NCBI RefSeq assembly: GCF_011082085.1
Contig: NZ_CP041063.1
Location: 2,294,001 to 2,358,000 of the forward strand
Length of the DNA: 64,000 nt
Reading direction: 5' to 3'
DNA from: Bacillus sp. Cs-700
Lineage (GTDB): Bacteria; Bacillota; Bacilli; Bacillales; Guptibacillaceae
Position numbers and translations under genes: made by a program. The notes beneath the pieces were generated by a model, which was not told the origin of the DNA, made no database searches, and worked only from the letters and a program-made list of their open reading frames with translations. Of the stretch, positions 1-64,000 are shown one piece after another (the first letter of the stretch is position 1; every line of letters starts with the position of its first letter).

Positions 1-258
1 CGTTTGGTGCTGACGGTCAAGCGTGACGTACGATGTATCGACCCGTTCACCTCTTACCGTTGTCAGGATCTTAGCCCCTAGTTCATCATCGCCAAGTCGA
101 CTAATCCACCCCGTCTCATGACCTAAGCGACTTAATCCAATTAACGTATTCGTTTCCGCTCCGGCCACTTTTGGACGAAATGATTCCGCATGCCTCATGA
201 GCCCATTCGCACTTGGTGTAAGAGAGACAAGCGTCTCTCCAATTGCAACAACATCCAT
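1..258 (-). CDS. kdgK: PfkB-family sugar kinase, probable 2-keto-3-deoxygluconate kinase (N-terminal part)
   Basis: The 86 visible codons encode the N-terminus of a ribokinase/PfkB-fold kinase, and the gene runs off the left edge. It opens with MDVVAIGETLVSLTP and continues with FRPKVAGAETNT and SRLGHETGWISRLGDDELG, the usual substrate-binding strand and the GDDELG segment of KDG kinases. The family phosphorylates 2-keto-3-deoxygluconate at the 6 position, before cleavage by KDPG aldolase. The start lies 17 bases after the stop of the IclR regulator, so the two are probably co-transcribed as in kdgRKAT-type operons. Other PfkB sugar kinases (fructokinase, ribokinase) are possible because the C-terminal catalytic GAGD motif is outside the window. 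Confidence 0.75.
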   Translation of the reverse strand, partial: MDVVAIGETLVSLTPSANGLMRHAESFRPKVAGAETNTLIGLSRLGHETGWISRLGDDELGAKILTTVRGERVDTSYVTLDRQHQT

Positions 259-275
259 TACCCTAACCTCTTTTC

Positions 276-1025
276 TTAACCTCGATAGCCTACTTTGCTT
301 GAGATGATTCGCGCTGTTTTCTTCAGCTCATTCGTCGTCGTTTCTATTCTCGCCATCATCCGCTCTTTCGGACCAGCTACGCTGACCGCCGCAATCTGCC
401 TGTTACTACTATCAAAAACAGGGGCCGCTACGCAGAATAAGCCTTCTTCATTTTCTTCATCATCAATGCTATACCTCTGTTGCTGGTAAACCTCTAGCTG
501 CTTCATTAGCTCATCTTTATCAGTAACCGTTTTGTCAGTAATCGGTTCTAGTGTCATGCCCTCGAGTAGGGAATCTCTCTCTTCTTTTGGAAGAAAGGCT
601 AAAAATGCTTTTCCTAAACCCGTACAATATAACGGCTTTTTAAAGCCTAACTGAGCAGACGTTTTGATCGAACGATTGCTATCGATCTTCGCGACATAAA
701 CCAACTCTCCACCGGATAAAACTGCCATGAACACCGTCTCTTGAACGCTATTCATGAGAGAACTTAAATAAGGTAATCCGATGCTATGAATATCCAACGA
801 TTCCATAGCCGTTGTCCCTAAATGAATTAGCTTAGCTCCTAGTCGATATTTCTTTAATTCATCCTGATAAAGATACCCTTCCTGATGAAGCGTCTTCATT
901 AAATTAAACGTACTACTTTGAGGAAACTCTAACTCATCACTCACTTCCTTAACCGTTAAGCCAGATGAAACATGAGAAACAACCTCCAAGATCTCCAGTA
1001 CACGTTTCGCTGATTTGACCGACAT
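276..1025 (-). CDS. kdgR: IclR-family transcriptional regulator (KdgR-like)
   Basis: About 250 residues. An N-terminal winged helix-turn-helix (roughly residues 1-65, SAKRVLEILEVVSHVSSG and LTVKEVSDELEFPQSSTFNL) is followed by the IclR effector-binding domain (HSIGLPYLSSLMNSVQETVF, YCTGLGKAFLAFL, and a C-terminal VAAPVFDSSNRQIAAVSVAGP). An ATG at 1025 preceded by GAGG eight bases upstream fits IclR proteins better than a start 23 codons further out, which would add a non-conserved tail. It sits directly upstream of a KDG-kinase-like gene, suggesting that it represses uronate/pectin catabolism. The effector assignment is inference from context. Confidence 0.85.
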   Translation of the reverse strand: MSVKSAKRVLEILEVVSHVSSGLTVKEVSDELEFPQSSTFNLMKTLHQEGYLYQDELKKYRLGAKLIHLGTTAMESLDIHSIGLPYLSSLMNSVQETVFMAVLSGGELVYVAKIDSNRSIKTSAQLGFKKPLYCTGLGKAFLAFLPKEERDSLLEGMTLEPITDKTVTDKDELMKQLEVYQQQRYSIDDEENEEGLFCVAAPVFDSSNRQIAAVSVAGPKERMMARIETTTNELKKTARIISSKVGYRG

Positions 1026-1084
1026 TCCAATTCCTCGATTCACATATGTGATTTTAAATCCCTGTTGTGATTTAACATAAACAT

Positions 1085-1113
1085 AAGTTATCATATGAAA
1101 GCGTTATCGTCAA
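1085..1113 (-). promoter_or_regulatory. Candidate sigma-A promoter overlapped by a cre-like site upstream of the IclR gene
   Basis: Read on the minus strand there is a TTGACG -35 (1108-1113), a 17-base spacer and TAACTT (1085-1090) as a -10. Within the spacer, plus strand 1096-1109 reads TGAAAGCGTTATCG, close to the CcpA catabolite-responsive element (TGNAANCGNTNNCA), with one mismatch at the end. Catabolite repression of a uronate operon would make sense. This is prediction by eye only. Confidence 0.4.
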
Positions 1114-1143
1114 CAAGTTCCTAAGTCTTTTTTAAACACAAAA

Positions 1144-1184
1144 AAGAACCTGGCAAACCATTATGCTGGTTTGCCAGATTCTTT
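1144..1184 (-). terminator. Intrinsic terminator after gtaB
   Basis: A near-perfect stem (arms around CTGGCAAACCA and TGGTTTGCCAG) with a six-base loop is followed, on the minus strand, by TTCTTTTTT. It lies 7 bases beyond the gtaB stop codon. Confidence 0.85.
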
Positions 1185-1190
1185 AATGAA

Positions 1191-2081
1191 TTACGACTGA
1201 TAAGCCAATTCCTTCTCCACAACACTCTTCAAATACGCCATCACTTCACCCTGAAGATCCTCTCTCCCCAAAGCAAAATCAACCGTCGCCTTAATAAACC
1301 CAAACTTATCGCCTACATCATAACGATCACCTTCAAACTCATGTGCAATAACCGCCTGCGATTCATTCAATACTTTAATCGCATCCGTTAGTTGCACCTC
1401 ACCACCAGCACCTGTTGGCAGTGTTTCAAGAATTTCAAAAATCTCCGGAGTAAGCACGTAGCGACCAAGAATTGCATGGTTCGACGGCGCTTCTTCGATC
1501 GAAGGCTTTTCAACAAATGTTTCTACAGGAATCACGCCTTCCTCCAACATGCCTTCTTTCGGTGCAATGATTCCGTATTTTGAAACGTTCTCTCTCTCAA
1601 CTTGTTGAACTCCAACTACAGAACTGTTGTAGCGGTTATATACGTCCATTAACTGACCAATACATGGCTTCTCAGAACGAACGATGTCATCCCCAAGCAA
1701 TACGGCAAATGGTTCATCACCAATAAAGCTCTTTGCACATCCAATCGCGTGACCAAGTCCTTTTGGTTCTTTTTGACGGATGTAATGAATGTTTGCTAGA
1801 TTGGAGATCTTTTGCACTTCTTCGTACATTTTGTGCTTTTGCTTCTTTGTAAGCGTTTCTTCTAGCTCATATGATTTGTCAAAATGATCTTCAATGGCAC
1901 GCTTTCCACGACCGCTGACAATAATGATGTCCTCAATACCTGCTCGCACTGCCTCTTCTACAATGTATTGAATCGTTGGCTTGTCCACGATGGGAAGCAT
2001 TTCTTTTGGTTGTGCTTTTGTCGCAGGAAGGAATCTCGTTCCTAGACCCGCAGCTGGAATTATCGCCTTTCTTACTTTCAT
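1191..2081 (-). CDS. gtaB: UTP-glucose-1-phosphate uridylyltransferase
   Basis: This 296-residue protein has the length and motifs of bacterial GalU/Gta[21 protein letters not shown] at residues 10-29 (nucleotide-binding loop), then LGDD near residue 130 and FVEKPS in the middle. It makes UDP-glucose from UTP and glucose-1-phosphate for wall teichoic acid glucosylation, glycolipid anchors and exopolysaccharide. It sits downstream of pgcA and manA, which supply hexose-1-phosphates. An AGGAAG ribosome binding site precedes the ATG, and a promoter-like sequence lies in the 184-base gap upstream, so it may be transcribed on its own as well as from the cluster. Confidence 0.95.
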
Positions 2082-2209
2082 AAATCATCTTCCTTTCTTC
2101 ATTTAAGTTTATATTATGCAAGTAGTTCTGCAGACCTATATCTATAAGACCAGTATACATAGCATACTTATTCTTATAAATACCATTTCAAGAAATAAAA
2201 GGTATTATC

Positions 2210-2238
2210 GAATAAAAAAATAAAATCTCAACTGTCAA
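2210..2238 (-). promoter_or_regulatory. Candidate promoter upstream of gtaB
   Basis: On the minus strand TTGACA (2233-2238) is separated by 17 bases from TTATTC (2210-2215). The -35 is consensus and the -10 is weak. It lies in the 184-base gap between the manA stop and the gtaB start. Confidence 0.35.
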
Positions 2239-2265
2239 ATTAGGTTGATATCATGTTTTCTCTCT

Positions 2266-3228
2266 TTATCCGTTACTCTTTGAAACCATCATTTCTAATT
2301 TACCTACCACAACAAAATCTTTCATCGTCGATGGAATGATAAAATGGTCGCCTTTCATAATGGAAAGAGCATCCTCATCTTTTACACCAATGCTACCTTC
2401 ACCACCTAGCACGCTAACGAGCAAATATTCATCGTTTGTTGCTTGTTGAAAATGTCCATTAACTTCCCATTTCCAAACGGTAAAGTACTTTTCTGTCACT
2501 AGTTCTGTTTGGACTACGCCTTCCTTCACTTCACGTTTCGGATGAAATTCGGGATCTTCGTGAGGAACGGTTGATACTTCGATTGACTGCGCAATATGAA
2601 GGTCACGTTTGTTTCCACTTGCATCCGTTCGATCATAATCATATACCCGATACGTTGTGTCTGAGCTTTGTTGCGTTTCAAGAATCATCGTGCCTTTTCC
2701 AATCGCATGTATCGTACCACTTGGCACATAGTAGAATTCACCAGCCTTAATCTGAATGCTTCTTAACAAGCTATCCCATTTGCCTTCTTCAATCAATTGC
2801 TGGAATTCTTCTCTTGATTGAGCATGGTGACCAAAAATGATCTCAGAATTCTCTTCGCAATCTAGGATGTACCAGCATTCTGTTTTTCCATATGCCTCAT
2901 TCTCTACTTCTCTTGCATAGGAATCATCGGGGTGAACTTGTACGGAAAGATCATTGTTTGCATCAAGAATTTTAATTAGTAGTGGGAAGTGTTCTCCACC
3001 TTCATTTCGAAAAAGGTCTTGATCTTCTTTCCATACGACATCTAAAGTCTTTCCTTTAAGCGGACCATTCAGAATTTCAGAAGGTCCATTTGAATGAGCT
3101 GATATCCCCCAGCATTCGCCAGTCGTTTCCGTTGGGATGTCATAGTCAAATTTCTCACGCAGATTCGTTCCACCCCAGATACGATCTTTAAAGTTAGGTT
3201 TTAAAAAGATTGGTTGACGTTCGTACAT
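2266..3228 (-). CDS. manA: Mannose-6-phosphate isomerase, class I
   Basis: About 320 residues of a type I phosphomannose isomerase (cupin fold), as in Bacillus ManA/Pmi. Visible motifs are IFLKPNFKDRIWGG at the N-terminus, SVQVHPDD and GKTECWYIL (zinc ligands and active site), and AGEFYYVPSGTIHAIG (second cupin half). It interconverts fructose-6-phosphate and mannose-6-phosphate, the entry to GDP-mannose. The ATG at 3228 with GGAGGAG six bases upstream is chosen over an upstream in-frame start that would overlap the epimerase gene. It lies 13 bases behind that gene, presumably in one transcript. Confidence 0.93.
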   Translation of the reverse strand: MYERQPIFLKPNFKDRIWGGTNLREKFDYDIPTETTGECWGISAHSNGPSEILNGPLKGKTLDVVWKEDQDLFRNEGGEHFPLLIKILDANNDLSVQVHPDDSYAREVENEAYGKTECWYILDCEENSEIIFGHHAQSREEFQQLIEEGKWDSLLRSIQIKAGEFYYVPSGTIHAIGKGTMILETQQSSDTTYRVYDYDRTDASGNKRDLHIAQSIEVSTVPHEDPEFHPKREVKEGVVQTELVTEKYFTVWKWEVNGHFQQATNDEYLLVSVLGGEGSIGVKDEDALSIMKGDHFIIPSTMKDFVVVGKLEMMVSKSNG

Positions 3229-3241
3229 ATACTCCTCCAGC

Positions 3242-4123
3242 TTATCTACTTTCACGAATTGTGTCTGTTGCAATCGTGACAAATGTATTCATCGTTTCAC
3301 CCGGTTTGACGAATTGAAGATCTTCTTTTTCATTAAAATCATTCATCTTGGCCATCCATGGCTCGATGCAAACGAAGCCCTTATTTTGCTCAGTCCAAAG
3401 CACTGCATATTTAAACTCACTGCCATACGACATTGTGATACGTTGATTCATTTGCGCTAAATCAAATTTAATTTGATGATCGTCGGCATGTTTCAAAGCA
3501 ACTGCTTCACGCTTCCCTGTTAAAGCAATCTCACCATAGAACGGCTTTTCTTCCCCATCATTGTAATCAAAATAGTCCTTTGCATCAGCTTGATAAACTA
3601 AATTCTTATGCTCTGAATGAAAGTAAGGATGGAACCCTGCATAAAATGGCATAATTTCACTAGAATGATTGCTGTAGCTTTGCTTGATGATCAATTCATT
3701 GTATTTTAATGTGTACGTAAAACGCAGTTCAAAATCAAATGGAAAAGATTCTTTTGTTTCACGATTGCTTTTAAGTTGCAATGTTATTTGTGCGCCATCT
3801 TCTGTACTTGACTCAATAACATCCCATGGCAAGTTCCGTGCAAATCCATGGTTCTTCATGGTGTATACTACGCCGTTTAAACGGTACTGCTTTTCTTCTA
3901 ATTGGCCACAGATCGGAAAGAGGACTGGAATACCCCCTCTAACATTGGCTTCCGTATCACTAAATGTTTCTTCATTCAGGTATAAAAGTTCTTCGCCGTC
4001 TGATTTGTACCCTATCACCATACCGCCACGTTCAGGAGCGATTCGCACCTCTGAATAGGTATCACAGTTGATCAGATGATAGATTGTGTAACCATCCATA
4101 ACTGACTGTTTGATTTCATACAT
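3242..4123 (-). CDS. Aldose 1-epimerase family protein
   Basis: A 293-residue protein with the galactose-mutarotase-like fold. Typical segments are VRIAPERGGMVIGY, NVRGGIPVLFPICGQL, MKNHGFARNLPW (catalytic histidine in the NHGFAR motif), FYAGFHPYF and VCIEPWMAKMNDF. The RGGIPVLFPICG and HGFAR signature is characteristic of the YeaD/hexose-6-phosphate mutarotase side of the family rather than GalM. It equilibrates alpha and beta anomers and here lies between pgcA and manA, suggesting a role with phosphorylated hexoses. The exact substrate cannot be read from sequence. Confidence 0.85.
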   Translation of the reverse strand: MYEIKQSVMDGYTIYHLINCDTYSEVRIAPERGGMVIGYKSDGEELLYLNEETFSDTEANVRGGIPVLFPICGQLEEKQYRLNGVVYTMKNHGFARNLPWDVIESSTEDGAQITLQLKSNRETKESFPFDFELRFTYTLKYNELIIKQSYSNHSSEIMPFYAGFHPYFHSEHKNLVYQADAKDYFDYNDGEEKPFYGEIALTGKREAVALKHADDHQIKFDLAQMNQRITMSYGSEFKYAVLWTEQNKGFVCIEPWMAKMNDFNEKEDLQFVKPGETMNTFVTIATDTIRESR

Positions 4124-4156
4124 AACTGGTAACCCCCGACACTTATCGTTGCTATT

Positions 4157-4178
4157 AGCCCTCTTTCTAAAGAGGGCT
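4157..4178 (-). terminator. Short perfect hairpin between pgcA and the epimerase gene
   Basis: Arms AGCCCTCTTT and AAAGAGGGCT with a 2-base loop lie 7 bases after the pgcA stop. No run of U follows on the minus strand, so it may be a weak terminator or an mRNA processing/stability hairpin rather than a full stop. Confidence 0.45.
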
Positions 4179-4185
4179 ATATTCT

Positions 4186-5931
4186 TTAAACTCTAACAGT
4201 AAGAATCTGATTAACTAGGCCCATCACTTCATCCTTTACTTGATTAAGCATTCGTTGACTTGCTTCTAACGAATCTTCTTTCACTCCAAAGTAAAGTTTC
4301 ATCTTTGGTTCAGTTCCTGATGGACGCAGGCAAAACCATGCTCCATTTTCAAGTTTGTATTTAATCACATTCGATTTAGGTAGCACTATTTTTTCTTTTT
4401 TGTTTTCAAGTAAATTTGTCGCTTCGCTCAATTGATAGTCTTCAATCCTTGCAACTTTGTGATCAGCGATACGTTTAGGTGAATTCTGTCTAAACTCATC
4501 CATAATGGTAGTAATTTGCTCTGCACCTGATTTGCCTTTTAGCGTTAGAGATTCAAGTGCCTCCTGGTAATAGCCATACTTAGCAAAAACATCTAGAAGT
4601 CCTTCATAAAGCGTTTTCCCTTTTGATTTATAATATGCTGCCATCTCTGCAGCAAAAAGACAGGACTGAACAGCATCTTTATCTCGCACAAAATCTCCAA
4701 TGAGATAGCCATAGCTTTCTTCATAACCAAAAAGAAACGTGTGCTCACCGGTTTCTTCAAACTCTTTGATTTTCTCCCCAATGAACTTAAAGCCCGTTAA
4801 TGTATCAATACTCGTTAATCCATAACTTTCTGCGATATCTCTCCCGATCTCAGAAGTAACAATTGTTTTAAGAATAGCGCCATTTTCCGGAAGAGTTCCA
4901 TTCTTACTTCTAGTAGAGAGGAGATAGTCCACCATTAAAGCACCAAGTTGATTTCCACTTAATACTTCATAATTCCCTTCAAGATTGCGAACCGCTACAC
5001 CGACACGGTCAGCATCTGGATCCGTACCCATAAGAATGTCGGCATCTAATTCCTCACCATACTGAATAGCAAGTTCAAAAGCCGCGTGTTCTTCAGGGTT
5101 AGGACTAGCAACCGTCGAAAATTCAGGATCAGGCTGTTCCTGTTCTTGGACAATTGAAACATTATCAAATCCTAACGCTTCTAAACCAGCACGCACTGGA
5201 AGATTCCCCGTTCCATGAAGTGGAGTGAATACTATTTTGAGATCCTTATTGATTTGACTACCCTTTTCCTGATTAAGTGAGATCGATTTCAATTGGTTGA
5301 TATACGCGTTATCGATTTTTTCACTCAACATTGTTAGGAGTCCAGTATTTTTTAACTTATCAGGATCTGCTACTTTTACTACCAATTCGTCTTCCACTGC
5401 ATTCACATGATGAATAATTTCATCCCCAACACTCGGGGTGATTTGCCCACCATCCGGACCATAGATCTTATAGCCATTGTATTCTGGCGGATTATGACTC
5501 GCTGTAATGACGATCCCAGCATAGGCATGTAGATATCTAACGGTAAATGAAAGTTGTGGCGTTGGACGAAGCGCATCAAATAAATATGTTTGGATCCCGT
5601 GAGACCCAAGCGTTCTTGCCGTTTCTAAAGCAAATTCAGGAGATTGGTGTCTTGAATCGTAGGCAATCACAACGCCTCGCAACTTTGCTTCTCCCCCTTT
5701 TTCTTCTATGTATCTTGCTAATCCTTCAGATGCTTTACGGACTGTATAGATGTTCATTCTATTTGTGCCTGGACCGATTTCACCCCGCATTCCACCGGTG
5801 CCGAATTCGAGGTTTTTGTAAAAGGAATCTTCTAATACATTCTCGTTATTTTGGAATTCAAGCGTCTCTTTATACGATTCATCTAAAGATTTACTATCTA
5901 ACCATCTCTTTAATTCTACTTTCCAATCCAT
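4186..5931 (-). CDS. pgcA: Alpha-phosphoglucomutase / phosphomannomutase
   Basis: The 581-residue length matches Bacillus PgcA. The catalytic phosphoserine loop [13 protein letters not shown] is at residues 143-155 (Ser145), the metal loop DPDADRVG is near residue 300, the sugar-binding GYEESYGY is near 405, and the phosphate-binding RPSGTEPK is near the C-terminus. It interconverts hexose-6- and hexose-1-phosphates. B. subtilis PgcA acts on glucose, and members of the family also accept mannose, so here it could feed both GtaB and the GDP-mannose enzyme encoded next to it. No separate phosphomannomutase gene is present in the window. Confidence 0.93.
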
Positions 5932-6051
5932 GTCATCCCCCTAATTATCTTGAACCTATCTATCATCAATAAGATAAAACATACATACGTATCTATTGTT
6001 CCAATAATTTTCCCCAAAAAGATTATTCAGCATAAATTCAAATTTAAATAA

Positions 6052-6073
6052 GCCCCCTACTACATAGGGGACG
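6052..6073 (-). terminator. Weak hairpin after the manC-like gene
   Basis: Arms CCCCTA (6054-6059) and TAGGGG (6065-6070) with a five-base loop follow the stop codon of the mannose-1-phosphate guanylyltransferase. The trailing sequence on the minus strand is T-rich (GCTTATTTAAATTT) but not a clean U tract. The 153-base gap between this gene and pgcA otherwise shows no ORF. Confidence 0.45.
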
Positions 6074-6084
6074 ATATCAAATAT

Positions 6085-7470
6085 CTACATAATTACTTTA
6101 GACTTACTTTTTTGAAATTGACCTACTACTTCATCCCAATCAAACAACAATCTTGTAAAATCTTCATCGCTAATTCCATATCCAGTTTGCACTTCAACAA
6201 ACTCTAGATTCTTAATAGCACGAATACCATGTTTCTTGCCGACCGGTAAATGAATAATATCCCCTGCCTTAACTCTAGTAAGACTATCATCTAAGGCAAG
6301 TTCACCTTCACCTCTTACAATCGTCCATACTTCGTCTCTTAAATTATGATAATGATAGCTTGAATTCTTTCCAGTATGGATGCAAATACGCTTGGTAACC
6401 ATTTCTTCACCATCATCATATTTGGCATAATCTAAAACTCGTGACCAACCCCACATACGTTCTTCGTACATAGGAGGCTGTGTAAATCCACCAATTAGTT
6501 CTTTAATTCTTGGACTTGCAGATTTATCTGAAACAAGAATACCATCCGGGCTAGCAGCAACAATTAAGTCTTTTACCCCTAATACAGTAACTGGAATGTC
6601 TAACTCATTAACCAGGTGTGTATTTGTCGACTCTTCAGATAAAACCCCTTTCCCAATCTGTGTTGTTGCCATTTGCTCTGTAAGAGTATTCCAAGTACCA
6701 AGATCCTTCCATGAACCAATATAAGGTATTGCCACTATCTTTTTAGCTTTTTCAACTACTTCATAATCAAAACTAATTTTAGGAATTTCAGAATATCTAA
6801 GACTTAATTGTTCATAATTAGTTGGTAGATTCTTTTCAACTAGTAGATCCAAAATATACTTAAGTTTAAAAGCAAATACTCCACAGTTCCAAAGCGCATT
6901 ATCATTTATTAACTGCTCCGCCTTCTCTTCAGAAGGTTTTTCTGTGAAATGACTTACATTAAAGTATTCATCTTGATTACTTTCTCCAGGTACAATGTAA
7001 CCATACTTCGAAGATGGGTATGTAGGGTGAACACCCATTAATGCCAGATCGGCATTCGAATTCTTTAATACTGACTCTAAATCCTTAATTCTAGTAAAAA
7101 AGCTATCTTCTACAAATGGATCAACCGGCAAAATAACGACCACTTCGTTTTCCGAAACACCTTGGACAGAGCTAAGATATGCTGCTGATAACGCAATAGC
7201 AGGAAATGTATCTCTTCTCTCCGGCTCGATAATAATCGGAACCTCTTCTCCTACCTGGCTATGGATCATGTCTCTTTGCATCTTTGAGGTGGCAATTACA
7301 GAGGACTGTGCTAAGTTGTTTAAGGATAGTTGACCCCAAACACGTTGAACCATTGATTGATATTCATTATCTAAACTTTTTAGCACCTTCAAAAACTGCT
7401 TTGATCTAGTATCATTTGATAAAGGCCATAGTCGTTTTCCTGATCCACCTGAAAGCAACACTAACTTCAT
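6085..7470 (-). CDS. manC: Mannose-1-phosphate guanylyltransferase with C-terminal cupin
   Basis: A 461-residue sugar-phosphate nucleotidyltransferase. The N-terminus carries LSGGSGKRLWPLSNDTRSKQ (residues 5-24), the pyrophosphorylase signature of GDP-mannose enzymes, and FTEKPS follows in the middle. The C-terminal 110 residues are a cupin (SSYHYHNLRDEVW, AGDIIHLPVGKKHGI), as in AlgA/ManC bifunctional enzymes. It makes GDP-mannose for Gmd and Fcl encoded further upstream in the operon. Whether the cupin has isomerase activity is open, since manA is present separately. It is the last gene of the exopolysaccharide operon. Confidence 0.88.
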   Translation of the reverse strand: MKLVLLSGGSGKRLWPLSNDTRSKQFLKVLKSLDNEYQSMVQRVWGQLSLNNLAQSSVIATSKMQRDMIHSQVGEEVPIIIEPERRDTFPAIALSAAYLSSVQGVSENEVVVILPVDPFVEDSFFTRIKDLESVLKNSNADLALMGVHPTYPSSKYGYIVPGESNQDEYFNVSHFTEKPSEEKAEQLINDNALWNCGVFAFKLKYILDLLVEKNLPTNYEQLSLRYSEIPKISFDYEVVEKAKKIVAIPYIGSWKDLGTWNTLTEQMATTQIGKGVLSEESTNTHLVNELDIPVTVLGVKDLIVAASPDGILVSDKSASPRIKELIGGFTQPPMYEERMWGWSRVLDYAKYDDGEEMVTKRICIHTGKNSSYHYHNLRDEVWTIVRGEGELALDDSLTRVKAGDIIHLPVGKKHGIRAIKNLEFVEVQTGYGISDEDFTRLLFDWDEVVGQFQKSKSKVIM

Positions 7471-7487
7471 ATAAAACGCCTCATTTC

Positions 7488-8738
7488 TTAAGAATTATAC
7501 AATAGTTCTTTTAACTTGCTTTCAAAGCTACTTAAGATTTGGTTTTTATTTAAGTATTGTTCAGCATAGTTTCTAGCGTTTACACTCATTTTATTTCTTA
7601 AATCATTATCGTTAGCCATCTTTGTAATCATTTCTACAAATTTTTGTAAGTCCTCAGGGGGGGATGTTTCACCAACATTATTGGTTTTTAAAACTTCGTA
7701 TAGGGCTGTACCTTTTTCAGCAGTTCCTATGCATGGTCGACCACTAGAAAGTATATTTGTCAGTTTCGAAGGCATAACTAAATCAGCTGCTTCTCTTTTT
7801 TGAACTATTAAATGCACATCAGCTGTAGATATCAAAACTGGTAACTTTTCCAAAGGTTGAACATCTAAAAAGAAAACATTATTCAATTCTTTTTGTGTTT
7901 TAATTTTTTTTAATTTTTCACATGCCCCACCTGCGCCTGCCAATACAAACTTGATATTGTTTGAACGTTTTAAAATCTCGGCTGCTTCGAGTATCAATTC
8001 AAGCCCTTGCTTTTCCCCCATATTTCCAGCATACATGAACACTATATCATTTTCGGTAAAATTGAATTTTTTTCGATAAATATTATTTTTATTCATGGGT
8101 TTTATAAAATTGGTGTCTGACCAATTTGGAAACAGCCATGTTTTAGTAGAAATCACTTTCTTCTCTACAATCCTTTTTCTCATTGCTTCTGTTATTGTTG
8201 AAACTATAGTAGATTTTTTTAATAACACACTCTCAATTTTATATAAAATTTTACCAAACAATCCATCTCCTAACATCCCAAGCCTAACTGCAGCATCTAC
8301 TTGGAGGTCTTGAATATGGAAAATATTCGGAACACCCCTGAAATATTTATATACTAGTGGCAATAACCCAAGTTGCATTGGGGGTGATACTACAATTACT
8401 AAATCATATTTCTTTTTTTTGAATAAGATAGGAATCCAATACTTTAGGGAATTAAAAGCGAAAGAGCTTTCCAACAAAACCCTACTTTTAGCATTTAATT
8501 TAGTAGAATCCGGTACTATTAACGGGGTGCGAAACACTCTAACCTGGTTTACAATTTCAGTATGAAATCCTTTATTCTTATATTCATCTGCTATTTCCCA
8601 TTTCGGGTAATGTGGTAAGGAAGCGATAACATCAACATCATGACCTTTTTCTTTAATCCATTCAGCCATTTCTCCAGTATATTTACCTGTACCAGTTGGC
8701 TCAGGGTAATAATTTAAACCATATATTAATATTTTCAT
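7488..8738 (-). CDS. GT4 glycosyltransferase, WcaI/WbuB-like
   Basis: A 416-residue GT-B-fold retaining glycosyltransferase. The N-terminus MKILIYGLNYYPEPTGTGKY and GEMAEWIKEKGHDV closely resembles the WcaI/WbuB subgroup, which adds fucose or N-acetyl-fucosamine in colanic acid and O-antigens. The C-terminal half has the sugar-nucleotide region FMYAGNMGEKQGLELILEAA and VMPSKLTNILSSGRP. The gene is AT-rich like its neighbours and lies 17 bases upstream of manC. Given the GDP-fucose genes in the operon, fucosyl transfer is a reasonable guess, but donor and acceptor are not determined by sequence. Confidence 0.8.
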   Translation of the reverse strand: MKILIYGLNYYPEPTGTGKYTGEMAEWIKEKGHDVDVIASLPHYPKWEIADEYKNKGFHTEIVNQVRVFRTPLIVPDSTKLNAKSRVLLESSFAFNSLKYWIPILFKKKKYDLVIVVSPPMQLGLLPLVYKYFRGVPNIFHIQDLQVDAAVRLGMLGDGLFGKILYKIESVLLKKSTIVSTITEAMRKRIVEKKVISTKTWLFPNWSDTNFIKPMNKNNIYRKKFNFTENDIVFMYAGNMGEKQGLELILEAAEILKRSNNIKFVLAGAGGACEKLKKIKTQKELNNVFFLDVQPLEKLPVLISTADVHLIVQKREAADLVMPSKLTNILSSGRPCIGTAEKGTALYEVLKTNNVGETSPPEDLQKFVEMITKMANDNDLRNKMSVNARNYAEQYLNKNQILSSFESKLKELLYNS

Positions 8739-8741
8739 ATA

Positions 8742-9938
8742 TTACTTTTTCTCCTTAACCATCCTATAAATATTTATTAATGTACTGTAATTTTGCTCTT
8801 CAGTATAATGTGCTAAATATCTATTCCTTGAATTTTTTTTCATTTTATTCAAATCATCCAAGTTGGTATTCACACCTTTTTCCAATATTAATTCCAAACT
8901 TTCTTTTTCGCCAGGTTTGAAAAAATATCCCTCTTGATTATCATTAATTATCTCTGGAAATCCAGCGTGATTGGGTACAATTGCTGGTGTTCCTAATGCT
9001 AAACTTTCAACTATTACCATGGGGAAACCTTCATACCATCGAGAAGGCATTACAATAAAGTTACTTTCTGATATTTCCTGCAATACTTCTTCTCTATTTA
9101 GCCAACCCCTCCAATTCACCTGTTCATCTTCACCATATTTTTTTTGTAATTTTTCTTTTTCTGGACCATCGCCTACTATGACTAATTCATACTTATTTTT
9201 ATCAATTTTAGACCAAGCATCTAAAAGTAAATCAACGCCTTTTTCGTAAGTAATACGCCCAACAAAAACAATTTTTTTAATCCCCTCTTCATTTTTCGAA
9301 TATTTAATATTTTCTATTGGATCAGGAATAAAATTGGGTTTAACATATAAATTCCGATCAGGTAATCCAGATTCCACCATGATGTTTTTCGCAAATTCTG
9401 TTAGAGTAATATAACCGTCAACTTTATTTTTGTAAGTTCCGATCATTTTATTTGTCATTTGCATACCTACAATAGCTGAAGTAGCACTAATAGAATCTCG
9501 ATAACATCGATTTTTAATTGCTTCTATTGGGAATTTTGCACCAACGCACAGTTCACATGGTTTACCATCTTTCATTAGTAAAGCGTTAGCGCAAGTAAGC
9601 CTGTAATTATGAAGAGTTTGCACAATTGGAATGTTTTTTTTTGAAGCTGCCCAGTATACACTTGGGCTTAACATAGGAAATGTATTATGAACATGAATAA
9701 TATCAGGTTTTTTTTCTTGTAAAACTTCTAAAAAATTTTTATAAGATTTTCGTGACCATATAGTTTCTAATCCTGCTCTAATCTTACTTGTGGCTTTTCC
9801 TACATTTATTTCATCATTAGATACCGTATAAAGTTCAACTTGATGCCCATGTTTCTCTAACAATTTATACTCTAATTCTAGAACTGTGTCTTCTCCACCC
9901 TTTGACTTATATTCATTATGAACCAACAAAATTTTCAA
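8742..9938 (-). CDS. GT4 glycosyltransferase
   Basis: A 398-residue family 4 glycosyltransferase: N-terminal acceptor domain (MKILLVHNEYKSKGGEDTV, HVHNTFPMLSP) and C-terminal donor domain (IVFVGRITYEKGVDLLLDAW, EGFPMVIVESLALGTPAIV with the conserved E-x7-E). A cysteine-rich CANALLMKDGKPCELC segment near residue 115 is common in this subgroup. Its start overlaps the polymerase stop by 4 bases, indicating translational coupling. It is probably one of the two repeat-unit glycosyltransferases of this cluster. Specificity is unknown. Confidence 0.8.
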   Translation of the reverse strand: MKILLVHNEYKSKGGEDTVLELEYKLLEKHGHQVELYTVSNDEINVGKATSKIRAGLETIWSRKSYKNFLEVLQEKKPDIIHVHNTFPMLSPSVYWAASKKNIPIVQTLHNYRLTCANALLMKDGKPCELCVGAKFPIEAIKNRCYRDSISATSAIVGMQMTNKMIGTYKNKVDGYITLTEFAKNIMVESGLPDRNLYVKPNFIPDPIENIKYSKNEEGIKKIVFVGRITYEKGVDLLLDAWSKIDKNKYELVIVGDGPEKEKLQKKYGEDEQVNWRGWLNREEVLQEISESNFIVMPSRWYEGFPMVIVESLALGTPAIVPNHAGFPEIINDNQEGYFFKPGEKESLELILEKGVNTNLDDLNKMKKNSRNRYLAHYTEEQNYSTLINIYRMVKEKK

Positions 9939-11335
9939 TATTTAAAACCTCTTCCAGAATTGATTTGTCTACTATCAAGACTACCTTCCTTATTTAATAT
10001 TATTTCTGATATAATTTTGTAAAAAAGAAAAACTAGAAATAAATTTAATAAACCTATAAATAACTGGCCAAAAAAATTGTAAAAATCTCCTCTGAACAAG
10101 CTATATGTTCGACTTATAATTAAACTATATAACAAAATATAAAATACATTTCTTCCATTAAGGAACAATATTTTATATATGGCTCCTAGTATGGCTCCCA
10201 TTATTGAAAAACCGACTACCACAAATATTATTCCTCCATTCATATATAGTTCTCCTATGAATGAAACAGAATATTCACTTCTTATCTCTCCATAAAACTC
10301 AGGATAAAAAGTCTGAGTGTATATAGCATTTCCACCACCACGCGGCTTGTTATCCCAAAGACTTCTTGGAATTGGGGCAGACAACCCCTTTATTAATGAT
10401 TCTCCATACAAAAATTCACTTTGGTTAGGGTACTTTCTTAAAACATCAATTGCTCCATCAAAAGAAGAAGCTTCAAACCCTCCCCAAAAAAAATGAGGCA
10501 TAGAGCTAAAGTTTTCTATAACAATATTTGAGATACTTTGGTTCTCGTTTGATTGGAAATATTGATCTCTGGCAATTGTTCTATAAAACACACCTATAAA
10601 CAAAAAGATTACTATACCTAATACAGCAAGTTTTTTTATACTGATTTGTTTATAAAATTGATGAATTACAATTAACAAGGGAAGTAAAAATCCATATATA
10701 AAATTTGATCTCGTTCCTAAAAACAAATCTATTAATAAAGTGAGAACAATTAGAAAAGCAATGTTTTTTCTTTTCACTTTTTTATTGACAATTGCACTAA
10801 AAATATATACTAATAATGCAAATTTGAAGCTTTGTATTAATGTTAATAGTATTCCTCCCCCATCGGAAAACCATTTATTTCTTAATTGAGTAACTTCGAC
10901 CAATGAATAACCCATACTTAAGGCATTTGATACCATATACAATAAAGCTAGCATTGAAATAATTAATGTTATAACAAAAAGAAATTTAGTAATACGAAAG
11001 TTCACATTGTACCTCATGTTTTCCTTACTAATTTCCCTTATTTTTTTTCTTTTATTTCTTAATAAGAAATATGCTATGTAAAATGAAGTTAGGGCTACAG
11101 ACCAAACCAGACTTACAGTACCTACTTCATTAAAGTCAGTACTAAATCGTTCAAATTCACCCGGACCAAACTCTTTTGTAGAAAATGTATAAACAGCATC
11201 TCCTAATATAAAAATAGCTACCCATATATTCACTAAAAAAATTGGTGATACCCACGTTTTTTCTATAATATGATTTAGTAAAAAACCAGCAACGATTACA
11301 TAACCTAAAACAATAATACCCAGTATATCTATCAT
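9935..11335 (-). CDS. Oligosaccharide repeat-unit polymerase (Wzy-like)
   Basis: A 466-residue, very hydrophobic and AT-rich gene product with about 11-12 predicted membrane spans and a large extracellular loop around residues 270-350 (GFEASSFDGAIDVLRKYPNQ, SLWDNKPRGGGNAIYTQTFY). This layout, and its place beside a flippase and glycosyltransferases, identify it as the O-antigen/capsule polymerase of a Wzx/Wzy-type pathway. Such proteins are conserved in topology rather than sequence, so the assignment rests mainly on topology, length and operon context. Confidence 0.75.
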   Translation of the reverse strand: MIDILGIIVLGYVIVAGFLLNHIIEKTWVSPIFLVNIWVAIFILGDAVYTFSTKEFGPGEFERFSTDFNEVGTVSLVWSVALTSFYIAYFLLRNKRKKIREISKENMRYNVNFRITKFLFVITLIISMLALLYMVSNALSMGYSLVEVTQLRNKWFSDGGGILLTLIQSFKFALLVYIFSAIVNKKVKRKNIAFLIVLTLLIDLFLGTRSNFIYGFLLPLLIVIHQFYKQISIKKLAVLGIVIFLFIGVFYRTIARDQYFQSNENQSISNIVIENFSSMPHFFWGGFEASSFDGAIDVLRKYPNQSEFLYGESLIKGLSAPIPRSLWDNKPRGGGNAIYTQTFYPEFYGEIRSEYSVSFIGELYMNGGIIFVVVGFSIMGAILGAIYKILFLNGRNVFYILLYSLIISRTYSLFRGDFYNFFGQLFIGLLNLFLVFLFYKIISEIILNKEGSLDSRQINSGRGFKY

Positions 11336-11337
11336 GG

Positions 11338-12558
11338 TTATCCCTTCTGTGTTAAATATTCATCCAATTCACCCAATAGCAGAACTTTATTCTCGTTAAC
11401 TTTGTTTTGTACTCGCTCAATTGGAAATTCGCTGTATACTAATGAACTCTTAACTATACTGACTAGTTCACTAGTTTTAAACTTTTCTATATCTAATGCA
11501 TATTCTTCTAAGCCCATTATCTTAAAAGTCCCCATAGTTTTAGGCTGGTAAGATAAAGCAATAGTTGGAGTTCCACCTGCAATAGCAAATATAGTTGAAT
11601 GCATTCTACTACCTATAAAGAAATCCATATCTCCATACATAGCTACTAATTCATCGGGTGTTGGATTTAATAATTCTAAGTCAACTACAGTTGCATTTTG
11701 ATTTAATATTTTTGACTGAAGTCTTAAGGAGGCATCTAGATCAGTATCTCCTGCTCCTACTGTAACCTGTGGGTAAATGTATAAATGTGCCTTAGGATAT
11801 TCTTTTTTTATCTCTTTAAAAGCTAATGCTAATTTATTCAAATAAGTTTCTACATCTTCATCAGTTGAATTGGGTCTTGAGAATCTCCAATCCATAACTG
11901 TAATTCCTATCTTAGGAAAATGATTTGACTTAAAATGTTTATCATTATTGTTTATATTTTTAGGCGCTAGCGTGAATCCTACATCTGAAACTTCTGAGAC
12001 ATTTTCAATACCTAAGTCTTTTAAAAGTTCTGTAGAATATGGTTCTCTACTAAAGAATTTCTTTACTTTCTTCAATACTGTCTTTACTACAAATTTATCT
12101 ATATTACTATAAAGCGGGCCAACACTTTGTGGGAAAGCAAGAACGGGTTTGGCGAATTTACAACTTAACCATATGTGATATAAGGAACTTAGTAATCCTA
12201 GACCTAAAGGCCCTCTTCTAGAAGAATATAGGTAACCCCCACCTACAGAAATCACCAAATCCGCTTTATGGTAATATTTAAAAGATTTATCATTTGGTTT
12301 TAAGTGTGCTTTAACGAATAGGTTTATCCCGTTTAAATATCTAGAAATAAGTGACTGTCCACTTTTCACTTCCCAAATAGCTGGTACGGATTTAACATTA
12401 TAATGACTATAAAATTCCTTATTTTCATATGAATGTGAGGACATAACATATATATCGGCGTCAGGATCTCTTTCTCTCAATAGATTAATCATTGCTATTA
12501 CTATTCCTGCGTCTCCTCTATTTTTTGCAGAGTATGCGTTAGTTAATAAGTATTTCAT
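11338..12558 (-). CDS. Polysaccharide pyruvyl transferase family protein
   Basis: A 406-residue member of the WcaK/CsaB pyruvyltransferase family. Supporting motifs are LTNAYSAKNRGDAGIVIAMI at the N-terminus, DLVISVGGGYLYS, VLAFPQSVGP, and a C-terminal DFFIGSRMHSTIFAIAGGTP and ALSYQPKTMG. The family transfers pyruvate from phosphoenolpyruvate to a sugar, forming a ketal that gives the polymer negative charge. It lies 2 bases from the polymerase gene. Pyruvylation of the exopolysaccharide is inferred from family and context. Confidence 0.82.
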   Translation of the reverse strand: MKYLLTNAYSAKNRGDAGIVIAMINLLRERDPDADIYVMSSHSYENKEFYSHYNVKSVPAIWEVKSGQSLISRYLNGINLFVKAHLKPNDKSFKYYHKADLVISVGGGYLYSSRRGPLGLGLLSSLYHIWLSCKFAKPVLAFPQSVGPLYSNIDKFVVKTVLKKVKKFFSREPYSTELLKDLGIENVSEVSDVGFTLAPKNINNNDKHFKSNHFPKIGITVMDWRFSRPNSTDEDVETYLNKLALAFKEIKKEYPKAHLYIYPQVTVGAGDTDLDASLRLQSKILNQNATVVDLELLNPTPDELVAMYGDMDFFIGSRMHSTIFAIAGGTPTIALSYQPKTMGTFKIMGLEEYALDIEKFKTSELVSIVKSSLVYSEFPIERVQNKVNENKVLLLGELDEYLTQKG

Positions 12559-12588
12559 AATTCGACTCCAATACCCTAAATTTTATCT

Positions 12589-13836
12589 TTATGATTGCTG
12601 TTTTATTGTTGTATCATAGTAACTATAAGTAATAATTAAAGTGAAAACCAATCCGCTAAGTAGTATACCTAAAGCACCTCCAAAACTTTCGTATGCTTTA
12701 ACTAAAAACAATCCAATTGTGATTGATATGCTTGCTGCAGAAATGTGTCCCCAAAAAAACGATTTAGTTTTAAGTTGAGCTCTTAAAGCTATTACTACTG
12801 GGCGATTCATCCCTAAAGCAAACTGATATAGCGCAAATATTATTACTAAATTTCTTGATTCGAAATATTTATCTCCATATATAAATTCAAACAAATAAAA
12901 TGAAAGTACTCCTGTTACTAATATCACACCTAAAAGTGGCATAAACATTTTTTTGTAAATATTTGCAATATATGAATTCAACTCTATCTTACCATTATTA
13001 TTAAATAACTGAGAGGCAATAGGTGTTATGGAATTTTCAAACAAGGTATATAGTACAGATAAGATACCCAACAAATTCATTGCTGCTCTTAACCCGCCGA
13101 GTTGAAGGTCATTTAAAAAAAATGCAGCAAAAATAAAATAACCTTGTGAAGCTATCCAGTAACCTATCATACCTCCAACGGGCCACTTTGAGAATTCCCA
13201 ATGATTTTTCAGGACATCAATTTTATTTGTTTTTCTTTTTTCCTGTTTTCTCCACTTACTGGTCGATAGTATGAATATCAAACTAATAAAATAGCCTAGG
13301 AAAAGAACAAATAATGCTCGAAAAGTATCTAGATTACCAACAAAGTAAATCAGTGTATTTCCGACAATAAATACTAATGTCAAAATGGTGCTACCAATTG
13401 CTAGTAGTTTGATTTGATTAATAGAATAGTATGCTTTTCGCAAAATTTCATACTGACTCCAAACCCACGCAACTACTGTTGATAGTATAATAATAAAGAA
13501 TGTAATATCTCTTACAAATAAATCAATAGTACCAAAAATTATTAAACATATTAATATGTTACTAATAAAATTACCAGTACTAATAATTAACAGATAGCTA
13601 ACTTTTGATTCACTGTATTTAGTTGGAAGAAACACTAAAACTGGGTTACTCCATAGTCCTAATGAAATAGAAAATGCAAGAGAAATTCCTGCAAATAAAA
13701 TAACATATTCTGCAAACTCACCGGGGGCAAGCATTCTACTTAATAGAATTACCATTCCAAAATTAAGAAGAGATATAAATCCCTGTTCAATAATACCTGT
13801 TCTAATTTTCCTTACTATAATAAGTAATTTACTCAA
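12589..13836 (-). CDS. Polysaccharide flippase (Wzx-like)
   Basis: A 415-residue membrane protein with about 12 hydrophobic segments. It starts SKLLIIVRKIRTGIIEQGFI and SLLNFGMVILLSRMLAPGEFA, the N-terminal pattern of MATE/MVF-type polysaccharide transporters. It would flip undecaprenyl-linked repeat units across the membrane for the Wzy polymerase. The start is a TTG at 13836 preceded by AGTAGGT. It is the first gene after a strong hairpin terminator at 13872-13908, which bears on how the distal part of the operon is expressed. Confidence 0.78.
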   Translation of the reverse strand: MSKLLIIVRKIRTGIIEQGFISLLNFGMVILLSRMLAPGEFAEYVILFAGISLAFSISLGLWSNPVLVFLPTKYSESKVSYLLIISTGNFISNILICLIIFGTIDLFVRDITFFIIILSTVVAWVWSQYEILRKAYYSINQIKLLAIGSTILTLVFIVGNTLIYFVGNLDTFRALFVLFLGYFISLIFILSTSKWRKQEKRKTNKIDVLKNHWEFSKWPVGGMIGYWIASQGYFIFAAFFLNDLQLGGLRAAMNLLGILSVLYTLFENSITPIASQLFNNNGKIELNSYIANIYKKMFMPLLGVILVTGVLSFYLFEFIYGDKYFESRNLVIIFALYQFALGMNRPVVIALRAQLKTKSFFWGHISAASISITIGLFLVKAYESFGGALGILLSGLVFTLIITYSYYDTTIKQQS

Positions 13837-13871
13837 TTTGTTTACCTACTTTTGATAATATATTTCTATAT

Positions 13872-13908
13872 AAATAAGGAGGAAGGATAAAAACCCTCCC
13901 CCTTATTT
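13872..13908 (-). terminator. Internal terminator between gmd and the flippase gene
   Basis: Arms AAATAAGG (13872-13879) and CCTTATTT (13901-13908), extended inward by a GGAGGAAGG/CCCTCCC region, form a long stem. It lies 3 bases beyond the gmd stop and in the middle of an otherwise continuous operon. Distal genes would need read-through, which fits the antitermination element proposed upstream. Confidence 0.65.
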
Positions 13909-13911
13909 ATT

Positions 13912-14868
13912 TCAACTCAAACGTTTTAAATCTTCATCAACCATCATATGAATTAACTCTTGAAAACTGACTTGAAGGTCCCAACCTAACTTTTCTTTCG
14001 CTTTCGAACAATCTCCAAGCAGTAGATCAACTTCTGCAGGTCTAACAAATTTCTCATCTACTACAACATAATCTTTCCAATTCAAATCTACATATGAAAA
14101 TGCGACTTCTACAAGTTCTTGCACAGTATGCATCTCACCGGTTGAAATAACATAATCATCTGGTGTGTCCTGTTGAAGCATCAACCACATAGCCTTAACA
14201 TAATCTCCAGCAAAACCCCAATCACGCTTAGAATCTAAATTACCTAATCTTAGTTCTGTTTGTAATCCCAATTTGATTTTAGCGACTGCATCTGAAACTT
14301 TTCTGGTTACAAATTCCAATCCTCTTCTAGGTGATTCATGATTAAACAAAATTCCAGAACATGCAAACATATTAAAACTTTCTCTATAATTTAAAGTAAT
14401 CCAATGCCCGTAAACTTTAGCTACTCCATATGGGCTTCTTGGGTAAAATGGTGTGTTTTCACTTTGAGGAGTTTCCAATACCTTTCCAAACATCTCTGAA
14501 CTTGACGCCTGGTAATATTTTGCATCTGGCTTAATAATTCTTACGGCTTCTAACATATTAGTTACACCCATAGCTGTAATTTCCCCTGTAGCAATGGGTT
14601 GTGGCCAAGAAGTAGCAACATATGACTGTGCTGCAAGATTATATACTTCATCTGGTTCTGAATATTGAACAGCTCTTATTAATGAAGATAAATCTGTTAA
14701 ATCTCCATCTATCCATTCAATTTGATTTCTGATATGTTCCACATTCTCATAATTTGGAGTACTAGTTCTTCTTCTTAATCCAAAGACATTATATCCTTTT
14801 CCTAATAAAAACTCTGCTAAATATGATCCATCTTGGCCAGTAATCCCAGTTATTAATGCAGTTTTCAT
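13912..14868 (-). CDS. gmd: GDP-mannose 4,6-dehydratase
   Basis: 318 residues of an extended short-chain dehydrogenase. The Rossmann motif is [13 protein letters not shown] at residues 7-19, the catalytic Thr/Ser and Tyr-Lys region is [12 protein letters not shown] and [15 protein letters not shown], and [17 protein letters not shown] is diagnostic for Gmd. It converts GDP-mannose to GDP-4-keto-6-deoxymannose, the first committed step to GDP-fucose. Its start overlaps the fcl stop by one base. It is slightly shorter than enterobacterial Gmd, as in other Firmicutes. Confidence 0.95.
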
Positions 14869-15833
14869 TATTTTACCCCCACCTGATTATTATGTTTATC
14901 TGTTTTATTTGCACTGTCTAAATACCAGTTATATGCTTGTTTAATTCCTTCATCTAGTTGAGTTTTTGCTTTCCAACCTAAGCTAGTTAACTTGGTCACA
15001 TCTACTAACTTTCGAGGTGTACCATCAGGTTTAGAAGTATCGAAAACAATTTCACCTTGATATCCAACGATTTTTTTTACTTTTTTAGCTAACTCACCAA
15101 TTGGAATGTCTTCTCCAACACCTATGTTAACAATTTGATCTTCATCGTAAGTGTCCATAAGGTGCAAACATGCATCAGCAAGGTCCTCAGAAAACAAAAA
15201 TTCTCTTTTTGGACTTCCTGTCCCCCAAACTACAACATTTTCGTTATTATTGATCTTTGCTTCATGGAATTTCCTTATCAATGCTGGTAATACATGAGAA
15301 TTATGTAGGTCAAAGTTGTCATTAGGTCCATAAAGATTTGTTGGCATCACTGATATAAACCTTGTACCATATTGTCTGTTGTATGATTGACACATTTTAA
15401 TGCCCGCAATCTTTGCTATTGCATAAGGTTCATTTGTTGGTTCTAATTCTCCTGTTAACAGATATTCTTCTTTTAAAGGTTGGTCTGCAAATTTAGGGTA
15501 GATGCATGTACTTCCTAGAAACAATAGTTTTTCAACATTATTTTTGTAAGCCGCATCAATTACATTGGTTTGTATCATGAGGTTATCACGTATGAAATCG
15601 GCAGGATATTCGTTATTGGCAACAATTCCTCCAACCTTCGCAGCTGCCAAAAAAACATAATCTATTTTTTCATTTTGAAAAAAAGAATTGACAGCAGCAG
15701 GATCACGCAAATCTAATTCACTGCTACGACGGTGAATTAGATTTGTAAATCCCTCTTTTTCAAGCTTGTTCAAAATTGCTGAACCAACTAGACCGCGATG
15801 TCCAGCAATATATATTTTAGAGTTTTTATTCAT
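14868..15833 (-). CDS. fcl: GDP-L-fucose synthase
   Basis: A 321-residue epimerase/reductase of the WcaG/Fcl type: [14 protein letters not shown] near the N-terminus for NADPH binding, [15 protein letters not shown] and [14 protein letters not shown] as the catalytic Ser/Tyr-Lys region, and [20 protein letters not shown] as a family signature. It completes GDP-L-fucose synthesis from the Gmd product. It overlaps gmd by one base, and the pair follows the initiating sugar transferase in the operon. Confidence 0.95.
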
Positions 15834-15858
15834 GTCTAAAAACTTCCTTCCATGTAAC

Positions 15859-16551
15859 TTAATAAGCCCCTTTTTTTAGGAAAACAATTAAGACTGTTCT
15901 AATGAGAATTTTGATATCAAATGTAAGAGACTGGTGATATACGTAATATAACTCCAAATCCACTCTTTCAGGATATCCGATATCACTTCTACCGCTTACC
16001 TGCCAATATCCTGTTACTCCAGGTTTTACTGAAAGAAAATCACTAGATTTACTTTGGTACTCTTTCAATTCCTCTTCAACTATTGGCCTTGGACCGACTA
16101 AACTCATGTCACCTTTTAAAACATTTATTAATTGAGGTAACTCATCAAGACTTGTTCTCCTTAAAAATCTCCCAAGGTTAGTAATACGTGGATCCTCATC
16201 AGGCTCAAGTTTATAGTTATTCGCTAAGTATTTCTGGTACAATTCACTATTATTTTTAAGTTTTTCATCAGCATTCATTACCATGGATCTGAACTTATAA
16301 ATATTAAATAATTCCCCGTTCTTTCCGAAACGCTTCTGTTTGAAAAACACTGGACCTTTTGAATCACCTACAAGATAAAGAATACTCACTAGTAAAAATA
16401 AAGGGAAAGTAATCAGCAATCCGATTGCTGCTCCAAGTACATCAATGCACCTTTTTATGATTAAATAACTTTTACCGCTATTAATTTCTGCTTTATTGAC
16501 TTCAGCTAACGAAAAATAATTTGATTTTACATTTGAATTTTCCCCACCCAC
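15859..16551 (-). CDS. Undecaprenyl-phosphate sugar phosphotransferase (initiating enzyme)
   Basis: A 230-residue bacterial sugar transferase of the PglC/WbaP/EpsL type. One membrane-embedded helix near residues 38-60 ([19 protein letters not shown]) is followed by the conserved core: [69 protein letters not shown] and [14 protein letters not shown]. It attaches the first sugar-1-phosphate to undecaprenyl phosphate and so begins the repeat unit. The start is a GTG at 16551 with AAGGGG upstream. It is the first gene after the structured leader. Confidence 0.9.
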
Positions 16552-16610
16552 TAAATCACCCCTTCAAACTAAGACTAATCTTACATTATAATATCTATTA
16601 AAATATGTAA

Positions 16611-16760
16611 TAAGGCATCTAACCCATCCTCACGCCATACCAACGACAATAAATGTCTAAGGAGTATGGTTAAAAGCCTCCCACAGCATAGCCGAGTGCC
16701 TCCAGAGGTAATGGCAAGGAGACATCGCCATAACATGACTTTGGAACCACAATTAAACCA
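16611..16760 (-). ncRNA. Candidate EAR (epsC) antitermination RNA leader
   Basis: The 319-base gap between epsB and the sugar transferase is dense in secondary structure and poor in coding signal. Stems seen are CCATAC/GTATGG (16635-16640 with 16664-16669), nested GACA/TGTC (16645-16648 with 16654-16657), and ATGGC/GCCAT (16711-16715 with 16727-16731). Two GGAGGC blocks occur on the minus strand (16676-16682, 16698-16703). In B. subtilis the EAR element occupies exactly this slot, between epsB and epsC, and promotes read-through of terminators far downstream. A terminator lies before this element and another lies 2.7 kb after it. I did not run a covariance model, so identity rests on position and structure. 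Confidence 0.6.
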
Positions 16761-16810
16761 AATTATCACATTTATTATGATGTTACGATCTTAACACACT
16801 ACTTACGGCC

Positions 16811-16851
16811 TAAAAACAGGTGATTTTCTTTTGTTTCTGTCGAAAATCACC
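16811..16851 (-). terminator. Intrinsic terminator after epsB
   Basis: Perfect 10-bp arms GGTGATTTTC and GAAAATCACC (16819-16828, 16842-16851) with a 13-base loop, followed on the minus strand by TGTTTTT. It starts about 20 bases past the epsB stop and separates the regulatory genes from the structured leader and the biosynthetic genes. Confidence 0.8.
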
Positions 16852-16870
16852 ATTTAGTATAAAAGCACCA

Positions 16871-17581
16871 CTATTTCTGAGCATAGTAATAGTAGTAACT
16901 ACCATCTTTCATTTTCTTTCGATTAAGCACAACTCCAAGCAGCTTACTATTGACACTTTCAAGTCTCTCTTTCGCCTTTACCGCAGCTTCCTTATCCGTC
17001 GTCCCGCTACTCACAACTAGCACAGTCCCCTGCACCTTATTCGCTACAATCTGTGAATCGGCCACCGCAAGAATTGGAGGGCAATCAAATAGTACGACGT
17101 CATAATGTCGGAGTGCCTCTTCAATAAGGTTATCCATCCCTTTTGATCCAAGAAGCTCTGATGGATTCGGCGGAACTGGACCACTAGTAAGAACATTGAG
17201 ATTCGGCACTTCCGTTTCCTGCGTTACCTCTACCAACTCAGCCTGACGGGTGAGGATATTAGTGATCCCTCTTGTATTCATTGTTCTGAATGTATAGTGC
17301 ACAGTTGGCTTACGTAAGTCCGCATCCACAATTAGAACGCTTTTTCCCTGTTGCGCAAGGACCACTCCTAGATTAGCGATTGTCGTAGACTTTCCTTCCA
17401 TTGGCCCAGAAGAAGTAACCATAATTGTACGAATCTCTTCTTCAACAGAAGCGAATTGAATGTTCGTTCTGATAGTTCGATATTGCTCAGCAATAGGTGA
17501 TTTCGGATTTTGGTGTGTTAAGAGACTTCTTTCTTTATCAACGTGTACAGACTTTCGGTTTTTACGACTCAACCGTTTCAC
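16871..17581 (-). CDS. epsB: BY-kinase (CpsD/CapB/EpsB-type tyrosine kinase)
   Basis: A 236-residue cytoplasmic bacterial tyrosine kinase. The Walker A region SSGPMEGKSTT is at about residues 57-67, Walker A' VLIVDADLRKP near 84-94 and Walker B VVLFDCPPI near 160. It ends with a tyrosine cluster (five consecutive Tyr before AQK), the autophosphorylation tail. It pairs with the membrane modulator encoded just upstream, whose stop codon it overlaps by 20 bases. Together they regulate chain length and export of the exopolysaccharide. The phosphatase encoded at 18576 is the expected antagonist. Confidence 0.93.
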   Translation of the reverse strand: MKRLSRKNRKSVHVDKERSLLTHQNPKSPIAEQYRTIRTNIQFASVEEEIRTIMVTSSGPMEGKSTTIANLGVVLAQQGKSVLIVDADLRKPTVHYTFRTMNTRGITNILTRQAELVEVTQETEVPNLNVLTSGPVPPNPSELLGSKGMDNLIEEALRHYDVVLFDCPPILAVADSQIVANKVQGTVLVVSSGTTDKEAAVKAKERLESVNSKLLGVVLNRKKMKDGSYYYYYAQK

Positions 17582-18302
17582 CCCTTACTGACTTATTCGT
17601 ATGGCCTTTCGATGAACCTACTTCTTTATCTTCGATTACTGCTATTGTCCCAAGGACTGGTAATCCAAGTAGCTTTTCAATGTCATTTTCATCTTTAATG
17701 GTGTTATCAAGGTATTCAAGTAAGAAGGCAAGACCAACACCAACCATTAACCCAACAACAAGCGCAATCACCATATTTAAAATAGGTTTTGGATTAACGG
17801 GACTTGGCGTTCCTTCAAAGTTTGCTTCTGAAAGCACGCTAACGTTATCGACATTCATGATGCTACTAATCTCTTTTTCAAATACTTCAGCTGTTGTGTT
17901 TGCAATCTTTACAGCTAGTGCTGGATCAGCATCTTTTACATCAATCGAAACGACTTGAGAGTTTTGCGCGTTACTTACAGCAATTTTTTCATTTAATTCA
18001 CTGGTTGATAGATCAAGGTTAAGATCTGCTCCAACTTCATCTAGAATTTTCGGACTCTTAATAATGACGCTGTATGTATTAATAAGTTCAACATTTGTTT
18101 TTACCTGGTTATAGTCGAAAGCATTTTCAGCATCTGCTTTTTGGTTGACAAGAATTTGGGTTGAAGTTTGGTAAATTGGGGTAAGTAGGAAATACGAGAC
18201 AACTCCGCTTGTTGCTGTTGCAAGAAGTGTAATTAATAGAATAAGAGTGAGACGTTTTTTAAGAACCGAGAAAATTTCCTTTAAACTAATTGTTTCTTCC
18301 AT
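17562..18302 (-). CDS. epsA: Polysaccharide co-polymerase / kinase modulator (Wzz family)
   Basis: About 246 residues with a Wzz fold. The cytoplasmic N-terminus EETISLKEIFSVLKKRL is followed by TM1 near residues 17-37, an extracellular alpha/beta domain, a proline-rich NFEGTPSPVNPKP before TM2 near 175-196, and a short cytoplasmic tail that activates the kinase. The ATG at 18302, with GGAGG five bases upstream, is preferred to a start 7 codons further out that lacks a ribosome binding site. It is the first gene of the exopolysaccharide operon. Confidence 0.9.
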   Translation of the reverse strand: MEETISLKEIFSVLKKRLTLILLITLLATATSGVVSYFLLTPIYQTSTQILVNQKADAENAFDYNQVKTNVELINTYSVIIKSPKILDEVGADLNLDLSTSELNEKIAVSNAQNSQVVSIDVKDADPALAVKIANTTAEVFEKEISSIMNVDNVSVLSEANFEGTPSPVNPKPILNMVIALVVGLMVGVGLAFLLEYLDNTIKDENDIEKLLGLPVLGTIAVIEDKEVGSSKGHTNKSVRGETVES

Positions 18303-18533
18303 AAATGCCTCCAACGCGATCATAATTATTTTTAATACATAACTAATTTCAGTACAGATTTCACTATAACACAGAAAATCAGTTAAATTTAGCCTTTTTT
18401 TTCATGATTACCCACATGAATTTTGTCATAGTACGAATATACTATGATTTCATGTCGAAATTTGTAGAAGAAAAGGTTTTCAATCTCGTTTTTTATACAT
18501 ATTTTGACGAAAACTTTTCTATTAAATAATTGT
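18303..18533 (-). promoter_or_regulatory. Upstream region of the exopolysaccharide operon with an inverted repeat
   Basis: The AT-rich gap before epsA contains no ORF. It carries a perfect inverted repeat CATAGTA-N6-TACTATG at 18427-18446, a candidate operator, and a TATAGT that could serve as -10 near 18370 (minus strand) without a good -35. The transcription start and the binding protein are unknown. Confidence 0.4.
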
Positions 18534-18566
18534 AAAGAGGTCCTTACCTAAAATAAGGACCTCTTT
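18534..18566 (-). terminator. Intrinsic terminator after the YwqE-type phosphatase gene
   Basis: Perfect 13-bp arms AAAGAGGTCCTTA and TAAGGACCTCTTT with a seven-base loop, 9 bases after the stop codon. It isolates the phosphatase transcript from the exopolysaccharide operon promoter. Confidence 0.85.
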
Positions 18567-18575
18567 CACATGAAA

Positions 18576-19343
18576 TTAGAACAAACCTAGTATTTTCTTC
18601 TTACGCACCTGTTGCGGTACTTCTTTCGCTACCATTCTTCCTTTGATCATGTCCTCTGCGTTTTCTTGTAGCATGTATCTTGTCGAAATCCCAAACTCTT
18701 TTTCTATTGTTTCAAATGCATCTAACAGATCAAACGGTCTGGAAATTGTGTTATGCGCATCTGATGCGATGAAATGCGATAAATTGTGTTGAATTAAATC
18801 AAGGGAGAATTTTTGAATCTTCTTGCCCATTTTTCCGGTCACGCTTGTTCCTGTCAGTTGACTTAATGCGCCTTCTTTAACAAGGTTATATAGTCGTTCA
18901 GGATTCTCCATAATTTCGCGGTTACGCTCAGGATGCACAATAATCGGCACAATCCCTTTTACTTGAAGGTCAAACATGAGCTTATTGGCGTAACGTGGTA
19001 AATGACTGGAAGGAAACTCAATTAACATATAAACGCCATTTTCGTTAACGGTTAATAAGTCGCTACCCTCTAGTTCCTCAACCAGTTCGCCATAGATCCG
19101 ATTTTCCTGCCCAGGAAGAATTTCTAGGTCAATGCCTTCTAGTTGAAGTTCTTTGTTCAGTAGCTTCACCTCTTCAAGAATGCTCTCTCTTCCATTGTCG
19201 AACGTTCCATTTTTATTATGTGGGGTTGCGACAACCTTCGTTATTCCTTGATTGAATGCCTGTCTCGCCATGGCTAGACTATCTTCCAAGTTCTTAGCTC
19301 CATCATCAATTCCAGGTAATATGTGTGAATGGATATCAATCAT
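18576..19343 (-). CDS. ywqE: PHP-family tyrosine-protein phosphatase
   Basis: A 255-residue polymerase-and-histidinol-phosphatase domain protein of the CpsB/CapC/YwqE type. Metal-binding motifs visible are DIHSHILPGIDDGA at the N-terminus (His5, His7), ATPHNKNGTF, LPGQENR, PIIVHPERNR and IASDAHN. It dephosphorylates the BY-kinase tyrosine tail, closing the regulatory cycle with EpsA/EpsB. It is transcribed in the same direction as the exopolysaccharide operon but is separated from it by a strong terminator. Confidence 0.93.
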   Translation of the reverse strand: MIDIHSHILPGIDDGAKNLEDSLAMARQAFNQGITKVVATPHNKNGTFDNGRESILEEVKLLNKELQLEGIDLEILPGQENRIYGELVEELEGSDLLTVNENGVYMLIEFPSSHLPRYANKLMFDLQVKGIVPIIVHPERNREIMENPERLYNLVKEGALSQLTGTSVTGKMGKKIQKFSLDLIQHNLSHFIASDAHNTISRPFDLLDAFETIEKEFGISTRYMLQENAEDMIKGRMVAKEVPQQVRKKKILGLF

Positions 19344-19600
19344 GCTTTCCTTCTCCTTCCTCTATCCTGCTTTTTCCTATTCTTCTAGATTAGCATACTC
19401 TACTCTTTCATTTGTAACTTCTCCTCTGTTTATATCGTCTACTTTATGTGAGATCTTTAGAAGGGCATAAATATATTGAACTTTTCCAACTAGCCATTGG
19501 AAGGTATTTACTTTACGAAATAGTTCGACATATAATAGGGGTTAGGATTTCAACTGAAGAAAAGCAAGTCTATTATTCTACGGAAAGATGGAATGAGCGT

Positions 19601-20506
19601 ATGAAAAAGTTCTTAATTATCTTAGGTATTATCGCTGGTGTTGTTCTTCTAGCTGGTGGGGGATATGCGTATTATCTCTATGATTCTGTGAAGGATACCG
19701 CGAGTGACATGCATGAGCCAATTAGCAGAGAAACGTCAGACAAGCGTACGGAAAAAGTGAACATGGAAGAGAAGGATCCTGTATCGATTCTATTAATGGG
19801 GGTAGACGAACGTGATGGGGATCAAGGGCGATCCGACACGATGATCATGATTACCTTGAATCCTCATAACGACTCGATGTATATGTTTAATATCCCGCGA
19901 GACACACGCACGGAAATTATTGGACGGGGAACAGTTGAAAAAATGAATCATGCTTATGCCTATGGCGGCATTGAAATGACGATGGATACGGTAGAGAATT
20001 TCCTTGATGTTCCGATTGATTATTATTTTAAAGTGAACATGGAAGCGTTCAAAGATGTTGTTAATGCACTAAATGGTGTTACCGTAGACAATCCGTTTGC
20101 ATTTGATTATGAAGGTTACTCCTTCCCGGCAGGCGAGATTGATTTAAATGCGAAAGAGGCGCTCGCCTTTTCCAGAATGCGCTATGAAGATCCAAAGGGT
20201 GACCTTGGACGAAATGATCGCCAGCGCGAAATCATTAAATCGATTATTGATGAAGGCGCAAGCGTAGGAAGTATCAACAAGATTGATGATCTCTTAAAAG
20301 CGGTTGGTAGTAACGTGAAAACGAATATGACATTTGAAGAAATGAATGATATTTTCAAGAACTACCGAGGGGCTCGTAACAATATGACGACATTTGAAGT
20401 TCAAGGTAGTGGTGAAATGATCGATGGTCTCTGGTATTACATTGTTTCTGACGAAGAGAAGCAAAGTATTACGCAGAAATTGAAAGAACATCTTGAATTA
20501 AGTTAA
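19601..20506 (+). CDS. LytR-CpsA-Psr (LCP) family cell-wall polymer ligase
   Basis: About 301 residues. An N-terminal membrane anchor (KKFLIILGIIAGVVLLAGGG) is followed by an extracellular LCP domain: SILLMGVDERDGDQGRSDTM, MYMFNIPRDTRTEI with the arginine pair that grips the lipid pyrophosphate, and SRMRYEDPKGDLGRNDRQRE. The family transfers teichoic acid or capsule from undecaprenyl pyrophosphate to peptidoglycan. Beside the exopolysaccharide control genes, attachment of that polymer to the wall is a likely role. The ATG at 19601 starts the protein just before the membrane anchor; the upstream in-frame extension looks non-coding, although the ribosome binding site here is weak. Confidence 0.88.
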   Translation: MKKFLIILGIIAGVVLLAGGGYAYYLYDSVKDTASDMHEPISRETSDKRTEKVNMEEKDPVSILLMGVDERDGDQGRSDTMIMITLNPHNDSMYMFNIPRDTRTEIIGRGTVEKMNHAYAYGGIEMTMDTVENFLDVPIDYYFKVNMEAFKDVVNALNGVTVDNPFAFDYEGYSFPAGEIDLNAKEALAFSRMRYEDPKGDLGRNDRQREIIKSIIDEGASVGSINKIDDLLKAVGSNVKTNMTFEEMNDIFKNYRGARNNMTTFEVQGSGEMIDGLWYYIVSDEEKQSITQKLKEHLELS

Positions 20507-20513
20507 TAGATTA

Positions 20514-20547
20514 AGCCATGCTCGGTTGAAGAGCATGGCTCTTTTTT
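20514..20547 (+). terminator. Intrinsic terminator after the LCP gene
   Basis: Arms AGCCATGCTC and GAGCATGGCT with a 7-base loop, followed by CTTTTTT. It begins 7 bases past the stop codon, and its U tract overlaps the stop of the convergent small ORF on the other strand. Confidence 0.9.
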
Positions 20548-20707
20548 ATTCGATCCCCGCCGAATGATTTGCTTTGTGACTTATTAGTATCTCCTTAATT
20601 TGATCTATGTAAGGCTTTGCTTCCCCTACTGGCTGCTTCTCTTCTTCCACTCGCTCAATAAATTGCTTAAGGTCATCCCATGGAAATAACTCACTGTGAT
20701 TTTTCAT
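20546..20707 (-). CDS. Small protein, paralogue of the one at 21480
   Basis: A 53-codon ORF, acidic, without membrane span, with AAAGGA upstream of the ATG. It shares with the 52-residue product at 21480 a pattern of Trp, Leu-x2-Phe, RVE-x-E and then AKPYIDQIK-x-IL, over almost the full length. Two diverged copies with conserved start context about 0.8 kb apart argue that both are real genes. I do not recognise the family. The predicted helices and the conserved PYIDQIK block suggest a small helical protein or protein-binding peptide. Confidence 0.6.
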   Translation of the reverse strand: MKNHSELFPWDDLKQFIERVEEEKQPVGEAKPYIDQIKEILISHKANHSAGIE

Positions 20708-20940
20708 TATACCGTTCCTTTCATGTTACGTTCTTTTGATTCTTTACCCCATTTCTTTCGATTTAAAGCTGAATTATGTAATAAATTCGTTAATTTACCA
20801 GTGAGTTTGACGGTCAACTAGTTTTAGAAGACTACGATACCTATACATATGAATAAAATTACTTTAATCGGGTAAATTAGTAAGACTAAGCTAAATTCTA
20901 ACAGTGAATATGAAAATATTTTTCAAGAAACGACAGATTA

Positions 20941-20961
20941 CGTAAGCGTTTTCATTTATAA
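20941..20961 (+). promoter_or_regulatory. Candidate -10 and cre-like site upstream of a small membrane protein gene
   Basis: CGTAAGCGTTTTCA at 20941-20954 differs by one base from the CcpA cre consensus, and a TATAAT at 20956-20961 follows immediately. If the TATAAT is a -10, CcpA bound here would overlap the promoter of the 39-residue protein starting at 21019. Confidence 0.35.
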
Positions 20962-21018
20962 TAGAAGGAAGTCAACCTGATTGAACTGATTGATAACTCT
21001 TATGAGGGAGATGAGGAC

Positions 21019-21138
21019 ATGTACTACGAGGAAGAAGGCAACTTTGCTAAAGGTTTTGTATGGGCCGTTTCGTTAAGTATTCCTCTCTGGATTGCAGTGT
21101 TTGGGTGGGCTAAGATTGCGATGAGTATTGTTAGTTAA
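21019..21138 (+). CDS. Small single-pass membrane protein (39 aa)
   Basis: The ORF starts MYYEEEGNFAKGFVWAVSLS and continues with a hydrophobic span (IPLWIAVFGWAKIAMSIV). A GAGGGAGATGAGG ribosome binding site precedes the ATG, and a good bidirectional terminator follows 22 bases after the stop. The acidic N-terminus followed by one helix fits small regulatory or stress-related membrane peptides. I do not recognise a family. Confidence 0.6.
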   Translation: MYYEEEGNFAKGFVWAVSLSIPLWIAVFGWAKIAMSIVS

Positions 21139-21160
21139 TTACTGTTAATAAAATATATTA

Positions 21161-21195
21161 TTAAAAGACCAATCAAAATGAGATTGGTCTTTTAA
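21161..21195. terminator. Bidirectional terminator between two convergent small genes
   Basis: Perfect 14-bp arms TTAAAAGACCAATC and GATTGGTCTTTTAA with a seven-base loop. T-runs on both sides would let it serve the plus-strand gene ending at 21138 and the minus-strand gene ending at 21192. Confidence 0.85.
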
Positions 21196-21320
21196 TTTGC
21201 TACAAGACTGATGATGACGCCTACCATAATCGCAAAAACAGGAATAAAAGCATATCCAATCGTCTTGTTTCTATTTTTTCTCCAAGCAATCTCTTCTGGT
21301 GTTAACCAGGTCCCCTTCAT
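21192..21320 (-). CDS. Small single-pass membrane protein (42 aa)
   Basis: The product reads MKGTWLTPEEIAWRKNRNKT and then a hydrophobic helix (IGYAFIPVFAIMVGVIISLV). AGGGGG lies seven bases before the ATG. A short amphipathic, basic N-terminus followed by one membrane span is seen. The stop codon falls inside the shared terminator stem. Function unknown. Confidence 0.55.
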   Translation of the reverse strand: MKGTWLTPEEIAWRKNRNKTIGYAFIPVFAIMVGVIISLVAN

Positions 21321-21479
21321 CCAATTCCCCCTGTAAAAAATGGTAAAATTATCACATTTTTTATTATACACATACAGAGAGTTGCTTTGAAAGCGTTATT
21401 AAGAAAAAATATCATATTGAAGAATTATTTTCCAGATAACTTGTGGTACTCTACTTGTATCCATAGAAATAGAAATGAA

Positions 21480-21638
21480 CTACTTATCTCCTAAACAAAG
21501 TTCTCGCACAAGAATGGACTTAATTTGATCAATATAAGGCTTTGCGCTATCCGGTTGAGCACTGCTTTCTTTCTCAACTCGCTTAACAAAATCTTGTAGC
21601 TCTTTCCACATTTCATTGAGATGATTTTGCTCAATCAT
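21480..21638 (-). CDS. Small protein, paralogue of the one at 20546
   Basis: A 52-codon ORF with a clear GGAGGG ribosome binding site 6-7 bases before the ATG. It matches its neighbour at 20546 in the core W-x2-L-x-DFVKRVEKE and SAKPYIDQIKSIL. Soluble and charged, with no membrane span. The 320 bases downstream of its promoter region contain only the hairpins at 21874-21957. Family not recognised. Confidence 0.6.
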   Translation of the reverse strand: MIEQNHLNEMWKELQDFVKRVEKESSAQPDSAKPYIDQIKSILVRELCLGDK

Positions 21639-21873
21639 TCGATACCCTCCGTATTCTATGAAACTATTTCGCGATTATACCATTATTTTGAAAGATGTTT
21701 TGTTAATTGATTGTTAATTTTCTGTAAATAGGGTTAGAGTTTATTCATAAATCGTACGCTTTTACGTATTATGATTATTTAATAGCGTTTTTTTGCTTAG
21801 GTGGATTATTGGGGGCCACTCCTTAGCTTTATTAATAAATGATAGATTCGGTTCTGGCCACCGAAGATAGTGA

Positions 21874-21921
21874 AAAAGCCCCCCTACTGTCCTTGTGAGG
21901 AGGACAGTAGGGGGGCTTTTG
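21874..21921. terminator. Strong hairpin with T runs on both strands
   Basis: The stem AAAAGCCCCCCTACTGTCC is matched by GGACAGTAGGGGGGCTTTT with a short loop. On the plus strand it is followed by GTTTTT and then a palindromic repeat. It lies downstream of the minus-strand amidase gene but has no obvious plus-strand gene to terminate. It is probably the hairpin half of a composite repeat. Confidence 0.7.
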
Positions 21922-21929
21922 TTTTTAAG

Positions 21930-21957
21930 GGGGGGTCAGGCTCAAGCCTGACCCCCC
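21930..21957. repeat. Palindromic repeat, copy 1
   Basis: GGGGGGTCAGGCT and its complement around a CA centre, 6 bases from the amidase stop codon. One of 14 copies of a family with half-site GGGGTCAGGCTC. Confidence 0.85.
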
Positions 21958-21963
21958 TCCTCT

Positions 21964-22791
21964 TTATTTGCTATAAGTTACGACCCCTTCCGCTACATGA
22001 GTCATAAGTTTGCGAAGATATGCTGGATCTGAGAGGTTTTGATCATCTTCCGTATTTGTCATAAACCCCATTTCAATCAGCACTGTCGGGACTTGAGACC
22101 AATTAAATCCTGTGATATCGCTTCGAAACGAAATGCCGTTCGTGTCGATGGATTGATCACGTTGAACAGCACTGAAAATGACTTTTGCAGCTTGAAGGCT
22201 TTGTTTATGCATGGCATGACCTTCAGCTGGAGTGAGAAGATGAAATCCTTTAACGCTGCGATCATTTGATCCATCCGCGTGTAAGCGGATAAATAAGTCT
22301 GCTTGATGTTTGTTTGCCATTTCTGCTCTTTCTTTGTTGCTGATATCCACCATGTTCTCCATTCTTGTTAGAACAACGTTAATTCCGTGCTCCGCCAAAT
22401 ATTTTTTTAAGATCAGAGCTGCTTCAAGCGTTAGTTCATATTCAGGTTTTCCTGTGCTGACTCCCCTCGTACCTGAGGAAACTTTATCCTTCATTTGTTT
22501 GCTTCCTGGAGCAATAGGCTCTTGATCGTGATTGGCTAGCTGCTGGTGGCCTGGATCGATGACGATGGTGAAGTTTTTCTTAGGACTAGGAGAAGGTAGT
22601 GCTCTTTTGGGTTCTGCTTCTTTTTTAGGAGCTGCTGTCTTTTTGGTTTGGTCATCTTCAAAGGCCGGCTGAGCTGGCGTTTGACCCACTTCACTCTCCT
22701 GCGCGTTGTAGGAGAAAAGAAATAAGGATAGGAAGAGGCCAACGAGAAGGATCGAGCCAGATATTATCGCTACTTTTCTTCTGCCTCTCAC
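21964..22791 (-). CDS. N-acetylmuramoyl-L-alanine amidase (Amidase_3)
   Basis: 275 residues. A signal-anchor (roughly residues 6-28), a Pro/Lys/Glu-rich linker, then an Amidase_3 catalytic domain from about residue 74: TIVIDPGHQQ (zinc His), PEYELTLEAALILKKYL (zinc Glu), RLHADGSND (zinc His) and VLIEMGFMTNTEDD with the catalytic Glu. It cleaves the amide between muramic acid and L-Ala and acts outside the membrane. Its ATG overlaps the stop of the zinc-ribbon protein by one base, so the two are coupled. Confidence 0.92.
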   Translation of the reverse strand: MRGRRKVAIISGSILLVGLFLSLFLFSYNAQESEVGQTPAQPAFEDDQTKKTAAPKKEAEPKRALPSPSPKKNFTIVIDPGHQQLANHDQEPIAPGSKQMKDKVSSGTRGVSTGKPEYELTLEAALILKKYLAEHGINVVLTRMENMVDISNKERAEMANKHQADLFIRLHADGSNDRSVKGFHLLTPAEGHAMHKQSLQAAKVIFSAVQRDQSIDTNGISFRSDITGFNWSQVPTVLIEMGFMTNTEDDQNLSDPAYLRKLMTHVAEGVVTYSK

Positions 22792-23885
22792 TAATAAAGT
22801 TCCTCCAAATCTTCAATTAGCTTCACATTGTACGCTTCGACGTTAGTTAATGAGCCATCATAGTAAGGATCAGGGAAATACCAAGTTTTTTCCGCGAAGT
22901 AACTTTCTAGTTCATCTGATTTGAACACATATCCGTGACGAGCAAAGATTTCATTTCTGGCTAAACGGAGTTCGTCTTTATTGAAGGAAGTGAGTTCACT
23001 TTCAGATAGTTTGATAACGTCACTGTGCGGTAAGAGATAGAAACTTAAGCTCTCGATGGTGTCAAACACCGGATCCGCTGTGTATTGGGACATCATTTTT
23101 TCATCAATAAATAACGTCATTTTTCCCCAGTTGGACGCTTCTAACACAGGAATGGAATAGCCGCAAGAGCCAGAGTACCCGCTAATAACATCTGGTGGAA
23201 GCGTCAGTGGATACTGAGCGACGCATTCATTGCCGACGCTGATGTTCCAATCTACCTGCATTTGTTTTTCTAATTCATAGGCAACCTGCAGCACTTGGAT
23301 TGACCACTTTTTGATCGAAGATAAATTCTGTTGATCGTAGAGGGTGAATATGTGTTCTAGGTTAGCCGGTGGAATGTCATTTGCTTGAATAAGGAGTTTT
23401 CCGTCGTTCTTAGTGATCTCCCATTGTCCGAGTGAAATTTCTCTTCCATTGGCGTGAATGGAAAGGGTGTTGAGTTCTTTGATGGCACTGTCTATGTCTG
23501 TGATTTTCTCTTCCGTTTCAATGGTGTTTTCCTCTGGTTTGGTTTCTTGATTGATTCCTTCGTTTTGTTCGGAAGTTTCTTGTGCCTCTTCCTTTGTATG
23601 GCTTGATCCGTTTTTTTCTTCCTTCCCTGAACTTTGGTCTTGTTTTAGTGCCGAATCGTTAATCTTCGGCTTTTCTGTAGCAAGCTTACCCATATAGAAT
23701 GCGCCGCCTACGAGTAAACCAATGAGGATGAATACAGCGATGCCGATCAATGGTTTTGTATATGGACCTTTTCTTTTCACTCTCGTAGGCGTGTCTTTTT
23801 CCATTTGCTGTACCGGTTGGCCACAAGCTGTACAGAATTCTTGATTTTGTTCTAATTTATTCCCGCAATTGGTGCAGTGCTCCAC
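22791..23885 (-). CDS. Zinc-ribbon membrane protein with C-terminal YARHG domain
   Basis: 364 residues. The N-terminal zinc ribbon has cysteines at 4, 7, 18 and 21 (CTNCG, CTACGQ), one membrane helix lies near residues 43-65, an Asn/Glu-rich disordered stretch follows to about 125, then an extracellular domain of unknown function. The C-terminus is a YARHG motif domain (LARNEIFARHGYVF, YFAEKTWYFPDP). YARHG domains occur in extracellular, wall-associated Firmicutes proteins. Coupling to an amidase gene suggests a cell-wall role; the molecular function is unknown. Confidence 0.8.
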   Translation of the reverse strand: MEHCTNCGNKLEQNQEFCTACGQPVQQMEKDTPTRVKRKGPYTKPLIGIAVFILIGLLVGGAFYMGKLATEKPKINDSALKQDQSSGKEEKNGSSHTKEEAQETSEQNEGINQETKPEENTIETEEKITDIDSAIKELNTLSIHANGREISLGQWEITKNDGKLLIQANDIPPANLEHIFTLYDQQNLSSIKKWSIQVLQVAYELEKQMQVDWNISVGNECVAQYPLTLPPDVISGYSGSCGYSIPVLEASNWGKMTLFIDEKMMSQYTADPVFDTIESLSFYLLPHSDVIKLSESELTSFNKDELRLARNEIFARHGYVFKSDELESYFAEKTWYFPDPYYDGSLTNVEAYNVKLIEDLEELY

Positions 23886-24004
23886 CTTTTTCGCCCCCTT
23901 AGCAACTCAGATTTCCCTCAACCAGTATATGGGACAATTGGTAGGGATAGCACTTCTGAGAAAGAGGGATGTCCGTGTGAGGGGGATTTTTTGTGGGTTT
24001 TGTC

Positions 24005-24042
24005 TTTAAGGGGGGTCAGGCTCGAGCCTGACCCCCCTTAAA
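24005..24042. repeat. Palindromic repeat, copy 2 (38-bp perfect palindrome)
   Basis: The core half-site GGGGTCAGGCTC is extended outward to TTTAAGG/CCTTAAA, giving perfect symmetry over 38 bases. It lies between the divergent zinc-ribbon and SleB-like genes and is preceded by GTTTTGTC. The remaining sequence between 23886 and 24195 holds no ORF. Confidence 0.9.
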
Positions 24043-24195
24043 AAATAAGAACATAGCCCTCTTCCCCTCCCTATATTTGGATAACACTAGACGATCGGGT
24101 CTAGTTCAATTATTTTAAGAAAGGTACTCTGTTCCATATCTTCCCTTCATTTCCTGTATTATAATGGGGAATAACTTATTGAGAGGAGTTTGCTA

Positions 24196-24813
24196 ATGAA
24201 ATTTCTACACGTTCTTGGATCTCTTGTTCTTGCTTCCTGCTTTTATTTATTCTTCTTAGAGGACAATGCAGCTGCGATGATGGACACCGGTTCGAGAGGA
24301 TCAGAAGTTGAGCACATGCAAAAGGTGTTGGAGAAACTCGATTACTTCAATACAACACCAACTGGCTATTATGGTTCGGTTACGAAGGAAGCGGTTCGCG
24401 ATTTTCAGGTGGACTTTGGACTGAGTGCGGATGGCGTAGCGGGGACAAATACGCTAAACACGCTGAGTAATCTTGAAATGATCGCACACGTTGTTCACGG
24501 CGAATCACGTGGTGAGATTTACGAAGGAAAAGTTGCTGTCGCGTCTGTTATTCTAAATCGCGTTCAATCTTCCGAATTTCCAGGAAGTACATACGGGGTG
24601 ATTTATCAGCAGAATGCCTTTACTGCGCTAAATGATGGTCAGTATTGGCTTACGCCTGATGCTTCTTCTTATCGAGCAGCGAAGGATGCTTACTTTGGAT
24701 GGGATCCGTCTGAAGGCGCTACTTATTACTACAATCCGAGCGGCGTTTCGGATGAGTGGATTTTTTCACGTGATGTGATTAAGACGATTGGGCAGCATGT
24801 GTATGCGAGGTAG
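24196..24813 (+). CDS. SleB-like cell-wall hydrolase with peptidoglycan-binding domain
   Basis: 205 residues: signal peptide (to about residue 26), a PG_binding_1 domain (GSRGSEVEHMQKVLEKLDYF, TKEAVRDFQVDFGLSADGVA) and a Hydrolase_2/SleB domain (IAHVVHGESRGEIYEGKVAV, ASVILNRVQSSEFPG, NQ/FTALNDG). The glutamate of HGESRGE is the expected catalytic residue. SleB and CwlJ relatives are lytic transglycosylases acting on cortex peptidoglycan, and this one may act on vegetative wall or spore cortex. The ATG at 24196 with GAGAGGAG upstream is chosen over a TTG two codons earlier. Confidence 0.9.
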   Translation: MKFLHVLGSLVLASCFYLFFLEDNAAAMMDTGSRGSEVEHMQKVLEKLDYFNTTPTGYYGSVTKEAVRDFQVDFGLSADGVAGTNTLNTLSNLEMIAHVVHGESRGEIYEGKVAVASVILNRVQSSEFPGSTYGVIYQQNAFTALNDGQYWLTPDASSYRAAKDAYFGWDPSEGATYYYNPSGVSDEWIFSRDVIKTIGQHVYAR

Positions 24814-24828
24814 AGAATGAAAGAGTTA

Positions 24829-24869
24829 ATGCCGCAAAGTCCGCCTGAGGCGGACTTTGCGGCATTTTT
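24829..24869 (+). terminator. Terminator after the SleB-like gene, with GTCCGCC core
   Basis: A perfect 17-bp stem (ATGCCGCAAAGTCCGCC, loop TGA) followed by TTTTG. It lies 15 bases after the stop codon and just before a palindromic repeat. Confidence 0.92.
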
Positions 24870-24878
24870 GTTTGCGAA

Positions 24879-24905
24879 GGGGGTCAGGCTCGCGCCTGAC
24901 CCCCC
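24879..24905. repeat. Palindromic repeat, copy 3 (CGCG centre variant)
   Basis: GGGGGTCAGGC and GCCTGACCCCC flank TCGC instead of TCGA. It sits between the convergent SleB-like and C5-epimerase-like genes and ends in a T run. Confidence 0.85.
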
Positions 24906-24920
24906 TTTTTTTACTCTCTC

Positions 24921-25925
24921 TTATTCTTCTTCCGTCAGTTGAAAATCTTCTTTAAACTCGTTTGCCATGTTTTCAAAGTAAGGATCACCGCTGATTTTTG
25001 TTAGTCTCTCTAGCTGAGTAATGTGAATCATATGGTATCTGTCACTTTGCACATGATGTTCACGACAATAGTAACTAATCTCACCTTCTACGCGATACTC
25101 ATCGAGATAGTGTTTTACTGTGGTGAGGGCTCCCATCAAATGATTTTTTACATCTTCGTCTTTCTCTAATAGGTAATAATCATAGACGCCGTAAATCGCG
25201 AAAAGAAAACCATTTAATGCATGAGTTGGGTTTTCTTCAGGATATTCTTCAAACCATAAGTACCCTTCTTGATCTATGAGTGATACCCATGTTTCATTAT
25301 CCTCTTTTACATCCTTCATGCTTTGAAAAGTTTTTTCAGCTACCGTGAGATATTCTTCTTTACCTGTGGAACGATAAAGCCTTGTAAAAGTAGAGAGAAC
25401 TTCCCCCTGTGCCATCGCAGAATACCAAGGTCCTTTTAAAACATCTTCTTCATCACCATGAAGATTGAAGTCGATTGAATAAGGAAAATACCAGGCACCC
25501 TGATGTTCGTCTGCCATCTCAACAAGCTTTTCCCCATATAATTCAGCTTTTTCTAGGTAGGCCTGATCACCTTTTTGGTCATAGCTTTTCAGAAATGATT
25601 TTGCATACAATCCAATTTTTAATGGATTGTAATAGAGATCCTCTCCGTTTTTCGTTAAAATAATGCCCTTTTCATCTGTTGGAAAATCTGGATTTAAGGG
25701 CACAACGGACCCGCTATATGGCACTTTATCTAATGGTAAATCGACGAGATCAAACGTTTCTAAGCGAAAACCATACTCTTCATTAATTTCTGCCCCTGTC
25801 ATCACCTGATTAAATAGGACAGAGCCTATTAATAGAATCACAACAGTGAATGTGAATACGTACACGTTTTTCTTAAGTATCTTCCCCACTTTTTTAAATC
25901 CCCCATATCTTTTATGTAACTCCAA
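24921..25925 (-). CDS. D-glucuronyl C5-epimerase-domain protein, membrane anchored
   Basis: 334 residues. One N-terminal membrane span (about residues 22-43), then an extracellular alpha/alpha-toroid domain matching the C-terminal domain of D-glucuronyl C5-epimerases: YYNPLKIGLYAKSFL, GPWYSAMAQGEVLSTFTRLY, GYLWFEEYPEENPTHALNGF and LFAIYGVYDYYLL. In animals this enzyme converts glucuronate to iduronate in heparan; bacterial members are mostly uncharacterised. The annotated start is a TTG, and a GTG about 14 codons in (after GGGGG) is an alternative. Assignment to the domain family is firm; the polymer acted on is unknown. Confidence 0.75.
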   Translation of the reverse strand: MELHKRYGGFKKVGKILKKNVYVFTFTVVILLIGSVLFNQVMTGAEINEEYGFRLETFDLVDLPLDKVPYSGSVVPLNPDFPTDEKGIILTKNGEDLYYNPLKIGLYAKSFLKSYDQKGDQAYLEKAELYGEKLVEMADEHQGAWYFPYSIDFNLHGDEEDVLKGPWYSAMAQGEVLSTFTRLYRSTGKEEYLTVAEKTFQSMKDVKEDNETWVSLIDQEGYLWFEEYPEENPTHALNGFLFAIYGVYDYYLLEKDEDVKNHLMGALTTVKHYLDEYRVEGEISYYCREHHVQSDRYHMIHITQLERLTKISGDPYFENMANEFKEDFQLTEEE

Positions 25926-26097
25926 TTCCCATTTATGACAATTATTAGATTACCATAGAATGACAGATTATGGAGAGGGACTTAAAAACCTTTCCCACAT
26001 TCTTTGTTAATTTCTTCACAATTTCTTAACACACAAAAACGCTAAAACACGTTATGCTAGAGTCAAATGGGATAGTAAAAGGAAGGAGGTTGTGTTC

Positions 26098-26265
26098 ATG
26101 GGAGTCCAACTCCGTAAAGGCATGATTGATCGTCGAACCTACCTAATTCGTAAACTACTAAATTCACCTGATAATCGGAAAGATCTTAGTAAGTTACACG
26201 AGCTTACGTTAACTGAGCTTGAGAAGATGTATGCGGATAATAATTGTAATAAACAAGTGTTGTAG
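26098..26265 (+). CDS. Fur-regulated basic protein (Fbp)-like small protein
   Basis: A 55-residue basic protein with a strong AAGGAGG ribosome binding site. The pattern RRTYLIRKLLNS and KLHELTLTELEKMY resembles the FbpA-type pattern (…LI.KL…LYELTLSELE…) of small proteins that in B. subtilis act with the FsrA sRNA in iron sparing. No clear Fur box was identified upstream, so iron regulation here is by analogy. Confidence 0.65.
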   Translation: MGVQLRKGMIDRRTYLIRKLLNSPDNRKDLSKLHELTLTELEKMYADNNCNKQVL

Positions 26266-26290
26266 TGGTAAATGATGTTCAATAGATAAT

Positions 26291-26335
26291 AAACCGCGCA
26301 TAGTCCGCCTGAGGCGGACTATGCGCGGTTTTTGT
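26291..26335 (+). terminator. Terminator after the Fbp-like gene, with GTCCGCC core
   Basis: A perfect 19-bp stem (AAACCGCGCATAGTCCGCC, loop TGA) followed by TTTTG. Its inner core is identical to the terminator at 24829. Confidence 0.92.
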
Positions 26336-26340
26336 TTGTT

Positions 26341-26370
26341 AGAGGGGTCAGGCTCGAGCCTGACCCCTCT
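26341..26370. repeat. Palindromic repeat, copy 4 (30-bp perfect), forming the 3' end of cblS
   Basis: AGAGGGGTCAGGCTC and its exact complement. The minus-strand cblS reading frame runs into it, and its TGA provides the stop at 26348-26350. Confidence 0.92.
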
Positions 26371-27079
26371 TTATATCTACTCTATTAAAATACTGCCCCG
26401 CTCGCTCGAACAGTCGATCTTCTACCGCTCCATCATAAGCCATTATAAAACTAGTGGCCGGGCCTGAAGATTTATAGAGATCTAAATCAGTTTGAACCAT
26501 ACTTTCCACTACTTCCACGCTATCTACAAGCTCATTCAATTCATAAATAATCCCTTTCGACCCAACTGGAAGCACAGCCTGAACGCCTTCCTGCTCACTC
26601 ACCCAGCGAAAGAGTTCTAGTGGAGCGATGGCTGTCACTTCGTTCACTACTTCTTCTCCAACAAGAGGTTTACCAATCACCGCGAATTTCGTTGCATATT
26701 CTATGCGAACTTTCGGTAACGTGCGATGTTGCTTTCCAATCACCACAACTCCAAGCGCGGATTGAAGTAGCGGCATGTTGGTTTCCGAGCTTCCCGTTAT
26801 CGTGATTTCGTGGTCGAAACCAAGCTCTCGTTTTCCTCGCTCCACGCCACTCACCAGAGCTTTCCATTCACGATCACCACAAAAGTTATGCATCACGACG
26901 GAAACCGGCATTCCACCAAGAGCGATGTTTTCCATCACTGCGACGCGAAAAGCGTAGTAAGCGACAACGTCGTATGGAACCGCTACATGATCTTGTTCTT
27001 TCATGCCAATTGCACCACTGTTGTCGCTTGTGATGATGAGGGTTTCGGCGCCAAGCTCAATAACTGTGCCGTCTCTCAT
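26348..27079 (-). CDS. cblS: Alpha-ribazole kinase (CblS-like, AIR-synthase fold)
   Basis: 243 residues related to the AIR synthase/PurM superfamily: LIITSDNSGAIGMKEQDHVA, FRVAVMENIALGGMPVSVVM and ITGSSETNMPLLQSALGVVV. In Listeria and Geobacillus, CblS phosphorylates alpha-ribazole to alpha-ribazole phosphate, replacing the missing CobT route, and its gene is paired with the transporter gene cblT as here. The start overlaps the cblT stop by 4 bases. The last residues (KRGQARA) and the stop codon are encoded by the palindromic repeat at 26341-26370, so the native C-terminus seems to have been altered by that repeat. Confidence 0.82.
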   Translation of the reverse strand: MRDGTVIELGAETLIITSDNSGAIGMKEQDHVAVPYDVVAYYAFRVAVMENIALGGMPVSVVMHNFCGDREWKALVSGVERGKRELGFDHEITITGSSETNMPLLQSALGVVVIGKQHRTLPKVRIEYATKFAVIGKPLVGEEVVNEVTAIAPLELFRWVSEQEGVQAVLPVGSKGIIYELNELVDSVEVVESMVQTDLDLYKSSGPATSFIMAYDGAVEDRLFERAGQYFNRVDIKRGQARA

Positions 27080-27561
27080 AAGCTTGCGAGTCTTCTTTTC
27101 TCAAAATGCGGAACAAGCCGCGGAATGAGAATGAGCGCGAGAGCGAGATTTAGGACAGAGGCAATCAACAGACTTGGAACGATCGCCACGTAAAATCCTG
27201 TGCCCATGAGGAATAAGAAAGGAAGCGGCGCGACAAGTCCATTTCCGATCGCAAACGTAGCGGAAGCCCACTTCGTCTTTTTCGCTTCGTATAGTTTGCC
27301 AAACAGCCAGACGAGCGCCGCCATCTCTCCTGCAATGGCAAGGTGCATGGGGCCAAGCGGAAATCCGACGATAAGCGCAGATAACAAATGCCCGAAGCTT
27401 GCGATCAGCGCGCCGCATCTTTTTCCTAGAAGAACCGCTGCAATAAGGGCTGGAAAGGCATCGAGCGCTACACTTCCAACAGCTGACGGCATTTTAAAAA
27501 TGGCGCCAACGACGGAGAGTGCTATGAACATCGCAAGTAAACTTGCGCGTTTTCCAGACAT
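27076..27561 (-). CDS. cblT: Alpha-ribazole transporter S-component (CblT-like, ECF type)
   Basis: 161 residues with five or six hydrophobic segments, starting SGKRASLLAMFIALSVVGAI and containing ALDAFPALIAAVLLGKRCGA and GFPLGPMHLAIAGEMAALVW. This fits the small substrate-binding subunits of energy-coupling-factor transporters. Coupling to cblS and its place in a cobamide operon point to alpha-ribazole uptake. The shared ECF module (EcfA/A'/T) is expected elsewhere in the genome. Confidence 0.8.
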   Translation of the reverse strand: MSGKRASLLAMFIALSVVGAIFKMPSAVGSVALDAFPALIAAVLLGKRCGALIASFGHLLSALIVGFPLGPMHLAIAGEMAALVWLFGKLYEAKKTKWASATFAIGNGLVAPLPFLFLMGTGFYVAIVPSLLIASVLNLALALILIPRLVPHFEKRRLASL

Positions 27562-27564
27562 GCG

Positions 27565-28155
27565 TTACTCTCCTTTACGCTTCCCGCCGCGGAACACCTT
27601 TGCGCTTCTTGCGTATTCGATGTCTTTTACGTTTAAGCGGAAGTTGACCACGCGTGCGAGCGCGAAGAAGTAGTCGGATAGTCGGTTTAAGTATTTCATT
27701 GGAACGGTTGGTACGTTTTCAGCTTCTTTCATTAATGTCACAACATGACGCTCGGCGCGACGTGTGATCGTCCGTGCGATGTGAATCGTTGCGGACGGTT
27801 TGCTGCCGCCTGGCAGGATGAATTTTTCAAGTGCCGGTGCTTCTTCAATGAATTCATCAATTCGCCCTTCCAGGTATGTGATCGATTCTTCTTTCAGCTT
27901 CAATTCACGTTTTGGCGAAACGTTCGCAAGGTCACCACCGCAGTCAAAAAGCTCATGCTGAATTTTTTCAAGGTCGTCGATTAGGTCATTAAGCGACTCT
28001 TTCCCAAGTTCACTTAGCTCCACGATCGCCTGTCCTACGAATCCGTTCACTTCGTCCACCGTTCCGTAAGCGTCAACGCGCACGTCGTCTTTGTCGACTC
28101 TGCCTCCGATAATGCTCGTTTTTCCTTCGTCACCTGTTCGCGTATAAATTCTCAT
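27565..28155 (-). CDS. pduO: Cob(I)alamin adenosyltransferase, PduO type
   Basis: 196 residues with the family signature RIYTRTGDEGKTSIIGGRV at the N-terminus (ATP binding) and VDAYGTVDEVNGFVG, then FILPGGSKPSATIHIARTIT and RRAERHVV near the C-terminus. It adds the upper adenosyl ligand to reduced corrinoids. B. subtilis YvqK is the close relative. It is needed because the downstream enzymes CobU/CbiP act on adenosylated corrinoids. Confidence 0.93.
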   Translation of the reverse strand: MRIYTRTGDEGKTSIIGGRVDKDDVRVDAYGTVDEVNGFVGQAIVELSELGKESLNDLIDDLEKIQHELFDCGGDLANVSPKRELKLKEESITYLEGRIDEFIEEAPALEKFILPGGSKPSATIHIARTITRRAERHVVTLMKEAENVPTVPMKYLNRLSDYFFALARVVNFRLNVKDIEYARSAKVFRGGKRKGE

Positions 28156-28173
28156 CCCTTTTTCCCCCTTTGA

Positions 28174-28608
28174 TTATTTAAGCTGCTGGTTCAGGCCGTA
28201 CCAGATCACGTCAACGCGGTCGGCTACGGCCGCTAGATCCTGGTACGCCCATCCGGTTAAATCGCGCCAGTCGCGGTCTTCTTTTTCCATCGGTACAATG
28301 CCTTTTGTAATATCCGTGCCAATGATGACGACGGTACGTTCATGTCGCTCGCTTTCCCACGTGCGCCAGATGCCAAGAAGCGACTGCCAGATTGCCCGGC
28401 ATTCTTCAAGTCCTGATTCGGCCGTTAGCCCCTTGAGCCACTGTTCCACACCTTCAAGAACGACCACATCTCCGTAAAATCGACTCACATTAAGCGGGAT
28501 TTTCGTTTGGTCATAAGCGGATTTCCAGCAATGATCTTCGGTTAAGCCGTAGAAGTTCTTCACCCATTTTGTTTTGCCATTATAGGCACCACCCGTAACG
28601 AAGTGCAT
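28174..28608 (-). CDS. CobU-like P-loop protein lacking the guanylylated histidine region
   Basis: 144 residues. The start MHFVTGGAYNGKTKWVKNFY resembles the CobU P-loop (GGxxxGK), and VVVLEGVEQWL, RTVVIIGTDITKGIVPM and VADRVDVIWYGL recall the later parts of CobU. It is shorter than CobU (about 180 residues) and has no counterpart of the RIxxHxxxR segment holding the GMP-accepting histidine, which is intact in the other CobU at 31392. GGAGGG precedes the ATG; the gene overlaps cobC by 49 bases. It might be a kinase-only form or a diverged accessory protein. Confidence 0.65.
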   Translation of the reverse strand: MHFVTGGAYNGKTKWVKNFYGLTEDHCWKSAYDQTKIPLNVSRFYGDVVVLEGVEQWLKGLTAESGLEECRAIWQSLLGIWRTWESERHERTVVIIGTDITKGIVPMEKEDRDWRDLTGWAYQDLAAVADRVDVIWYGLNQQLK

Positions 28609-29171
28609 CGCGCGTCCCTCCTTAGATCTTCTCGTTTCCATTCAAGCTCAACGGCCGAACCGTGCGGAACTTTCCATTCCCAGAACGACCGCTCCTCAGG
28701 CGCATATTTCATTAACAAGTAGCGGATCACCCCACCATGCGTTGTAAGGATCACCTTTTTATGCAGCTGCAAATTCATTTGTTCAACAAGTGCCTTAAAT
28801 CCCTGATCAATTCGCTCCGTAAATTGTGCGAAGCTTTCTCCACCAGGCGGCGCGTCCGCGAGCGGATCGGACACCCAGCTTCGATATTGCTTATCATGTT
28901 CAAGGTCGGCATACGTTTTCCCTTCCCATTCCCCAAAGAGGATTTCGCGAAATAGCGGCATCGAAATCGCTTTTCGATGCGGAAAAAGTCGTTTTGTCGT
29001 CTGAGTGCATCGGTCCAAGTCACTTGTAAAAATCAAATCATAATCATCCGTCACGTCCGCAAATTCAGCGTCTTCGCTTATTGACGGATTCGTCCATCCA
29101 ATATAAGCACCGCGCTTATTGTCTTCGGTTATGCCATGACGAAATAATGTAATAACCACACGCTCATCCAT
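28560..29171 (-). CDS. cobC: Histidine phosphatase family, probable alpha-ribazole phosphatase
   Basis: 203 residues of the phosphoglycerate-mutase-like fold: ITLFRHGITEDN (catalytic RHG, His12), IFTSDLDRCTQTTKRL, FGEWEGKTYADLE, PPGGESFAQF and VILTTHGGVIRYLL (second His). In this operon it most likely removes the phosphate from alpha-ribazole phosphate or from adenosylcobalamin phosphate. It overlaps both neighbours (43 bases with cobS, 49 with the CobU-like gene), an unusually tight packing. Confidence 0.85.
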   Translation of the reverse strand: MDERVVITLFRHGITEDNKRGAYIGWTNPSISEDAEFADVTDDYDLIFTSDLDRCTQTTKRLFPHRKAISMPLFREILFGEWEGKTYADLEHDKQYRSWVSDPLADAPPGGESFAQFTERIDQGFKALVEQMNLQLHKKVILTTHGGVIRYLLMKYAPEERSFWEWKVPHGSAVELEWKREDLRRDARCTSLRVVPIMAKQNG

Positions 29172-29920
29172 AAAAGCACCTCCATTCCTTCAACGCTTGC
29201 GCCAAGCACATCGCCTGTGATGCCGTTAAACCATCTTAGACTATTTCGTTTCATTCCGAGTGCCACCACGATCATGACAGCACTTAAGAGTAGCGTCATC
29301 CAAAACGCCTCGACTGAAATGAGTAACGTCGCTCCGCTCATCAAGATCCAATAAATCGGATAGATCCATAAGCATGACCGCTCAATTCCTTTTTGAAAAA
29401 AGGCGGCGAGCCCCTTGTCTTTTGCCGGCCGTATCAAAACAAGAAACGCCCCCATCACGCATTTGCTTAAAAAGGGAATCAAGATAATGAGCAAATACGA
29501 GACGCCCTGTGCCATCTGTGCGATCTCATAGAGAAAAAGAAACTTTGCCGCAAGCAGGACGATCACCGATAAAACGCCAAACGCACCAGTGCGCGGATCG
29601 CTCATAATCTCAAGACGCTTCCCAAGATCTCGATACGAGAAAAACGCATCGCTCGCATCTATCCAGCCGTCAAGGTGAAGTCCACCGGTGAGCACCATCA
29701 TAAACAGCCAGACAAAAAACGTCGCCGCAAGCGTGGAAAATGGCGTCCATTCAAGCAGAGCATATAAAAAACCTGACGCCAGCATTCCCTGGAGTAGTCC
29801 AAGTAACGGAAACGTTTGAACTGAACGTGTCAGCTGCTTCGGGCCCATTGGGATTTCACGCCGAACTGGAATAACGGTAAAAAACTGAAGGTTGATCAGC
29901 ATCCCCTGCCACACGATCAT
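29129..29920 (-). CDS. cobS: Adenosylcobinamide-GDP ribazoletransferase (cobalamin synthase)
   Basis: 263 residues with about six membrane spans. Typical CobS signatures are LINLQFFTVIPVRREIPM at the start, GGLHLDGWIDASDAFFSYRD (metal-binding DGxxDxxDA motif near residues 83-92), RTGAFGVLSVIVLLAAKF and FNGITGDVLGASVEGMEVLL near the C-terminus. It joins adenosylcobinamide-GDP with alpha-ribazole (or its phosphate) at the membrane. Confidence 0.95.
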   Translation of the reverse strand: MIVWQGMLINLQFFTVIPVRREIPMGPKQLTRSVQTFPLLGLLQGMLASGFLYALLEWTPFSTLAATFFVWLFMMVLTGGLHLDGWIDASDAFFSYRDLGKRLEIMSDPRTGAFGVLSVIVLLAAKFLFLYEIAQMAQGVSYLLIILIPFLSKCVMGAFLVLIRPAKDKGLAAFFQKGIERSCLWIYPIYWILMSGATLLISVEAFWMTLLLSAVMIVVALGMKRNSLRWFNGITGDVLGASVEGMEVLLWMSVWLLHYFVMA

Positions 29921-31395
29921 CGGTGTTCACCTTGAAACATGAGCGATTTGATTAGCTCCCAGTTGAGATGAGGCTTAAGCTCATTCGCGAGATCGTCGTA
30001 CGTTTTTTCTTTTAACTGCTTGCGATTGATTTGTTTCTGCTCTGGCAACCCCTTTTTCGATCGAAGCCCGTTCAACCAAACCGTGCGCCACTCATCATTA
30101 TGAAAAAGGTGATGCAGATACGTCCCGATGACGCGGCCACCTTCTCCATCGTACCCTTCAGGCCGATCGCCAATCTGGAGAAACGGCTTTACCGGTTGGT
30201 CGAAAAGCGTTTCACCAAGATGAATTTCGTATCCTTCAATTGGCAAGCCCGTTTCTGTGTTTACCCCGCTCACTCGAATCGTCGTTTTCACTTCATGAAA
30301 CGTCGTTTTTGCGGGAATCAGTCCGAGACCGGATAGCTCCGTTCCTACTACCCCAGTATCTGAACCATGTTCGTCAATCAGCTGCTCCGTCAGCATTTGA
30401 TAGCCGCCGCAAATGCCAACAACGCTCCCTCCACTTGCTGCATAGCTTCTTAACGTATCTTCAAATCCTTGCTCCTTCATCCACTGTAAGTCGCTGATCG
30501 TGCTTTTCGTTCCGGGAAGAATGATCGCATCTGGCGCACCCAGCTCACGCGGATTCTGTACCCAGCGAATCGTGACGTCTTCTTCGTTAAACGGTTCGAT
30601 GTCGCTATAGTTTGAGAGAAACGGCAGCTGGATCACGGCGATCTCAATCGCGCCTTTTTTATGTAGAAAGCGATCGGTCAGCGAAAGCGAATCTTCCCCT
30701 TCTACGCGGTGGTTCACATACGGGAGCACCCCGACGATCGGGATGCCCGTACGCTCTTCAAGCCAGGTGATCCCATCTTCGAAAAGGTCTGGATCTCCGC
30801 GAAATTTATTAATCAGTATTCCTTTTACACGCCCCCGCTCTTCCTTCTCTAAGAGCTCAAGCGTCCCTACTATACTGGCAAACACGCCGCCACGATCAAT
30901 GTCTGCGACAAGAAGAATGGGAACATCCGCCATCTCCGCTACTTTCATGTTCACAAGCTCGCGATCTTTTAAGTTCACTTCGACAGGACTTCCTGCGCCT
31001 TCCATGACGATCACGTCATACGTTTTTGCGAGGTGATCAAGCGCGAGCGCGATGCTTTCAAGCCCCATTTCATAGTACGACTGGCGGTAGTCACTGCCGG
31101 AAAGCGTCCGGTACGACGTGCCAAACTGAATCACTTCCGCATGCTGATCGGACCGAGGCTTGAGCAGGATCGGATTCATCCACACGCTCGCTTCCGTTCG
31201 TGCGGCTTCCGCCTGAGCTCCCTGCGCCCTGCCGATTTCTTTCCCCTCAATCGTCACGTACGAGTTATTGGACATGTTTTGCGATTTAAACGGCGCCACC
31301 GCGTAGCCTTCATTTGCGAGAAGGCGACAAAACGCCGTTACGATCAAGCTTTTCCCGACGTCGGACGCCGTTCCTTGAATCATAATCCCGTTCAT
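29917..31395 (-). CDS. cbiP: Adenosylcobyric acid synthase (glutamine-hydrolysing)
   Basis: 492 residues. The N-terminal dethiobiotin-synthase-like ATPase domain starts IMIQGTASDVGKSLIVTAFC and contains APFKSQNMSNNSYVT and VMEGAGSPVEVNL. The C-terminal class I amidotransferase domain has SVVGICGGYQML (Cys nucleophile) and IGTYLHHLFHND (His). It amidates four side chains of adenosylcobyrinic diamide. In a salvage operon lacking ring genes it may complete incompletely amidated corrinoids. Four-base overlaps with both neighbours. Confidence 0.95.
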   Translation of the reverse strand: MNGIMIQGTASDVGKSLIVTAFCRLLANEGYAVAPFKSQNMSNNSYVTIEGKEIGRAQGAQAEAARTEASVWMNPILLKPRSDQHAEVIQFGTSYRTLSGSDYRQSYYEMGLESIALALDHLAKTYDVIVMEGAGSPVEVNLKDRELVNMKVAEMADVPILLVADIDRGGVFASIVGTLELLEKEERGRVKGILINKFRGDPDLFEDGITWLEERTGIPIVGVLPYVNHRVEGEDSLSLTDRFLHKKGAIEIAVIQLPFLSNYSDIEPFNEEDVTIRWVQNPRELGAPDAIILPGTKSTISDLQWMKEQGFEDTLRSYAASGGSVVGICGGYQMLTEQLIDEHGSDTGVVGTELSGLGLIPAKTTFHEVKTTIRVSGVNTETGLPIEGYEIHLGETLFDQPVKPFLQIGDRPEGYDGEGGRVIGTYLHHLFHNDEWRTVWLNGLRSKKGLPEQKQINRKQLKEKTYDDLANELKPHLNWELIKSLMFQGEHR

Positions 31396-31949
31396 ACGCC
31401 TTCTCCTTTCATCAGATTTGGGAGGCCGTTTTCCACTAAATAAGCCTCGTCAGCCTTTGAAACAATCCATTGATGAAGCTCACCAAGTTGCCTTGCATAA
31501 ACGTCGACAAGACCGTTTAACGGCTCATAACCAAGTTCATTGCTAACGATGACTAGCGCTTCTGAGCGTTCATAAAGTTTTTCGATGTCATTCTGAATTT
31601 TTTGTTTCATTTTCTGTTGAAACACTTCTTCTTTCCAGCTGTCATTTTGAAAAAGTTCATTGGATAGAAGGGTCGTCACGCAATCAAGGAGTACAACGGC
31701 ATTCTCGTTTAAAGATGACGCGACGCTCCCAATATCCGTTGCGCATTCCACTGTTTCCCATGGAACATTGGCAGAAGCGCGATCGTTCTGATGACGTGCG
31801 ATGCGACTTTTCATTTCGTGATCGGAGGGCTGGCCACAGGCAAGGTAATGAAGGGAGCCGCCTGTTGGACGGAGCGAAACCGCTCGCTTTTCCGCAAAGC
31901 GACTTTTCCCGCTTCTAACGCCGCCAGCTATAAAAATCAGCTGCGCCAT
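31392..31949 (-). CDS. cobU: Adenosylcobinamide kinase / guanylyltransferase
   Basis: About 185 residues, the normal CobU length. The P-loop IFIAGGVRSGKSRFAEKRA is near residues 5-23, the GMP-accepting region RIARHQNDRA follows, and LLDCVTTLLSNEL and VIVSNELGYEPL are the later motifs. It phosphorylates adenosylcobinamide and transfers GMP to it. The ATG at 31949 with GGGAGG upstream is preferred over an earlier in-frame start, and it still overlaps cobD by 13 bases. Confidence 0.92.
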   Translation of the reverse strand: MAQLIFIAGGVRSGKSRFAEKRAVSLRPTGGSLHYLACGQPSDHEMKSRIARHQNDRASANVPWETVECATDIGSVASSLNENAVVLLDCVTTLLSNELFQNDSWKEEVFQQKMKQKIQNDIEKLYERSEALVIVSNELGYEPLNGLVDVYARQLGELHQWIVSKADEAYLVENGLPNLMKGEGV

Positions 31950-33004
31950 GAGGCGAGCACCTCCCTTAATCGCTCGTTTTCTTCCGGGGTGCGAATCGCG
32001 AACCGGAGCCATCTGCCGTCGAGTCCAGGAAAGTTTTCCGTATGTCTTGGCACGATGCCTTTTTTCATAAGAAAGCTCAAAAGTTCAGATTGATCTTCTA
32101 TTTCTGGATCACGTAGGAGGTAAAAGTTAACGCTCGAGTTGGAGTATGTAAAATGGTTTTCCTCGAAAAAACGGAAGCATTTCTCTCGTTCCTGTTCGAT
32201 GACGTGATGAGTCTCTTCTACAAACACCGTGTCTTCGAGACAAAGTTCGCCCGCAAACAAAGCAAGCGCGTTGACGCTCCAGTGCGGCTGAAGCTTTTTG
32301 ATCGCTCCAATAACCTCTGGATGAGCCATCATGTAGCCGAGACGGAGCCCTGGAATGGCGTACATTTTCGTAAGGGAGCGAAGTATCATTAGGTTGGAAA
32401 AGGGAGCAAGCAGTGATGAAAACGATGATTCATCTCCTAAAAAGTCCGCAAAGGCTTCATCGATAATAATGGCGCAATCATGCTTTTTCGCTGCTTCAAC
32501 TAAAGCGAGAACAGAAGCCGGGTCATAGGTTACGCCGGTTGGGTTATTTGGGGTACAAAGAAAAACGGCATCAACGTAAGGCAATTTTTCAATTAGATGT
32601 GAGCCAAGCGCCCACTCTTTTTCCTCGAGCGTGTGATAGGTCACGTCACAACCCGCACGAAGGCAGGCGGATTCGTATTCAGAGAAAGTCGGTTGGACAA
32701 TGCAAACGCGCTTCCCTGCTAAATAACGTCCGACAAGCGTAATCAGCTCAGCGCCACCGTTTCCGATAAGCAGCTGATTTTCTTCCACGTCATGATGGTT
32801 CGCGAGCTTTGTCATTAAGCTTGCGGCGTGAGGATCAGGATAAGTTGTGATGAGCTCGAATGCGTCTGCCCATTTTTCTTTTAGGGAAGGTGGCGGTCCG
32901 AGCGGGTTCAGGTTCGCGCTGAAATCAATCTTGCGCTCGGGCTGTTCAATTTGGAGTGCTTCGTATAAGTAATGGGCGTTAGCGCCATGAGATGGTAGCG
33001 TCAA
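31937..33004 (-). CDS. cobD: L-threonine-O-3-phosphate decarboxylase
   Basis: 355 residues of a class I/II PLP-dependent aminotransferase fold. It starts LPSHGANAHYLYEALQI, then DFSANLNPLGPPPSLKEKW, LIGNGGAELITLVGRYLAG, FLCTPNNPTGVTYD and LRSLTKMYAIPGLRLGYM, with the Schiff-base lysine in SLTKMY. It makes (R)-1-amino-2-propanol phosphate, the aminopropanol arm joined to cobyric acid by CbiB. The name follows the Salmonella convention. Confidence 0.93.
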   Translation of the reverse strand: MTLPSHGANAHYLYEALQIEQPERKIDFSANLNPLGPPPSLKEKWADAFELITTYPDPHAASLMTKLANHHDVEENQLLIGNGGAELITLVGRYLAGKRVCIVQPTFSEYESACLRAGCDVTYHTLEEKEWALGSHLIEKLPYVDAVFLCTPNNPTGVTYDPASVLALVEAAKKHDCAIIIDEAFADFLGDESSFSSLLAPFSNLMILRSLTKMYAIPGLRLGYMMAHPEVIGAIKKLQPHWSVNALALFAGELCLEDTVFVEETHHVIEQEREKCFRFFEENHFTYSNSSVNFYLLRDPEIEDQSELLSFLMKKGIVPRHTENFPGLDGRWLRFAIRTPEENERLREVLASWRS

Positions 33005-33944
33005 TGAGGAGCCCTCCGATCCAGAGAATAAGTAAAAAGAAAATGCTTGCGCGATTCATGAGCATTATCGCTTTTGGAATATGTAGCGCGCTTAACTTTA
33101 TGATGGGATCCCCCATTCGCGCGCGGTTTGAATCAATGCCGCCATATGTGTTCACGCCACCGAGCTGTACGCCAAGGATCGCCGCAGTTGCCGCTTCACC
33201 CCAGCCGCTGTTCGGACTTGGATGCTGTTTGGCATCGCGAAAAAGGATGTACCAGGCGCGGAGGGTGGTCGCGTGCTTCGGCCGTTTGACGAGAAGCATA
33301 CACATGCCTGTCAGCCGCGCTGGAATCCAGTTCACTATGTCATCAAGCTTTGCTGAAGCGTAGCCGAATTCACCGTACTTTTCGTTTCGATAGCCGACCA
33401 TAGAATCGCACGTGTTGATGGCGCGGTACGCCATCGCACCAACGCTTCCGCCAATTAGCGCCCAAAAAAGCGGAGCGGTGATGCCGTCACTCGTGTTTTC
33501 AGCGACCGTTTCCACCGTGCCACGCACGACTTCGCTTTCGTCGAGGTGCGCCGTGTCGCGTCCGACGATCCATGAGAGCTTTTCTCGTGCTTCTGTCATA
33601 TTACCGTCTTGGAGCGGTTCGTAAACATCAAGCGCCGCATTCCGTAGGCTTTTTTGTGCGATGGTTGTGGCGATCAGGATCGCTTCATAAAAAATACCGA
33701 CGAGTGGGTGAAACGTGTAGGCTACGGTAACGGTAAGACCGGTGATGCTGATGACGATCAAGAGCACGATTAGCGTCATAAGTGCACCTTTTTGCTTGCG
33801 ATTGCGGCCGTTGTTCCAGCGTTTTTCAAGGAAGCTTATAAGCTTACCAAACCCCTTTACCGGATGCGGCCAATTGGGCGGATCGCCAATCAGTCGATCC
33901 AGGAAAAACGCTACGGTGATGGCAAGCAGGTGGTTCAAAATCAT
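32979..33944 (-). CDS. cbiB: Adenosylcobinamide-phosphate synthase
   Basis: 321 residues, integral membrane. Diagnostic segments are FFLDRLIGDPPNWPHPVKGF near the start, TVAENTSDGITAPLFWALIG, GSVGAMAYRAINTCDSMVGY and DDIVNWIPARLTG. It attaches aminopropanol (phosphate) to cobyric acid at the membrane. It overlaps cobD by 26 bases and btuD-cbiZ by 4 bases. Confidence 0.95.
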   Translation of the reverse strand: MILNHLLAITVAFFLDRLIGDPPNWPHPVKGFGKLISFLEKRWNNGRNRKQKGALMTLIVLLIVISITGLTVTVAYTFHPLVGIFYEAILIATTIAQKSLRNAALDVYEPLQDGNMTEAREKLSWIVGRDTAHLDESEVVRGTVETVAENTSDGITAPLFWALIGGSVGAMAYRAINTCDSMVGYRNEKYGEFGYASAKLDDIVNWIPARLTGMCMLLVKRPKHATTLRAWYILFRDAKQHPSPNSGWGEAATAAILGVQLGGVNTYGGIDSNRARMGDPIIKLSALHIPKAIMLMNRASIFFLLILWIGGLLIDATISWR

Positions 33945-35410
33945 TTCGAGAGCCTCACGCGATAGTTTTCAAGCGCCTCCGTCGTACACTCATAAACGCC
34001 TTCGCTAATCAGTTTTCCAAGCGTTGTAATCGTTCCGGCATACGCTTGGTGCTCGCCGCGCTGAGTGGCAGCAATGAGAATGCTGTCAGTTGAAGTTCCC
34101 GTCGCCGTGGTGCCTGTCACCGCGTCTTTTACTTGCTGGTCGTGCATCACTTTTACTTTTGCTTCCGTTGCCGTCATAATACTTTGAATGAACGCTTCAT
34201 CTGTGAGCGTGCCGTTCACGAAAACCCACGTATTGATCGTTCCCGGAAGCGGCTCGTAGACGTGTTCACGGCTTTTTGACGCATCAACGGCATTGCCGAC
34301 GCCTGCCGTGACAACGACGAATACGGAAACGCCCTCGTCTTCAATAAGACGGTATGCGACGTCTTCAAGTCGAACTGCCGTCATCATGCCAACCGTTTCA
34401 GTCGGATCGATGCCGTGTCCTTCAAGGAAGGAGGTCATTTCCCCTTTGTGGTCGGAGCAGTTATACGTTTTATCGACGTGACGGTTTACAAACGTGCGAT
34501 ACCAGCCTGTGCCTGAGCCCACAACGCCTGAAGACATTGTTCGGAGGGGAAACGGTGCGTTCAGCGTGATCATGTCTTTTTGATGCGTGAGGCATTTTTC
34601 CGTAATGTGAAGATCACTTAAATCCTCCGCCTGCTTCTCCGGTAGCAGCAGCATTTGCGGCTTTGGCACGGTTGGATGCGGATGCTTCTCGATTTTCGTG
34701 CGGTAAACGGACTGAATCCGCGCTTCGTTTAAGACATCATTTGGCTTGTTGTGCAAGTTTATTTTTCCGTTTTCAAGAAGCAAGAGACGGTCGCAGTAAA
34801 GTCCAGCCAAATTCAGGTCGTGAAAAATAGAAATAACCGTAAGCCCCTGTTCCCGCGTCCACTTTTTCAACAGATCAAGCAGTTCTTTTTGATAGGAAAG
34901 ATCCAGGTGATTCGTTGGTTCGTCCAGTAATAGAATTTCAGGTTCCTGCGCGAGCGCCTGAGCAAGAAAAACACGCTGGCGCTCGCCGCCAGAAAGCTCG
35001 TTCACGTACTGATCCTGAAACACTGAAATGCCGGTTTGTGCCATTGTGCGCTGGACGACCGCTTCGTCATGCTCGCTCCACGATTGGAACCAGCCGGATT
35101 GGTGGGCGTAGCGGCCGAGCGAAACGGTTTCTTTGACCGTATAGGGAAAAGCCTGCTCCGCGTGCTGTGGCAGGACGGCGAGTACGCGCGCCAGCTGTTT
35201 CGCTGAGTAGCTTGCGATCGGCTTTTCTTTTAACAAAATGGAGCCTGACTTTGCTTTCAATATGCCGCTTATCATTTTAAAAATCGTTGTTTTGCCGCTT
35301 CCGTTCGGACCAACGATTCCGAGCAGCTCGCCTCTCTCTACATCAAACGAGATGTCGTCGAGCACGTCGTGACCGGGGTATCCTCCTGTAACAGATTGTA
35401 CGCTAAGCAT
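33941..35410 (-). CDS. btuD-cbiZ: Fusion of cobamide ABC transporter ATPase (BtuD) and adenosylcobinamide amidohydrolase (CbiZ)
   Basis: 489 residues in two parts. Residues 1 to about 255 are an FecE/BtuD-type ATPase: Walker A IVGPNGSGKTTIF near 32-44, signature NELSGGERQRV and Walker B ILLLDEPTNHLDL. From about 270 the chain continues as a CbiZ domain (FPLRTMSSGVVGSGTGWYRT, FVVVTAGVGNAVDASKSREH, TGTSTDSILIAATQRG). CbiZ removes the nucleotide loop of imported cobamides to give cobyric acid, so the fusion ties import to remodelling. No stop or frame change separates the parts. Confidence 0.93.
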   Translation of the reverse strand: MLSVQSVTGGYPGHDVLDDISFDVERGELLGIVGPNGSGKTTIFKMISGILKAKSGSILLKEKPIASYSAKQLARVLAVLPQHAEQAFPYTVKETVSLGRYAHQSGWFQSWSEHDEAVVQRTMAQTGISVFQDQYVNELSGGERQRVFLAQALAQEPEILLLDEPTNHLDLSYQKELLDLLKKWTREQGLTVISIFHDLNLAGLYCDRLLLLENGKINLHNKPNDVLNEARIQSVYRTKIEKHPHPTVPKPQMLLLPEKQAEDLSDLHITEKCLTHQKDMITLNAPFPLRTMSSGVVGSGTGWYRTFVNRHVDKTYNCSDHKGEMTSFLEGHGIDPTETVGMMTAVRLEDVAYRLIEDEGVSVFVVVTAGVGNAVDASKSREHVYEPLPGTINTWVFVNGTLTDEAFIQSIMTATEAKVKVMHDQQVKDAVTGTTATGTSTDSILIAATQRGEHQAYAGTITTLGKLISEGVYECTTEALENYRVRLSK

Positions 35411-35412
35411 GC

Positions 35413-36474
35413 TTATCCTCTACTTTCTTTACGTCTTCGAATTAAAATAATGGCAAACACCGGAGCGCCGATGAGCGATGTGATCACGCCGATCGGAAGC
35501 TCTGTTGGTGATATGATCGTGCGCGAAATCAAGTCGGCGACGATCAGAAAAGCGGCACCGAGTAAAATCGATAGCGGCAGTAAATGGCGGTGATCCGGTC
35601 CCCACAAGAGGCGCGTTAAATGCGGAATGACAAGACCAACGAAGCCGATCGTTCCAGACACAGCGACTGCCGCGCCCGTTAAAATTGAGCCGCCAATTAA
35701 AATCCACAGCTTTCGTTTCGCCACGTTTACGCCGATATGCTGGGCGCGTTCTTCGCCAAACGACATGGCGTTCAGCTCTTTTGTACTAAAAAGGAGAATT
35801 CCTGCGCCGATGATGAAAAAGGGCAGGATAATCCCGATGTATTCCCAGCCGCGCATGGAAACACTTCCGAGGAGCCAGCCGATGATCTGTCTTAGTTCCT
35901 CTCCGGTTAGCGCAATCATGAGCGATAGAAGCGAGCCAAGAAACGAGCTAAAGACGATTCCTGTTAGGATAATCGTCTCCACACGCATCGATCGCTCGAT
36001 TTGTCGTGCAAAGAATAGCACGAGGAAAATCGTGAGGATCGATGCGGCGATGCTCATGACAGGGAGTGTAAACATGCCGACAAATGGAATGGTTAGGTTT
36101 AAAAAGAGTACGAGCACGGCGCCGACCGATGCGCCTGATGAAACGCCGAGCACGTACGGATCGGCTAATGGATTTCGTAGTAAACCTTGAAAGGCGGCTC
36201 CTGCTATCGCAAGAGACGCCCCCACAAGACCTGCCAGGATGACGCGCGGCAGGCGAATATCCATCACAATCGTTGTAAACATCGGATCCGTTTTTCCTAA
36301 CGAAGGAAGGTGCAGCACTTCGGTTCCGAGTAATTTTAAAATGGTGAGCACCGGGACGGAAACGGTGCCGATGGAAATGCCGAGCAGCATCGCGGCGATT
36401 AAGAGCGCTGTCGCAATCGGGTAGGCAATGAACTGTTTATTCAGCAAAAACATCCGGGTAAACCGCTTTTGCAA
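35413..36474 (-). CDS. btuC: Cobamide ABC transporter permease
   Basis: About 350 residues with ten hydrophobic spans of the FecCD/BtuC family: RLPRVILAGLVGASLAIAGA, FQGLLRNPLADPYVLGVSSG, GTIGFVGLVIPHLTRLLWGP and ELPIGVITSLIGAPVFAIIL. It forms the membrane channel with the ATPase encoded downstream. The TTG at 36474 has GGAG and GAGG upstream; an ATG 7 codons later (36453) lacks a clear ribosome binding site, so the start is uncertain. Overlaps btuF by 38 bases if the TTG is used. Confidence 0.92.
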   Translation of the reverse strand: MQKRFTRMFLLNKQFIAYPIATALLIAAMLLGISIGTVSVPVLTILKLLGTEVLHLPSLGKTDPMFTTIVMDIRLPRVILAGLVGASLAIAGAAFQGLLRNPLADPYVLGVSSGASVGAVLVLFLNLTIPFVGMFTLPVMSIAASILTIFLVLFFARQIERSMRVETIILTGIVFSSFLGSLLSLMIALTGEELRQIIGWLLGSVSMRGWEYIGIILPFFIIGAGILLFSTKELNAMSFGEERAQHIGVNVAKRKLWILIGGSILTGAAVAVSGTIGFVGLVIPHLTRLLWGPDHRHLLPLSILLGAAFLIVADLISRTIISPTELPIGVITSLIGAPVFAIILIRRRKESRG

Positions 36475-37420
36475 GTTCCTCTACTCCTTCAACGAGACGA
36501 GGGCCTGAGCGTGTCACGAGGTCAGAGTGCACATCGACAACCTGCTCTTCTTTTACCGCCGTTACGTCCTGCCAGCCTTCGCGACTTAACACTTGCTTGA
36601 TTGGGTTCTCTGTATAATAACCGTACGTTGTGATGATCACGTCAGGATTCGCTTGAATAATCGCTTCCTGGTCGATCTGGTTCCAGCCTTCTTCGTTGTG
36701 CGTCACGTTCTTTGCGTGAATCATCGACAGCATGTCATCCATGAACGTATTTTTCCCTGGAGAGAAGATTTCAGGTGCAGGTGCCACTTCAACGAAGACC
36801 TCTTTTTCATCTTCTTGAGGGATGTCTTCCGCTTTTGCTTGAATGTCTTCAAGCTGCTTTTTCATGTCGCTGATCGTTGTTTCGGCTTGTTCGGTTTCAC
36901 CTGTTGCTTGTCCAATCATTTCGATTGATTTGTACACTTCTTCAAAGCTCTTTGCATCGTTTACCACAAGAACAGCGATGCCCGCATCGCGTAGCTGTTG
37001 AAGACCTGCTTCTGAGTTATGAGCGCTTGAGCCGTGGGCAAGTACGAGATCAGGCTTGAGCGAAATAATTTTTTCGACGTTAAATTCCATGCCACCGATT
37101 TTCTCAATATCCGCCGTTTCTTCTGGGTAGTTCGCAAAGTCTGAAACGCCGACAACTTCTTCACCAGCGCCAAGGTCGAATAGAATTTCTGTGTTACTTG
37201 GAATGAGGGAGACGATTTTCTCAGGGTCCTGCTCGATCGTCACTTCCTCGTCGAGTGCATCGATAATCGTTACCGGGAAAGCGCTATCTTTTGACGATTC
37301 AGCCTGATCTGTTGAGGCATTTCCTTCATTTGTTGCACTGTTTTCCTCGTTTGCACCGCAACCTGCGATGATGCCTGTTACGAGAAAAAGTAAAACGAGT
37401 AGTGAATAAAGCTTTTTCAT
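36437..37420 (-). CDS. btuF: Cobamide-binding lipoprotein
   Basis: 327 residues. A lipoprotein signal peptide ends at the lipobox IIAGCGAN (Cys21), followed by a Ser/Glu/Asn-rich linker and a type III periplasmic-binding fold: IVSLIPSNTEILFDLGAGEE, VVGVSDFANYPEETADI and ISLKPDLVLAHGS. It captures cobamides or cobinamides outside the membrane. The ATG has AGGAGGAG upstream. It is the first gene of the operon, directly behind the cobalamin riboswitch. Confidence 0.93.
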   Translation of the reverse strand: MKKLYSLLVLLFLVTGIIAGCGANEENSATNEGNASTDQAESSKDSAFPVTIIDALDEEVTIEQDPEKIVSLIPSNTEILFDLGAGEEVVGVSDFANYPEETADIEKIGGMEFNVEKIISLKPDLVLAHGSSAHNSEAGLQQLRDAGIAVLVVNDAKSFEEVYKSIEMIGQATGETEQAETTISDMKKQLEDIQAKAEDIPQEDEKEVFVEVAPAPEIFSPGKNTFMDDMLSMIHAKNVTHNEEGWNQIDQEAIIQANPDVIITTYGYYTENPIKQVLSREGWQDVTAVKEEQVVDVHSDLVTRSGPRLVEGVEELAKAVYPDVFAE

Positions 37421-37457
37421 GTGTGTTTCTCCTCCTGTAGTGTGATGTCTCTAAACT

Positions 37458-37489
37458 AAAAAAATCCCCACGCCGGAGGGCATGAAGAT
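37458..37489 (-). terminator. Riboswitch-controlled intrinsic terminator
   Basis: On the minus strand ATCTTCATGCC and GGCGTGGGGAT pair around a CTCC loop, followed by seven T (37458-37464). It lies between the riboswitch aptamer and btuF, so ligand binding would stop transcription before the operon. Confidence 0.88.
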
Positions 37490-37507
37490 GGTCGAATGGA
37501 AGTAACG

Positions 37508-37749
37508 GTGCATAAAGGCACCTGAATCCGTTCGCACATCCCTATCCTCGTAGGCTGTTCGCGCTTGATTCAGGCAGGTCTCCTGGCTCATGGTTCTCGC
37601 GTGCTGCTCCTTCCCATTCGTTATGTGAACAGTGGATTCTGCAGCAAGCGACCATTTACAGTGGCGGGACCGCGCTGGAATTGCACCAGCTTCCCTTTTA
37701 AGTCTTCATTGAAAAGACACCTGAATCGATCACTATGAAATTTCGTAAC
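37508..37749 (-). promoter_or_regulatory. Cobalamin riboswitch
   Basis: The minus strand carries the aptamer hallmarks: GGTGCAATTCCAGCGCGGTC, then CCCGCCACTGTAA (B12 box region) and AGCCAGGAGACCTGCC. The closing stem P1 is formed by GATTCAGG (complement of 37720-37727) and CCTGAATC (complement of 37567-37574). A downstream hairpin GGTGC/GCACC (37508-37523) could be P13. Expected outcome with adenosylcobalamin bound is termination at 37458-37489. The regulated genes are all cobamide uptake and salvage functions, consistent with feedback control. Confidence 0.95.
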
Positions 37750-37755
37750 AGGTTT

Positions 37756-37784
37756 ATTATACATGATTGTATGTGTGGGGGGAA
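37756..37784 (-). promoter_or_regulatory. Candidate promoter of the cobamide operon
   Basis: A TATAAT (complement of 37756-37761) lies just upstream of the riboswitch 5' end; with a 17-base spacer the -35 would be TTCCCC, which is poor. The position fits a transcript starting near 37749. Confidence 0.5.
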
Positions 37785-37796
37785 CTGTTGTCTTTT

Positions 37797-37828
37797 GGAG
37801 GGGTCAGGCACGAGCCTGCCCCCCTTCC
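37797..37828. repeat. Palindromic repeat, copy 5 (imperfect)
   Basis: GGAGGGGTCAGGCACGAG with a right arm altered to CCTGCCCCCC. It lies 12 bases from the permease stop codon and is preceded by TTGTCTTTTGG. Confidence 0.8.
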
Positions 37829-37839
37829 ATCCCACACCC

Positions 37840-40422
37840 TTACACATTCTCTTGCTTCAGCGTATCAACGATATTATTCTTCTCTAATTTCTTAATGGAG
37901 TAGAACATTGCGGAACCTACGATGATGAAGATGGCAATGATCACCAAGAGAAGACTCATCCACGGCAATGTGAACCCGTAGACAAACGTACTTCTGAATG
38001 ACAAATACATCAGATACATGATGGCAATGCTGATTGGAATCCCGTAGAGGATTGCTTTCATGCCATAGAAGATGCTTTCGTAGTTCATCATTTTATTGAA
38101 CCCTTTTGGAGTCATCCCAATGGACTTAAGCATAGCGAATTCTCGCTTGCGAAGAGAAATGCTTGTCGAAATCGTATTGAAAATATTTGCGATAGAGATA
38201 AGGGAAATTAACGAAATAAATCCGTACGTGAAGACCGACATGAATAGAATCATTTGCTTGTCACGCTGTCTACTTTGCACAACATTATAGACATTCAGAT
38301 TCGTTCCTTTCTCCTCTTCAATCGCTTCTTGCGTCTCCATCGGATCTGAACTATTCATATACAGATAAGTTTGCACGTCTTCTTGGACGTCTTTATCGAT
38401 CAACTGATTCATGGTTTCCTTTGAAACAATGACGTCAACTCCACCAATGCCAGCTGTATTCACTCCCATTGGCACCTCATCCGTTAACGCACCGACCTCG
38501 ACTTTGTTCATGAGCGTTTCTTCTTCTGTTTCATAGTTCATTGTATAAAGATCGATGCTTTCTCCAGTTTTGGTCTTAATCGACTTGGTTTCCTTGAATT
38601 GACCTGTCTCTTGATCCATATAAGAGATGTTCTCAATAACAATGCCAGTTGGGTTCTCGAAATCCTTGAGCTTCTCTGCATCAACGCCAACTTTTTTCGC
38701 ATATTCTTGAAAACTTTGCTCATCCAATCCATGTATGACCGTGTAGTATGGATATTTGCCATCCTTGAGAATGCTCTCATCCTGCTGAACATTTTCTTCT
38801 AACGCTTCCGGGATCGCGTCACGAGCCACATAGGTGTTAACGTTCAGCTCCTTCATGATACTAGATTTCGTCACATTCTTAAGCCTTGTATAAGGCTCAA
38901 GGTCCCCTTCATCCGCACCGCTTCCCCATACTTGAATATCAAAATTAATGTTTTGCTGGGAGAGTTCAAGAGATTTCTCTAAATTCGATGTAAAATAGGA
39001 CACCGACAAGAAAAGGATAATGCTAATCACAAGTGAAAAAACAGTCACCTGATACCTTCTTTTATTCCGCTTTAAATTCTTCAAGCCGATCTCCGCTTCG
39101 ATCCCAAATAATTTTCGAATCAGTTTGGAGGTCTTCACTGTTTTGCCAGATAGCTTAATATCCTGCGTTTGTCGAATGGCATCAATGGCTGAGATCTTCG
39201 ATGCTTTGCGTGCTGGCATATAGGATGAAATAAAAATAGTGATAATTGAAATTCCACAGGCGACGAGAATACTGAGAGGCGTTACGACCACCTTGAGATT
39301 CTCGGAAACCCCAAGGGCTTCTTCAAGAAAAGCGTTTATGAACATGAAAGTAACCGCTATTCCAGCAAATCCAGCAAGAATGCCGATCGGGATACTGATC
39401 AGACCAATAATCCCTCCTTCAAAAAAGACCGAAGTTTGCTTTTGACGTTTCGTTGCTCCAACGCTTGATAGCATGCCTAAATGTCTGGAACGTTCGGAAA
39501 CACTAATCGCAAAAGCATTATAAATCAGCGCAACGGAACCGATCATGATAACGCTCATAATGATTCCAGTTAACAGAAGCATTGTTTTTAACAGATTATC
39601 ATTATCCGTCACGCCATAGTAGCGAAGCAGTTCATCGTTGAACGTAACGTTTTCAATATTGTTTTGTTTCGCCAGCGTTTCTGCATGCTCATAAAGAGAT
39701 CGTTTCACTTTGTCCAACACGACGACGGCATCAACGGTGTCCTTGCTATTCATAAGGCTTTGATCGACATAGCTAATCGCCGTATAACCGGGCGCCCACG
39801 CGGGTTCCCATGTAGGACGTTTGATTGTTCCTACAATCGTATACGTTCTCTTGTTCTCATTTTCTATTGACTCACTTGCACCTTCCACATCCGTTTGGAG
39901 GGGATCGTTTTGAGAAAAAGGACGTTCAACACCTTCCATCAGACGTTCGCCAACGTTCAGTGTGATCTGATCGCCTATCCCGTGTTTCACCTTTGCATTC
40001 CCCACAACTTCTTCAGACAACACAATCTCATTGTCTTCCTGCGGCAAGCGTCCCTCGCTTATTTCGATTGGGAAGTTTTTGAATCCCTGCTCATTGTATT
40101 CTTTAATAAACAGATACGGTTTGCTTTCATTTTTCGCTTCATCTAATTTGGCATAACCTACATCGTTTGCGAGAATCAGAGTCTTGGTTGATTCGTCGCT
40201 TTCAATCGCTTCGATTTGATCGGAATCGACGTTCTCATATTGAACATGCCACTCTCCATCCGTCGCCATCGATTGACGTTGCAAGAGATCCATGAACGAG
40301 ACACCAAGTGTCGCGACAGCCGTAACCATCGCTACGGAAATAATGACACCAATGACGGTAACCAGCGTCCGTCTTTTATTTTCCTTCAAATGCCTCACAG
40401 TCAGTTTGTTTACGATGTTCAT
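37840..40422 (-). CDS. ABC transporter permease, FtsX/MacB type
   Basis: 860 residues. An N-terminal membrane span (RTLVTVIGVIISVAMVTAVA) is followed by a large extracellular domain to about residue 270, a first FtsX core of three spans (LIYNAFAISVSERSRHLGML with the SVGATKRQ elbow), a second extracellular domain, and a second FtsX core at the C-terminus (ISTSISLRKREFAMLKSIGM). Such permeases work as mechanotransducers in lipid or peptide export and in antimicrobial-peptide resistance. Its start overlaps the ATPase stop by 4 bases. Confidence 0.88.
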   Translation of the reverse strand: MNIVNKLTVRHLKENKRRTLVTVIGVIISVAMVTAVATLGVSFMDLLQRQSMATDGEWHVQYENVDSDQIEAIESDESTKTLILANDVGYAKLDEAKNESKPYLFIKEYNEQGFKNFPIEISEGRLPQEDNEIVLSEEVVGNAKVKHGIGDQITLNVGERLMEGVERPFSQNDPLQTDVEGASESIENENKRTYTIVGTIKRPTWEPAWAPGYTAISYVDQSLMNSKDTVDAVVVLDKVKRSLYEHAETLAKQNNIENVTFNDELLRYYGVTDNDNLLKTMLLLTGIIMSVIMIGSVALIYNAFAISVSERSRHLGMLSSVGATKRQKQTSVFFEGGIIGLISIPIGILAGFAGIAVTFMFINAFLEEALGVSENLKVVVTPLSILVACGISIITIFISSYMPARKASKISAIDAIRQTQDIKLSGKTVKTSKLIRKLFGIEAEIGLKNLKRNKRRYQVTVFSLVISIILFLSVSYFTSNLEKSLELSQQNINFDIQVWGSGADEGDLEPYTRLKNVTKSSIMKELNVNTYVARDAIPEALEENVQQDESILKDGKYPYYTVIHGLDEQSFQEYAKKVGVDAEKLKDFENPTGIVIENISYMDQETGQFKETKSIKTKTGESIDLYTMNYETEEETLMNKVEVGALTDEVPMGVNTAGIGGVDVIVSKETMNQLIDKDVQEDVQTYLYMNSSDPMETQEAIEEEKGTNLNVYNVVQSRQRDKQMILFMSVFTYGFISLISLISIANIFNTISTSISLRKREFAMLKSIGMTPKGFNKMMNYESIFYGMKAILYGIPISIAIMYLMYLSFRSTFVYGFTLPWMSLLLVIIAIFIIVGSAMFYSIKKLEKNNIVDTLKQENV

Positions 40423-41102
40423 GGACGGATCACCTCGTCTTTGGCAATCCTCCCGTCTTCAATCGAAATGACGCGATCCGCTTGTAAAGCGATGCGTTCA
40501 TCATGCGTAATGACAATCAGCGTTTGGTTGTAATTTTTATTAAACATTTTCAGAAGCTCCATAATTTCACTGCTGTTTTGACTATCCAAATTTCCGGTAG
40601 GCTCATCGGCGAGCATGATCGAAGGATTACTAATCAAGGCCCTCCCAATTGACACACGCTGTTGCTGTCCTCCTGATAATTGGTTCGGCAAATGCCCAAG
40701 CCGATTTTGTAAGCCCAATGTGCCGACGATATTCTCAAGCTGCTTTTGGTCAACTTTATGTTCATCCAGTAGCATCGGAAGGGTAATGTTTTCTTCCACG
40801 GTTAAGATCGGTATCAAATTATAGAATTGATAAATCAAGCCGATTTGCCTTCTTCTAAAAATGGCAAGCTGCGTTTCATCAAGTTGATAGATGTTTGTAT
40901 TATCGACGAGAACGTTGCCGCTCGTCGGCCGATCCACGCCACCGAGTAGGTGAAGCAAGGTTGATTTCCCTGAACCAGAAGGGCCGATAATGACGACAAA
41001 CTCTCCTTTTTTAACTGAAAATGAGACGTCATCGAGTGCCTTCACGGCCGTTTCCCCTTTGCCATACACTTTAGACAGATTTTCTATTTGTAAAATATCC
41101 AT
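40419..41102 (-). CDS. ABC transporter ATP-binding protein, LolD/MacB type
   Basis: About 227 residues: Walker A IIGPSGSGKSTLLHLLGGVD, the MacB/LolD-type IGLIYQFYNLIPILTVEENI, signature NQLSGGQQQRVSIGRAL and Walker B IMLADEPTGNLDSQNS. The ATG at 41102 has GGGGGA upstream; a start 5 codons earlier does not. It couples to the 860-residue permease. A two-component system is encoded 95 bases upstream in the same direction. Confidence 0.92.
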   Translation of the reverse strand: MDILQIENLSKVYGKGETAVKALDDVSFSVKKGEFVVIIGPSGSGKSTLLHLLGGVDRPTSGNVLVDNTNIYQLDETQLAIFRRRQIGLIYQFYNLIPILTVEENITLPMLLDEHKVDQKQLENIVGTLGLQNRLGHLPNQLSGGQQQRVSIGRALISNPSIMLADEPTGNLDSQNSSEIMELLKMFNKNYNQTLIVITHDERIALQADRVISIEDGRIAKDEVIRP

Positions 41103-41197
41103 TGCAGATTCCCCCATAAATTTAATGTACCTTCAGTTTATCTGCCTAAAATGACGTTAAAGTGACTCTGAGGTGACAGTTTAGTCACCTGTCCTTT

Positions 41198-42211
41198 CTA
41201 AACAACTTGCTTATAAAATTTAATGGTAAATTCAGTCCCCGTACCCTGTTTACTCGTTACTTCAATATCCCCATTCTGGCTGGTGATAATGCTGTACGCC
41301 ATCGCAAGACCGATACCAACGCTATCGTCTCCCGCATTCTTCCCCCTATAAAATCGTTTGAAAATATAAGGCAGATCTTCTTTTGGAATACCATTTCCAT
41401 TGTCCGAAATGATGATTTCGGTATACAACGGATTCTCGGAATACGAGAGTGAAATCGTTCCACCCTCATCGGTATGCTCCACGCAATTTTTTAGTATATT
41501 TAATAGCGCCTCCGAAGTCCAGTTAACATCTCCGACAAACGTGGCAGAGTCATCACCCGATATGCTTAAGTTTTGTTGTTTAATATCGACTGGAATGAGA
41601 ATGGACTCTACCGCTTTTTGGATCACCTGCCGTGGAGAAATGCTCTCTTTTTTAAAGGCAATCGTTCCAGCATCTATTTTCGATAATTTCAATAAAGAAG
41701 AGACTAGCCATTCAATCCTTTCTAATTGAATGCGAATGTTTGTGGTGAATTCAACGCGTTTCTCCTCATCTAAATTCGGATCACTCACTAAATCCACCAT
41801 CACCAGCATCGAAGTTAGTGGCGTTTTGAGCTGGTGGGAAATGTCTGAAATCGCGTTGGTTAATTTCACTTTGTCTTCTTGTAAAAGGGAACGGTGCTCT
41901 GAAAGCATCATCGTAACTTTATAAATATCATTCTTTAAAATGCTGAGCTCACCCTCATGGTTATTTCTCACATCTAACGTATAATCCCCACTACTAATCT
42001 GTCTCAAATAACCAGAAAGCTGCTCGATTTCACGGTACCGCCATCTTGTGAAAAACACAAAACAACTGACGAGCATGAGCGAGGTGAGCAGTGTTAGGAT
42101 TGCCGCTTGGTAAGAAAGCACGAACACAGCGAGCCCCGTTGCAACAAGAATGATTCCCCCAATAACGAGAAAAAGAAGATGTATTTCACGATTACGCAAC
42201 AACCTACTCAC
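41198..42211 (-). CDS. Sensor histidine kinase, intramembrane-sensing (BceS-like) type
   Basis: 337 residues. Two membrane helices near residues 11-32 and 35-55 are separated by only a few residues, so there is almost no extracellular sensor; a HAMP-like linker follows. The H box DISHQLKTPLTSML carries His126; the ATP-binding domain has NCVEHTDEGG, ISDNGNGIPKEDLPYIFKRF and GIGLAMAYSI. Kinases of this layout sense antimicrobial peptides via an adjacent ABC transporter. It overlaps the response regulator by 8 bases. Confidence 0.9.
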   Translation of the reverse strand: MSRLLRNREIHLLFLVIGGIILVATGLAVFVLSYQAAILTLLTSLMLVSCFVFFTRWRYREIEQLSGYLRQISSGDYTLDVRNNHEGELSILKNDIYKVTMMLSEHRSLLQEDKVKLTNAISDISHQLKTPLTSMLVMVDLVSDPNLDEEKRVEFTTNIRIQLERIEWLVSSLLKLSKIDAGTIAFKKESISPRQVIQKAVESILIPVDIKQQNLSISGDDSATFVGDVNWTSEALLNILKNCVEHTDEGGTISLSYSENPLYTEIIISDNGNGIPKEDLPYIFKRFYRGKNAGDDSVGIGLAMAYSIITSQNGDIEVTSKQGTGTEFTIKFYKQVV

Positions 42212-42893
42212 CCACCTTATAACCGAACCCGCGCACGGTTTTGATGATTTTCGGGCTTTGTGCGTTGTCCTCTAGCTTCTCTCGTAGACGTTTGATGTAC
42301 ACCGTTAACGTATTATCGTTCACGAAATCACCAGCCACATCCCAGATCCGTTCTAATAGCTGATTTCGCGTTAATACCTGTCCAACATGATTAGCAAAAA
42401 TCAGAAAGAGCCTATACTCGAGTGCCGTTAGAAGCACTTCCTCCCCTTTTTTATAAACCTTGCCTTCTAGCGTATTGATTCGGATATCTTCAATCGTAAT
42501 GATGCTAGTGGATTGTGGCTGTGGTTGCTTATTGTAACGACGCAAAACCGATTTAATTCTTGAAAGTAATTCTCGAATGCGAAACGGCTTTGTGATGTAA
42601 TCATCCGCTCCCATATCAAGACCCATGACTACATTTACTTCATCATCAAAAGCCGTGAGAAAAATAACTGGTTTATCACTCTGTTTCTTCACAAATTCAC
42701 AAAGATCATATCCACTACCATCAGGTAAGGATAAATCAAATAAACATAAATCGATCTCATGCAACTGTCTCATAAGTACTTCCCTGGCCGATTCAGCATT
42801 ATAGCAGACAATGGTCTCATATCCATCGTTTTGCAAGGAATAGTCAAGCCCCATTGCAATCGTCTTATCATCTTCCACCATTAATAGTTTCAT
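42204..42893 (-). CDS. OmpR-family response regulator
   Basis: 229 residues: receiver domain with acidic pocket (VEDD, residues 7-10), phospho-acceptor Asp53 in LFDLSLPDGSGYDL, and conserved Thr/Lys (FLTAFDD, DYITKPF), then an OmpR/PhoB winged-helix DNA-binding domain (LTALEYRLFLIFANHVGQVL, NTLTVYIKRLREKLED). It is the first gene of the unit that ends with the ABC exporter, its likely target. Confidence 0.93.
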   Translation of the reverse strand: MKLLMVEDDKTIAMGLDYSLQNDGYETIVCYNAESAREVLMRQLHEIDLCLFDLSLPDGSGYDLCEFVKKQSDKPVIFLTAFDDEVNVVMGLDMGADDYITKPFRIRELLSRIKSVLRRYNKQPQPQSTSIITIEDIRINTLEGKVYKKGEEVLLTALEYRLFLIFANHVGQVLTRNQLLERIWDVAGDFVNDNTLTVYIKRLREKLEDNAQSPKIIKTVRGFGYKVGE

Positions 42894-42944
42894 TTAGAGC
42901 ACCCTCATTTTGAGTTCTTTTTGTGTTCTTTTTGTGTTCTTTTT

Positions 42945-42970
42945 GGGGGTCTGGTTCGAGCCTGACCCCC
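42945..42970. repeat. Palindromic repeat, copy 6 (diverged), preceded by a short tandem repeat
   Basis: GGGGGTCTGGTTCGAG with right arm CCTGACCCCC; three left-arm changes. Immediately upstream GTTCTTTTT recurs three times (42914-42944), the T-rich leader being duplicated. It lies in the 424-base gap 42894-43317. Confidence 0.75.
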
Positions 42971-43042
42971 TCCCTCCTCTATTCCCCTCAAGTCCTTTAA
43001 TGATAAGGCTTTGAAGGAGCTATTTACATTCACTTAAATGAC

Positions 43043-43114
43043 AAAAGTGTCCCTAGAGGAGGAACACTTTTCACTGTTTTGTCTTTTGGCGGGGTCAGGC
43101 TCGAGCCTGACCCC
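43043..43114. repeat. Composite repeat: hairpin, T-rich link, palindromic repeat copy 7
   Basis: The hairpin AAAAGTGT/ACACTTTT (43043-43071, with a GTCC..GGA core) is followed by GTTTTGTCTTTTGG and GGGGTCAGGCTC with its exact complement (43091-43114). There is no plus-strand gene upstream that would need a terminator, so this is a free-standing example of the composite. Confidence 0.8.
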
Positions 43115-43242
43115 TCTCAACTATTTCCTCTTTTTCAAGTGTACAATAATTACATACAATCATATAGATCATGTCCCAAAGATTGTAACGTTGTCTTATG
43201 TACTTATTGCTATGATGCCTTGCACGGCTGATATCATTCAGT

Positions 43243-43265
43243 AAAAGAATCTTGTCCGATTCTTC
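43243..43265 (-). terminator. Probable terminator after the ferritin-like gene
   Basis: Minus-strand arms AAGAATC/GATTCTT (43258-43264 and 43245-43251) with a 6-base loop and a TTTT tail. A second larger hairpin TGGCGGGG...CCCCGCCA at 43271-43309 lies between it and the gene and may be a degraded palindromic repeat. Confidence 0.55.
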
Positions 43266-43317
43266 ACATGTGGCGGGGCAGAGAGGAATCAAATCCCTTA
43301 ACCCCGCCAAATTCTTA

Positions 43318-43728
43318 CTACCTTCTCTTCGTTAACATATACAAAAACCACACCGCATGGTTCTGCTCATCCGCTGCTGCTCTTTTGAACGTTTCTTTTA
43401 TATATGGATCCTGCGTTTGTTCAGCAATATCAAGATAGAAGTCGACTGTGTTTTGCTCATCGTTAAAGGCAAGATCAAGACCTATTCTGTAATCAGTTGC
43501 ACATTCTTCAACGAGCTCGGGCTCATGCTCGCGGCCCGTTAGCTGCGTATAGATCTGTTGAAAAGCTCTGAAATGCTTTTTCTCATCCTGTCGAATTTCT
43601 TTAATGCGGTTCTTTTCTGTTTCATTTGGCGCTAGTCTCGCTAGCTTCTTATAGCATTGAATGGCGCTATACTGACCGTTGATCGCAGTGGCAATATCAT
43701 CTGTAAGCGTTCGGTAGAGATAAGACAT
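43318..43728 (-). CDS. Ferritin-like (rubrerythrin-type) protein
   Basis: 136 residues, four-helix bundle pattern. Di-iron-type motifs are seen as AINGQYSAIQCYKKLA, EIRQDEKKHFRAF (ExxxH-like) in the first half and NTVDFYLDIAEQ, AAADEQNHAVWFLYML in the second half. Relatives in Bacillus (YhjR-like) are of unknown role, perhaps oxidative-stress or iron related. No rubredoxin domain follows. AAGGAG precedes the start. Confidence 0.8.
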   Translation of the reverse strand: MSYLYRTLTDDIATAINGQYSAIQCYKKLARLAPNETEKNRIKEIRQDEKKHFRAFQQIYTQLTGREHEPELVEECATDYRIGLDLAFNDEQNTVDFYLDIAEQTQDPYIKETFKRAAADEQNHAVWFLYMLTKRR

Positions 43729-43773
43729 ATGCTCGCTCCTTTTCGGGGTGTTTGGGTGTTTGGATACGATAGT

Positions 43774-43817
43774 GTATTTGAGGGGGGTCAGGCACGTGCC
43801 TGACCCCCCTCAAATAC
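43774..43817. repeat. Palindromic repeat, copy 8 (44-bp perfect palindrome)
   Basis: GTATTTGAGGGGGG, TCAGGCAC and their exact complements. The centre is CACGTG rather than CTCGAG. On the minus strand it follows a terminator and T-rich link, the mirror image of most other copies. Confidence 0.92.
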
Positions 43818-43862
43818 AAAAACCGTGGATTGTCCGTCACAGACGGACAATCCACGGTTTTT
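43818..43862 (-). terminator. Terminator after the DsbA-like gene, with GTCCGTC core
   Basis: A perfect stem of about 20 bp (AACCGTGGATTGTCCGTC, three-base loop) followed on the minus strand by TTTTTG. It begins 22 bases past the stop codon. Confidence 0.92.
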
Positions 43863-43884
43863 TTAACTGCTCTCATTTCTTCTT

Positions 43885-44568
43885 TTATTCCGCCTTCGCT
43901 TCCTCCACCATTTCCTTTAACTCATCAATCGTTTGCCCTTCAAATGGTTCACCGTTAACGAAAAGTGCTGGGGTGCCGCTTACGTTCAGGTTTCGTGCGC
44001 GCTCGAGGTCGTAGTCCACGCCCTCTTCGCCAGCACCATCCTGGAACGCAGTAAGCACTCTCTCCGCTTTCTCTTCATCAGTAATTTCTTTTAACGTATC
44101 GAAGAGGTAATCCTCCGTATAAATATCCTGCTGTTCCGTTCCTTCAGTTTGCTTTTCGTACATTAACCTGTGAAACTCCCAGAAAACGTCGTTGCCGAGC
44201 TCTTGATACACGACTTCTGCAAACTCTGCTGAACGATTGGAGTCGACATTAATGAATGGATAGTTCATGAACGTAAATTTCACATCGCCCGTTTGGATGA
44301 GCTCCTGATCGATTTGCGGGAAAAAGGATTGCTCAAATGCTTTGCAGTAAGGACACTTATAATCGCCAAATTCAATCACTTCCACCTGGGCCTTTTCGTC
44401 CCCAAGAAACGGCTGATCCATCGCTTCTTCACTTGATCCGCCCGAGTTTGATCCAGTTGTCATGATAATCACAACGACGATAACAACAGCCGCTACAGCC
44501 GCTAATCCATACAAGCAGACTTTTGACTTCGTCGCCTGGTTTTTCTTTTTATTTTTAGAATTTGCCAT
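43885..44568 (-). CDS. DsbA-family thiol-disulfide oxidoreductase, membrane anchored
   Basis: 227 residues: basic N-terminus, one membrane span (about 19-37), then a DsbA/BdbD-type thioredoxin fold with the active site FGDYKCPYCKAFEQ (Cys72-Pro-Tyr-Cys75) and a cis-proline loop LNVSGTPALFVNGEPF. It probably introduces or isomerises disulfides in exported proteins. No BdbC/DsbB partner is adjacent; instead doxX is directly upstream and overlaps by one base, and DoxX proteins can be linked to thiol/quinone redox chemistry. Confidence 0.9.
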   Translation of the reverse strand: MANSKNKKKNQATKSKVCLYGLAAVAAVVIVVVIIMTTGSNSGGSSEEAMDQPFLGDEKAQVEVIEFGDYKCPYCKAFEQSFFPQIDQELIQTGDVKFTFMNYPFINVDSNRSAEFAEVVYQELGNDVFWEFHRLMYEKQTEGTEQQDIYTEDYLFDTLKEITDEEKAERVLTAFQDGAGEEGVDYDLERARNLNVSGTPALFVNGEPFEGQTIDELKEMVEEAKAE

Positions 44569-44972
44569 TATCTATGAACCCCTTCAGCTTGTTTGGAAAA
44601 AAGTTTGTTGTCGACAGAAATCACTCCACCACCGCTAATGAGTAGCGCGAGTGACATACCGAGAAGGGCGAGATCAAGTTCATACCCTCCAATAAATCCA
44701 GTTCCGCTTTTTACTGTAAAGATCGCTCCGAGCATCACGATAATAAAGAGCGCAGCGACGATGCGTGTTCCAAGACCAACGATCATGAGGAGCCCACCTA
44801 CAAGTTCAATTGTGGCCACGACATAAGCTAATCCACCACTTATGCCAATGCTTTCAAAAAAGCCAACGGTATTTTCAATTCCTCCTGCAAACTTATCAAA
44901 TCCATGAACAGTAAAAATAAGTCCAAGTGCGAGACGAAGGACGACTAGGGCGACGTTTGGTGATAATTTCAT
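44568..44972 (-). CDS. DoxX family membrane protein
   Basis: 134 residues, four spans. Signatures are VALVVLRLALGLIFTVHGFD, KFAGGIENTVGFFESIGISG and ATIELVGGLLMIVGLGTRIV. Coupled by one-base overlap to the DsbA-like gene. A BlaI-type operator copy lies 22 bases upstream of the start, so this two-gene unit is likely controlled by the regulator at 45871. Confidence 0.9.
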   Translation of the reverse strand: MKLSPNVALVVLRLALGLIFTVHGFDKFAGGIENTVGFFESIGISGGLAYVVATIELVGGLLMIVGLGTRIVAALFIIVMLGAIFTVKSGTGFIGGYELDLALLGMSLALLISGGGVISVDNKLFSKQAEGVHR

Positions 44973-44993
44973 ATATGATTTCTCCTTTGTTTT

Positions 44994-45010
44994 ACACTAC
45001 GTAGTGTAGT
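44994..45010 (-). promoter_or_regulatory. BlaI-type operator upstream of doxX
   Basis: On the minus strand ACTACACTACGTAGTGT, identical to the site upstream of the BlaI-like gene in 15 of 17 positions (the two central bases differ). The half-sites ACTAC/GTAGT resemble MecI/BlaI operators. Confidence 0.7.
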
Positions 45011-45029
45011 GTTTATTTCCGAAAAAGAA

Positions 45030-45869
45030 TTAGGGTGTCGCCACCGTGAACATGACGGTTAACCCTAAGACGATAAAGACTGAATAAAGTATGATTCCCA
45101 CAGGCAGCGTCGCATGTACTTCTTTTTCGGGTGAAAGAATGTGCTGAATGCGGTCATTCACAGACGTATCTGCGAACGAAACGGCAAATGCGTGTCGCTG
45201 TCTGTGCTCGTTTTTCAATAATTTTAATAGAGCGCTACTAAGGTCGAGCATATTGTTTGTTTGCAACATCGCAAATTTGTCCGCCTCGATTTCCCTTAAC
45301 GTTTGATAGTGTTTCGATACCCATTTTAGGATGGGAACGTACCAGAGCGCGGTTACAAGAAGGATGATGAGAAACTTTTTTAACGGGTCGCGATGCTGTT
45401 GATGAAACTGTTCATGACAAATGACGGCACGAAGCTCTTCTTCAGTAAGCATGTTCACAAGCGCAGTCGAAAGAACGATCTTCGGTTTGAGCAGCCCATA
45501 TGTAAGTGCAATCGGTGCTTCGCTCGTGATAACGGTGATTTGGTCCAGATCATATTTAACAATCACCTTCTTTGTAATCAATTCGTCTTGTAGAAGCGAC
45601 AAACGTTTTGAAAAAGTGATGTACCGTGCGATCTGCTTCACGAGTACGACCACGAAAAGCGCTAATGTTGAAAGAATCAGCACTTCTAAAAAAACATTCA
45701 TCGATGAAACCCCAATTGCCAGAAACATATTATGACACGCTTCGAGAACAGTAAACATCAGATTCCAGTTAGAGAAAAGATGCAGACTGTACATCGCCAT
45801 TTGCACAATCACAGCTGCGACGAGAAAAAGAGACAGCATGAAAACAAGCCCTGTCTGTTTGATTTTCAT
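45030..45869 (-). CDS. BlaR1/MecR1-like M56 family membrane peptidase (sensor without penicillin-binding domain)
   Basis: 279 residues with N-terminal membrane helices (about 8-30 and 58-82), an M56 metalloprotease domain with HEQFHQQHRDP at 152-162 (HExxH zinc site) and LREIEADKF as the third ligand region, and a final membrane span. It ends there: the extracellular penicillin-binding sensor of true BlaR1 is absent, so the signal is unlikely to be a beta-lactam. Paired with the BlaI-like repressor gene 1 base upstream. Confidence 0.88.
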   Translation of the reverse strand: MKIKQTGLVFMLSLFLVAAVIVQMAMYSLHLFSNWNLMFTVLEACHNMFLAIGVSSMNVFLEVLILSTLALFVVVLVKQIARYITFSKRLSLLQDELITKKVIVKYDLDQITVITSEAPIALTYGLLKPKIVLSTALVNMLTEEELRAVICHEQFHQQHRDPLKKFLIILLVTALWYVPILKWVSKHYQTLREIEADKFAMLQTNNMLDLSSALLKLLKNEHRQRHAFAVSFADTSVNDRIQHILSPEKEVHATLPVGIILYSVFIVLGLTVMFTVATP

Positions 45870-45870
45870 C

Positions 45871-46281
45871 TTACTTCTCCTTTAGCTGCTTGATTTTTTG
45901 CTCAAGCTTTTCGATCAGAATAGGATCTGCTTCATCAAGCGCATCAAGCATATGATTGACCGCTAGCGGACCGAATTCATCCATCAAATCCTGCGTTAGC
46001 TCTTTCGACTGCGTTTGTAAAAACTCTTCTTTTGAGAAAACCGGCGTAAACATTGACGTCCGCTTCTCCGTTCTCTTCGCAAGTACGCCTTTATCAACAA
46101 GACGATTCATTACCGTCATCACCGTGTTAAAGTTCGTACTTTTTTCTTGATCAAGCTTTTGCTTCACATCTTTAATCGTCATCTCTGGACCATCCCAGAG
46201 AATGTCCATTATCTTCGCTTCAAGCGAACCAAAGAAACGATTCAACCCTGTCTCATTTGTCTTGAACTGCTGAATTTTCAT
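45871..46281 (-). CDS. BlaI/MecI/CopY-type transcriptional repressor
   Basis: About 136 residues: a winged helix (LNRFFGSLEAKIMDILWDGP, EMTIKDVKQKL, NFNTVMTVMNRLVDKGVLAK) and a C-terminal dimerisation region. Proteolysis of the repressor by the M56 partner is the known way such pairs respond. The ATG at 46281 with GAGGTG upstream is preferred to a GTG three codons earlier. The operator at 46294-46310 lies just upstream, predicting autoregulation. Confidence 0.92.
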   Translation of the reverse strand: MKIQQFKTNETGLNRFFGSLEAKIMDILWDGPEMTIKDVKQKLDQEKSTNFNTVMTVMNRLVDKGVLAKRTEKRTSMFTPVFSKEEFLQTQSKELTQDLMDEFGPLAVNHMLDALDEADPILIEKLEQKIKQLKEK

Positions 46282-46293
46282 CGCGTCCACCTC

Positions 46294-46310
46294 ACACTAC
46301 ACAGTGTAGT
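46294..46310 (-). promoter_or_regulatory. BlaI-type operator upstream of the repressor gene
   Basis: Minus strand ACTACACTGTGTAGTGT, whose first 15 bases form a dyad (ACTACAC and GTGTAGT around one base). The same element is found before doxX. It is close to the start codon and would block transcription or initiation when bound. Confidence 0.75.
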
Positions 46311-46363
46311 TTAAATAAATGGAGGGGTCAAGAGGAATTGAGGGTGTCCTTTGTAGGAGGACA

Positions 46364-46413
46364 GTTGTATGAGGAGGGGGTCAGGCTCGAGCCTGACCCC
46401 CTCCTCATACAAC
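46364..46413. repeat. Palindromic repeat, copy 9 (50-bp perfect palindrome with T tract)
   Basis: Both arms extend 25 bases without mismatch (outer ends GTTGTATGAGGA and TCCTCATACAAC), and CTTTTTT follows on the plus strand. It lies between the divergent repressor and sat genes. A TGTCCT/AGGACA hairpin (46345-46363) immediately precedes it. Confidence 0.93.
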
Positions 46414-46504
46414 CTTTTTTCCCATTCGCCCTCTCTTCTCCTCCTTTTCTTTCATAAGCTAGTAGCATCGATAATACTTGAACGAGCATGAAAGGAGATT
46501 AGTT

Positions 46505-47665
46505 ATGATCGAACCACATGGCGGTCACCTGGTGAACCGCATTCCATGTGAAGAAGATCGTCTGGCGCTGCTTGAGAAAGCTGCAATGTTTCCAGCGATC
46601 ACGTTAACACCATGGAATTTATCTGATTTATATCTGATCGCAATCGGAGCCTTCAGTCCGTTAACGGGCTTTATGAACAAAACTGATTATCAGAACGTTT
46701 TAACGAAAATGCGGCTCGCAAATGGGACAATCTGGAGCTTGCCTATTACACTTTCCGTTTCTGATGACGTGCGGGACCAAATATCTTTTAGTCCTACTGT
46801 TTGCTTAAAGGGGGATGACGGCGAAATCTACGGACTTATGGAAGTAGAAGATATCTATGAAACTGACAAACTTGAAGAAGCGCAAGTGGTTTATGGAACG
46901 AACGATCCAGCGCATCCTGGGGTACAAAAAACGTACGAGCAGCCGGCTTTTAACCTTGGAGGACCAATCACCCTCCTTCAACATCCAAAGGCACTTCAGG
47001 AACATTTTCACACGCCAGCTGAACTGAGAGGATTATTTCAACAACGTGGGTGGCAAACGATTGTAGGTTTTCAAACGCGCAATCCGATTCACCGCGCTCA
47101 TGAGTACCTTCAAAAGACGGCACTCGAAACGGTTGATGGGCTTCTGATCCATCCGCTCGTTGGTGAAACAAAGAAAGATGACATTTCAGCGGATATCCGC
47201 ATGAAAAGCTATCGTGCTCTATTAGAAAACTACTATCCGGCCGATCGCGTTATACTCTCCGTCTTTCCAGCCGCCATGAGGTATGCCGGTCCGCGCGAAG
47301 CCGTTTTTCATAGTCTCGTTCGGAAAAACTTTGGCTGTACCCATTTTATCGTTGGTAGAGACCATGCAGGCGTTGGCGACTATTACGATACGTTCGCAGC
47401 ACAGACAATTTTCAACCAATTTGCACAGGATGAAATCGGCATTGAGATCATGGCCTTTGAACATGCTTTTTACTGTGAAACATGTGGAAGCATGGCAACT
47501 TCCAAAACGTGTCCACACGACAGTGAATGTCACCTTCACCTGAGCGGCACAAAAGTTCGAGAGATGTTGAAAAATGGTCAGCGTCCACCAAAGGAATTTT
47601 CTCGACCTGAAGTGATCGACATTTTAATTAACGAGGTGCAACAGCATGAACCCGAAGAAACCTAA
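46505..47665 (+). CDS. sat: Sulfate adenylyltransferase (ATP sulfurylase)
   Basis: About 386 residues, the single-chain Sat type. Catalytic motifs are [17 protein letters not shown] near residue 190 (QTRNPxHRAH) and [15 protein letters not shown] near 280; a zinc-like [16 protein letters not shown] precedes [10 protein letters not shown]. It makes adenosine 5'-phosphosulfate (APS) from ATP and sulfate. The ATG at 46505 has AAAGGAG upstream and starts [12 protein letters not shown], the normal Sat N-terminus. First gene of the sulfate/PAPS operon; no APS or PAPS reductase gene accompanies it here. Confidence 0.95.
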
Positions 47666-47686
47666 TGCTGTCATCCTACTCTCACC

Positions 47687-49438
47687 ATGACTGCCTTCTA
47701 TTTTGTCATCATCACCATGGTCGCCATGCTCATTGGCCTTTTCTTTGAACTGGGACGGCCTGAGGTTATTCTCGCTTCCGTTCTCGTTTTATTTCTTTTC
47801 ACCGGGATCATTACGCCGGAGGAAGCGACGGCCGGATTCTCGAATGAAGGAATGCTCACCATCGCCCTTCTTTTTATTATTGCTGGTAGTATTCAAAAAA
47901 GCGGAATTGTCGACCGCACGTTTCTGCGCCTCTTAAAAGGGTCGTATTCACCAAAGAAACGATTGGCTAAATTGCTCTTGCCTATTTCGATGATTTCCGC
48001 ATTCGTGAACAATACACCGATCGTCATCGCTTCCACACCAATGGTAAAAAAATGGTGTATGGAAAACGATGTTTCGCCTTCTAAATATCTCATCCCACTT
48101 TCTTACGCTACTATTCTCGGCGGCACGATTACACTAATCGGGACATCAACCAATTTGGTTGTTCACGGTCTTCTTGTTGAAAATGGGTATGCTGGCTTTT
48201 CTTTTTTTCAGCTTAGCGCTATTGGTATTCCAATCACATTACTTGGACTTTTGTATTTGGTTCTATTTAGTCATCATCTGCTTCCAGGGCGCCGTATTTC
48301 TAATTTCTCTGAGCCAGTGCTTAAAGAATACACCGGTGAAGCGCTCATCACTGCCCAATTCCCTTATCTAAATCTTACAGTGAAAGAAGCGCAGCTAAGG
48401 AACTTGAAAGGATTATTTCTCGTTAGCATCTTACGCAACGAACATGCGATAGCGCCCGTGTCAGGCAACACGATTTTAAAAGAAGGTGACCGGCTGGTGT
48501 TTAGCGGTGATATTTCAACAATTACCGATATACAGCGGATGAAAGGGCTCGAACTTCAAGAAAGCACAGGTTCCTCTTTTTCAGATCACCACCGGCTCGT
48601 GGAGGGAATCGTCACCCATCATTCTTCCCACCTTTTTAAAAAGGTGAAAGATACCAATTTCAGAAGCCTTCATCAAGCTGTGGTAATTGCTGTTCATCGA
48701 CATAACCAGCGTTTGCAAACGAAAATCGGTGATATTGTGTTAAAGCCTGGTGACGTGCTGTTAATGGTGGCTGGAGAACAGTTTGATAAGAAAAACGATT
48801 TCTACGCCATTACCCCAATCGATCATAAGCTTGTAACCAAGCGACAAATCCGAATGGGCTGGCTGTCGATCGGATGGCTTGGAATGATGATTGCCCTCGT
48901 TACGTTCAACATTCTCTCGATGCTTACCGCGATGGCTGTAACGACACTGCTCCTCTTCTTAACGAAGCTTGTAACACCTGGCGAAGCGCGGGATCTCATT
49001 CAATGGAACGTTCTCTTGATGATCGCTTGTTCTTTCGGGATTGGAGCTGCGCTATTAAATTCAGGCGTCGCTACGTCAATGGCTGACTCCCTAATTACAA
49101 TCACCCAGCCTTTTGGTCTTTTTGCCACGCTCCTTAGCCTCTATGTCATCACAAATATCTTTACCGAAATGATGACAAATAGCGCCGCTGCCGTCTTTAT
49201 GTTTCCCGTCGCGATGGAGGTGGCACGTACACTTGAAGTCGAACTCATGCCACTCGCGATCACTGTTGCGATCGCTGCCTCCGCAAGCTTCATAACGCCA
49301 ATTGGCTACCAAACAAATTTAATTGTGTATGGCGCAGGTGGTTATCGGTTCCACGACTTTTTAAAAATTGGATTCCCTTTAACCATCATTGTGATGGTGA
49401 CCACATTAGTACTAGTTCGATTTTATTTAATGGCTTAA
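47687..49438 (+). CDS. SLC13-family anion symporter with RCK_C domains, probable sulfate permease
   Basis: 583 residues: two halves of membrane spans with the DASS/SLC13 signatures ISAFVNNTPIVIASTPMVKK and TLIGTSTNLVVHGLL in the first half and MTNSAAAVFMFPVAM and ITPIGYQTNLIVYGAGGY in the second, separated by two cytoplasmic TrkA_C domains (about residues 205-380). This layout matches the SAC1-like sulfate transporters. Its position between sat and cysC makes sulfate the likely substrate. The ribosome binding site is weak; the start 22 bases after sat may depend on coupling. Confidence 0.88.
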   Translation: MTAFYFVIITMVAMLIGLFFELGRPEVILASVLVLFLFTGIITPEEATAGFSNEGMLTIALLFIIAGSIQKSGIVDRTFLRLLKGSYSPKKRLAKLLLPISMISAFVNNTPIVIASTPMVKKWCMENDVSPSKYLIPLSYATILGGTITLIGTSTNLVVHGLLVENGYAGFSFFQLSAIGIPITLLGLLYLVLFSHHLLPGRRISNFSEPVLKEYTGEALITAQFPYLNLTVKEAQLRNLKGLFLVSILRNEHAIAPVSGNTILKEGDRLVFSGDISTITDIQRMKGLELQESTGSSFSDHHRLVEGIVTHHSSHLFKKVKDTNFRSLHQAVVIAVHRHNQRLQTKIGDIVLKPGDVLLMVAGEQFDKKNDFYAITPIDHKLVTKRQIRMGWLSIGWLGMMIALVTFNILSMLTAMAVTTLLLFLTKLVTPGEARDLIQWNVLLMIACSFGIGAALLNSGVATSMADSLITITQPFGLFATLLSLYVITNIFTEMMTNSAAAVFMFPVAMEVARTLEVELMPLAITVAIAASASFITPIGYQTNLIVYGAGGYRFHDFLKIGFPLTIIVMVTTLVLVRFYLMA

Positions 49439-49456
49439 GGAAAGGAGAACGATTGA

Positions 49457-50059
49457 ATGAAAGAAAAACATATTACCTGGCATGAAGGAAGTGTGATGAA
49501 GCAGGATCGCGAAAAAATGAAGGGGCATAAAGGTGTCGTGCTCTGGTTTACAGGGTTATCTGGTTCAGGTAAATCGACGATAGCTGTAGAGCTTGAGAAC
49601 GTTTTACACGCATCAGGTGTTCATACGTATCGTCTTGATGGCGATAACGTGCGGCATGGGTTAAACCGTGACCTTGGCTTCAGTGATGAGGACAGGGTCG
49701 AAAACATCCGGAGAATTGGTGAAGTGTCTCGGCTATTTGTAGATGCTGGACTGATGACCCTGACAGCCTTCATTTCTCCTTTTCAAAAAGACCGCGACAT
49801 GGTTCGTTCTCGATTCGATGATGGAGAGTTTATCGAGATTTTTGTAAAAGCAAGTGTTGAAGCATGTGAAAAGCGGGATCCAAAGGGTTTATATGCTAAG
49901 GTCCGCCGAGGAGAAATTCAACAATTTACCGGAATCGACTCTCCATATGAACCTCCAACTACCGCTCATATCGTTCTTGATACAGAAAAACTGACAATAG
50001 ATGAAGCCGTCCAGTCAATCGTGTCGTATTTACAGAAGCATAAGTATTTAAAAGGTTAA
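49457..50059 (+). CDS. cysC: Adenylylsulfate (APS) kinase
   Basis: 200 residues: P-loop [17 protein letters not shown] (GLSGSGKS at 33-40), then [34 protein letters not shown] and [14 protein letters not shown], all typical of CysC. It phosphorylates APS to PAPS, the universal sulfuryl donor. GGAAAGGAG precedes the ATG. It lies 18 bases after the transporter gene. Confidence 0.95.
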
Positions 50060-50166
50060 ATTTCAGCACAATTAAACTCATTTTTATTAGTAAGAATTTA
50101 AAATCGAGACGAATGATGGTCAGAAATTGCCATCAGATTCTTATAAAATTAAGGAGGTTTTAAGGT

Positions 50167-50922
50167 TTGAGCCAGATTGTCATTCCAAGCTTTTTCTTAA
50201 ATTCAATCCCAAAAAGCGGTACGCATCTCTTAAAACAGCTGCTTCTTGGGATACCTGGTATCCAATATAATCCTCACATTGGGTTATACGGACATTATCA
50301 TTATCAGACGGATGAAAAACTCCATCCAATTAAAAATCTTCCTCTACATTCTTTTGCAAATGGACACCTTCATTACTCAGTGGAATGGGAGACGTTCTTT
50401 AAAGAACTCAAAATGAAACAGGTCTTTGTACTGCGTGACCCACGAGATGTCTTAATTTCGTATGCTCACTTCATTCCTGGTACGCAAATAGACCATCTTT
50501 ATCGTACTTTCACACAAGAAGGGTTCACACATCGTGATCGTATCAAGTTTCTAATAGAAGGAGGGCCAGTTTTAGAGAATGGAATGCCAGATCACCCAGG
50601 CATTCGAGAGTGGTATCAAAGCTTTTCAGGTTGGTTAAACCGTCCAAATGTTCACGCTATACGCTTCGAAGATATGATTGCTTCAGAACAAATGAAACGA
50701 AAAACCACTGGCGAATTGCTTGATTTCCTATCTGATGGAGTCGACCATTCCCTTCATCGAGAAGACTGGATTACCGCAATGATTTCAAACATCCGACCAG
50801 AAGCTTCCGTTACATTCCGCAAAGGAAAAAGCGGTGGATGGAAGGATGAGATGGATGATGAACTCAAAGCACTGTTTCATGCTCGTGCTGGAGATCTACT
50901 CGAAGAATTGGGGTATGAGTAA
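50167..50922 (+). CDS. PAPS-dependent sulfotransferase
   Basis: 251 residues of the Sulfotransfer_1 fold. The 5'-phosphosulfate loop is NSIPKSGTHLLKQLL (SIPKSGTH at 13-20), the 3'-phosphate-binding region is FVLRDPRDVLISYAHF (RDPRDVLISY at 90-99), and near the C-terminus TFRKGKSGGWKDEM matches the RKGxxGxWK motif of cytosolic-type sulfotransferases. The start is a TTG with GGAGG nine bases upstream. It lies about 110 bases after cysC. The acceptor (polysaccharide, lipid, glycan or small molecule) is unknown. Confidence 0.9.
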   Translation: MSQIVIPSFFLNSIPKSGTHLLKQLLLGIPGIQYNPHIGLYGHYHYQTDEKLHPIKNLPLHSFANGHLHYSVEWETFFKELKMKQVFVLRDPRDVLISYAHFIPGTQIDHLYRTFTQEGFTHRDRIKFLIEGGPVLENGMPDHPGIREWYQSFSGWLNRPNVHAIRFEDMIASEQMKRKTTGELLDFLSDGVDHSLHREDWITAMISNIRPEASVTFRKGKSGGWKDEMDDELKALFHARAGDLLEELGYE

Positions 50923-50960
50923 AAAAACTTGCCCTACTAAATTCAAGCTCGTTCTTTAAC

Positions 50961-51031
50961 AAAGAGTCCTGCTTGAAGGGACTTTTTGCTTGTTTTGTTT
51001 TTTAGGGGGGTCAGGCTCGAGCCTGACCCCC
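50961..51031 (+). repeat. Terminator-like hairpin and palindromic repeat, copy 10
   Basis: Hairpin AAAGAGTCC/GGACTTTTT (50961-50987) follows the sulfotransferase stop by about 40 bases; then GCTTGTTTTGTTTTTTAG and the palindrome GGGGGTCAGGCTC with its complement (51006-51031). Probably the transcription end of the sulfate operon. Confidence 0.8.
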
Positions 51032-51105
51032 TCTCCTTTTTTCATAGGATTTCTCCAATCAGGGTAGCATACGAATACCTAGACCTATGAAGGAGGAAAC
51101 CGGTT

Positions 51106-51822
51106 ATGACTATGAAAATCGTTACAATTGTCGCTTACTTCTATTTGATCGCCTCATCATTTATTTTTTCAGGAGATATGTCTGGAGGGAATGAAGTGCT
51201 CATCGCCCCTTCCGGCTACACGTTTTCAATCTGGTTGTTGATTTATTTGCTTCTTCTCATTTCTCTCGTTCGCCAATTTACGGCAAGTGAGTGTGATCAA
51301 GCACTGTATGTGAAAATTTCCTATCTTTTTGCCAGCAGCATGCTCTTATCTGGAACGGCAGTGCTTGTAAGTGATTCAGTGGCGCTCATCTTTATCGCAG
51401 GTTCCTTGGTTACGCTATCCATCCTTTACGCCATCATCACTAAGAACGCTGAACGCTCCTCCTTTTTCAGCGTACCGTTCTCGTTCTACCTCGCCTGGAC
51501 ATCGATCGCCACGATCGTTGATGTATTCGTTGTGGCAGATGTAAATAACGTATCGCTGATTTTTGGGATGAATGAGTTAACCTGGACGATTATTATGCTC
51601 ATTATCGGCGCAGGGCTCGCCGTCTACTTTAGCCTCTATAACGACGATTTAATCTATCCGATTGTGTTTCTGTGGGGTTACTTTGGCATCTTTGTGAAAG
51701 ACGATAAACCATTGCAGCTGACGTACACGCTTAGTATTGTGATGATTGGACTTGTGGCGTTTGTGATTTGGAAGATTGTTCAAGAGGTTCGTGGGCGGAG
51801 GATGAGAGCGGAGGCGGTTTGA
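51106..51822 (+). CDS. TspO/MBR-related membrane protein
   Basis: 238 residues with six or seven hydrophobic segments. APSGYTFSIWLLIYLLLLIS and SFYLAWTSIATIVDVFVVAD resemble the tryptophan-rich sensory protein/TspO signature regions (PxxxFxxxWxxxY and xxLxWTxxA). The protein is longer than classical TspO (about 160 residues) and belongs to the extended group often annotated as TspO-like in Firmicutes. Function is unknown. GAAGGAGGAAA gives a strong ribosome binding site. Confidence 0.7.
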   Translation: MTMKIVTIVAYFYLIASSFIFSGDMSGGNEVLIAPSGYTFSIWLLIYLLLLISLVRQFTASECDQALYVKISYLFASSMLLSGTAVLVSDSVALIFIAGSLVTLSILYAIITKNAERSSFFSVPFSFYLAWTSIATIVDVFVVADVNNVSLIFGMNELTWTIIMLIIGAGLAVYFSLYNDDLIYPIVFLWGYFGIFVKDDKPLQLTYTLSIVMIGLVAFVIWKIVQEVRGRRMRAEAV

Positions 51823-51840
51823 ATGTGTGTTTGTTTTTAT

Positions 51841-51867
51841 AGGGGGTCAGGCTCGCGCCTGACTCCT
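51841..51867. repeat. Palindromic repeat, copy 11, forming the 3' end of the minus-strand gene
   Basis: GGGGGTCAGGC and GCCTGACTCC around TCGC. The minus-strand ORF takes its last codons and TGA stop (51847-51849) from it. Confidence 0.88.
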
Positions 51868-52242
51868 TTTCAAAATCGTTTGAACAAGCTCTTCCTTGCT
51901 TCCTTCCACTCTTGTTACACCGCTTGTATGGTAAAAGGTGCTCGCTTCTTTAGCATTTTGAAATCCTTCTTCATTGAAAAGATAAACTGGAATATCAAGT
52001 CCAAGCGCAATGCCAAGTTCAATATGGGTTCCCTTTCCTCCTGGAAGTAGAACAATAAGAACATCCGCTTTTTTTACTGCCTCTAATTCCGCTTCTCCAA
52101 TCGACGCAAGTTCATCAAACGTCGCGGCTTTTGCGTTTTTCGTCCAATCGTATGTATGCTTGAAGCCATAACGTTTCAATTCAACAGCTAGTTTTTGCAC
52201 GTGTTGTTTGTTTTGGAAACTTGATGCGATGTAAAAGTTCAT
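51847..52242 (-). CDS. Nucleoside 2-deoxyribosyltransferase-like protein
   Basis: About 131 residues: NFYIASSFQNKQHVQKLAVE at the N-terminus, AEAEL-type helix GEAELEAVKKADVLIVLLPG and GKGTHIELGIALGLDIPVYL, the glutamate-bearing active-site region of the family. The ATG at 52242 with GGAGG upstream is preferred to an upstream start. The C-terminus ends KRSQARA, encoded by the palindromic repeat, so the original end may have been replaced. Substrate not assignable. Confidence 0.8.
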   Translation of the reverse strand: MNFYIASSFQNKQHVQKLAVELKRYGFKHTYDWTKNAKAATFDELASIGEAELEAVKKADVLIVLLPGGKGTHIELGIALGLDIPVYLFNEEGFQNAKEASTFYHTSGVTRVEGSKEELVQTILKRSQARA

Positions 52243-52300
52243 CTTTTCTTTTCCTCCGTTCTCAATCCGTGATGAAGCACTATACACTTCATTTATTCTC

Positions 52301-52591
52301 TCAATCAGCCGCAGCCAGCTGTTTTTGGAGTGTTTTTTTCAATTTGCGTTCTTTCCGCTCTTCATACATCGGTGATCGTTTCATCTTTTTCATTTTCATT
52401 TTTCCAATCACATATCGTACAGACGTATTTTCCTGAACTAACTTGTTATATTGAGGTTTCTCAATAAGCTCAACAAACCAACTGTATGCCATTAGAGCTG
52501 CAATGTTTGCTTCAATTCGCTGTTCATCTGGAGGATCTCCCCACCAAAACAAATCACCTGCCAATGCTAAGATCTCCAAAAACAAATCCAA
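52301..52591 (-). CDS. Hypothetical small protein (96 aa)
   Basis: The ORF opens at a TTG with GAGGGGG upstream. An acidic, tryptophan-containing N-terminal half (ALAGDLFWWGDPPDEQRIEA, SWFVELIEKPQYNKLV) is followed by a strongly basic tail (KMKMKKMKRSP, KERKLKKTLQKQL). No membrane helix is convincing. It is not recognised, but amino-acid composition and length of open frame suggest a real gene. It ends about 60 bases before the deoxyribosyltransferase-like gene. Confidence 0.5.
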   Translation of the reverse strand: MDLFLEILALAGDLFWWGDPPDEQRIEANIAALMAYSWFVELIEKPQYNKLVQENTSVRYVIGKMKMKKMKRSPMYEERKERKLKKTLQKQLAAAD

Positions 52592-52739
52592 TTCCTCGCC
52601 CCCTCTACTGTCTCAAATTCACAATAATGACCATTCTATCTATAGATACGAAATAGCAGGTAAAATTGTTTCAAATGATCGATCGAGCGTCCACAATAAG
52701 AGGACGATTTCGCTATTATTGGACGATTTGTTTTTGAAG

Positions 52740-52763
52740 GGGGTCAGGCTCGAGCCTGACCCC
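52740..52763. repeat. Palindromic repeat, copy 12
   Basis: GGGGTCAGGCTC and exact complement, preceded by TTTGTTTTTGAAG and by imperfect GTCC/GGAC hairpins at 52688-52725. It lies 24 bases beyond the dsdA stop. Confidence 0.88.
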
Positions 52764-52786
52764 TATTACTTATTACTATTACTTAT

Positions 52787-54055
52787 TTACTGACCTACCC
52801 ACACCTCATCCGGCACAAGGCTACCCCCTGTTGCCCACACCAAATGTGTACCACGAGAACTTTTGCCCTCTACTGCTGTTGCTTGCGGACCGCTCATTCC
52901 TGCAAGGGCTGAGGGTTCAAGCTTAATGCCTTCAGTTTCAAAGACCCATCCGAGCATCTCCTTCATTCGCTCATCTGTCACCGTGTAGACACCTTCAAGC
53001 ATGGGTTGCATCACATGCCCAACAAAACCAGATGGTCTGCCGACTGCGAGACCATCTGCCGCTGTTTTATTGTCGATACCAAAGTCTTGCACGGAAACTT
53101 GATCATGCAATCCTGTCATTAAGCCCAGCAGCATAGACGGTGAATGCGTAGGTTCCGCAAAGTAACAGTGAACGTGCTCCCCGAAAACTTGATGAAGGCC
53201 AAACGCAATCCCACCGGGTCCTCCGCCTACACCGCATGGTAAATAAACGTGTAGCGGATTTTCAGCATCTACTTTTATTCCCCGCTCCTCAAACTGCTTT
53301 TTCAAGCGAAGCGCTGCTACGGCATATCCGAGAAAGAGGTCTTTCGAGTTCTCGTCATCTATAAAGTAACACGTTAGCTTCTTCTCACACTGTTTTCGTC
53401 CTTCTTCTACAGCCGCGCCATAGTCTGCCTGATGCTCCACAACTTGAACGCCTTTTTCACGTAAGAGGTCTTTTTTCCACTGCTTCGCGTCACTCGACAT
53501 ATGAACGGTAACGTTAAATCCGAGTTTTGCCGACATGATACCTATACTTAAACCAAGGTTCCCTGTTGAACCGACGGAAATAGAAAAAGCCGAGAAGAAC
53601 TCGGTAAACTTTTTATCGGCTAGAATAGCGTAATTGTCGTTTTTCGTTAAAATCGCATGGCCAAGCGCAAGTCTCTCAGCATGTTTGATGACTTCATAAA
53701 TGCCGCCACGTGCCTTAATGCTTCCGGCAATCGGGAGAATGTCATCTCGCTTTAAAAGAAGATCTCCTTCAATTTTGATCTGCTCTTCTTCCTTCAGCTT
53801 CGCTTTCATGTTGCTGATATCAGAAATAGGCGATTCAATGATGCCGTTTGTTTCTGGAAACACTTTGTGAAAATAAGGCGCAAAACGTTTCATCCTAGCT
53901 TCAGCGTCCAGAATATCTGCCATCGAAAGATCCGTTGTTGGCGTGATTTTTCCTTTTTGCGGATTTCTCCAATAAACTTCCTTTAATTGAAGTATGTCAT
54001 CTAACAGTGGATGCTCATTCTTCCACTGTTCAAGTGATTTTCCAGCTATGATCAT
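52787..54055 (-). CDS. dsdA: D-serine ammonia-lyase (dehydratase)
   Basis: 422 residues of the PLP-dependent fold type II. The Schiff-base lysine is Lys114 in [15 protein letters not shown], and substrate/PLP loops include [40 protein letters not shown] and [18 protein letters not shown]. It converts D-serine to pyruvate and ammonia. No dsdC regulator or dsdX transporter is beside it. Palindromic repeats lie at both ends of the gene. Confidence 0.93.
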
Positions 54056-54083
54056 GTTGGCTGCTTCACTCCTTTACTGTGGT

Positions 54084-54110
54084 GGGGGTCAGAGAGGAGC
54101 CTGACCCCTC
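54084..54110. repeat. Palindromic repeat, copy 13 (diverged centre)
   Basis: GGGGGTCAG and AGCCTGACCCCTC with the centre changed to AGAGGAG. It lies 28 bases upstream of the dsdA start codon. Confidence 0.7.
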
Positions 54111-54238
54111 TAAAAGACATTTGTTTGTTCTTCTCCTACTGTAACATTTCTGCATTACGATGGAATAAAGCATCTTCCCCTCATCGTACCCAACCGGTTC
54201 AATAAATGATCCATCTATCTTATTCAACAAACTAAAAC

Positions 54239-54309
54239 AAAAGTGTCCGTCTATGACGGACACTTTTGTCGATTTGTCTTTTGGTGGGGTCAGGCACGAG
54301 CCTGACCCC
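54239..54309. repeat. Composite repeat: GTCCGTC hairpin, T-rich link, palindromic repeat copy 14
   Basis: Hairpin AAAAGTGTCCGTC/GACGGACACTTTT (54239-54267), then GTCGATTTGTCTTTTGGT, then GGGGTCAGGCAC with right arm GAGCCTGACCCC (54286-54309). It lies in the gap between the CWB2 gene end and dsdA start, with no plus-strand gene upstream. Confidence 0.85.
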
Positions 54310-54323
54310 TATTAGACCTTACC

Positions 54324-55754
54324 TCACTCAAACATTTCCCAAATCTCTTGCTCCACTTCTTCTCCAACGGCACCTGTGCCGCCAAAGATTGTGAAATAGA
54401 ATGTTTCGTTATCCTCTAAGTAAGTTCTTACTTTCGGATCGAGTTTGTTCTTAGGTGTGAGCAAGAGTGGCTCACCGTAATTTGCAGCAAGAACGGAACC
54501 TGCTAGTGCATCAGCAAATCCTGTACCCGTTGCAAGAGTTACTGCCTGAGCTTCAAAATCAAAATATTTAGCTATTTCTACACCTGTATCGTAACGGTCT
54601 TTTCCTGCAATACGCTCTTTCCCTGGCAGTGCATTATAAACTTTTGAACCAATAACGCCAGTTCCTCCAATCGCCAAAGTATGATCAACGTTCTTTAGCG
54701 CTTTTTTCGTTACATCTGGCATCTGATCTTTATCAGTTAGGAGGATTGGCATCATATATTGCGCCGCAACAGGAGCAATGGACAGAGCGTCTGGAAAGTT
54801 CTTTCCGTATGCGACAACCGCTGTATCAGAAGGTGGAAGTTCTTTCGCAATGGCAGCAGCTGTTTCATAGCGGTCTTTTCCTGCCACACGATCGACCTCA
54901 ATATTCAATTTATCCTCTAAGTAATCTTCAATACTCGTTGATACCGCACCTTTACCACCAACAATCGTGACATGTTCCACTTGCAGGAAGGTTAGAGCGG
55001 CTTCTGTTATTTTCGAAAGCTTCTTCCCTTCGGTTAAAAGAATCGGTGCTTCATAGTAATACGCAAGTGGTGCAGCTGCTAACGCATCAGGAAAATCTTC
55101 ACCTGTTGCGAGAACGACATTGTCAATTGAGTCACCAAACTGCTGACGAGCAGCGATCGCCGCTGCTGTATAATAGCGGTCTTTACCCGAAATCCGTTCA
55201 ACGATTGGTTCTTCTTCGTAAACAAAGCCGTTTAAGATATATTCTTCGCCGTTATCGAGATTCGCGAGATCTGTAGCTTCCATATAGTACGTTCCAGGTT
55301 CAAGTACGAAGCCATTACCTGAGCCGTAATCATCCTCCCACTCTTCATCCGCTTCAACCTTTTGCTTCTCCGTATCATATACCGTTACCCGAGGCTTCAT
55401 CTCAGTCTCTTCGTCACTTGCGGAAAAAATCGAGGCATAAAAATCGACTTTCTCATCACCAGAGATCTCAAGTTTATAATAATCTTTGTCATCTTTAACA
55501 AACGTTCCGATTACATAGTCATCGACGTTGATTTTATTTGCGTCGCTGAATGTATTATTCGGTTCCTCTTCCATGAAACCACCATACTCATCGTATCCTT
55601 GAATGGAAATCTCATTTTGATTCATCAAATGCTGCGAACGCTTGTGCAAAATCGATAAATCAACCTGCTCATTTGATGCTGCTTGTACAGCCGGACTGGC
55701 TAGTAAACTCGTAGCCATTAAGAAAGATGTTGCAATCCCTAGTGCTTTTTTCAA
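54324..55754 (-). CDS. Secreted protein with pre-peptidase-like domain and CWB2 wall-binding repeats
   Basis: 476 residues. Signal peptide (KKALGIATSFLMATSLLASP, cleavage near AVQA), an N-terminal beta domain like bacterial pre-peptidase C-terminal domains (EEPNNTFSDANKINVDDYVI, DKDYYKLEISGDEKVDF), then three cell-wall-binding type 2 repeats from about residue 185: VERISGKDRYYTAAAIA, VDRVAGKDRYETAAAIA and KERIAGKDRYDTGVEIA, each followed by an FPDAL/FADAL and VGG..A..S pattern. CWB2 triplets anchor surface proteins non-covalently to anionic wall polymers. TTG start with GGGGGA upstream. Confidence 0.88.
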   Translation of the reverse strand: MKKALGIATSFLMATSLLASPAVQAASNEQVDLSILHKRSQHLMNQNEISIQGYDEYGGFMEEEPNNTFSDANKINVDDYVIGTFVKDDKDYYKLEISGDEKVDFYASIFSASDEETEMKPRVTVYDTEKQKVEADEEWEDDYGSGNGFVLEPGTYYMEATDLANLDNGEEYILNGFVYEEEPIVERISGKDRYYTAAAIAARQQFGDSIDNVVLATGEDFPDALAAAPLAYYYEAPILLTEGKKLSKITEAALTFLQVEHVTIVGGKGAVSTSIEDYLEDKLNIEVDRVAGKDRYETAAAIAKELPPSDTAVVAYGKNFPDALSIAPVAAQYMMPILLTDKDQMPDVTKKALKNVDHTLAIGGTGVIGSKVYNALPGKERIAGKDRYDTGVEIAKYFDFEAQAVTLATGTGFADALAGSVLAANYGEPLLLTPKNKLDPKVRTYLEDNETFYFTIFGGTGAVGEEVEQEIWEMFE

Positions 55755-55890
55755 TCGTCTCGTTCCCCCATTTTTTTATTAAAACACGCTTTAACACCCC
55801 ATCAATCTAGCCAGGCCTCACCGTCCCTCTCTATTCACTAAGAGGATTATATATAATTTTTTCCATAAGCGCTATTTGTTTCTTTCGACA

Positions 55891-55919
55891 AAAAAAGCAC
55901 CCGCTGGGCGGGCGCTTTT
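55891..55919 (-). terminator. Terminator after the LTA-synthase-like gene
   Basis: On the minus strand AAAAGCGCCCGC and GCGGGTGCTTTT pair fully (one G-U) around CCA, followed by TTTTTTT-like sequence; it starts immediately after the stop codon. Confidence 0.9.
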
Positions 55920-55920
55920 C

Positions 55921-57783
55921 TCACTGTTTTCCGTCTCTCAATACTTCAATTAAATCATTTTCAAGAAGCTGGTCTGACATGACAATCTGCTTCATAATTT
56001 GTTCGTAACCTTCGCGGCATTTCTCAACGCCCACTTGTTCACCGGTATCCGTATTTGTACAGGTCCCTTTCGAAAACTCACCAGTTGGTGACATGCTAAA
56101 GGAATAGTCTTCCCCAAAGAACGTACCGGTCGGGAAGCCATGTCGAAAGCCAACAAATCCTTTTTCTTTCGTTAACAGGTTGTCTCCTACTTGATAAAGA
56201 GGCTGATCAATGCCAAGTAGCGAGGTCACGGTTGGCGCGATATCAACCATTCCACCAATAACCTCTTCCGTAACCCCATCTTCCTGGCCAGGTGTATGAA
56301 TGATGAGCGGGACGTTAAACATCTCTTTGCGATCAAATGTCACATCAACGAACTGATCTAATTGATCGGCCGAATCAGCCAATAGCCCATAATGATCTCC
56401 GTAGTAAACGAATAACGTCTCTTCCCAAATCCCTTTTTGCTTCAGGTCTTCAATAAAATGGCCAAGGGCCTGATCCGCGTAATAAGAGCTTTGCAAGTAG
56501 TCACCAACAGGCGTTCCACTAAACTTATCTGGTAAGCGGAGCATCTGCTGTTCCTCCGGTAGTTTAAACGGTCGATGCTGAGAAAGCGTAATAAAGAAGT
56601 TGTAGAACGGCCCCTTCTCAGCGTCTTTTTCATAGATTTTGCTTAGCTGCTCATACATGCTTTCATCCGAAATTCCCATGCCTAATTGATCACTAGGATC
56701 AATGTCAGGCGAAGTAGCGTTGTAGAATTCATCAAATCCCTGCGCAGGATAAGCGGCTTTTCGATTCCAAAAATCAGGATCATTTCCATGAGCCACACTC
56801 GTCCGATACGCTTCCTCATTTAAAAGAATTGGCAGCGATTGAAAAGCGGCGTTTTCATAAGCTGAATAACCACTTTCCTTTTCTGCTGGAAAAAGGGAAT
56901 TATTGACGATAAATTCCGCATCGGAGGTATTGCCCTTCCCAATCTGAGTATAGATGTTAGTAAAGTAATGACTTTTCTGTATCAGCTCATTTAAATTCGG
57001 CGTAATTTCTTCGCCATTTACTTTGAGCCCGATTACAAAATCATTAAGGGATTCACCTTGCACGATTACAAGATTTTTGTTTTCAGCCATTCCAAATGAC
57101 GGCGAAGCTTGATTCTCTTTTTGCTTTTCTGCAAAATAAGCATTTACTTTCTCTAGATCTTCCGCGTTGCTGCCTTTTCCATTCGCTGGGGCAATCTTTT
57201 CCTCATTAAAATAAACCGTGCTGTCATAGAGGTGGGCAGGAAGTATACCAGCCACGGCCACTTTGTATTGATCACTGTACTGTTCTTCCATTGCAAAAAC
57301 GGAAACACACGTTAGAATCACCATTCCAACTAGTAAAAAAGAATAGCCCACAGCGATCTTTTTGAAGTGCGCTTTTTTCATATACATGAAGTGCCCCACT
57401 ATCGCGAGAAGCACAACATCAATAGCAAACCAGACATCGTTCCACTGCATTAACGAGGTAATTGAATCACCCACATCCGCCGTTTGACCAGCTTGATTCA
57501 TTAATTCTAGTGATAGTAGACTATTATAATATCGTTCATAAAGAACATCACCATAGAGTAGCAGTGAAAGTAATCCATACAACCCAAGTGAAATAAGCGC
57601 TGCACTTTTCTTTATTGAGAATAAAAGTAAACTTGTTAAAAAGAGTGTGAGCCCTGCTGCTCCTAATAAAATCGTTCCAATATTGGCTTCACCAATGATT
57701 TGATGAGCAAAATAAGCGTTTTTAAACGTCCAACCGATCACCATAACGAACGCCCATAAACCTATCTTCATCCACTTCGTCAT
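55921..57783 (-). CDS. Lipoteichoic acid synthase family protein
   Basis: 620 residues: five N-terminal membrane spans to about residue 165, then an extracellular alkaline-phosphatase-superfamily domain. Metal and catalytic sites are NLVIVQGESLNDFV (Glu244), IGKGNTSDAEFIVNN (nucleophile Thr286), a FYNFFITLSQHRPF segment and YYGDHYG near residue 465. It adds glycerol phosphate from phosphatidylglycerol to a glycolipid. B. subtilis has four paralogues (LtaS, YfnI, YqgS, YvgJ), and I cannot say which this matches best. Confidence 0.9.
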   Translation of the reverse strand: MTKWMKIGLWAFVMVIGWTFKNAYFAHQIIGEANIGTILLGAAGLTLFLTSLLLFSIKKSAALISLGLYGLLSLLLYGDVLYERYYNSLLSLELMNQAGQTADVGDSITSLMQWNDVWFAIDVVLLAIVGHFMYMKKAHFKKIAVGYSFLLVGMVILTCVSVFAMEEQYSDQYKVAVAGILPAHLYDSTVYFNEEKIAPANGKGSNAEDLEKVNAYFAEKQKENQASPSFGMAENKNLVIVQGESLNDFVIGLKVNGEEITPNLNELIQKSHYFTNIYTQIGKGNTSDAEFIVNNSLFPAEKESGYSAYENAAFQSLPILLNEEAYRTSVAHGNDPDFWNRKAAYPAQGFDEFYNATSPDIDPSDQLGMGISDESMYEQLSKIYEKDAEKGPFYNFFITLSQHRPFKLPEEQQMLRLPDKFSGTPVGDYLQSSYYADQALGHFIEDLKQKGIWEETLFVYYGDHYGLLADSADQLDQFVDVTFDRKEMFNVPLIIHTPGQEDGVTEEVIGGMVDIAPTVTSLLGIDQPLYQVGDNLLTKEKGFVGFRHGFPTGTFFGEDYSFSMSPTGEFSKGTCTNTDTGEQVGVEKCREGYEQIMKQIVMSDQLLENDLIEVLRDGKQ

Positions 57784-57910
57784 ATATCTTCCTTCTTTGC
57801 ATCTGTTTCTTCATATTGTAACAGATAATTTACAATAAATTAACATTCGTTCAGAGTAGAAGCTCCAGAAGATTTGCCCGTCAGTTCATCATTCATCTTA
57901 TGAACAACAC

Positions 57911-57937
57911 AAAAAGCCCGCCTGCATGACGGACTTT
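57911..57937 (-). terminator. Terminator after the second CWB2 gene, with GTCCGTC core
   Basis: Minus-strand arms AAAGTCCGTC and GGCGGGCTTT pair over 10 positions (two G-U) around ATGCA, followed by TTTTTG. No palindromic repeat follows. Confidence 0.85.
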
Positions 57938-57957
57938 CGTTTATTAAATGCACTAAA

Positions 57958-59322
57958 TTAGTAATATCGGTTGACGAGCTCAATCTCTACGGACTCAGAG
58001 ACAGCCCCTTTTCCGCCAAGGATCATATATCTATAGGTCTCTTGTTCGTCAAGAAACTTTACGGTGGCCGGAGAAAGCTTTGTTTCCGGGGTTAACAGGA
58101 GAGGAGCTTGTAAGTAAGCTGCACGCAAGGAACCTGTTAACGCATCCGCATACCCTGAACCTTTTGCGAGATGGATGATGCTAGGCGACCAATCAAAATA
58201 TTCAGCTACAGCAGCAGAAGTTCCGTAACGATCTTTGCCGGAAAGACGTTCTGAATCCGGAAGCTCATCAAAAATATCCTCGCTAATCACACCACTTCCA
58301 CCGACAGCCAGACTGCGGTCATACTTATCTAGAGCTTTTTTAGTTGAATCAGGAATTTCATTTGTTTCTGTTAACAGAATCGGCATATGGTTGCGAGCAG
58401 CATACGCTGCTACTGATAGCGCATCAGCAAACCCTTTTCCATTCACTACAGCGACTTGATCAGAAGATAGCTTACCGGCAACTGCGGCAGCCGTTGCGTA
58501 GCGATCTTTACCGGAGATGCGCTCCACTTTCAGACCAAGCTCGTCTTCTAAGAATTTTACTACCTTATTTGAAACCACGCCTTCTCCTCCAACGATCGTC
58601 ACTTTCTTCGTCTTTAAGGACTTCAATGCGTCTTTCGTCACTTCTGGTAATTTATCCTTTTGAGTTAACAACATTTCTGCATCTAGCTCATAAGCAAGCG
58701 GTGCTCCTGAAAGGGCATCAGGAAAATTTTCACCAGAGACAAGAACCACATTCTCTGCTGGACCATGCGCTCGATTTTGCTCGGCTACTTTAGATGCCGT
58801 TTCATAACGGTCGCTACCAGATATTCTATAAATCGATTTATCCATTTCGGGAACGGCAGCATTTAATTCATAAACCTTCCCATTGTTTACGTTCTTCAAA
58901 TCATAAGCTTCGATATAATAGGTGCCAGCTTTTAATAGATAACTAGATCGAAAGTAAGAGCCCGAGCCAAACTCGTAAGGCTTCATCTTATTTCCGTCAG
59001 AATCATAGACGTTTGCATGAAGTTCCATGTCAGTTATTTTTCCATCTTTTTGTCCCATTGTAATCATTAAATCATTTTCTTTTTCACCAGTTAATTCAAC
59101 TTTATAAAAATCCTTATCATTTTTTGCGAATGTACCCTGGACATAGTCGTTTGACTTTAAGGTTTGGTTGGCCGTATTAACCGTATCATTCAATTCTCTT
59201 TCTTGAATAATGTTCACTTCGTCAGCATCTGCCTTCTTGCTGCTTAAGGCTAAGGCTGAAGGGCTAGCTAGTAAACTTGTAGCTACTAGTAAAGAAGTGG
59301 CCACTCCAATCGTTTTTCTCAT
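57958..59322 (-). CDS. Secreted protein with pre-peptidase-like domain and CWB2 wall-binding repeats
   Basis: About 454 residues, a paralogue of the product at 54324: signal peptide with the same IGVATSLLVATSLLASPSAL pattern, a pre-peptidase-like beta domain (ERELNDTVNTANQTLKSNDY, VQGTFAKNDKDFYKVELTGE) and three CWB2 repeats (IYRISGSDRYETASKVA, VERISGKDRYATAAAVA, SERLSGKDRYGTSAAVA). Probably a wall-bound surface protein. The ATG at 59322 with AAGGA upstream is preferred to a TTG three codons earlier. Confidence 0.88.
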   Translation of the reverse strand: MRKTIGVATSLLVATSLLASPSALALSSKKADADEVNIIQERELNDTVNTANQTLKSNDYVQGTFAKNDKDFYKVELTGEKENDLMITMGQKDGKITDMELHANVYDSDGNKMKPYEFGSGSYFRSSYLLKAGTYYIEAYDLKNVNNGKVYELNAAVPEMDKSIYRISGSDRYETASKVAEQNRAHGPAENVVLVSGENFPDALSGAPLAYELDAEMLLTQKDKLPEVTKDALKSLKTKKVTIVGGEGVVSNKVVKFLEDELGLKVERISGKDRYATAAAVAGKLSSDQVAVVNGKGFADALSVAAYAARNHMPILLTETNEIPDSTKKALDKYDRSLAVGGSGVISEDIFDELPDSERLSGKDRYGTSAAVAEYFDWSPSIIHLAKGSGYADALTGSLRAAYLQAPLLLTPETKLSPATVKFLDEQETYRYMILGGKGAVSESVEIELVNRYY

Positions 59323-59612
59323 TAAATCCAATCCTTCCTATTTTCACGTCATTGCATTGCTTCTACCATAAGCAACGAGCTCTTTTCCATAGGGCTTTTG
59401 AAATGAAGAGATTCATTAATAGCATGATTTAGCGACCGATCAATTGCGTTAATAGAATGACATTTATTTCATCTATGCTAATCATACACCGTCAACTATT
59501 TTGCTTCAATGAATATAAAGTAACTATTTCTACTTAGAAAAATGGAAATGATTGTTTTCTTCATAACTGAAGTTGTTATTCCCTTTACTCACCGAAATGA
59601 ATCCATTTCAGC

Positions 59613-59642
59613 ACAAAAAAGTGCTCGTCTAAGACGGACACT
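59613..59642 (-). terminator. Terminator after the NlpC/P60 gene, with GTCCGTC core
   Basis: Minus-strand AGTGTCCGTC and GACGAGCACT with a TTA loop, then TTTTTT. The rest of the 349-base gap 59323-59671 holds no ORF or recognisable element beyond AT-rich promoter sequence for the CWB2 gene. Confidence 0.85.
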
Positions 59643-59671
59643 TCATCGTGTAATCTTATTTAAAAACCAGC

Positions 59672-61321
59672 TTAATGCGCGCGCTTCGCACCTAAATATC
59701 TCGGTGCCCAGTAGCTTGACGTCATATCGCTAATGGTTACGCCAGTGGAGGAACCTGCATGAATAAATTTATTATTTCCGATATAAATTCCGCCATGAGA
59801 TGCGCCAGGCTTGTACGTTGTAAAATAAACAATATCCCCAACAGACGGGCTGCTAACCGAATCGGTTACATTCCACATTTGTGCCATCGTTCGCGGTAGA
59901 GAAATGCCCTGTTTTTTAAAGACATAAACAAGAAACCCGCTACAATCAAACCCAGACTGAGGCGTATTACCTCCCCAAGTATAAGGAACGCCAATAAATT
60001 CTGAAGCATCCGCGATCAAGTCCATTGCATTAAAAGATTGAGACCCGCTTCCGGTATTATTGCTTTCACTTCCGGAATAAGCCGTCCCCTGTTTGAGCTT
60101 TTCCCATGTTGCAGGTCCGACTACCCCATCGACCGTAAGCTTGTTACGTGATTGGAAGTTCTTTACCGCCTGCTCTGTTGCTGGCCCAAAATCGCCATCT
60201 TTTGTACCTTTGTAATAGCCAAGTGCTGTTAGCTTTGATTGTAGCTCTTTGACGCCTTCACCTTTTACCCCTAGTTTCAGAAGGTCTCCTTGTTTTGCCT
60301 GATCGTTAACAGGCGTTTGAGTTGTGCTACGCGTTTTTAATGCATCAATGGTCGCGTCATTGGCTATGCCTGTGACAGGAAGACCAACGATACTTTGAAA
60401 CTCTTTAACGGCTTTTTCTGTAATCGAACCAAAAATCCCGTCAACATTGTAATTGTAGTAGCCACGGTCCTTTAAATTCTGCTGAAGCGAAGTAACCGAA
60501 CTTCCACGTGCGCCAACCTTAAGCCCTGAAACTTCCTCCTTTTTCTCTTCTACAGAAGCACTTGAGAGCTTATTTTTCGTCTGGCTATCCACAATCCCAG
60601 TTTGCGATAAACCATTCGCGCTCTGAAATTGCTTGACCGCTTTTTCTGTAATGGGACCAAAAATTCCATCAACGTTGTAGTTATAGTAACCTTTGTTTTT
60701 CAGCTGTTGTTGCACAGATGTTACTTCTGAACCACGCGAACCCGTCTTTAAAACACCTGCCGTTGAGGAAGGTGACTGTTTTTTTTCTGCAGCACTGAGG
60801 GCATTTTCAGTCGCTTGATCGACAACTCCAGAGGCGCTTAATCCGTTTGCACTCTGAAACTGTTTCACCGCTTTTTCTGTAATTGGACCAAAAATCCCAT
60901 CAACGTTGTATTTATAGTAACCTTTGCTCTTTAACGTCGACTGAATTGAAGTAACTGATTGACCACGATCCCCTATCGTTAGCGTCGACGAAGATCTCGC
61001 CGGAGCTGATTTTGCTACACTCCCTTTGAGCGCATTCAATGTGTCACCTGATACCGTTCCCGTCATTTTTAAACCAGTTGCTTTTTGAAAATCCTTCACC
61101 GCTTGTTCTGTAATGGGACCAAAGTAGCCAGTAGACGTATGATATGTAAAATAACCTTTTTCCTTAAGAACATCTTGTAACTCTTTCACATCGGGGCTGT
61201 TCATACCCTTTTGCAAAGCCTGGTCTCCAAGAGATGCCTCTACATCCTCAGTTTGAACATAAAATAAGCCAGTTAAAAATGCCGAACCTACAAGCGTCTT
61301 CTTCCATGTAGAAAGTTGCAT
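59672..61321 (-). CDS. NlpC/P60 endopeptidase with five peptidoglycan-binding repeats
   Basis: About 549 residues. Signal peptide (LSTWKKTLVGSAFLTGLFYV), then five PG_binding_1 repeats of about 65-75 residues; repeats 2 to 4 share near-identical GYYNYNVDGIFGPITEKAVK cores. The C-terminal NlpC/P60 domain has PYTWGGNTPQSGFDCSGFLV (catalytic Cys), SHGGIYIGNNKFIHAG (catalytic His and third polar residue). It cleaves D-Glu-DAP type peptide links in peptidoglycan. The ATG at 61321 with AAGGGGG upstream is preferred to a start 17 codons further out. Confidence 0.92.
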   Translation of the reverse strand: MQLSTWKKTLVGSAFLTGLFYVQTEDVEASLGDQALQKGMNSPDVKELQDVLKEKGYFTYHTSTGYFGPITEQAVKDFQKATGLKMTGTVSGDTLNALKGSVAKSAPARSSSTLTIGDRGQSVTSIQSTLKSKGYYKYNVDGIFGPITEKAVKQFQSANGLSASGVVDQATENALSAAEKKQSPSSTAGVLKTGSRGSEVTSVQQQLKNKGYYNYNVDGIFGPITEKAVKQFQSANGLSQTGIVDSQTKNKLSSASVEEKKEEVSGLKVGARGSSVTSLQQNLKDRGYYNYNVDGIFGSITEKAVKEFQSIVGLPVTGIANDATIDALKTRSTTQTPVNDQAKQGDLLKLGVKGEGVKELQSKLTALGYYKGTKDGDFGPATEQAVKNFQSRNKLTVDGVVGPATWEKLKQGTAYSGSESNNTGSGSQSFNAMDLIADASEFIGVPYTWGGNTPQSGFDCSGFLVYVFKKQGISLPRTMAQMWNVTDSVSSPSVGDIVYFTTYKPGASHGGIYIGNNKFIHAGSSTGVTISDMTSSYWAPRYLGAKRAH

Positions 61322-61512
61322 GAATTTCCCCCTTAAATTTATCAAAGCCCATGAATAGAGATCTTTTAACAATATCGGCTATAATTCGCTAAGTTTGAAT
61401 AGATTTCCTGTTAAAATTTAATTATTCATGAAAATACATGTAAAAAAGCAACTTTTGGCATATGCTAGTACGTTGTTACTAAATTAGAGACTCTAAAATG
61501 ACAAAAGAAAAT

Positions 61513-61539
61513 AAGCCTTTCTCTTTTAGCGAAAGGCTT
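61513..61539 (-). terminator. Terminator after the metalloprotease gene
   Basis: Arms AAGCCTTTC and GAAAGGCTT around a 9-base loop, followed on the minus strand by ATTTTCTTTT, about 20 bases past the stop. Confidence 0.8.
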
Positions 61540-61560
61540 TCTTCTTCATATGAAATGATG

Positions 61561-64000
61561 TCACTCTGCTAGTTGGTTTTCAACGTCTAAACTGATCGCT
61601 CCAGTTCCCCCTAGTAGTACGTAAGATTCTGAATGGCGATTGTTGATGAGCTGCTTCGTCTCATCAGGAATCCGGTTTTTCTCAACAAGGTATAGTGGCG
61701 CATGATTTTTTGCCGCCGCTACTGAGCCTGTGAGCGCATCTGCAAATCCCATGCCATTCGCGAAATACGTCATATTCGTTTCCATATAAAGTCGATTCAC
61801 AATATCAGCTGCGGTACCAAAACGATTCTTACCTGAATATCGAGTCGGGTTCTGAAGCTGGTCAACAACAGCTTTGCTAATGACGCCAGTTCCCCCCACA
61901 ACAATTGTTTCATTCATTCCCCTCAGTGCACTCTTGGTCACTGCGGGTAGCTTCGTCGTATTCGCGAGTAGGATTGGATAGCCATGTTCAGCCGCATATG
62001 GTGCAATCGCAAGGGCATCAGGGAAATTCATTCCGTAAGCCACAACAGCTTTTTTAGCAGGATCCATCCGCTTTGCAATTTCGGCAGCTGTCTCAAATCG
62101 GTCTTTACCACTAATACGCTCAACATCAAGCCCTAGTTTCTTTAGCTGGTCACGAACGGACTCCGAAACCGCGCCGCTTCCACCTAAAATGATCGCTTTT
62201 GATGCGTTTAGACGCTTGATTTCATCCACCGTTTGGTCAGGAAGGCTTGATTTACCCGCTAGCAAAATCGGCGCCTTTAATTGATAGGCTAGTGGTGAGC
62301 CTGCTAATGCATCAGGAAAATCTAACCCTCGCGCAATGAGCACGGTCGTTGCCGTATCATACGTATGCTCGCTGACAGCACTTGCAGTACCAAATCGATC
62401 TGAACCTTTCACTCTTAAAATATCATGTAATTTCGTTTTCACAGTAACGGTTGGCCCATCCTTTGATTCATTGCCAGCAGAATCGACAGCTTGTACGGAA
62501 AAACGATACGTGGTATTTGGCGCAAGGTTGGTTATTTTCATGCTGTTCTTATCGCTAACTGTTTGGATGACTTGATCATCCTGATAAATTTTATAATGGT
62601 CGATTCCATCTTTATCTGATGCAGACGACCATGCAAGCTTTAATGAAAAAGCTTCTACTACACTTGCACGCAGGCTTTTGGTAGAAGGCCAGCTTGGTGG
62701 CGTTGTATCCGTACCGATGCTAACTTCTATCCTCATGCCATCCATGCTACGGTCCAGGGCTTCTACAGATAGGTTTGAACTTGATCCATCATAAAGATTG
62801 CTATTTGGTAAAGAAGAAGCATTAAAATTCGGATAATGATTCGCTGTGAAATAGTGCTCGTATTTTGAATGCCAATCTCCATTATCTAGCTCACTAAATC
62901 CTCTTACAGCCTGGTTCGCTTCTTCCAAATCAACCAGCTTATTCCTTTCATTATCGTTTCCTCTATATTTCTGAGATTCATCAATGTGCCAGATTGCGAG
63001 TCCACCAGTTACAGTACGGTTTTGCAATCCTCGGTCATACCCGATATACTGCCGATTCTCAATTAAAAAATATTCGTCTGCTTTATCCGTGTTCACGCGA
63101 ATGGCCTTATAAGCCCCATCCTTGTTCGACTGAACCGAATACGTTCCTGACGAAGAAACGAGAGTAGGAATACTAAACCCTAGTTTTTCTTTTGACCATG
63201 CATCTAAATGAGTAGGCGTTTGTCCCTGGTATTCCCCATCCAAATAAGCCCACGATCCTTCTCCCATTAAGCTATGTACACCGACTCCAAGAGAAGAATT
63301 GTCGCGATCATATAAATCAGGTAACCCTAAATCATGGCCTAGTTCGTGAGCCATAATTCCAATTGTCGCCATATGGCCACCCTGCGTTTCACCAAACTGC
63401 ATGTATCCTCCCTTTCCTTCTAATGAAGCAACTTTCACGCCATCTAGCTTAGGAACATCGTTTAGGACAAGACTACTGCGGTGTCCCCACACGCTTGGAG
63501 AAGGATCGGAAAAGCTTCCTTCGCCTCCAGCTACGATTGTCACAATGTGAAGCTCGTTTGTGCTAATGTAGCCATCTTTGTTCGTGTCATAGGTTTTGTA
63601 ATCAACCTTTGCGTCGGACGCTTTCAAAGCGTCTGAAACAATTTTGTTGTATAGCGCGTTCTCCGTTTGTTTTCCAACAGGATCCGGATGATTATACGTT
63701 AAGGAGACAGTAGCGATTCCATTCGAAGTACCGCTTGATTCAGATGCTGGCTCGAATTGAAGCTTTCCGTTTGAGACCTCATCATAGTAATTCTTAACTG
63801 ATTTACCTGTAGGACTAAAAAAAGTATTATTCCAGCTTGCTTCAGAGTACTTTATTTTCTTATCTTGAAAGTTTACTAGCAGAACAAGCAATGGATGCTT
63901 GTCTACCTGATTCGTAGATTGAATCGTGACCTGATTGATCTCAGGCCGTTCAGTAAACCGTTTGCTATCTTCTGTATCAGGGAGCTTCAACATCTCATCG
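61561..64000 (-). CDS. M6-family metalloprotease with fibronectin type III and CWB2 repeats (N-terminus outside window)
   Basis: At least 810 residues; the frame stays open to the window edge, so the signal and pro-region are missing. Immune-inhibitor-A-like M6 domain with IGIMAHELGHDLGLPDLYDRD (HExxH at 216-220 of the visible part) and a DTNKDGYIS calcium-type loop near residue 146; a fibronectin type III domain about 435-520 (APNTTYRFSVQAVDSAGNES); then three CWB2 repeats to the end (ILRVKGSDRFGTASAVS, VERISGKDRFETAAEIA, TRYSGKNRFGTAADIV). Likely a wall-attached extracellular protease. Confidence 0.9.
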   Translation of the reverse strand, partial: DEMLKLPDTEDSKRFTERPEINQVTIQSTNQVDKHPLLVLLVNFQDKKIKYSEASWNNTFFSPTGKSVKNYYDEVSNGKLQFEPASESSGTSNGIATVSLTYNHPDPVGKQTENALYNKIVSDALKASDAKVDYKTYDTNKDGYISTNELHIVTIVAGGEGSFSDPSPSVWGHRSSLVLNDVPKLDGVKVASLEGKGGYMQFGETQGGHMATIGIMAHELGHDLGLPDLYDRDNSSLGVGVHSLMGEGSWAYLDGEYQGQTPTHLDAWSKEKLGFSIPTLVSSSGTYSVQSNKDGAYKAIRVNTDKADEYFLIENRQYIGYDRGLQNRTVTGGLAIWHIDESQKYRGNDNERNKLVDLEEANQAVRGFSELDNGDWHSKYEHYFTANHYPNFNASSLPNSNLYDGSSSNLSVEALDRSMDGMRIEVSIGTDTTPPSWPSTKSLRASVVEAFSLKLAWSSASDKDGIDHYKIYQDDQVIQTVSDKNSMKITNLAPNTTYRFSVQAVDSAGNESKDGPTVTVKTKLHDILRVKGSDRFGTASAVSEHTYDTATTVLIARGLDFPDALAGSPLAYQLKAPILLAGKSSLPDQTVDEIKRLNASKAIILGGSGAVSESVRDQLKKLGLDVERISGKDRFETAAEIAKRMDPAKKAVVAYGMNFPDALAIAPYAAEHGYPILLANTTKLPAVTKSALRGMNETIVVGGTGVISKAVVDQLQNPTRYSGKNRFGTAADIVNRLYMETNMTYFANGMGFADALTGSVAAAKNHAPLYLVEKNRIPDETKQLINNRHSESYVLLGGTGAISLDVENQLAE

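Follow-up and report, generated by a model that had tools for sequence, protein, structure and literature searches.

A four-gene unit for PAPS supply and sulfuryl transfer in Bacillus sp. Cs-700 with a putative role in surface-glycan sulfation

Algae, animals and certain bacteria produce sulfated polysaccharides, and gene clusters for them have been described in marine Gram-negative organisms. Modules that combine PAPS synthesis with sulfotransferases are already known from the capsule clusters of such marine bacteria. In Cobetia marina KMM 1449, a capsule cluster of ∼70 genes carries dedicated PAPS genes, a sulfate permease and a sulfotransferase, and the sulfated capsule has been studied structurally (PMC11766843). 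In Vibrio sp. KMM 8419 the capsule cluster has second copies of cysC, cysN and cysD together with sulfotransferases, and the authors regard PAPS genes combined with sulfotransferases as a hallmark of sulfated polysaccharide clusters (PMC11641403). Here we describe a unit from Bacillus sp. Cs-700, located in a 64,000-nt stretch of its genome (the window), that resembles both clusters in having extra PAPS genes and a sulfotransferase, and resembles the former also in its dedicated permease. It differs from the Gram-negative Cobetia cluster in lacking the cysD plus cysN/cysC sulfurylase and cysQ (PMC11766843), and from that of Vibrio in that the latter has a heterodimeric sulfurylase and holds its PAPS genes inside the capsule cluster (PMC11641403). 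Since no glycan assembly genes were recognised around the window unit, we do not file it as a member of this type. Among the literature matches listed (titles and abstract openings), none concerned a Bacillaceae gene set that sulfates glycans, and none a sulfated glycan of spores.

The unit comprises four genes on the plus strand. The first, sat (46505-47665), begins with an ATG at 46505 preceded by AAAGGAGA and encodes a single-subunit ATP sulfurylase, which forms APS, as identified by the Pfam domains PF01747 (ATP-sulfurylase, 335 bits) and PF14306 (PUA_2), by its position in a Sat tree and by intact QTRN, HRAH and GRDHAG motifs. It is followed by a gene for an SLC13/DASS-like anion permease with two TrkA_C domains (47687-49438), by cysC (49457-50059), encoding an APS kinase that forms PAPS (APS_kinase, 229 bits; GLSGSGKS motif intact), and by a gene for a Sulfotransfer_1 family sulfotransferase (ST; 50167-50922; PF00685, 59.9 bits versus a curated cut-off of 22), with successive gaps of 21, 18 and 107 nt. 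The ST is without a hydrophobic segment and is probably cytosolic. Its PKSGTH, R90-x7-S98 and RKG (218-220) motifs are intact, and by analogy with the SULTs we take them to be the 5'-phosphosulfate loop, the 3'-phosphate motif and the RKG loop, accompanied by the conserved His. Residues S17, G18, H67, R90, S98, G220 and W225 are invariant among 42 homologues, and K16, T19 and R218 are kept in at least 90% of them. An earlier sequence-only reading had described these as four co-directional genes with intact PAPS-binding motifs in the ST and without a reductase, and the description holds for position, strand and content: among the ORFs of the four-gene unit we recognised neither cysH nor a sulfite reductase gene, nor a cysQ, and the only cysH of the genome lies elsewhere.

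We propose that the four genes form a stand-alone sulfation cassette that carries out PAPS-dependent transfer to a sugar of a surface glycan, a reading that we consider probable on the strength of sequence comparisons. The permease would import an anion, most likely sulfate given its operon context, Sat would convert sulfate to APS and CysC would convert APS to PAPS, from which the cytosolic ST would pass the sulfuryl group on to a sugar hydroxyl, the sugar being destined for the surface of the cell or spore. The permease has 11 hydrophobic segments and scores above the cut-offs of PF03600 (CitMHS, 228 bits) and PF00939 (Na_sulph_symp, 51 bits) and below that of TIGR00785 (113.7 bits versus 198.6), and its solved relatives are VcINDY and human SLC13 members. 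If the proposal is right, the cassette is a small, testable gene set that would make surface charge switchable in spore-formers, and it could provide a compact PAPS supply for enzymatic sulfation.

The genome, searched as one contig of 4.30 Mb, contains one cysH, two sat genes, two full cysC genes plus one marginal cysC fragment, and a single Sulfotransfer_1 gene. The second sat and cysC are located away from the window unit in the operon cysH-cysP-sat-cysC-ylnD (L013), which we take to be of the B. subtilis type and which has a SAM riboswitch upstream (86.7 bits). Across the whole window, no SAM riboswitch scored at or above the gathering threshold. The Sat and CysC proteins of the two sets are homologous, with values of 55-58% for Sat and 54-57% for CysC when the cassette orthologues are compared with L013; the operon differs in having cysH, cysP and the riboswitch, none of which is present in the cassette, as well as a transporter of another family and no ST. 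Because the second sat and cysC belong to a riboswitch-associated cysH operon, the window set is not the general assimilation set, and the cassette is accessory and separate from that operon. The suggestion of the sequence-only reading to look for a cysH elsewhere with its own sat and cysC thus led to L013, whose existence supports the further claim that the window unit is built to make PAPS and use it for sulfuryl transfer; the opposite situation, a genome with no other sat or cysC and a unit under cysH-type regulation, is not what was found. General assimilation was accordingly rejected as the main role of the unit.

The cassette is syntenic in six of 15 family genomes (G000, G005, G008, G010, G012 and G014), which answers the question of whether relatives keep the ST with these genes, with the exception that in G010 sat, the permease gene and cysC are kept and the ST is disrupted. 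Values of dN/dS against the window genes were 0.08-0.17 where computable (the G010 ST was left out and cysC versus G005 was saturated), indicating purifying selection; together with the conserved gene order, this speaks against a chance arrangement. A terminator-like palindrome without assigned strand flanks the unit, with a left copy at 46376-46401 (the core of a 20-bp stem, GGGGGTCAGGCTCGAGCCTGACCCCC) and a right copy at 51006-51031. In G006 and G009 the cassette is absent and one palindrome copy remains at the empty site. ST homologues were found in only 32 of 397 genomes of the order (20 of 382 outside the family), in agreement with the initial description of the set as uncommon. In favour of the proposal, at least two sat matches were present in 19 of 32 ST-positive versus 61 of 365 ST-negative genomes, the genomes being related to one another and the counts being of matches rather than confirmed separate genes; if the cassette functions as proposed, it may partly explain why some spore-formers have two sat genes. 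A gvp-like cluster, named by eye, follows the ST in G005, G008, G010, G012 and G014. A gas-vesicle link is not claimed, as the window genome has the unit without a gvp-like cluster and G006 has the reverse.

The evidence on the acceptor comes from the relatives of the ST. In the ST tree, five cassette STs (window, G005, G008, G012 and G014) and the STs of G002, G003, G013, G176 and G384 form one set with support of 100/99, a grouping that is the new observation here. The latter five STs are all encoded within wecB-capE-rmlD-epimerase-glycosyltransferase loci, and in G176 and G384 sat, an SLC13-type permease gene and cysC are part of the same glycan locus. Since sugar-coat genes surround these closest relatives from other species, the product of the window unit is probably a sulfated surface sugar. 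Of the 32 ST-positive genomes, whose loci were read for 30, 16 have a capE homologue at an ST locus (15 of them also wecB), six have the ST in a cassette and eight have it in neither setting, including G166 and G328, whose loci end at contig ends. In five of the 16 capE-type loci (G007, G125, G176, G193 and G384), a sat gene is within ∼8.3 kb of the ST. A comparable association is seen on plasmids of Priestia megaterium, where ST homologues (32-38%) accompany wecB, capE and rmlD homologues and glycosyltransferase genes: all six ST-bearing Priestia records also carry a capE homologue, and annotated spore coat genes occur on two of the three plasmid stretches read, and cysC on one. These loci differ from the cassette in being plasmid-borne, in keeping the ST and glycan genes together and in having no sat-permease-cysC set annotated in the stretches read. 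Counting against surface-glycan sulfation, G009 has the glycan locus and no ST, and the ST alone is disrupted in G010.

That the acceptor is specifically a spore-coat glycan is more speculative. CotS-type genes lie within 13 kb of the ST in G002, G003 and G013, and CotS scores above its cut-off in G013 and in the equivalent, ST-less locus of the Cs-700 genome. Counting against the spore reading, CotS or CotSA-like genes are present in only four of the 16 ST-bearing capE loci (G002, G003, G007 and G013, in the stretches fetched), and G008 has an intact cassette without capE or CotSA-like orthologues; a CotSA ortholog (E 1e-80) occurs in only eight of the 15 family genomes. A tentative scenario, which we rate as possible and rather unlikely as a whole, is that the spores of some Bacillales bear a coat of sulfated glycan, the ST having arisen in a CotS-associated spore-coat sugar locus and, in the clade of the window, moved to a palindrome-bounded cassette with its own sulfate import and PAPS supply that could be gained or lost without affecting cysteine synthesis.

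An alternative, unlikely in our view, is that the cassette makes PAPS and transfers sulfate to a small molecule or lipid such as a phenol, osmolyte or glycolipid. Among solved structures, the ST profile comes closest to cytosolic SULTs that act on small molecules (PF00685; 2zpt, 5x2b; E down to 2.7e-20), which share the PAPS-binding motifs and match over nearly the whole length, and the names of the 56 structure-profile matches include no heparan- or chondroitin-type enzyme. The SULT-like profile favours this alternative and counts against a glycan acceptor, as does the fact that we recognised no glycan gene within the operon or around 46-52 kb of the window; the lack of a hydrophobic segment also favours the alternative. 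However, these SULTs are mostly animal enzymes distant in sequence, likeness at this depth does not fix the acceptor, and the nearest non-cassette kin of the ST are without exception in sugar-biosynthesis and glycosyltransferase loci. Less probable still is sulfation of an exopolysaccharide whose genes lie 28 kb from the cassette, also in the window (1191-18323, minus strand), at a locus with an epsC RNA leader (16612-16730, from an RNA search of the window), GDP-fucose genes and a pyruvyl transferase, in which GDP-L-fucose synthase and a repeat-unit polymerase score above their cut-offs; this possibility is weakened because gmd is present in only four of 15 family genomes (G000, G003, G005 and G010), a distribution that differs from that of the cassette. 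Very improbable is a second assimilation set feeding cysH, with the ST an unrelated downstream gene, since, although Sat and CysC look catalytically complete and G263 has the order sat-permease-cysC followed by cysH, the L013 operon already holds sat, cysC and cysP, and the cassette has no SAM riboswitch, is absent from two relatives and keeps the ST in place in six genomes (disrupted in one).

The preferred reading, sulfation of a surface glycan, is tempered by the Sat phylogeny. In the midpoint-rooted Sat tree the Sats encoded at ST loci fall into more than one group, those of G007, G125, G176 and G384 falling outside the window's set, and this split counts against the proposal. So does the sat-permease-cysC order ahead of cysH in G263, whose Sat groups with that of the window (row L141, labelled 'sat_perm_only' in the tree despite its cysH; the label 'cysHoperon' denotes cysH or cysP in short stretches). 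The G263 order means that sat-permease-cysC alone does not prove sulfation, and a rule equating sat-permease with sulfation was rejected. A cysP homologue is near L125 (G122), within the window's Sat set, and CysQ or homologues are found in the sat-permease-cysC loci L157, L162, L163, L164 and L166.

Signals for expression were sought around the unit. The region has five promoter-like sites versus 8.3 in shuffled sequences and six terminator-like sites versus 5.0, that is, no excess of either, and the promoter scan gave no sigma-70-type site directly upstream of sat. The cysC-ST gap is weakly conserved and contains a weak hairpin, which suggests that the ST may be expressed at a different level. 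An upstream block, TTCTTTCATAAGCTAGTAGCA (46447-46467, plus strand), is the same in all six orthologous upstream regions and is a possible promoter or regulatory site. Within it, CATANNNTA resembles the consensus -10 element of sporulation sigma-K but has no AC -35 element; CATAAGCTA is kept upstream of sat in all six cassette genomes, likewise without a sigma-K -35. The coat-sugar locus of the Cs-700 genome has a sigma-K-like site at one of five gene starts tested (position -142), and wecB has such a site at -46 in G384 and at -51 in G002.

The window spans G000:C1:2294001-2358000 of a genome assembled as a single contig of 4.30 Mb. The cassette lies on its plus strand, in the order sat (46505-47665), an SLC13-type permease gene with TrkA_C domains (47687-49438), cysC (49457-50059) and a Sulfotransfer_1 family sulfotransferase (ST) gene (50167-50922). 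The intergenic gaps are 21, 18 and 107 nt, and the co-directional, closely spaced arrangement described in the sequence-only reading is confirmed, as are the intact PAPS-binding motifs that it reported in the ST (PKSGTH, R90-x7-S98 and RKG, whose residue roles we take to be those of SULTs). Across 42 homologues there is no variation at H67, R90 or S98 and next to none at K16. Sat contains the motifs QTRN, HRAH and GRDHAG, and CysC contains GLSGSGKS. The permease has 11 hydrophobic segments and the ST has none. Close relatives of the ST (91-92%) that carry a species or strain name come from Pseudalkalibacillus hwajinpoensis, P. spartinae and Bacillus sp. RAR_GA_16, which makes the host a probable member of Pseudalkalibacillus.

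The unit had been proposed to make PAPS for sulfuryl transfer rather than cysteine synthesis. The genome contains two sat genes, two full cysC genes with one marginal cysC fragment, and one PAPS reductase gene, which indeed lies elsewhere, beside the second sat and cysC, in cysH-cysP-sat-cysC-ylnD and subsequent genes (locus L013; names presumed by comparison with B. subtilis). A SAM riboswitch lies upstream of this cysH operon; the only RNAs at gathering threshold in the window are a cobalamin riboswitch and the epsC RNA. Judged from gene content, the cassette is separate from the assimilation set. In a Sat tree (43 proteins, midpoint root) the window Sat falls within a 96/89 set of 18 proteins; the tree's 18 rows labelled 'cysH operon' (cysH or cysP in the stretch) all lie outside this set. 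However, one member is located in front of cysH (L141, G263), another has a cysP homologue nearby (L125, G122), and Sats from the ST loci of G007, G125, G176 and G384 fall outside the set, so that ST-locus Sats are not one group and the grouping carries limited weight.

The four genes occupy the same place in 6 of 15 family genomes, one with a disrupted ST. In comparisons with the window, sat, permease and cysC give dN/dS values of 0.08-0.13 and ST gives 0.11-0.17 (G010 ST excluded; cysC versus G005 saturated). All six cassette genomes share an identical 21-nt block upstream of sat. G009 and G006 retain the left flank and lack the four genes, with one copy of a palindrome at the empty site. 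This palindrome, GGTCAGGCNNNNGCCTGACC, is present at both cassette ends in the window (46376-46401 and 51006-51031) and is found in 14 of 15 family genomes; of the 15 copies of its core in the window genome, 10 fall inside the 64-kb window (both cassette ends and 8 other places). By these comparisons the cassette is real, maintained and accessory.

In G010 (L041) the ST ortholog is disrupted near its start with sat, permease and cysC still open, and a second ST (39%) lies elsewhere in that genome. Between the window and G012/G014 (L038, L040) the dS of ST is 0.21/0.25, far below the 0.52-0.67 of the neighbouring sat, permease and cysC, which suggests that species have exchanged the ST gene; for G008 the two values lie close together (0.26 versus 0.31-0.40). 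A gas-vesicle-like cluster, named by eye (L038-L041, L043, L183), adjoins the cassette in G005, G008, G010, G012 and G014, is present without it in G006, and is missing at the corresponding place in the window genome (51032-51105) and G009.

Of 397 genomes of the order, 32 encode an ST homologue: 12 of the 15 family members and 20 of the 382 others. The analysis covered the ST contexts of 30 of these, all except G178 and G346. Sixteen of the 32 carry an ST within a sugar locus that includes a capE homologue, and in 15 of these wecB is present too (wecB, capE and rmlD being labels by homology); six of the sixteen belong to the genus (G002, G003, G004, G007, G011, G013) and the other ten do not (G019, G057, G125, G129, G176, G193, G288, G309, G369, G384). 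The cassette accounts for six of the 32, and eight have neither context (G152, G201, G248, G262, G289, G347, and G166 and G328, whose stretches end at contig ends). Both sat and cysC lie within ∼11 kb of the ST in 5 of the 16 capE loci (G007, G125, G176, G193, G384). In an ST tree (42 proteins, midpoint root) five cassette STs fall within a 100/99 set of ten, the other five members of which (G002, G003, G013, G176, G384) are all in wecB-capE-rmlD sugar loci. A CotS-type gene lies <13 kb from the ST in G002, G003 and G013 (283 bits versus a cut-off of 173 in G013), and CotS or CotSA-like genes are found in 4 of the 16 ST-bearing capE loci in the stretches fetched (G002, G003, G007, G013). The CotSA-like protein matches general glycosyltransferase families only, and the names CotSA, YtcB and CgeB are our presumption. 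The window genome's own copy of the CotS-wecB-capE locus (L149) has no ST. There, WecB scores above its NCBIfam cut-off, while matches of the capE product to PseB and FnlA, and of the rmlD product to RmlD, stay under the respective cut-offs.

In the proposed working the permease would import sulfate, Sat and CysC would convert it to PAPS, and the ST, as a cytosolic enzyme, would sulfate an acceptor formed in that compartment. Synthesis of coat glycans takes place in the cytosol of the mother cell, a location that would fit such an ST if the acceptor were specific to the spore. Three findings count against this spore-specific form: G008 has an intact cassette but neither a capE ortholog nor a CotSA-like one (the latter present in 8 of 15 family genomes); in G009 the glycan locus is present and no ST is; and among solved structures small-molecule SULTs are the best matches of the ST profile.

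Genomes with at least two sat matches make up 19 of the 32 with an ST and 61 of the 365 without one (Fisher p 4e-7); outside the family the counts are 11 of 20 and 60 of 362 (p 2e-4). These p values are a guide only, since the genomes are related and the matches are not confirmed as separate genes. Within the genus a single sat is found both in G006 and G009, which lack an ST, and in G002, G004, G011 and G013, which carry an ST.

Capsule clusters of Cobetia marina and Vibrio have extra PAPS genes together with STs, and the structures of their sulfated capsules have been determined (PMC11766843, PMC11641403); the Cobetia cluster also has cysQ and a sulfate permease (PMC11766843). Unlike these, the window cassette has a single-subunit Sat and an SLC13-type permease, stands apart from any recognised glycan gene, and has an ST that groups with those of sugar loci. 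According to a review, six bacterial genera are reported to make sulfated polysaccharides, and neither 'Bacillus' nor 'Firmicutes' appears in its text (PMC11625862); a paper on a Bacillus albus EPS refers to sulfated exopolysaccharide and to sulfate content (PMC8927020).

Plasmid records with an ST match number 36, 30 from Pseudosulfitobacter (27.6% in the two matches listed) and 6 from Priestia, all 6 with capE. Among three Priestia stretches examined, spore coat proteins are annotated in two; cysC accompanies them in one of the two, and the third stretch has neither feature. Plasmid pBM600 of strain QM B1551, which carries a capE homologue and is not among the 6, is missing from strains that lost the exosporium, according to PMC4674009, a text with no mention of sulfotransferases, epimerases or glycosyl enzymes. 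In two Priestia megaterium plasmid loci (L184, L186), ∼21-22 kb genes annotated carboxypeptidase regulatory-like adjoin the sugar and ST genes.

Other polysaccharide loci were also observed. An exopolysaccharide locus on the minus strand of the window (1191-18323) has an epsC RNA leader and genes for GDP-L-fucose synthase, pyruvyl transferase and a repeat-unit polymerase. A polysaccharide locus of G154 (L162, G154:C11:397500-416500) that includes sat-permease-cysC-cysQ encodes two NKWYS (PF10364) proteins. The ST profile has no match there, so these two might be the local sulfotransferases; the Pfam scan of the locus covered three of its proteins. A second sat-permease-cysC set in the genus (L157, G014:C41:243000-259000) belongs to a polysaccharide locus of the Wzy type, together with CysQ, a Sulfotransfer_2 gene and a Kdo-synthesis-like group of cytidylyltransferase, DAHP-synthase-family and SIS/CBS genes, making a sulfated Kdo-like polysaccharide in a Gram-positive organism a possible product.
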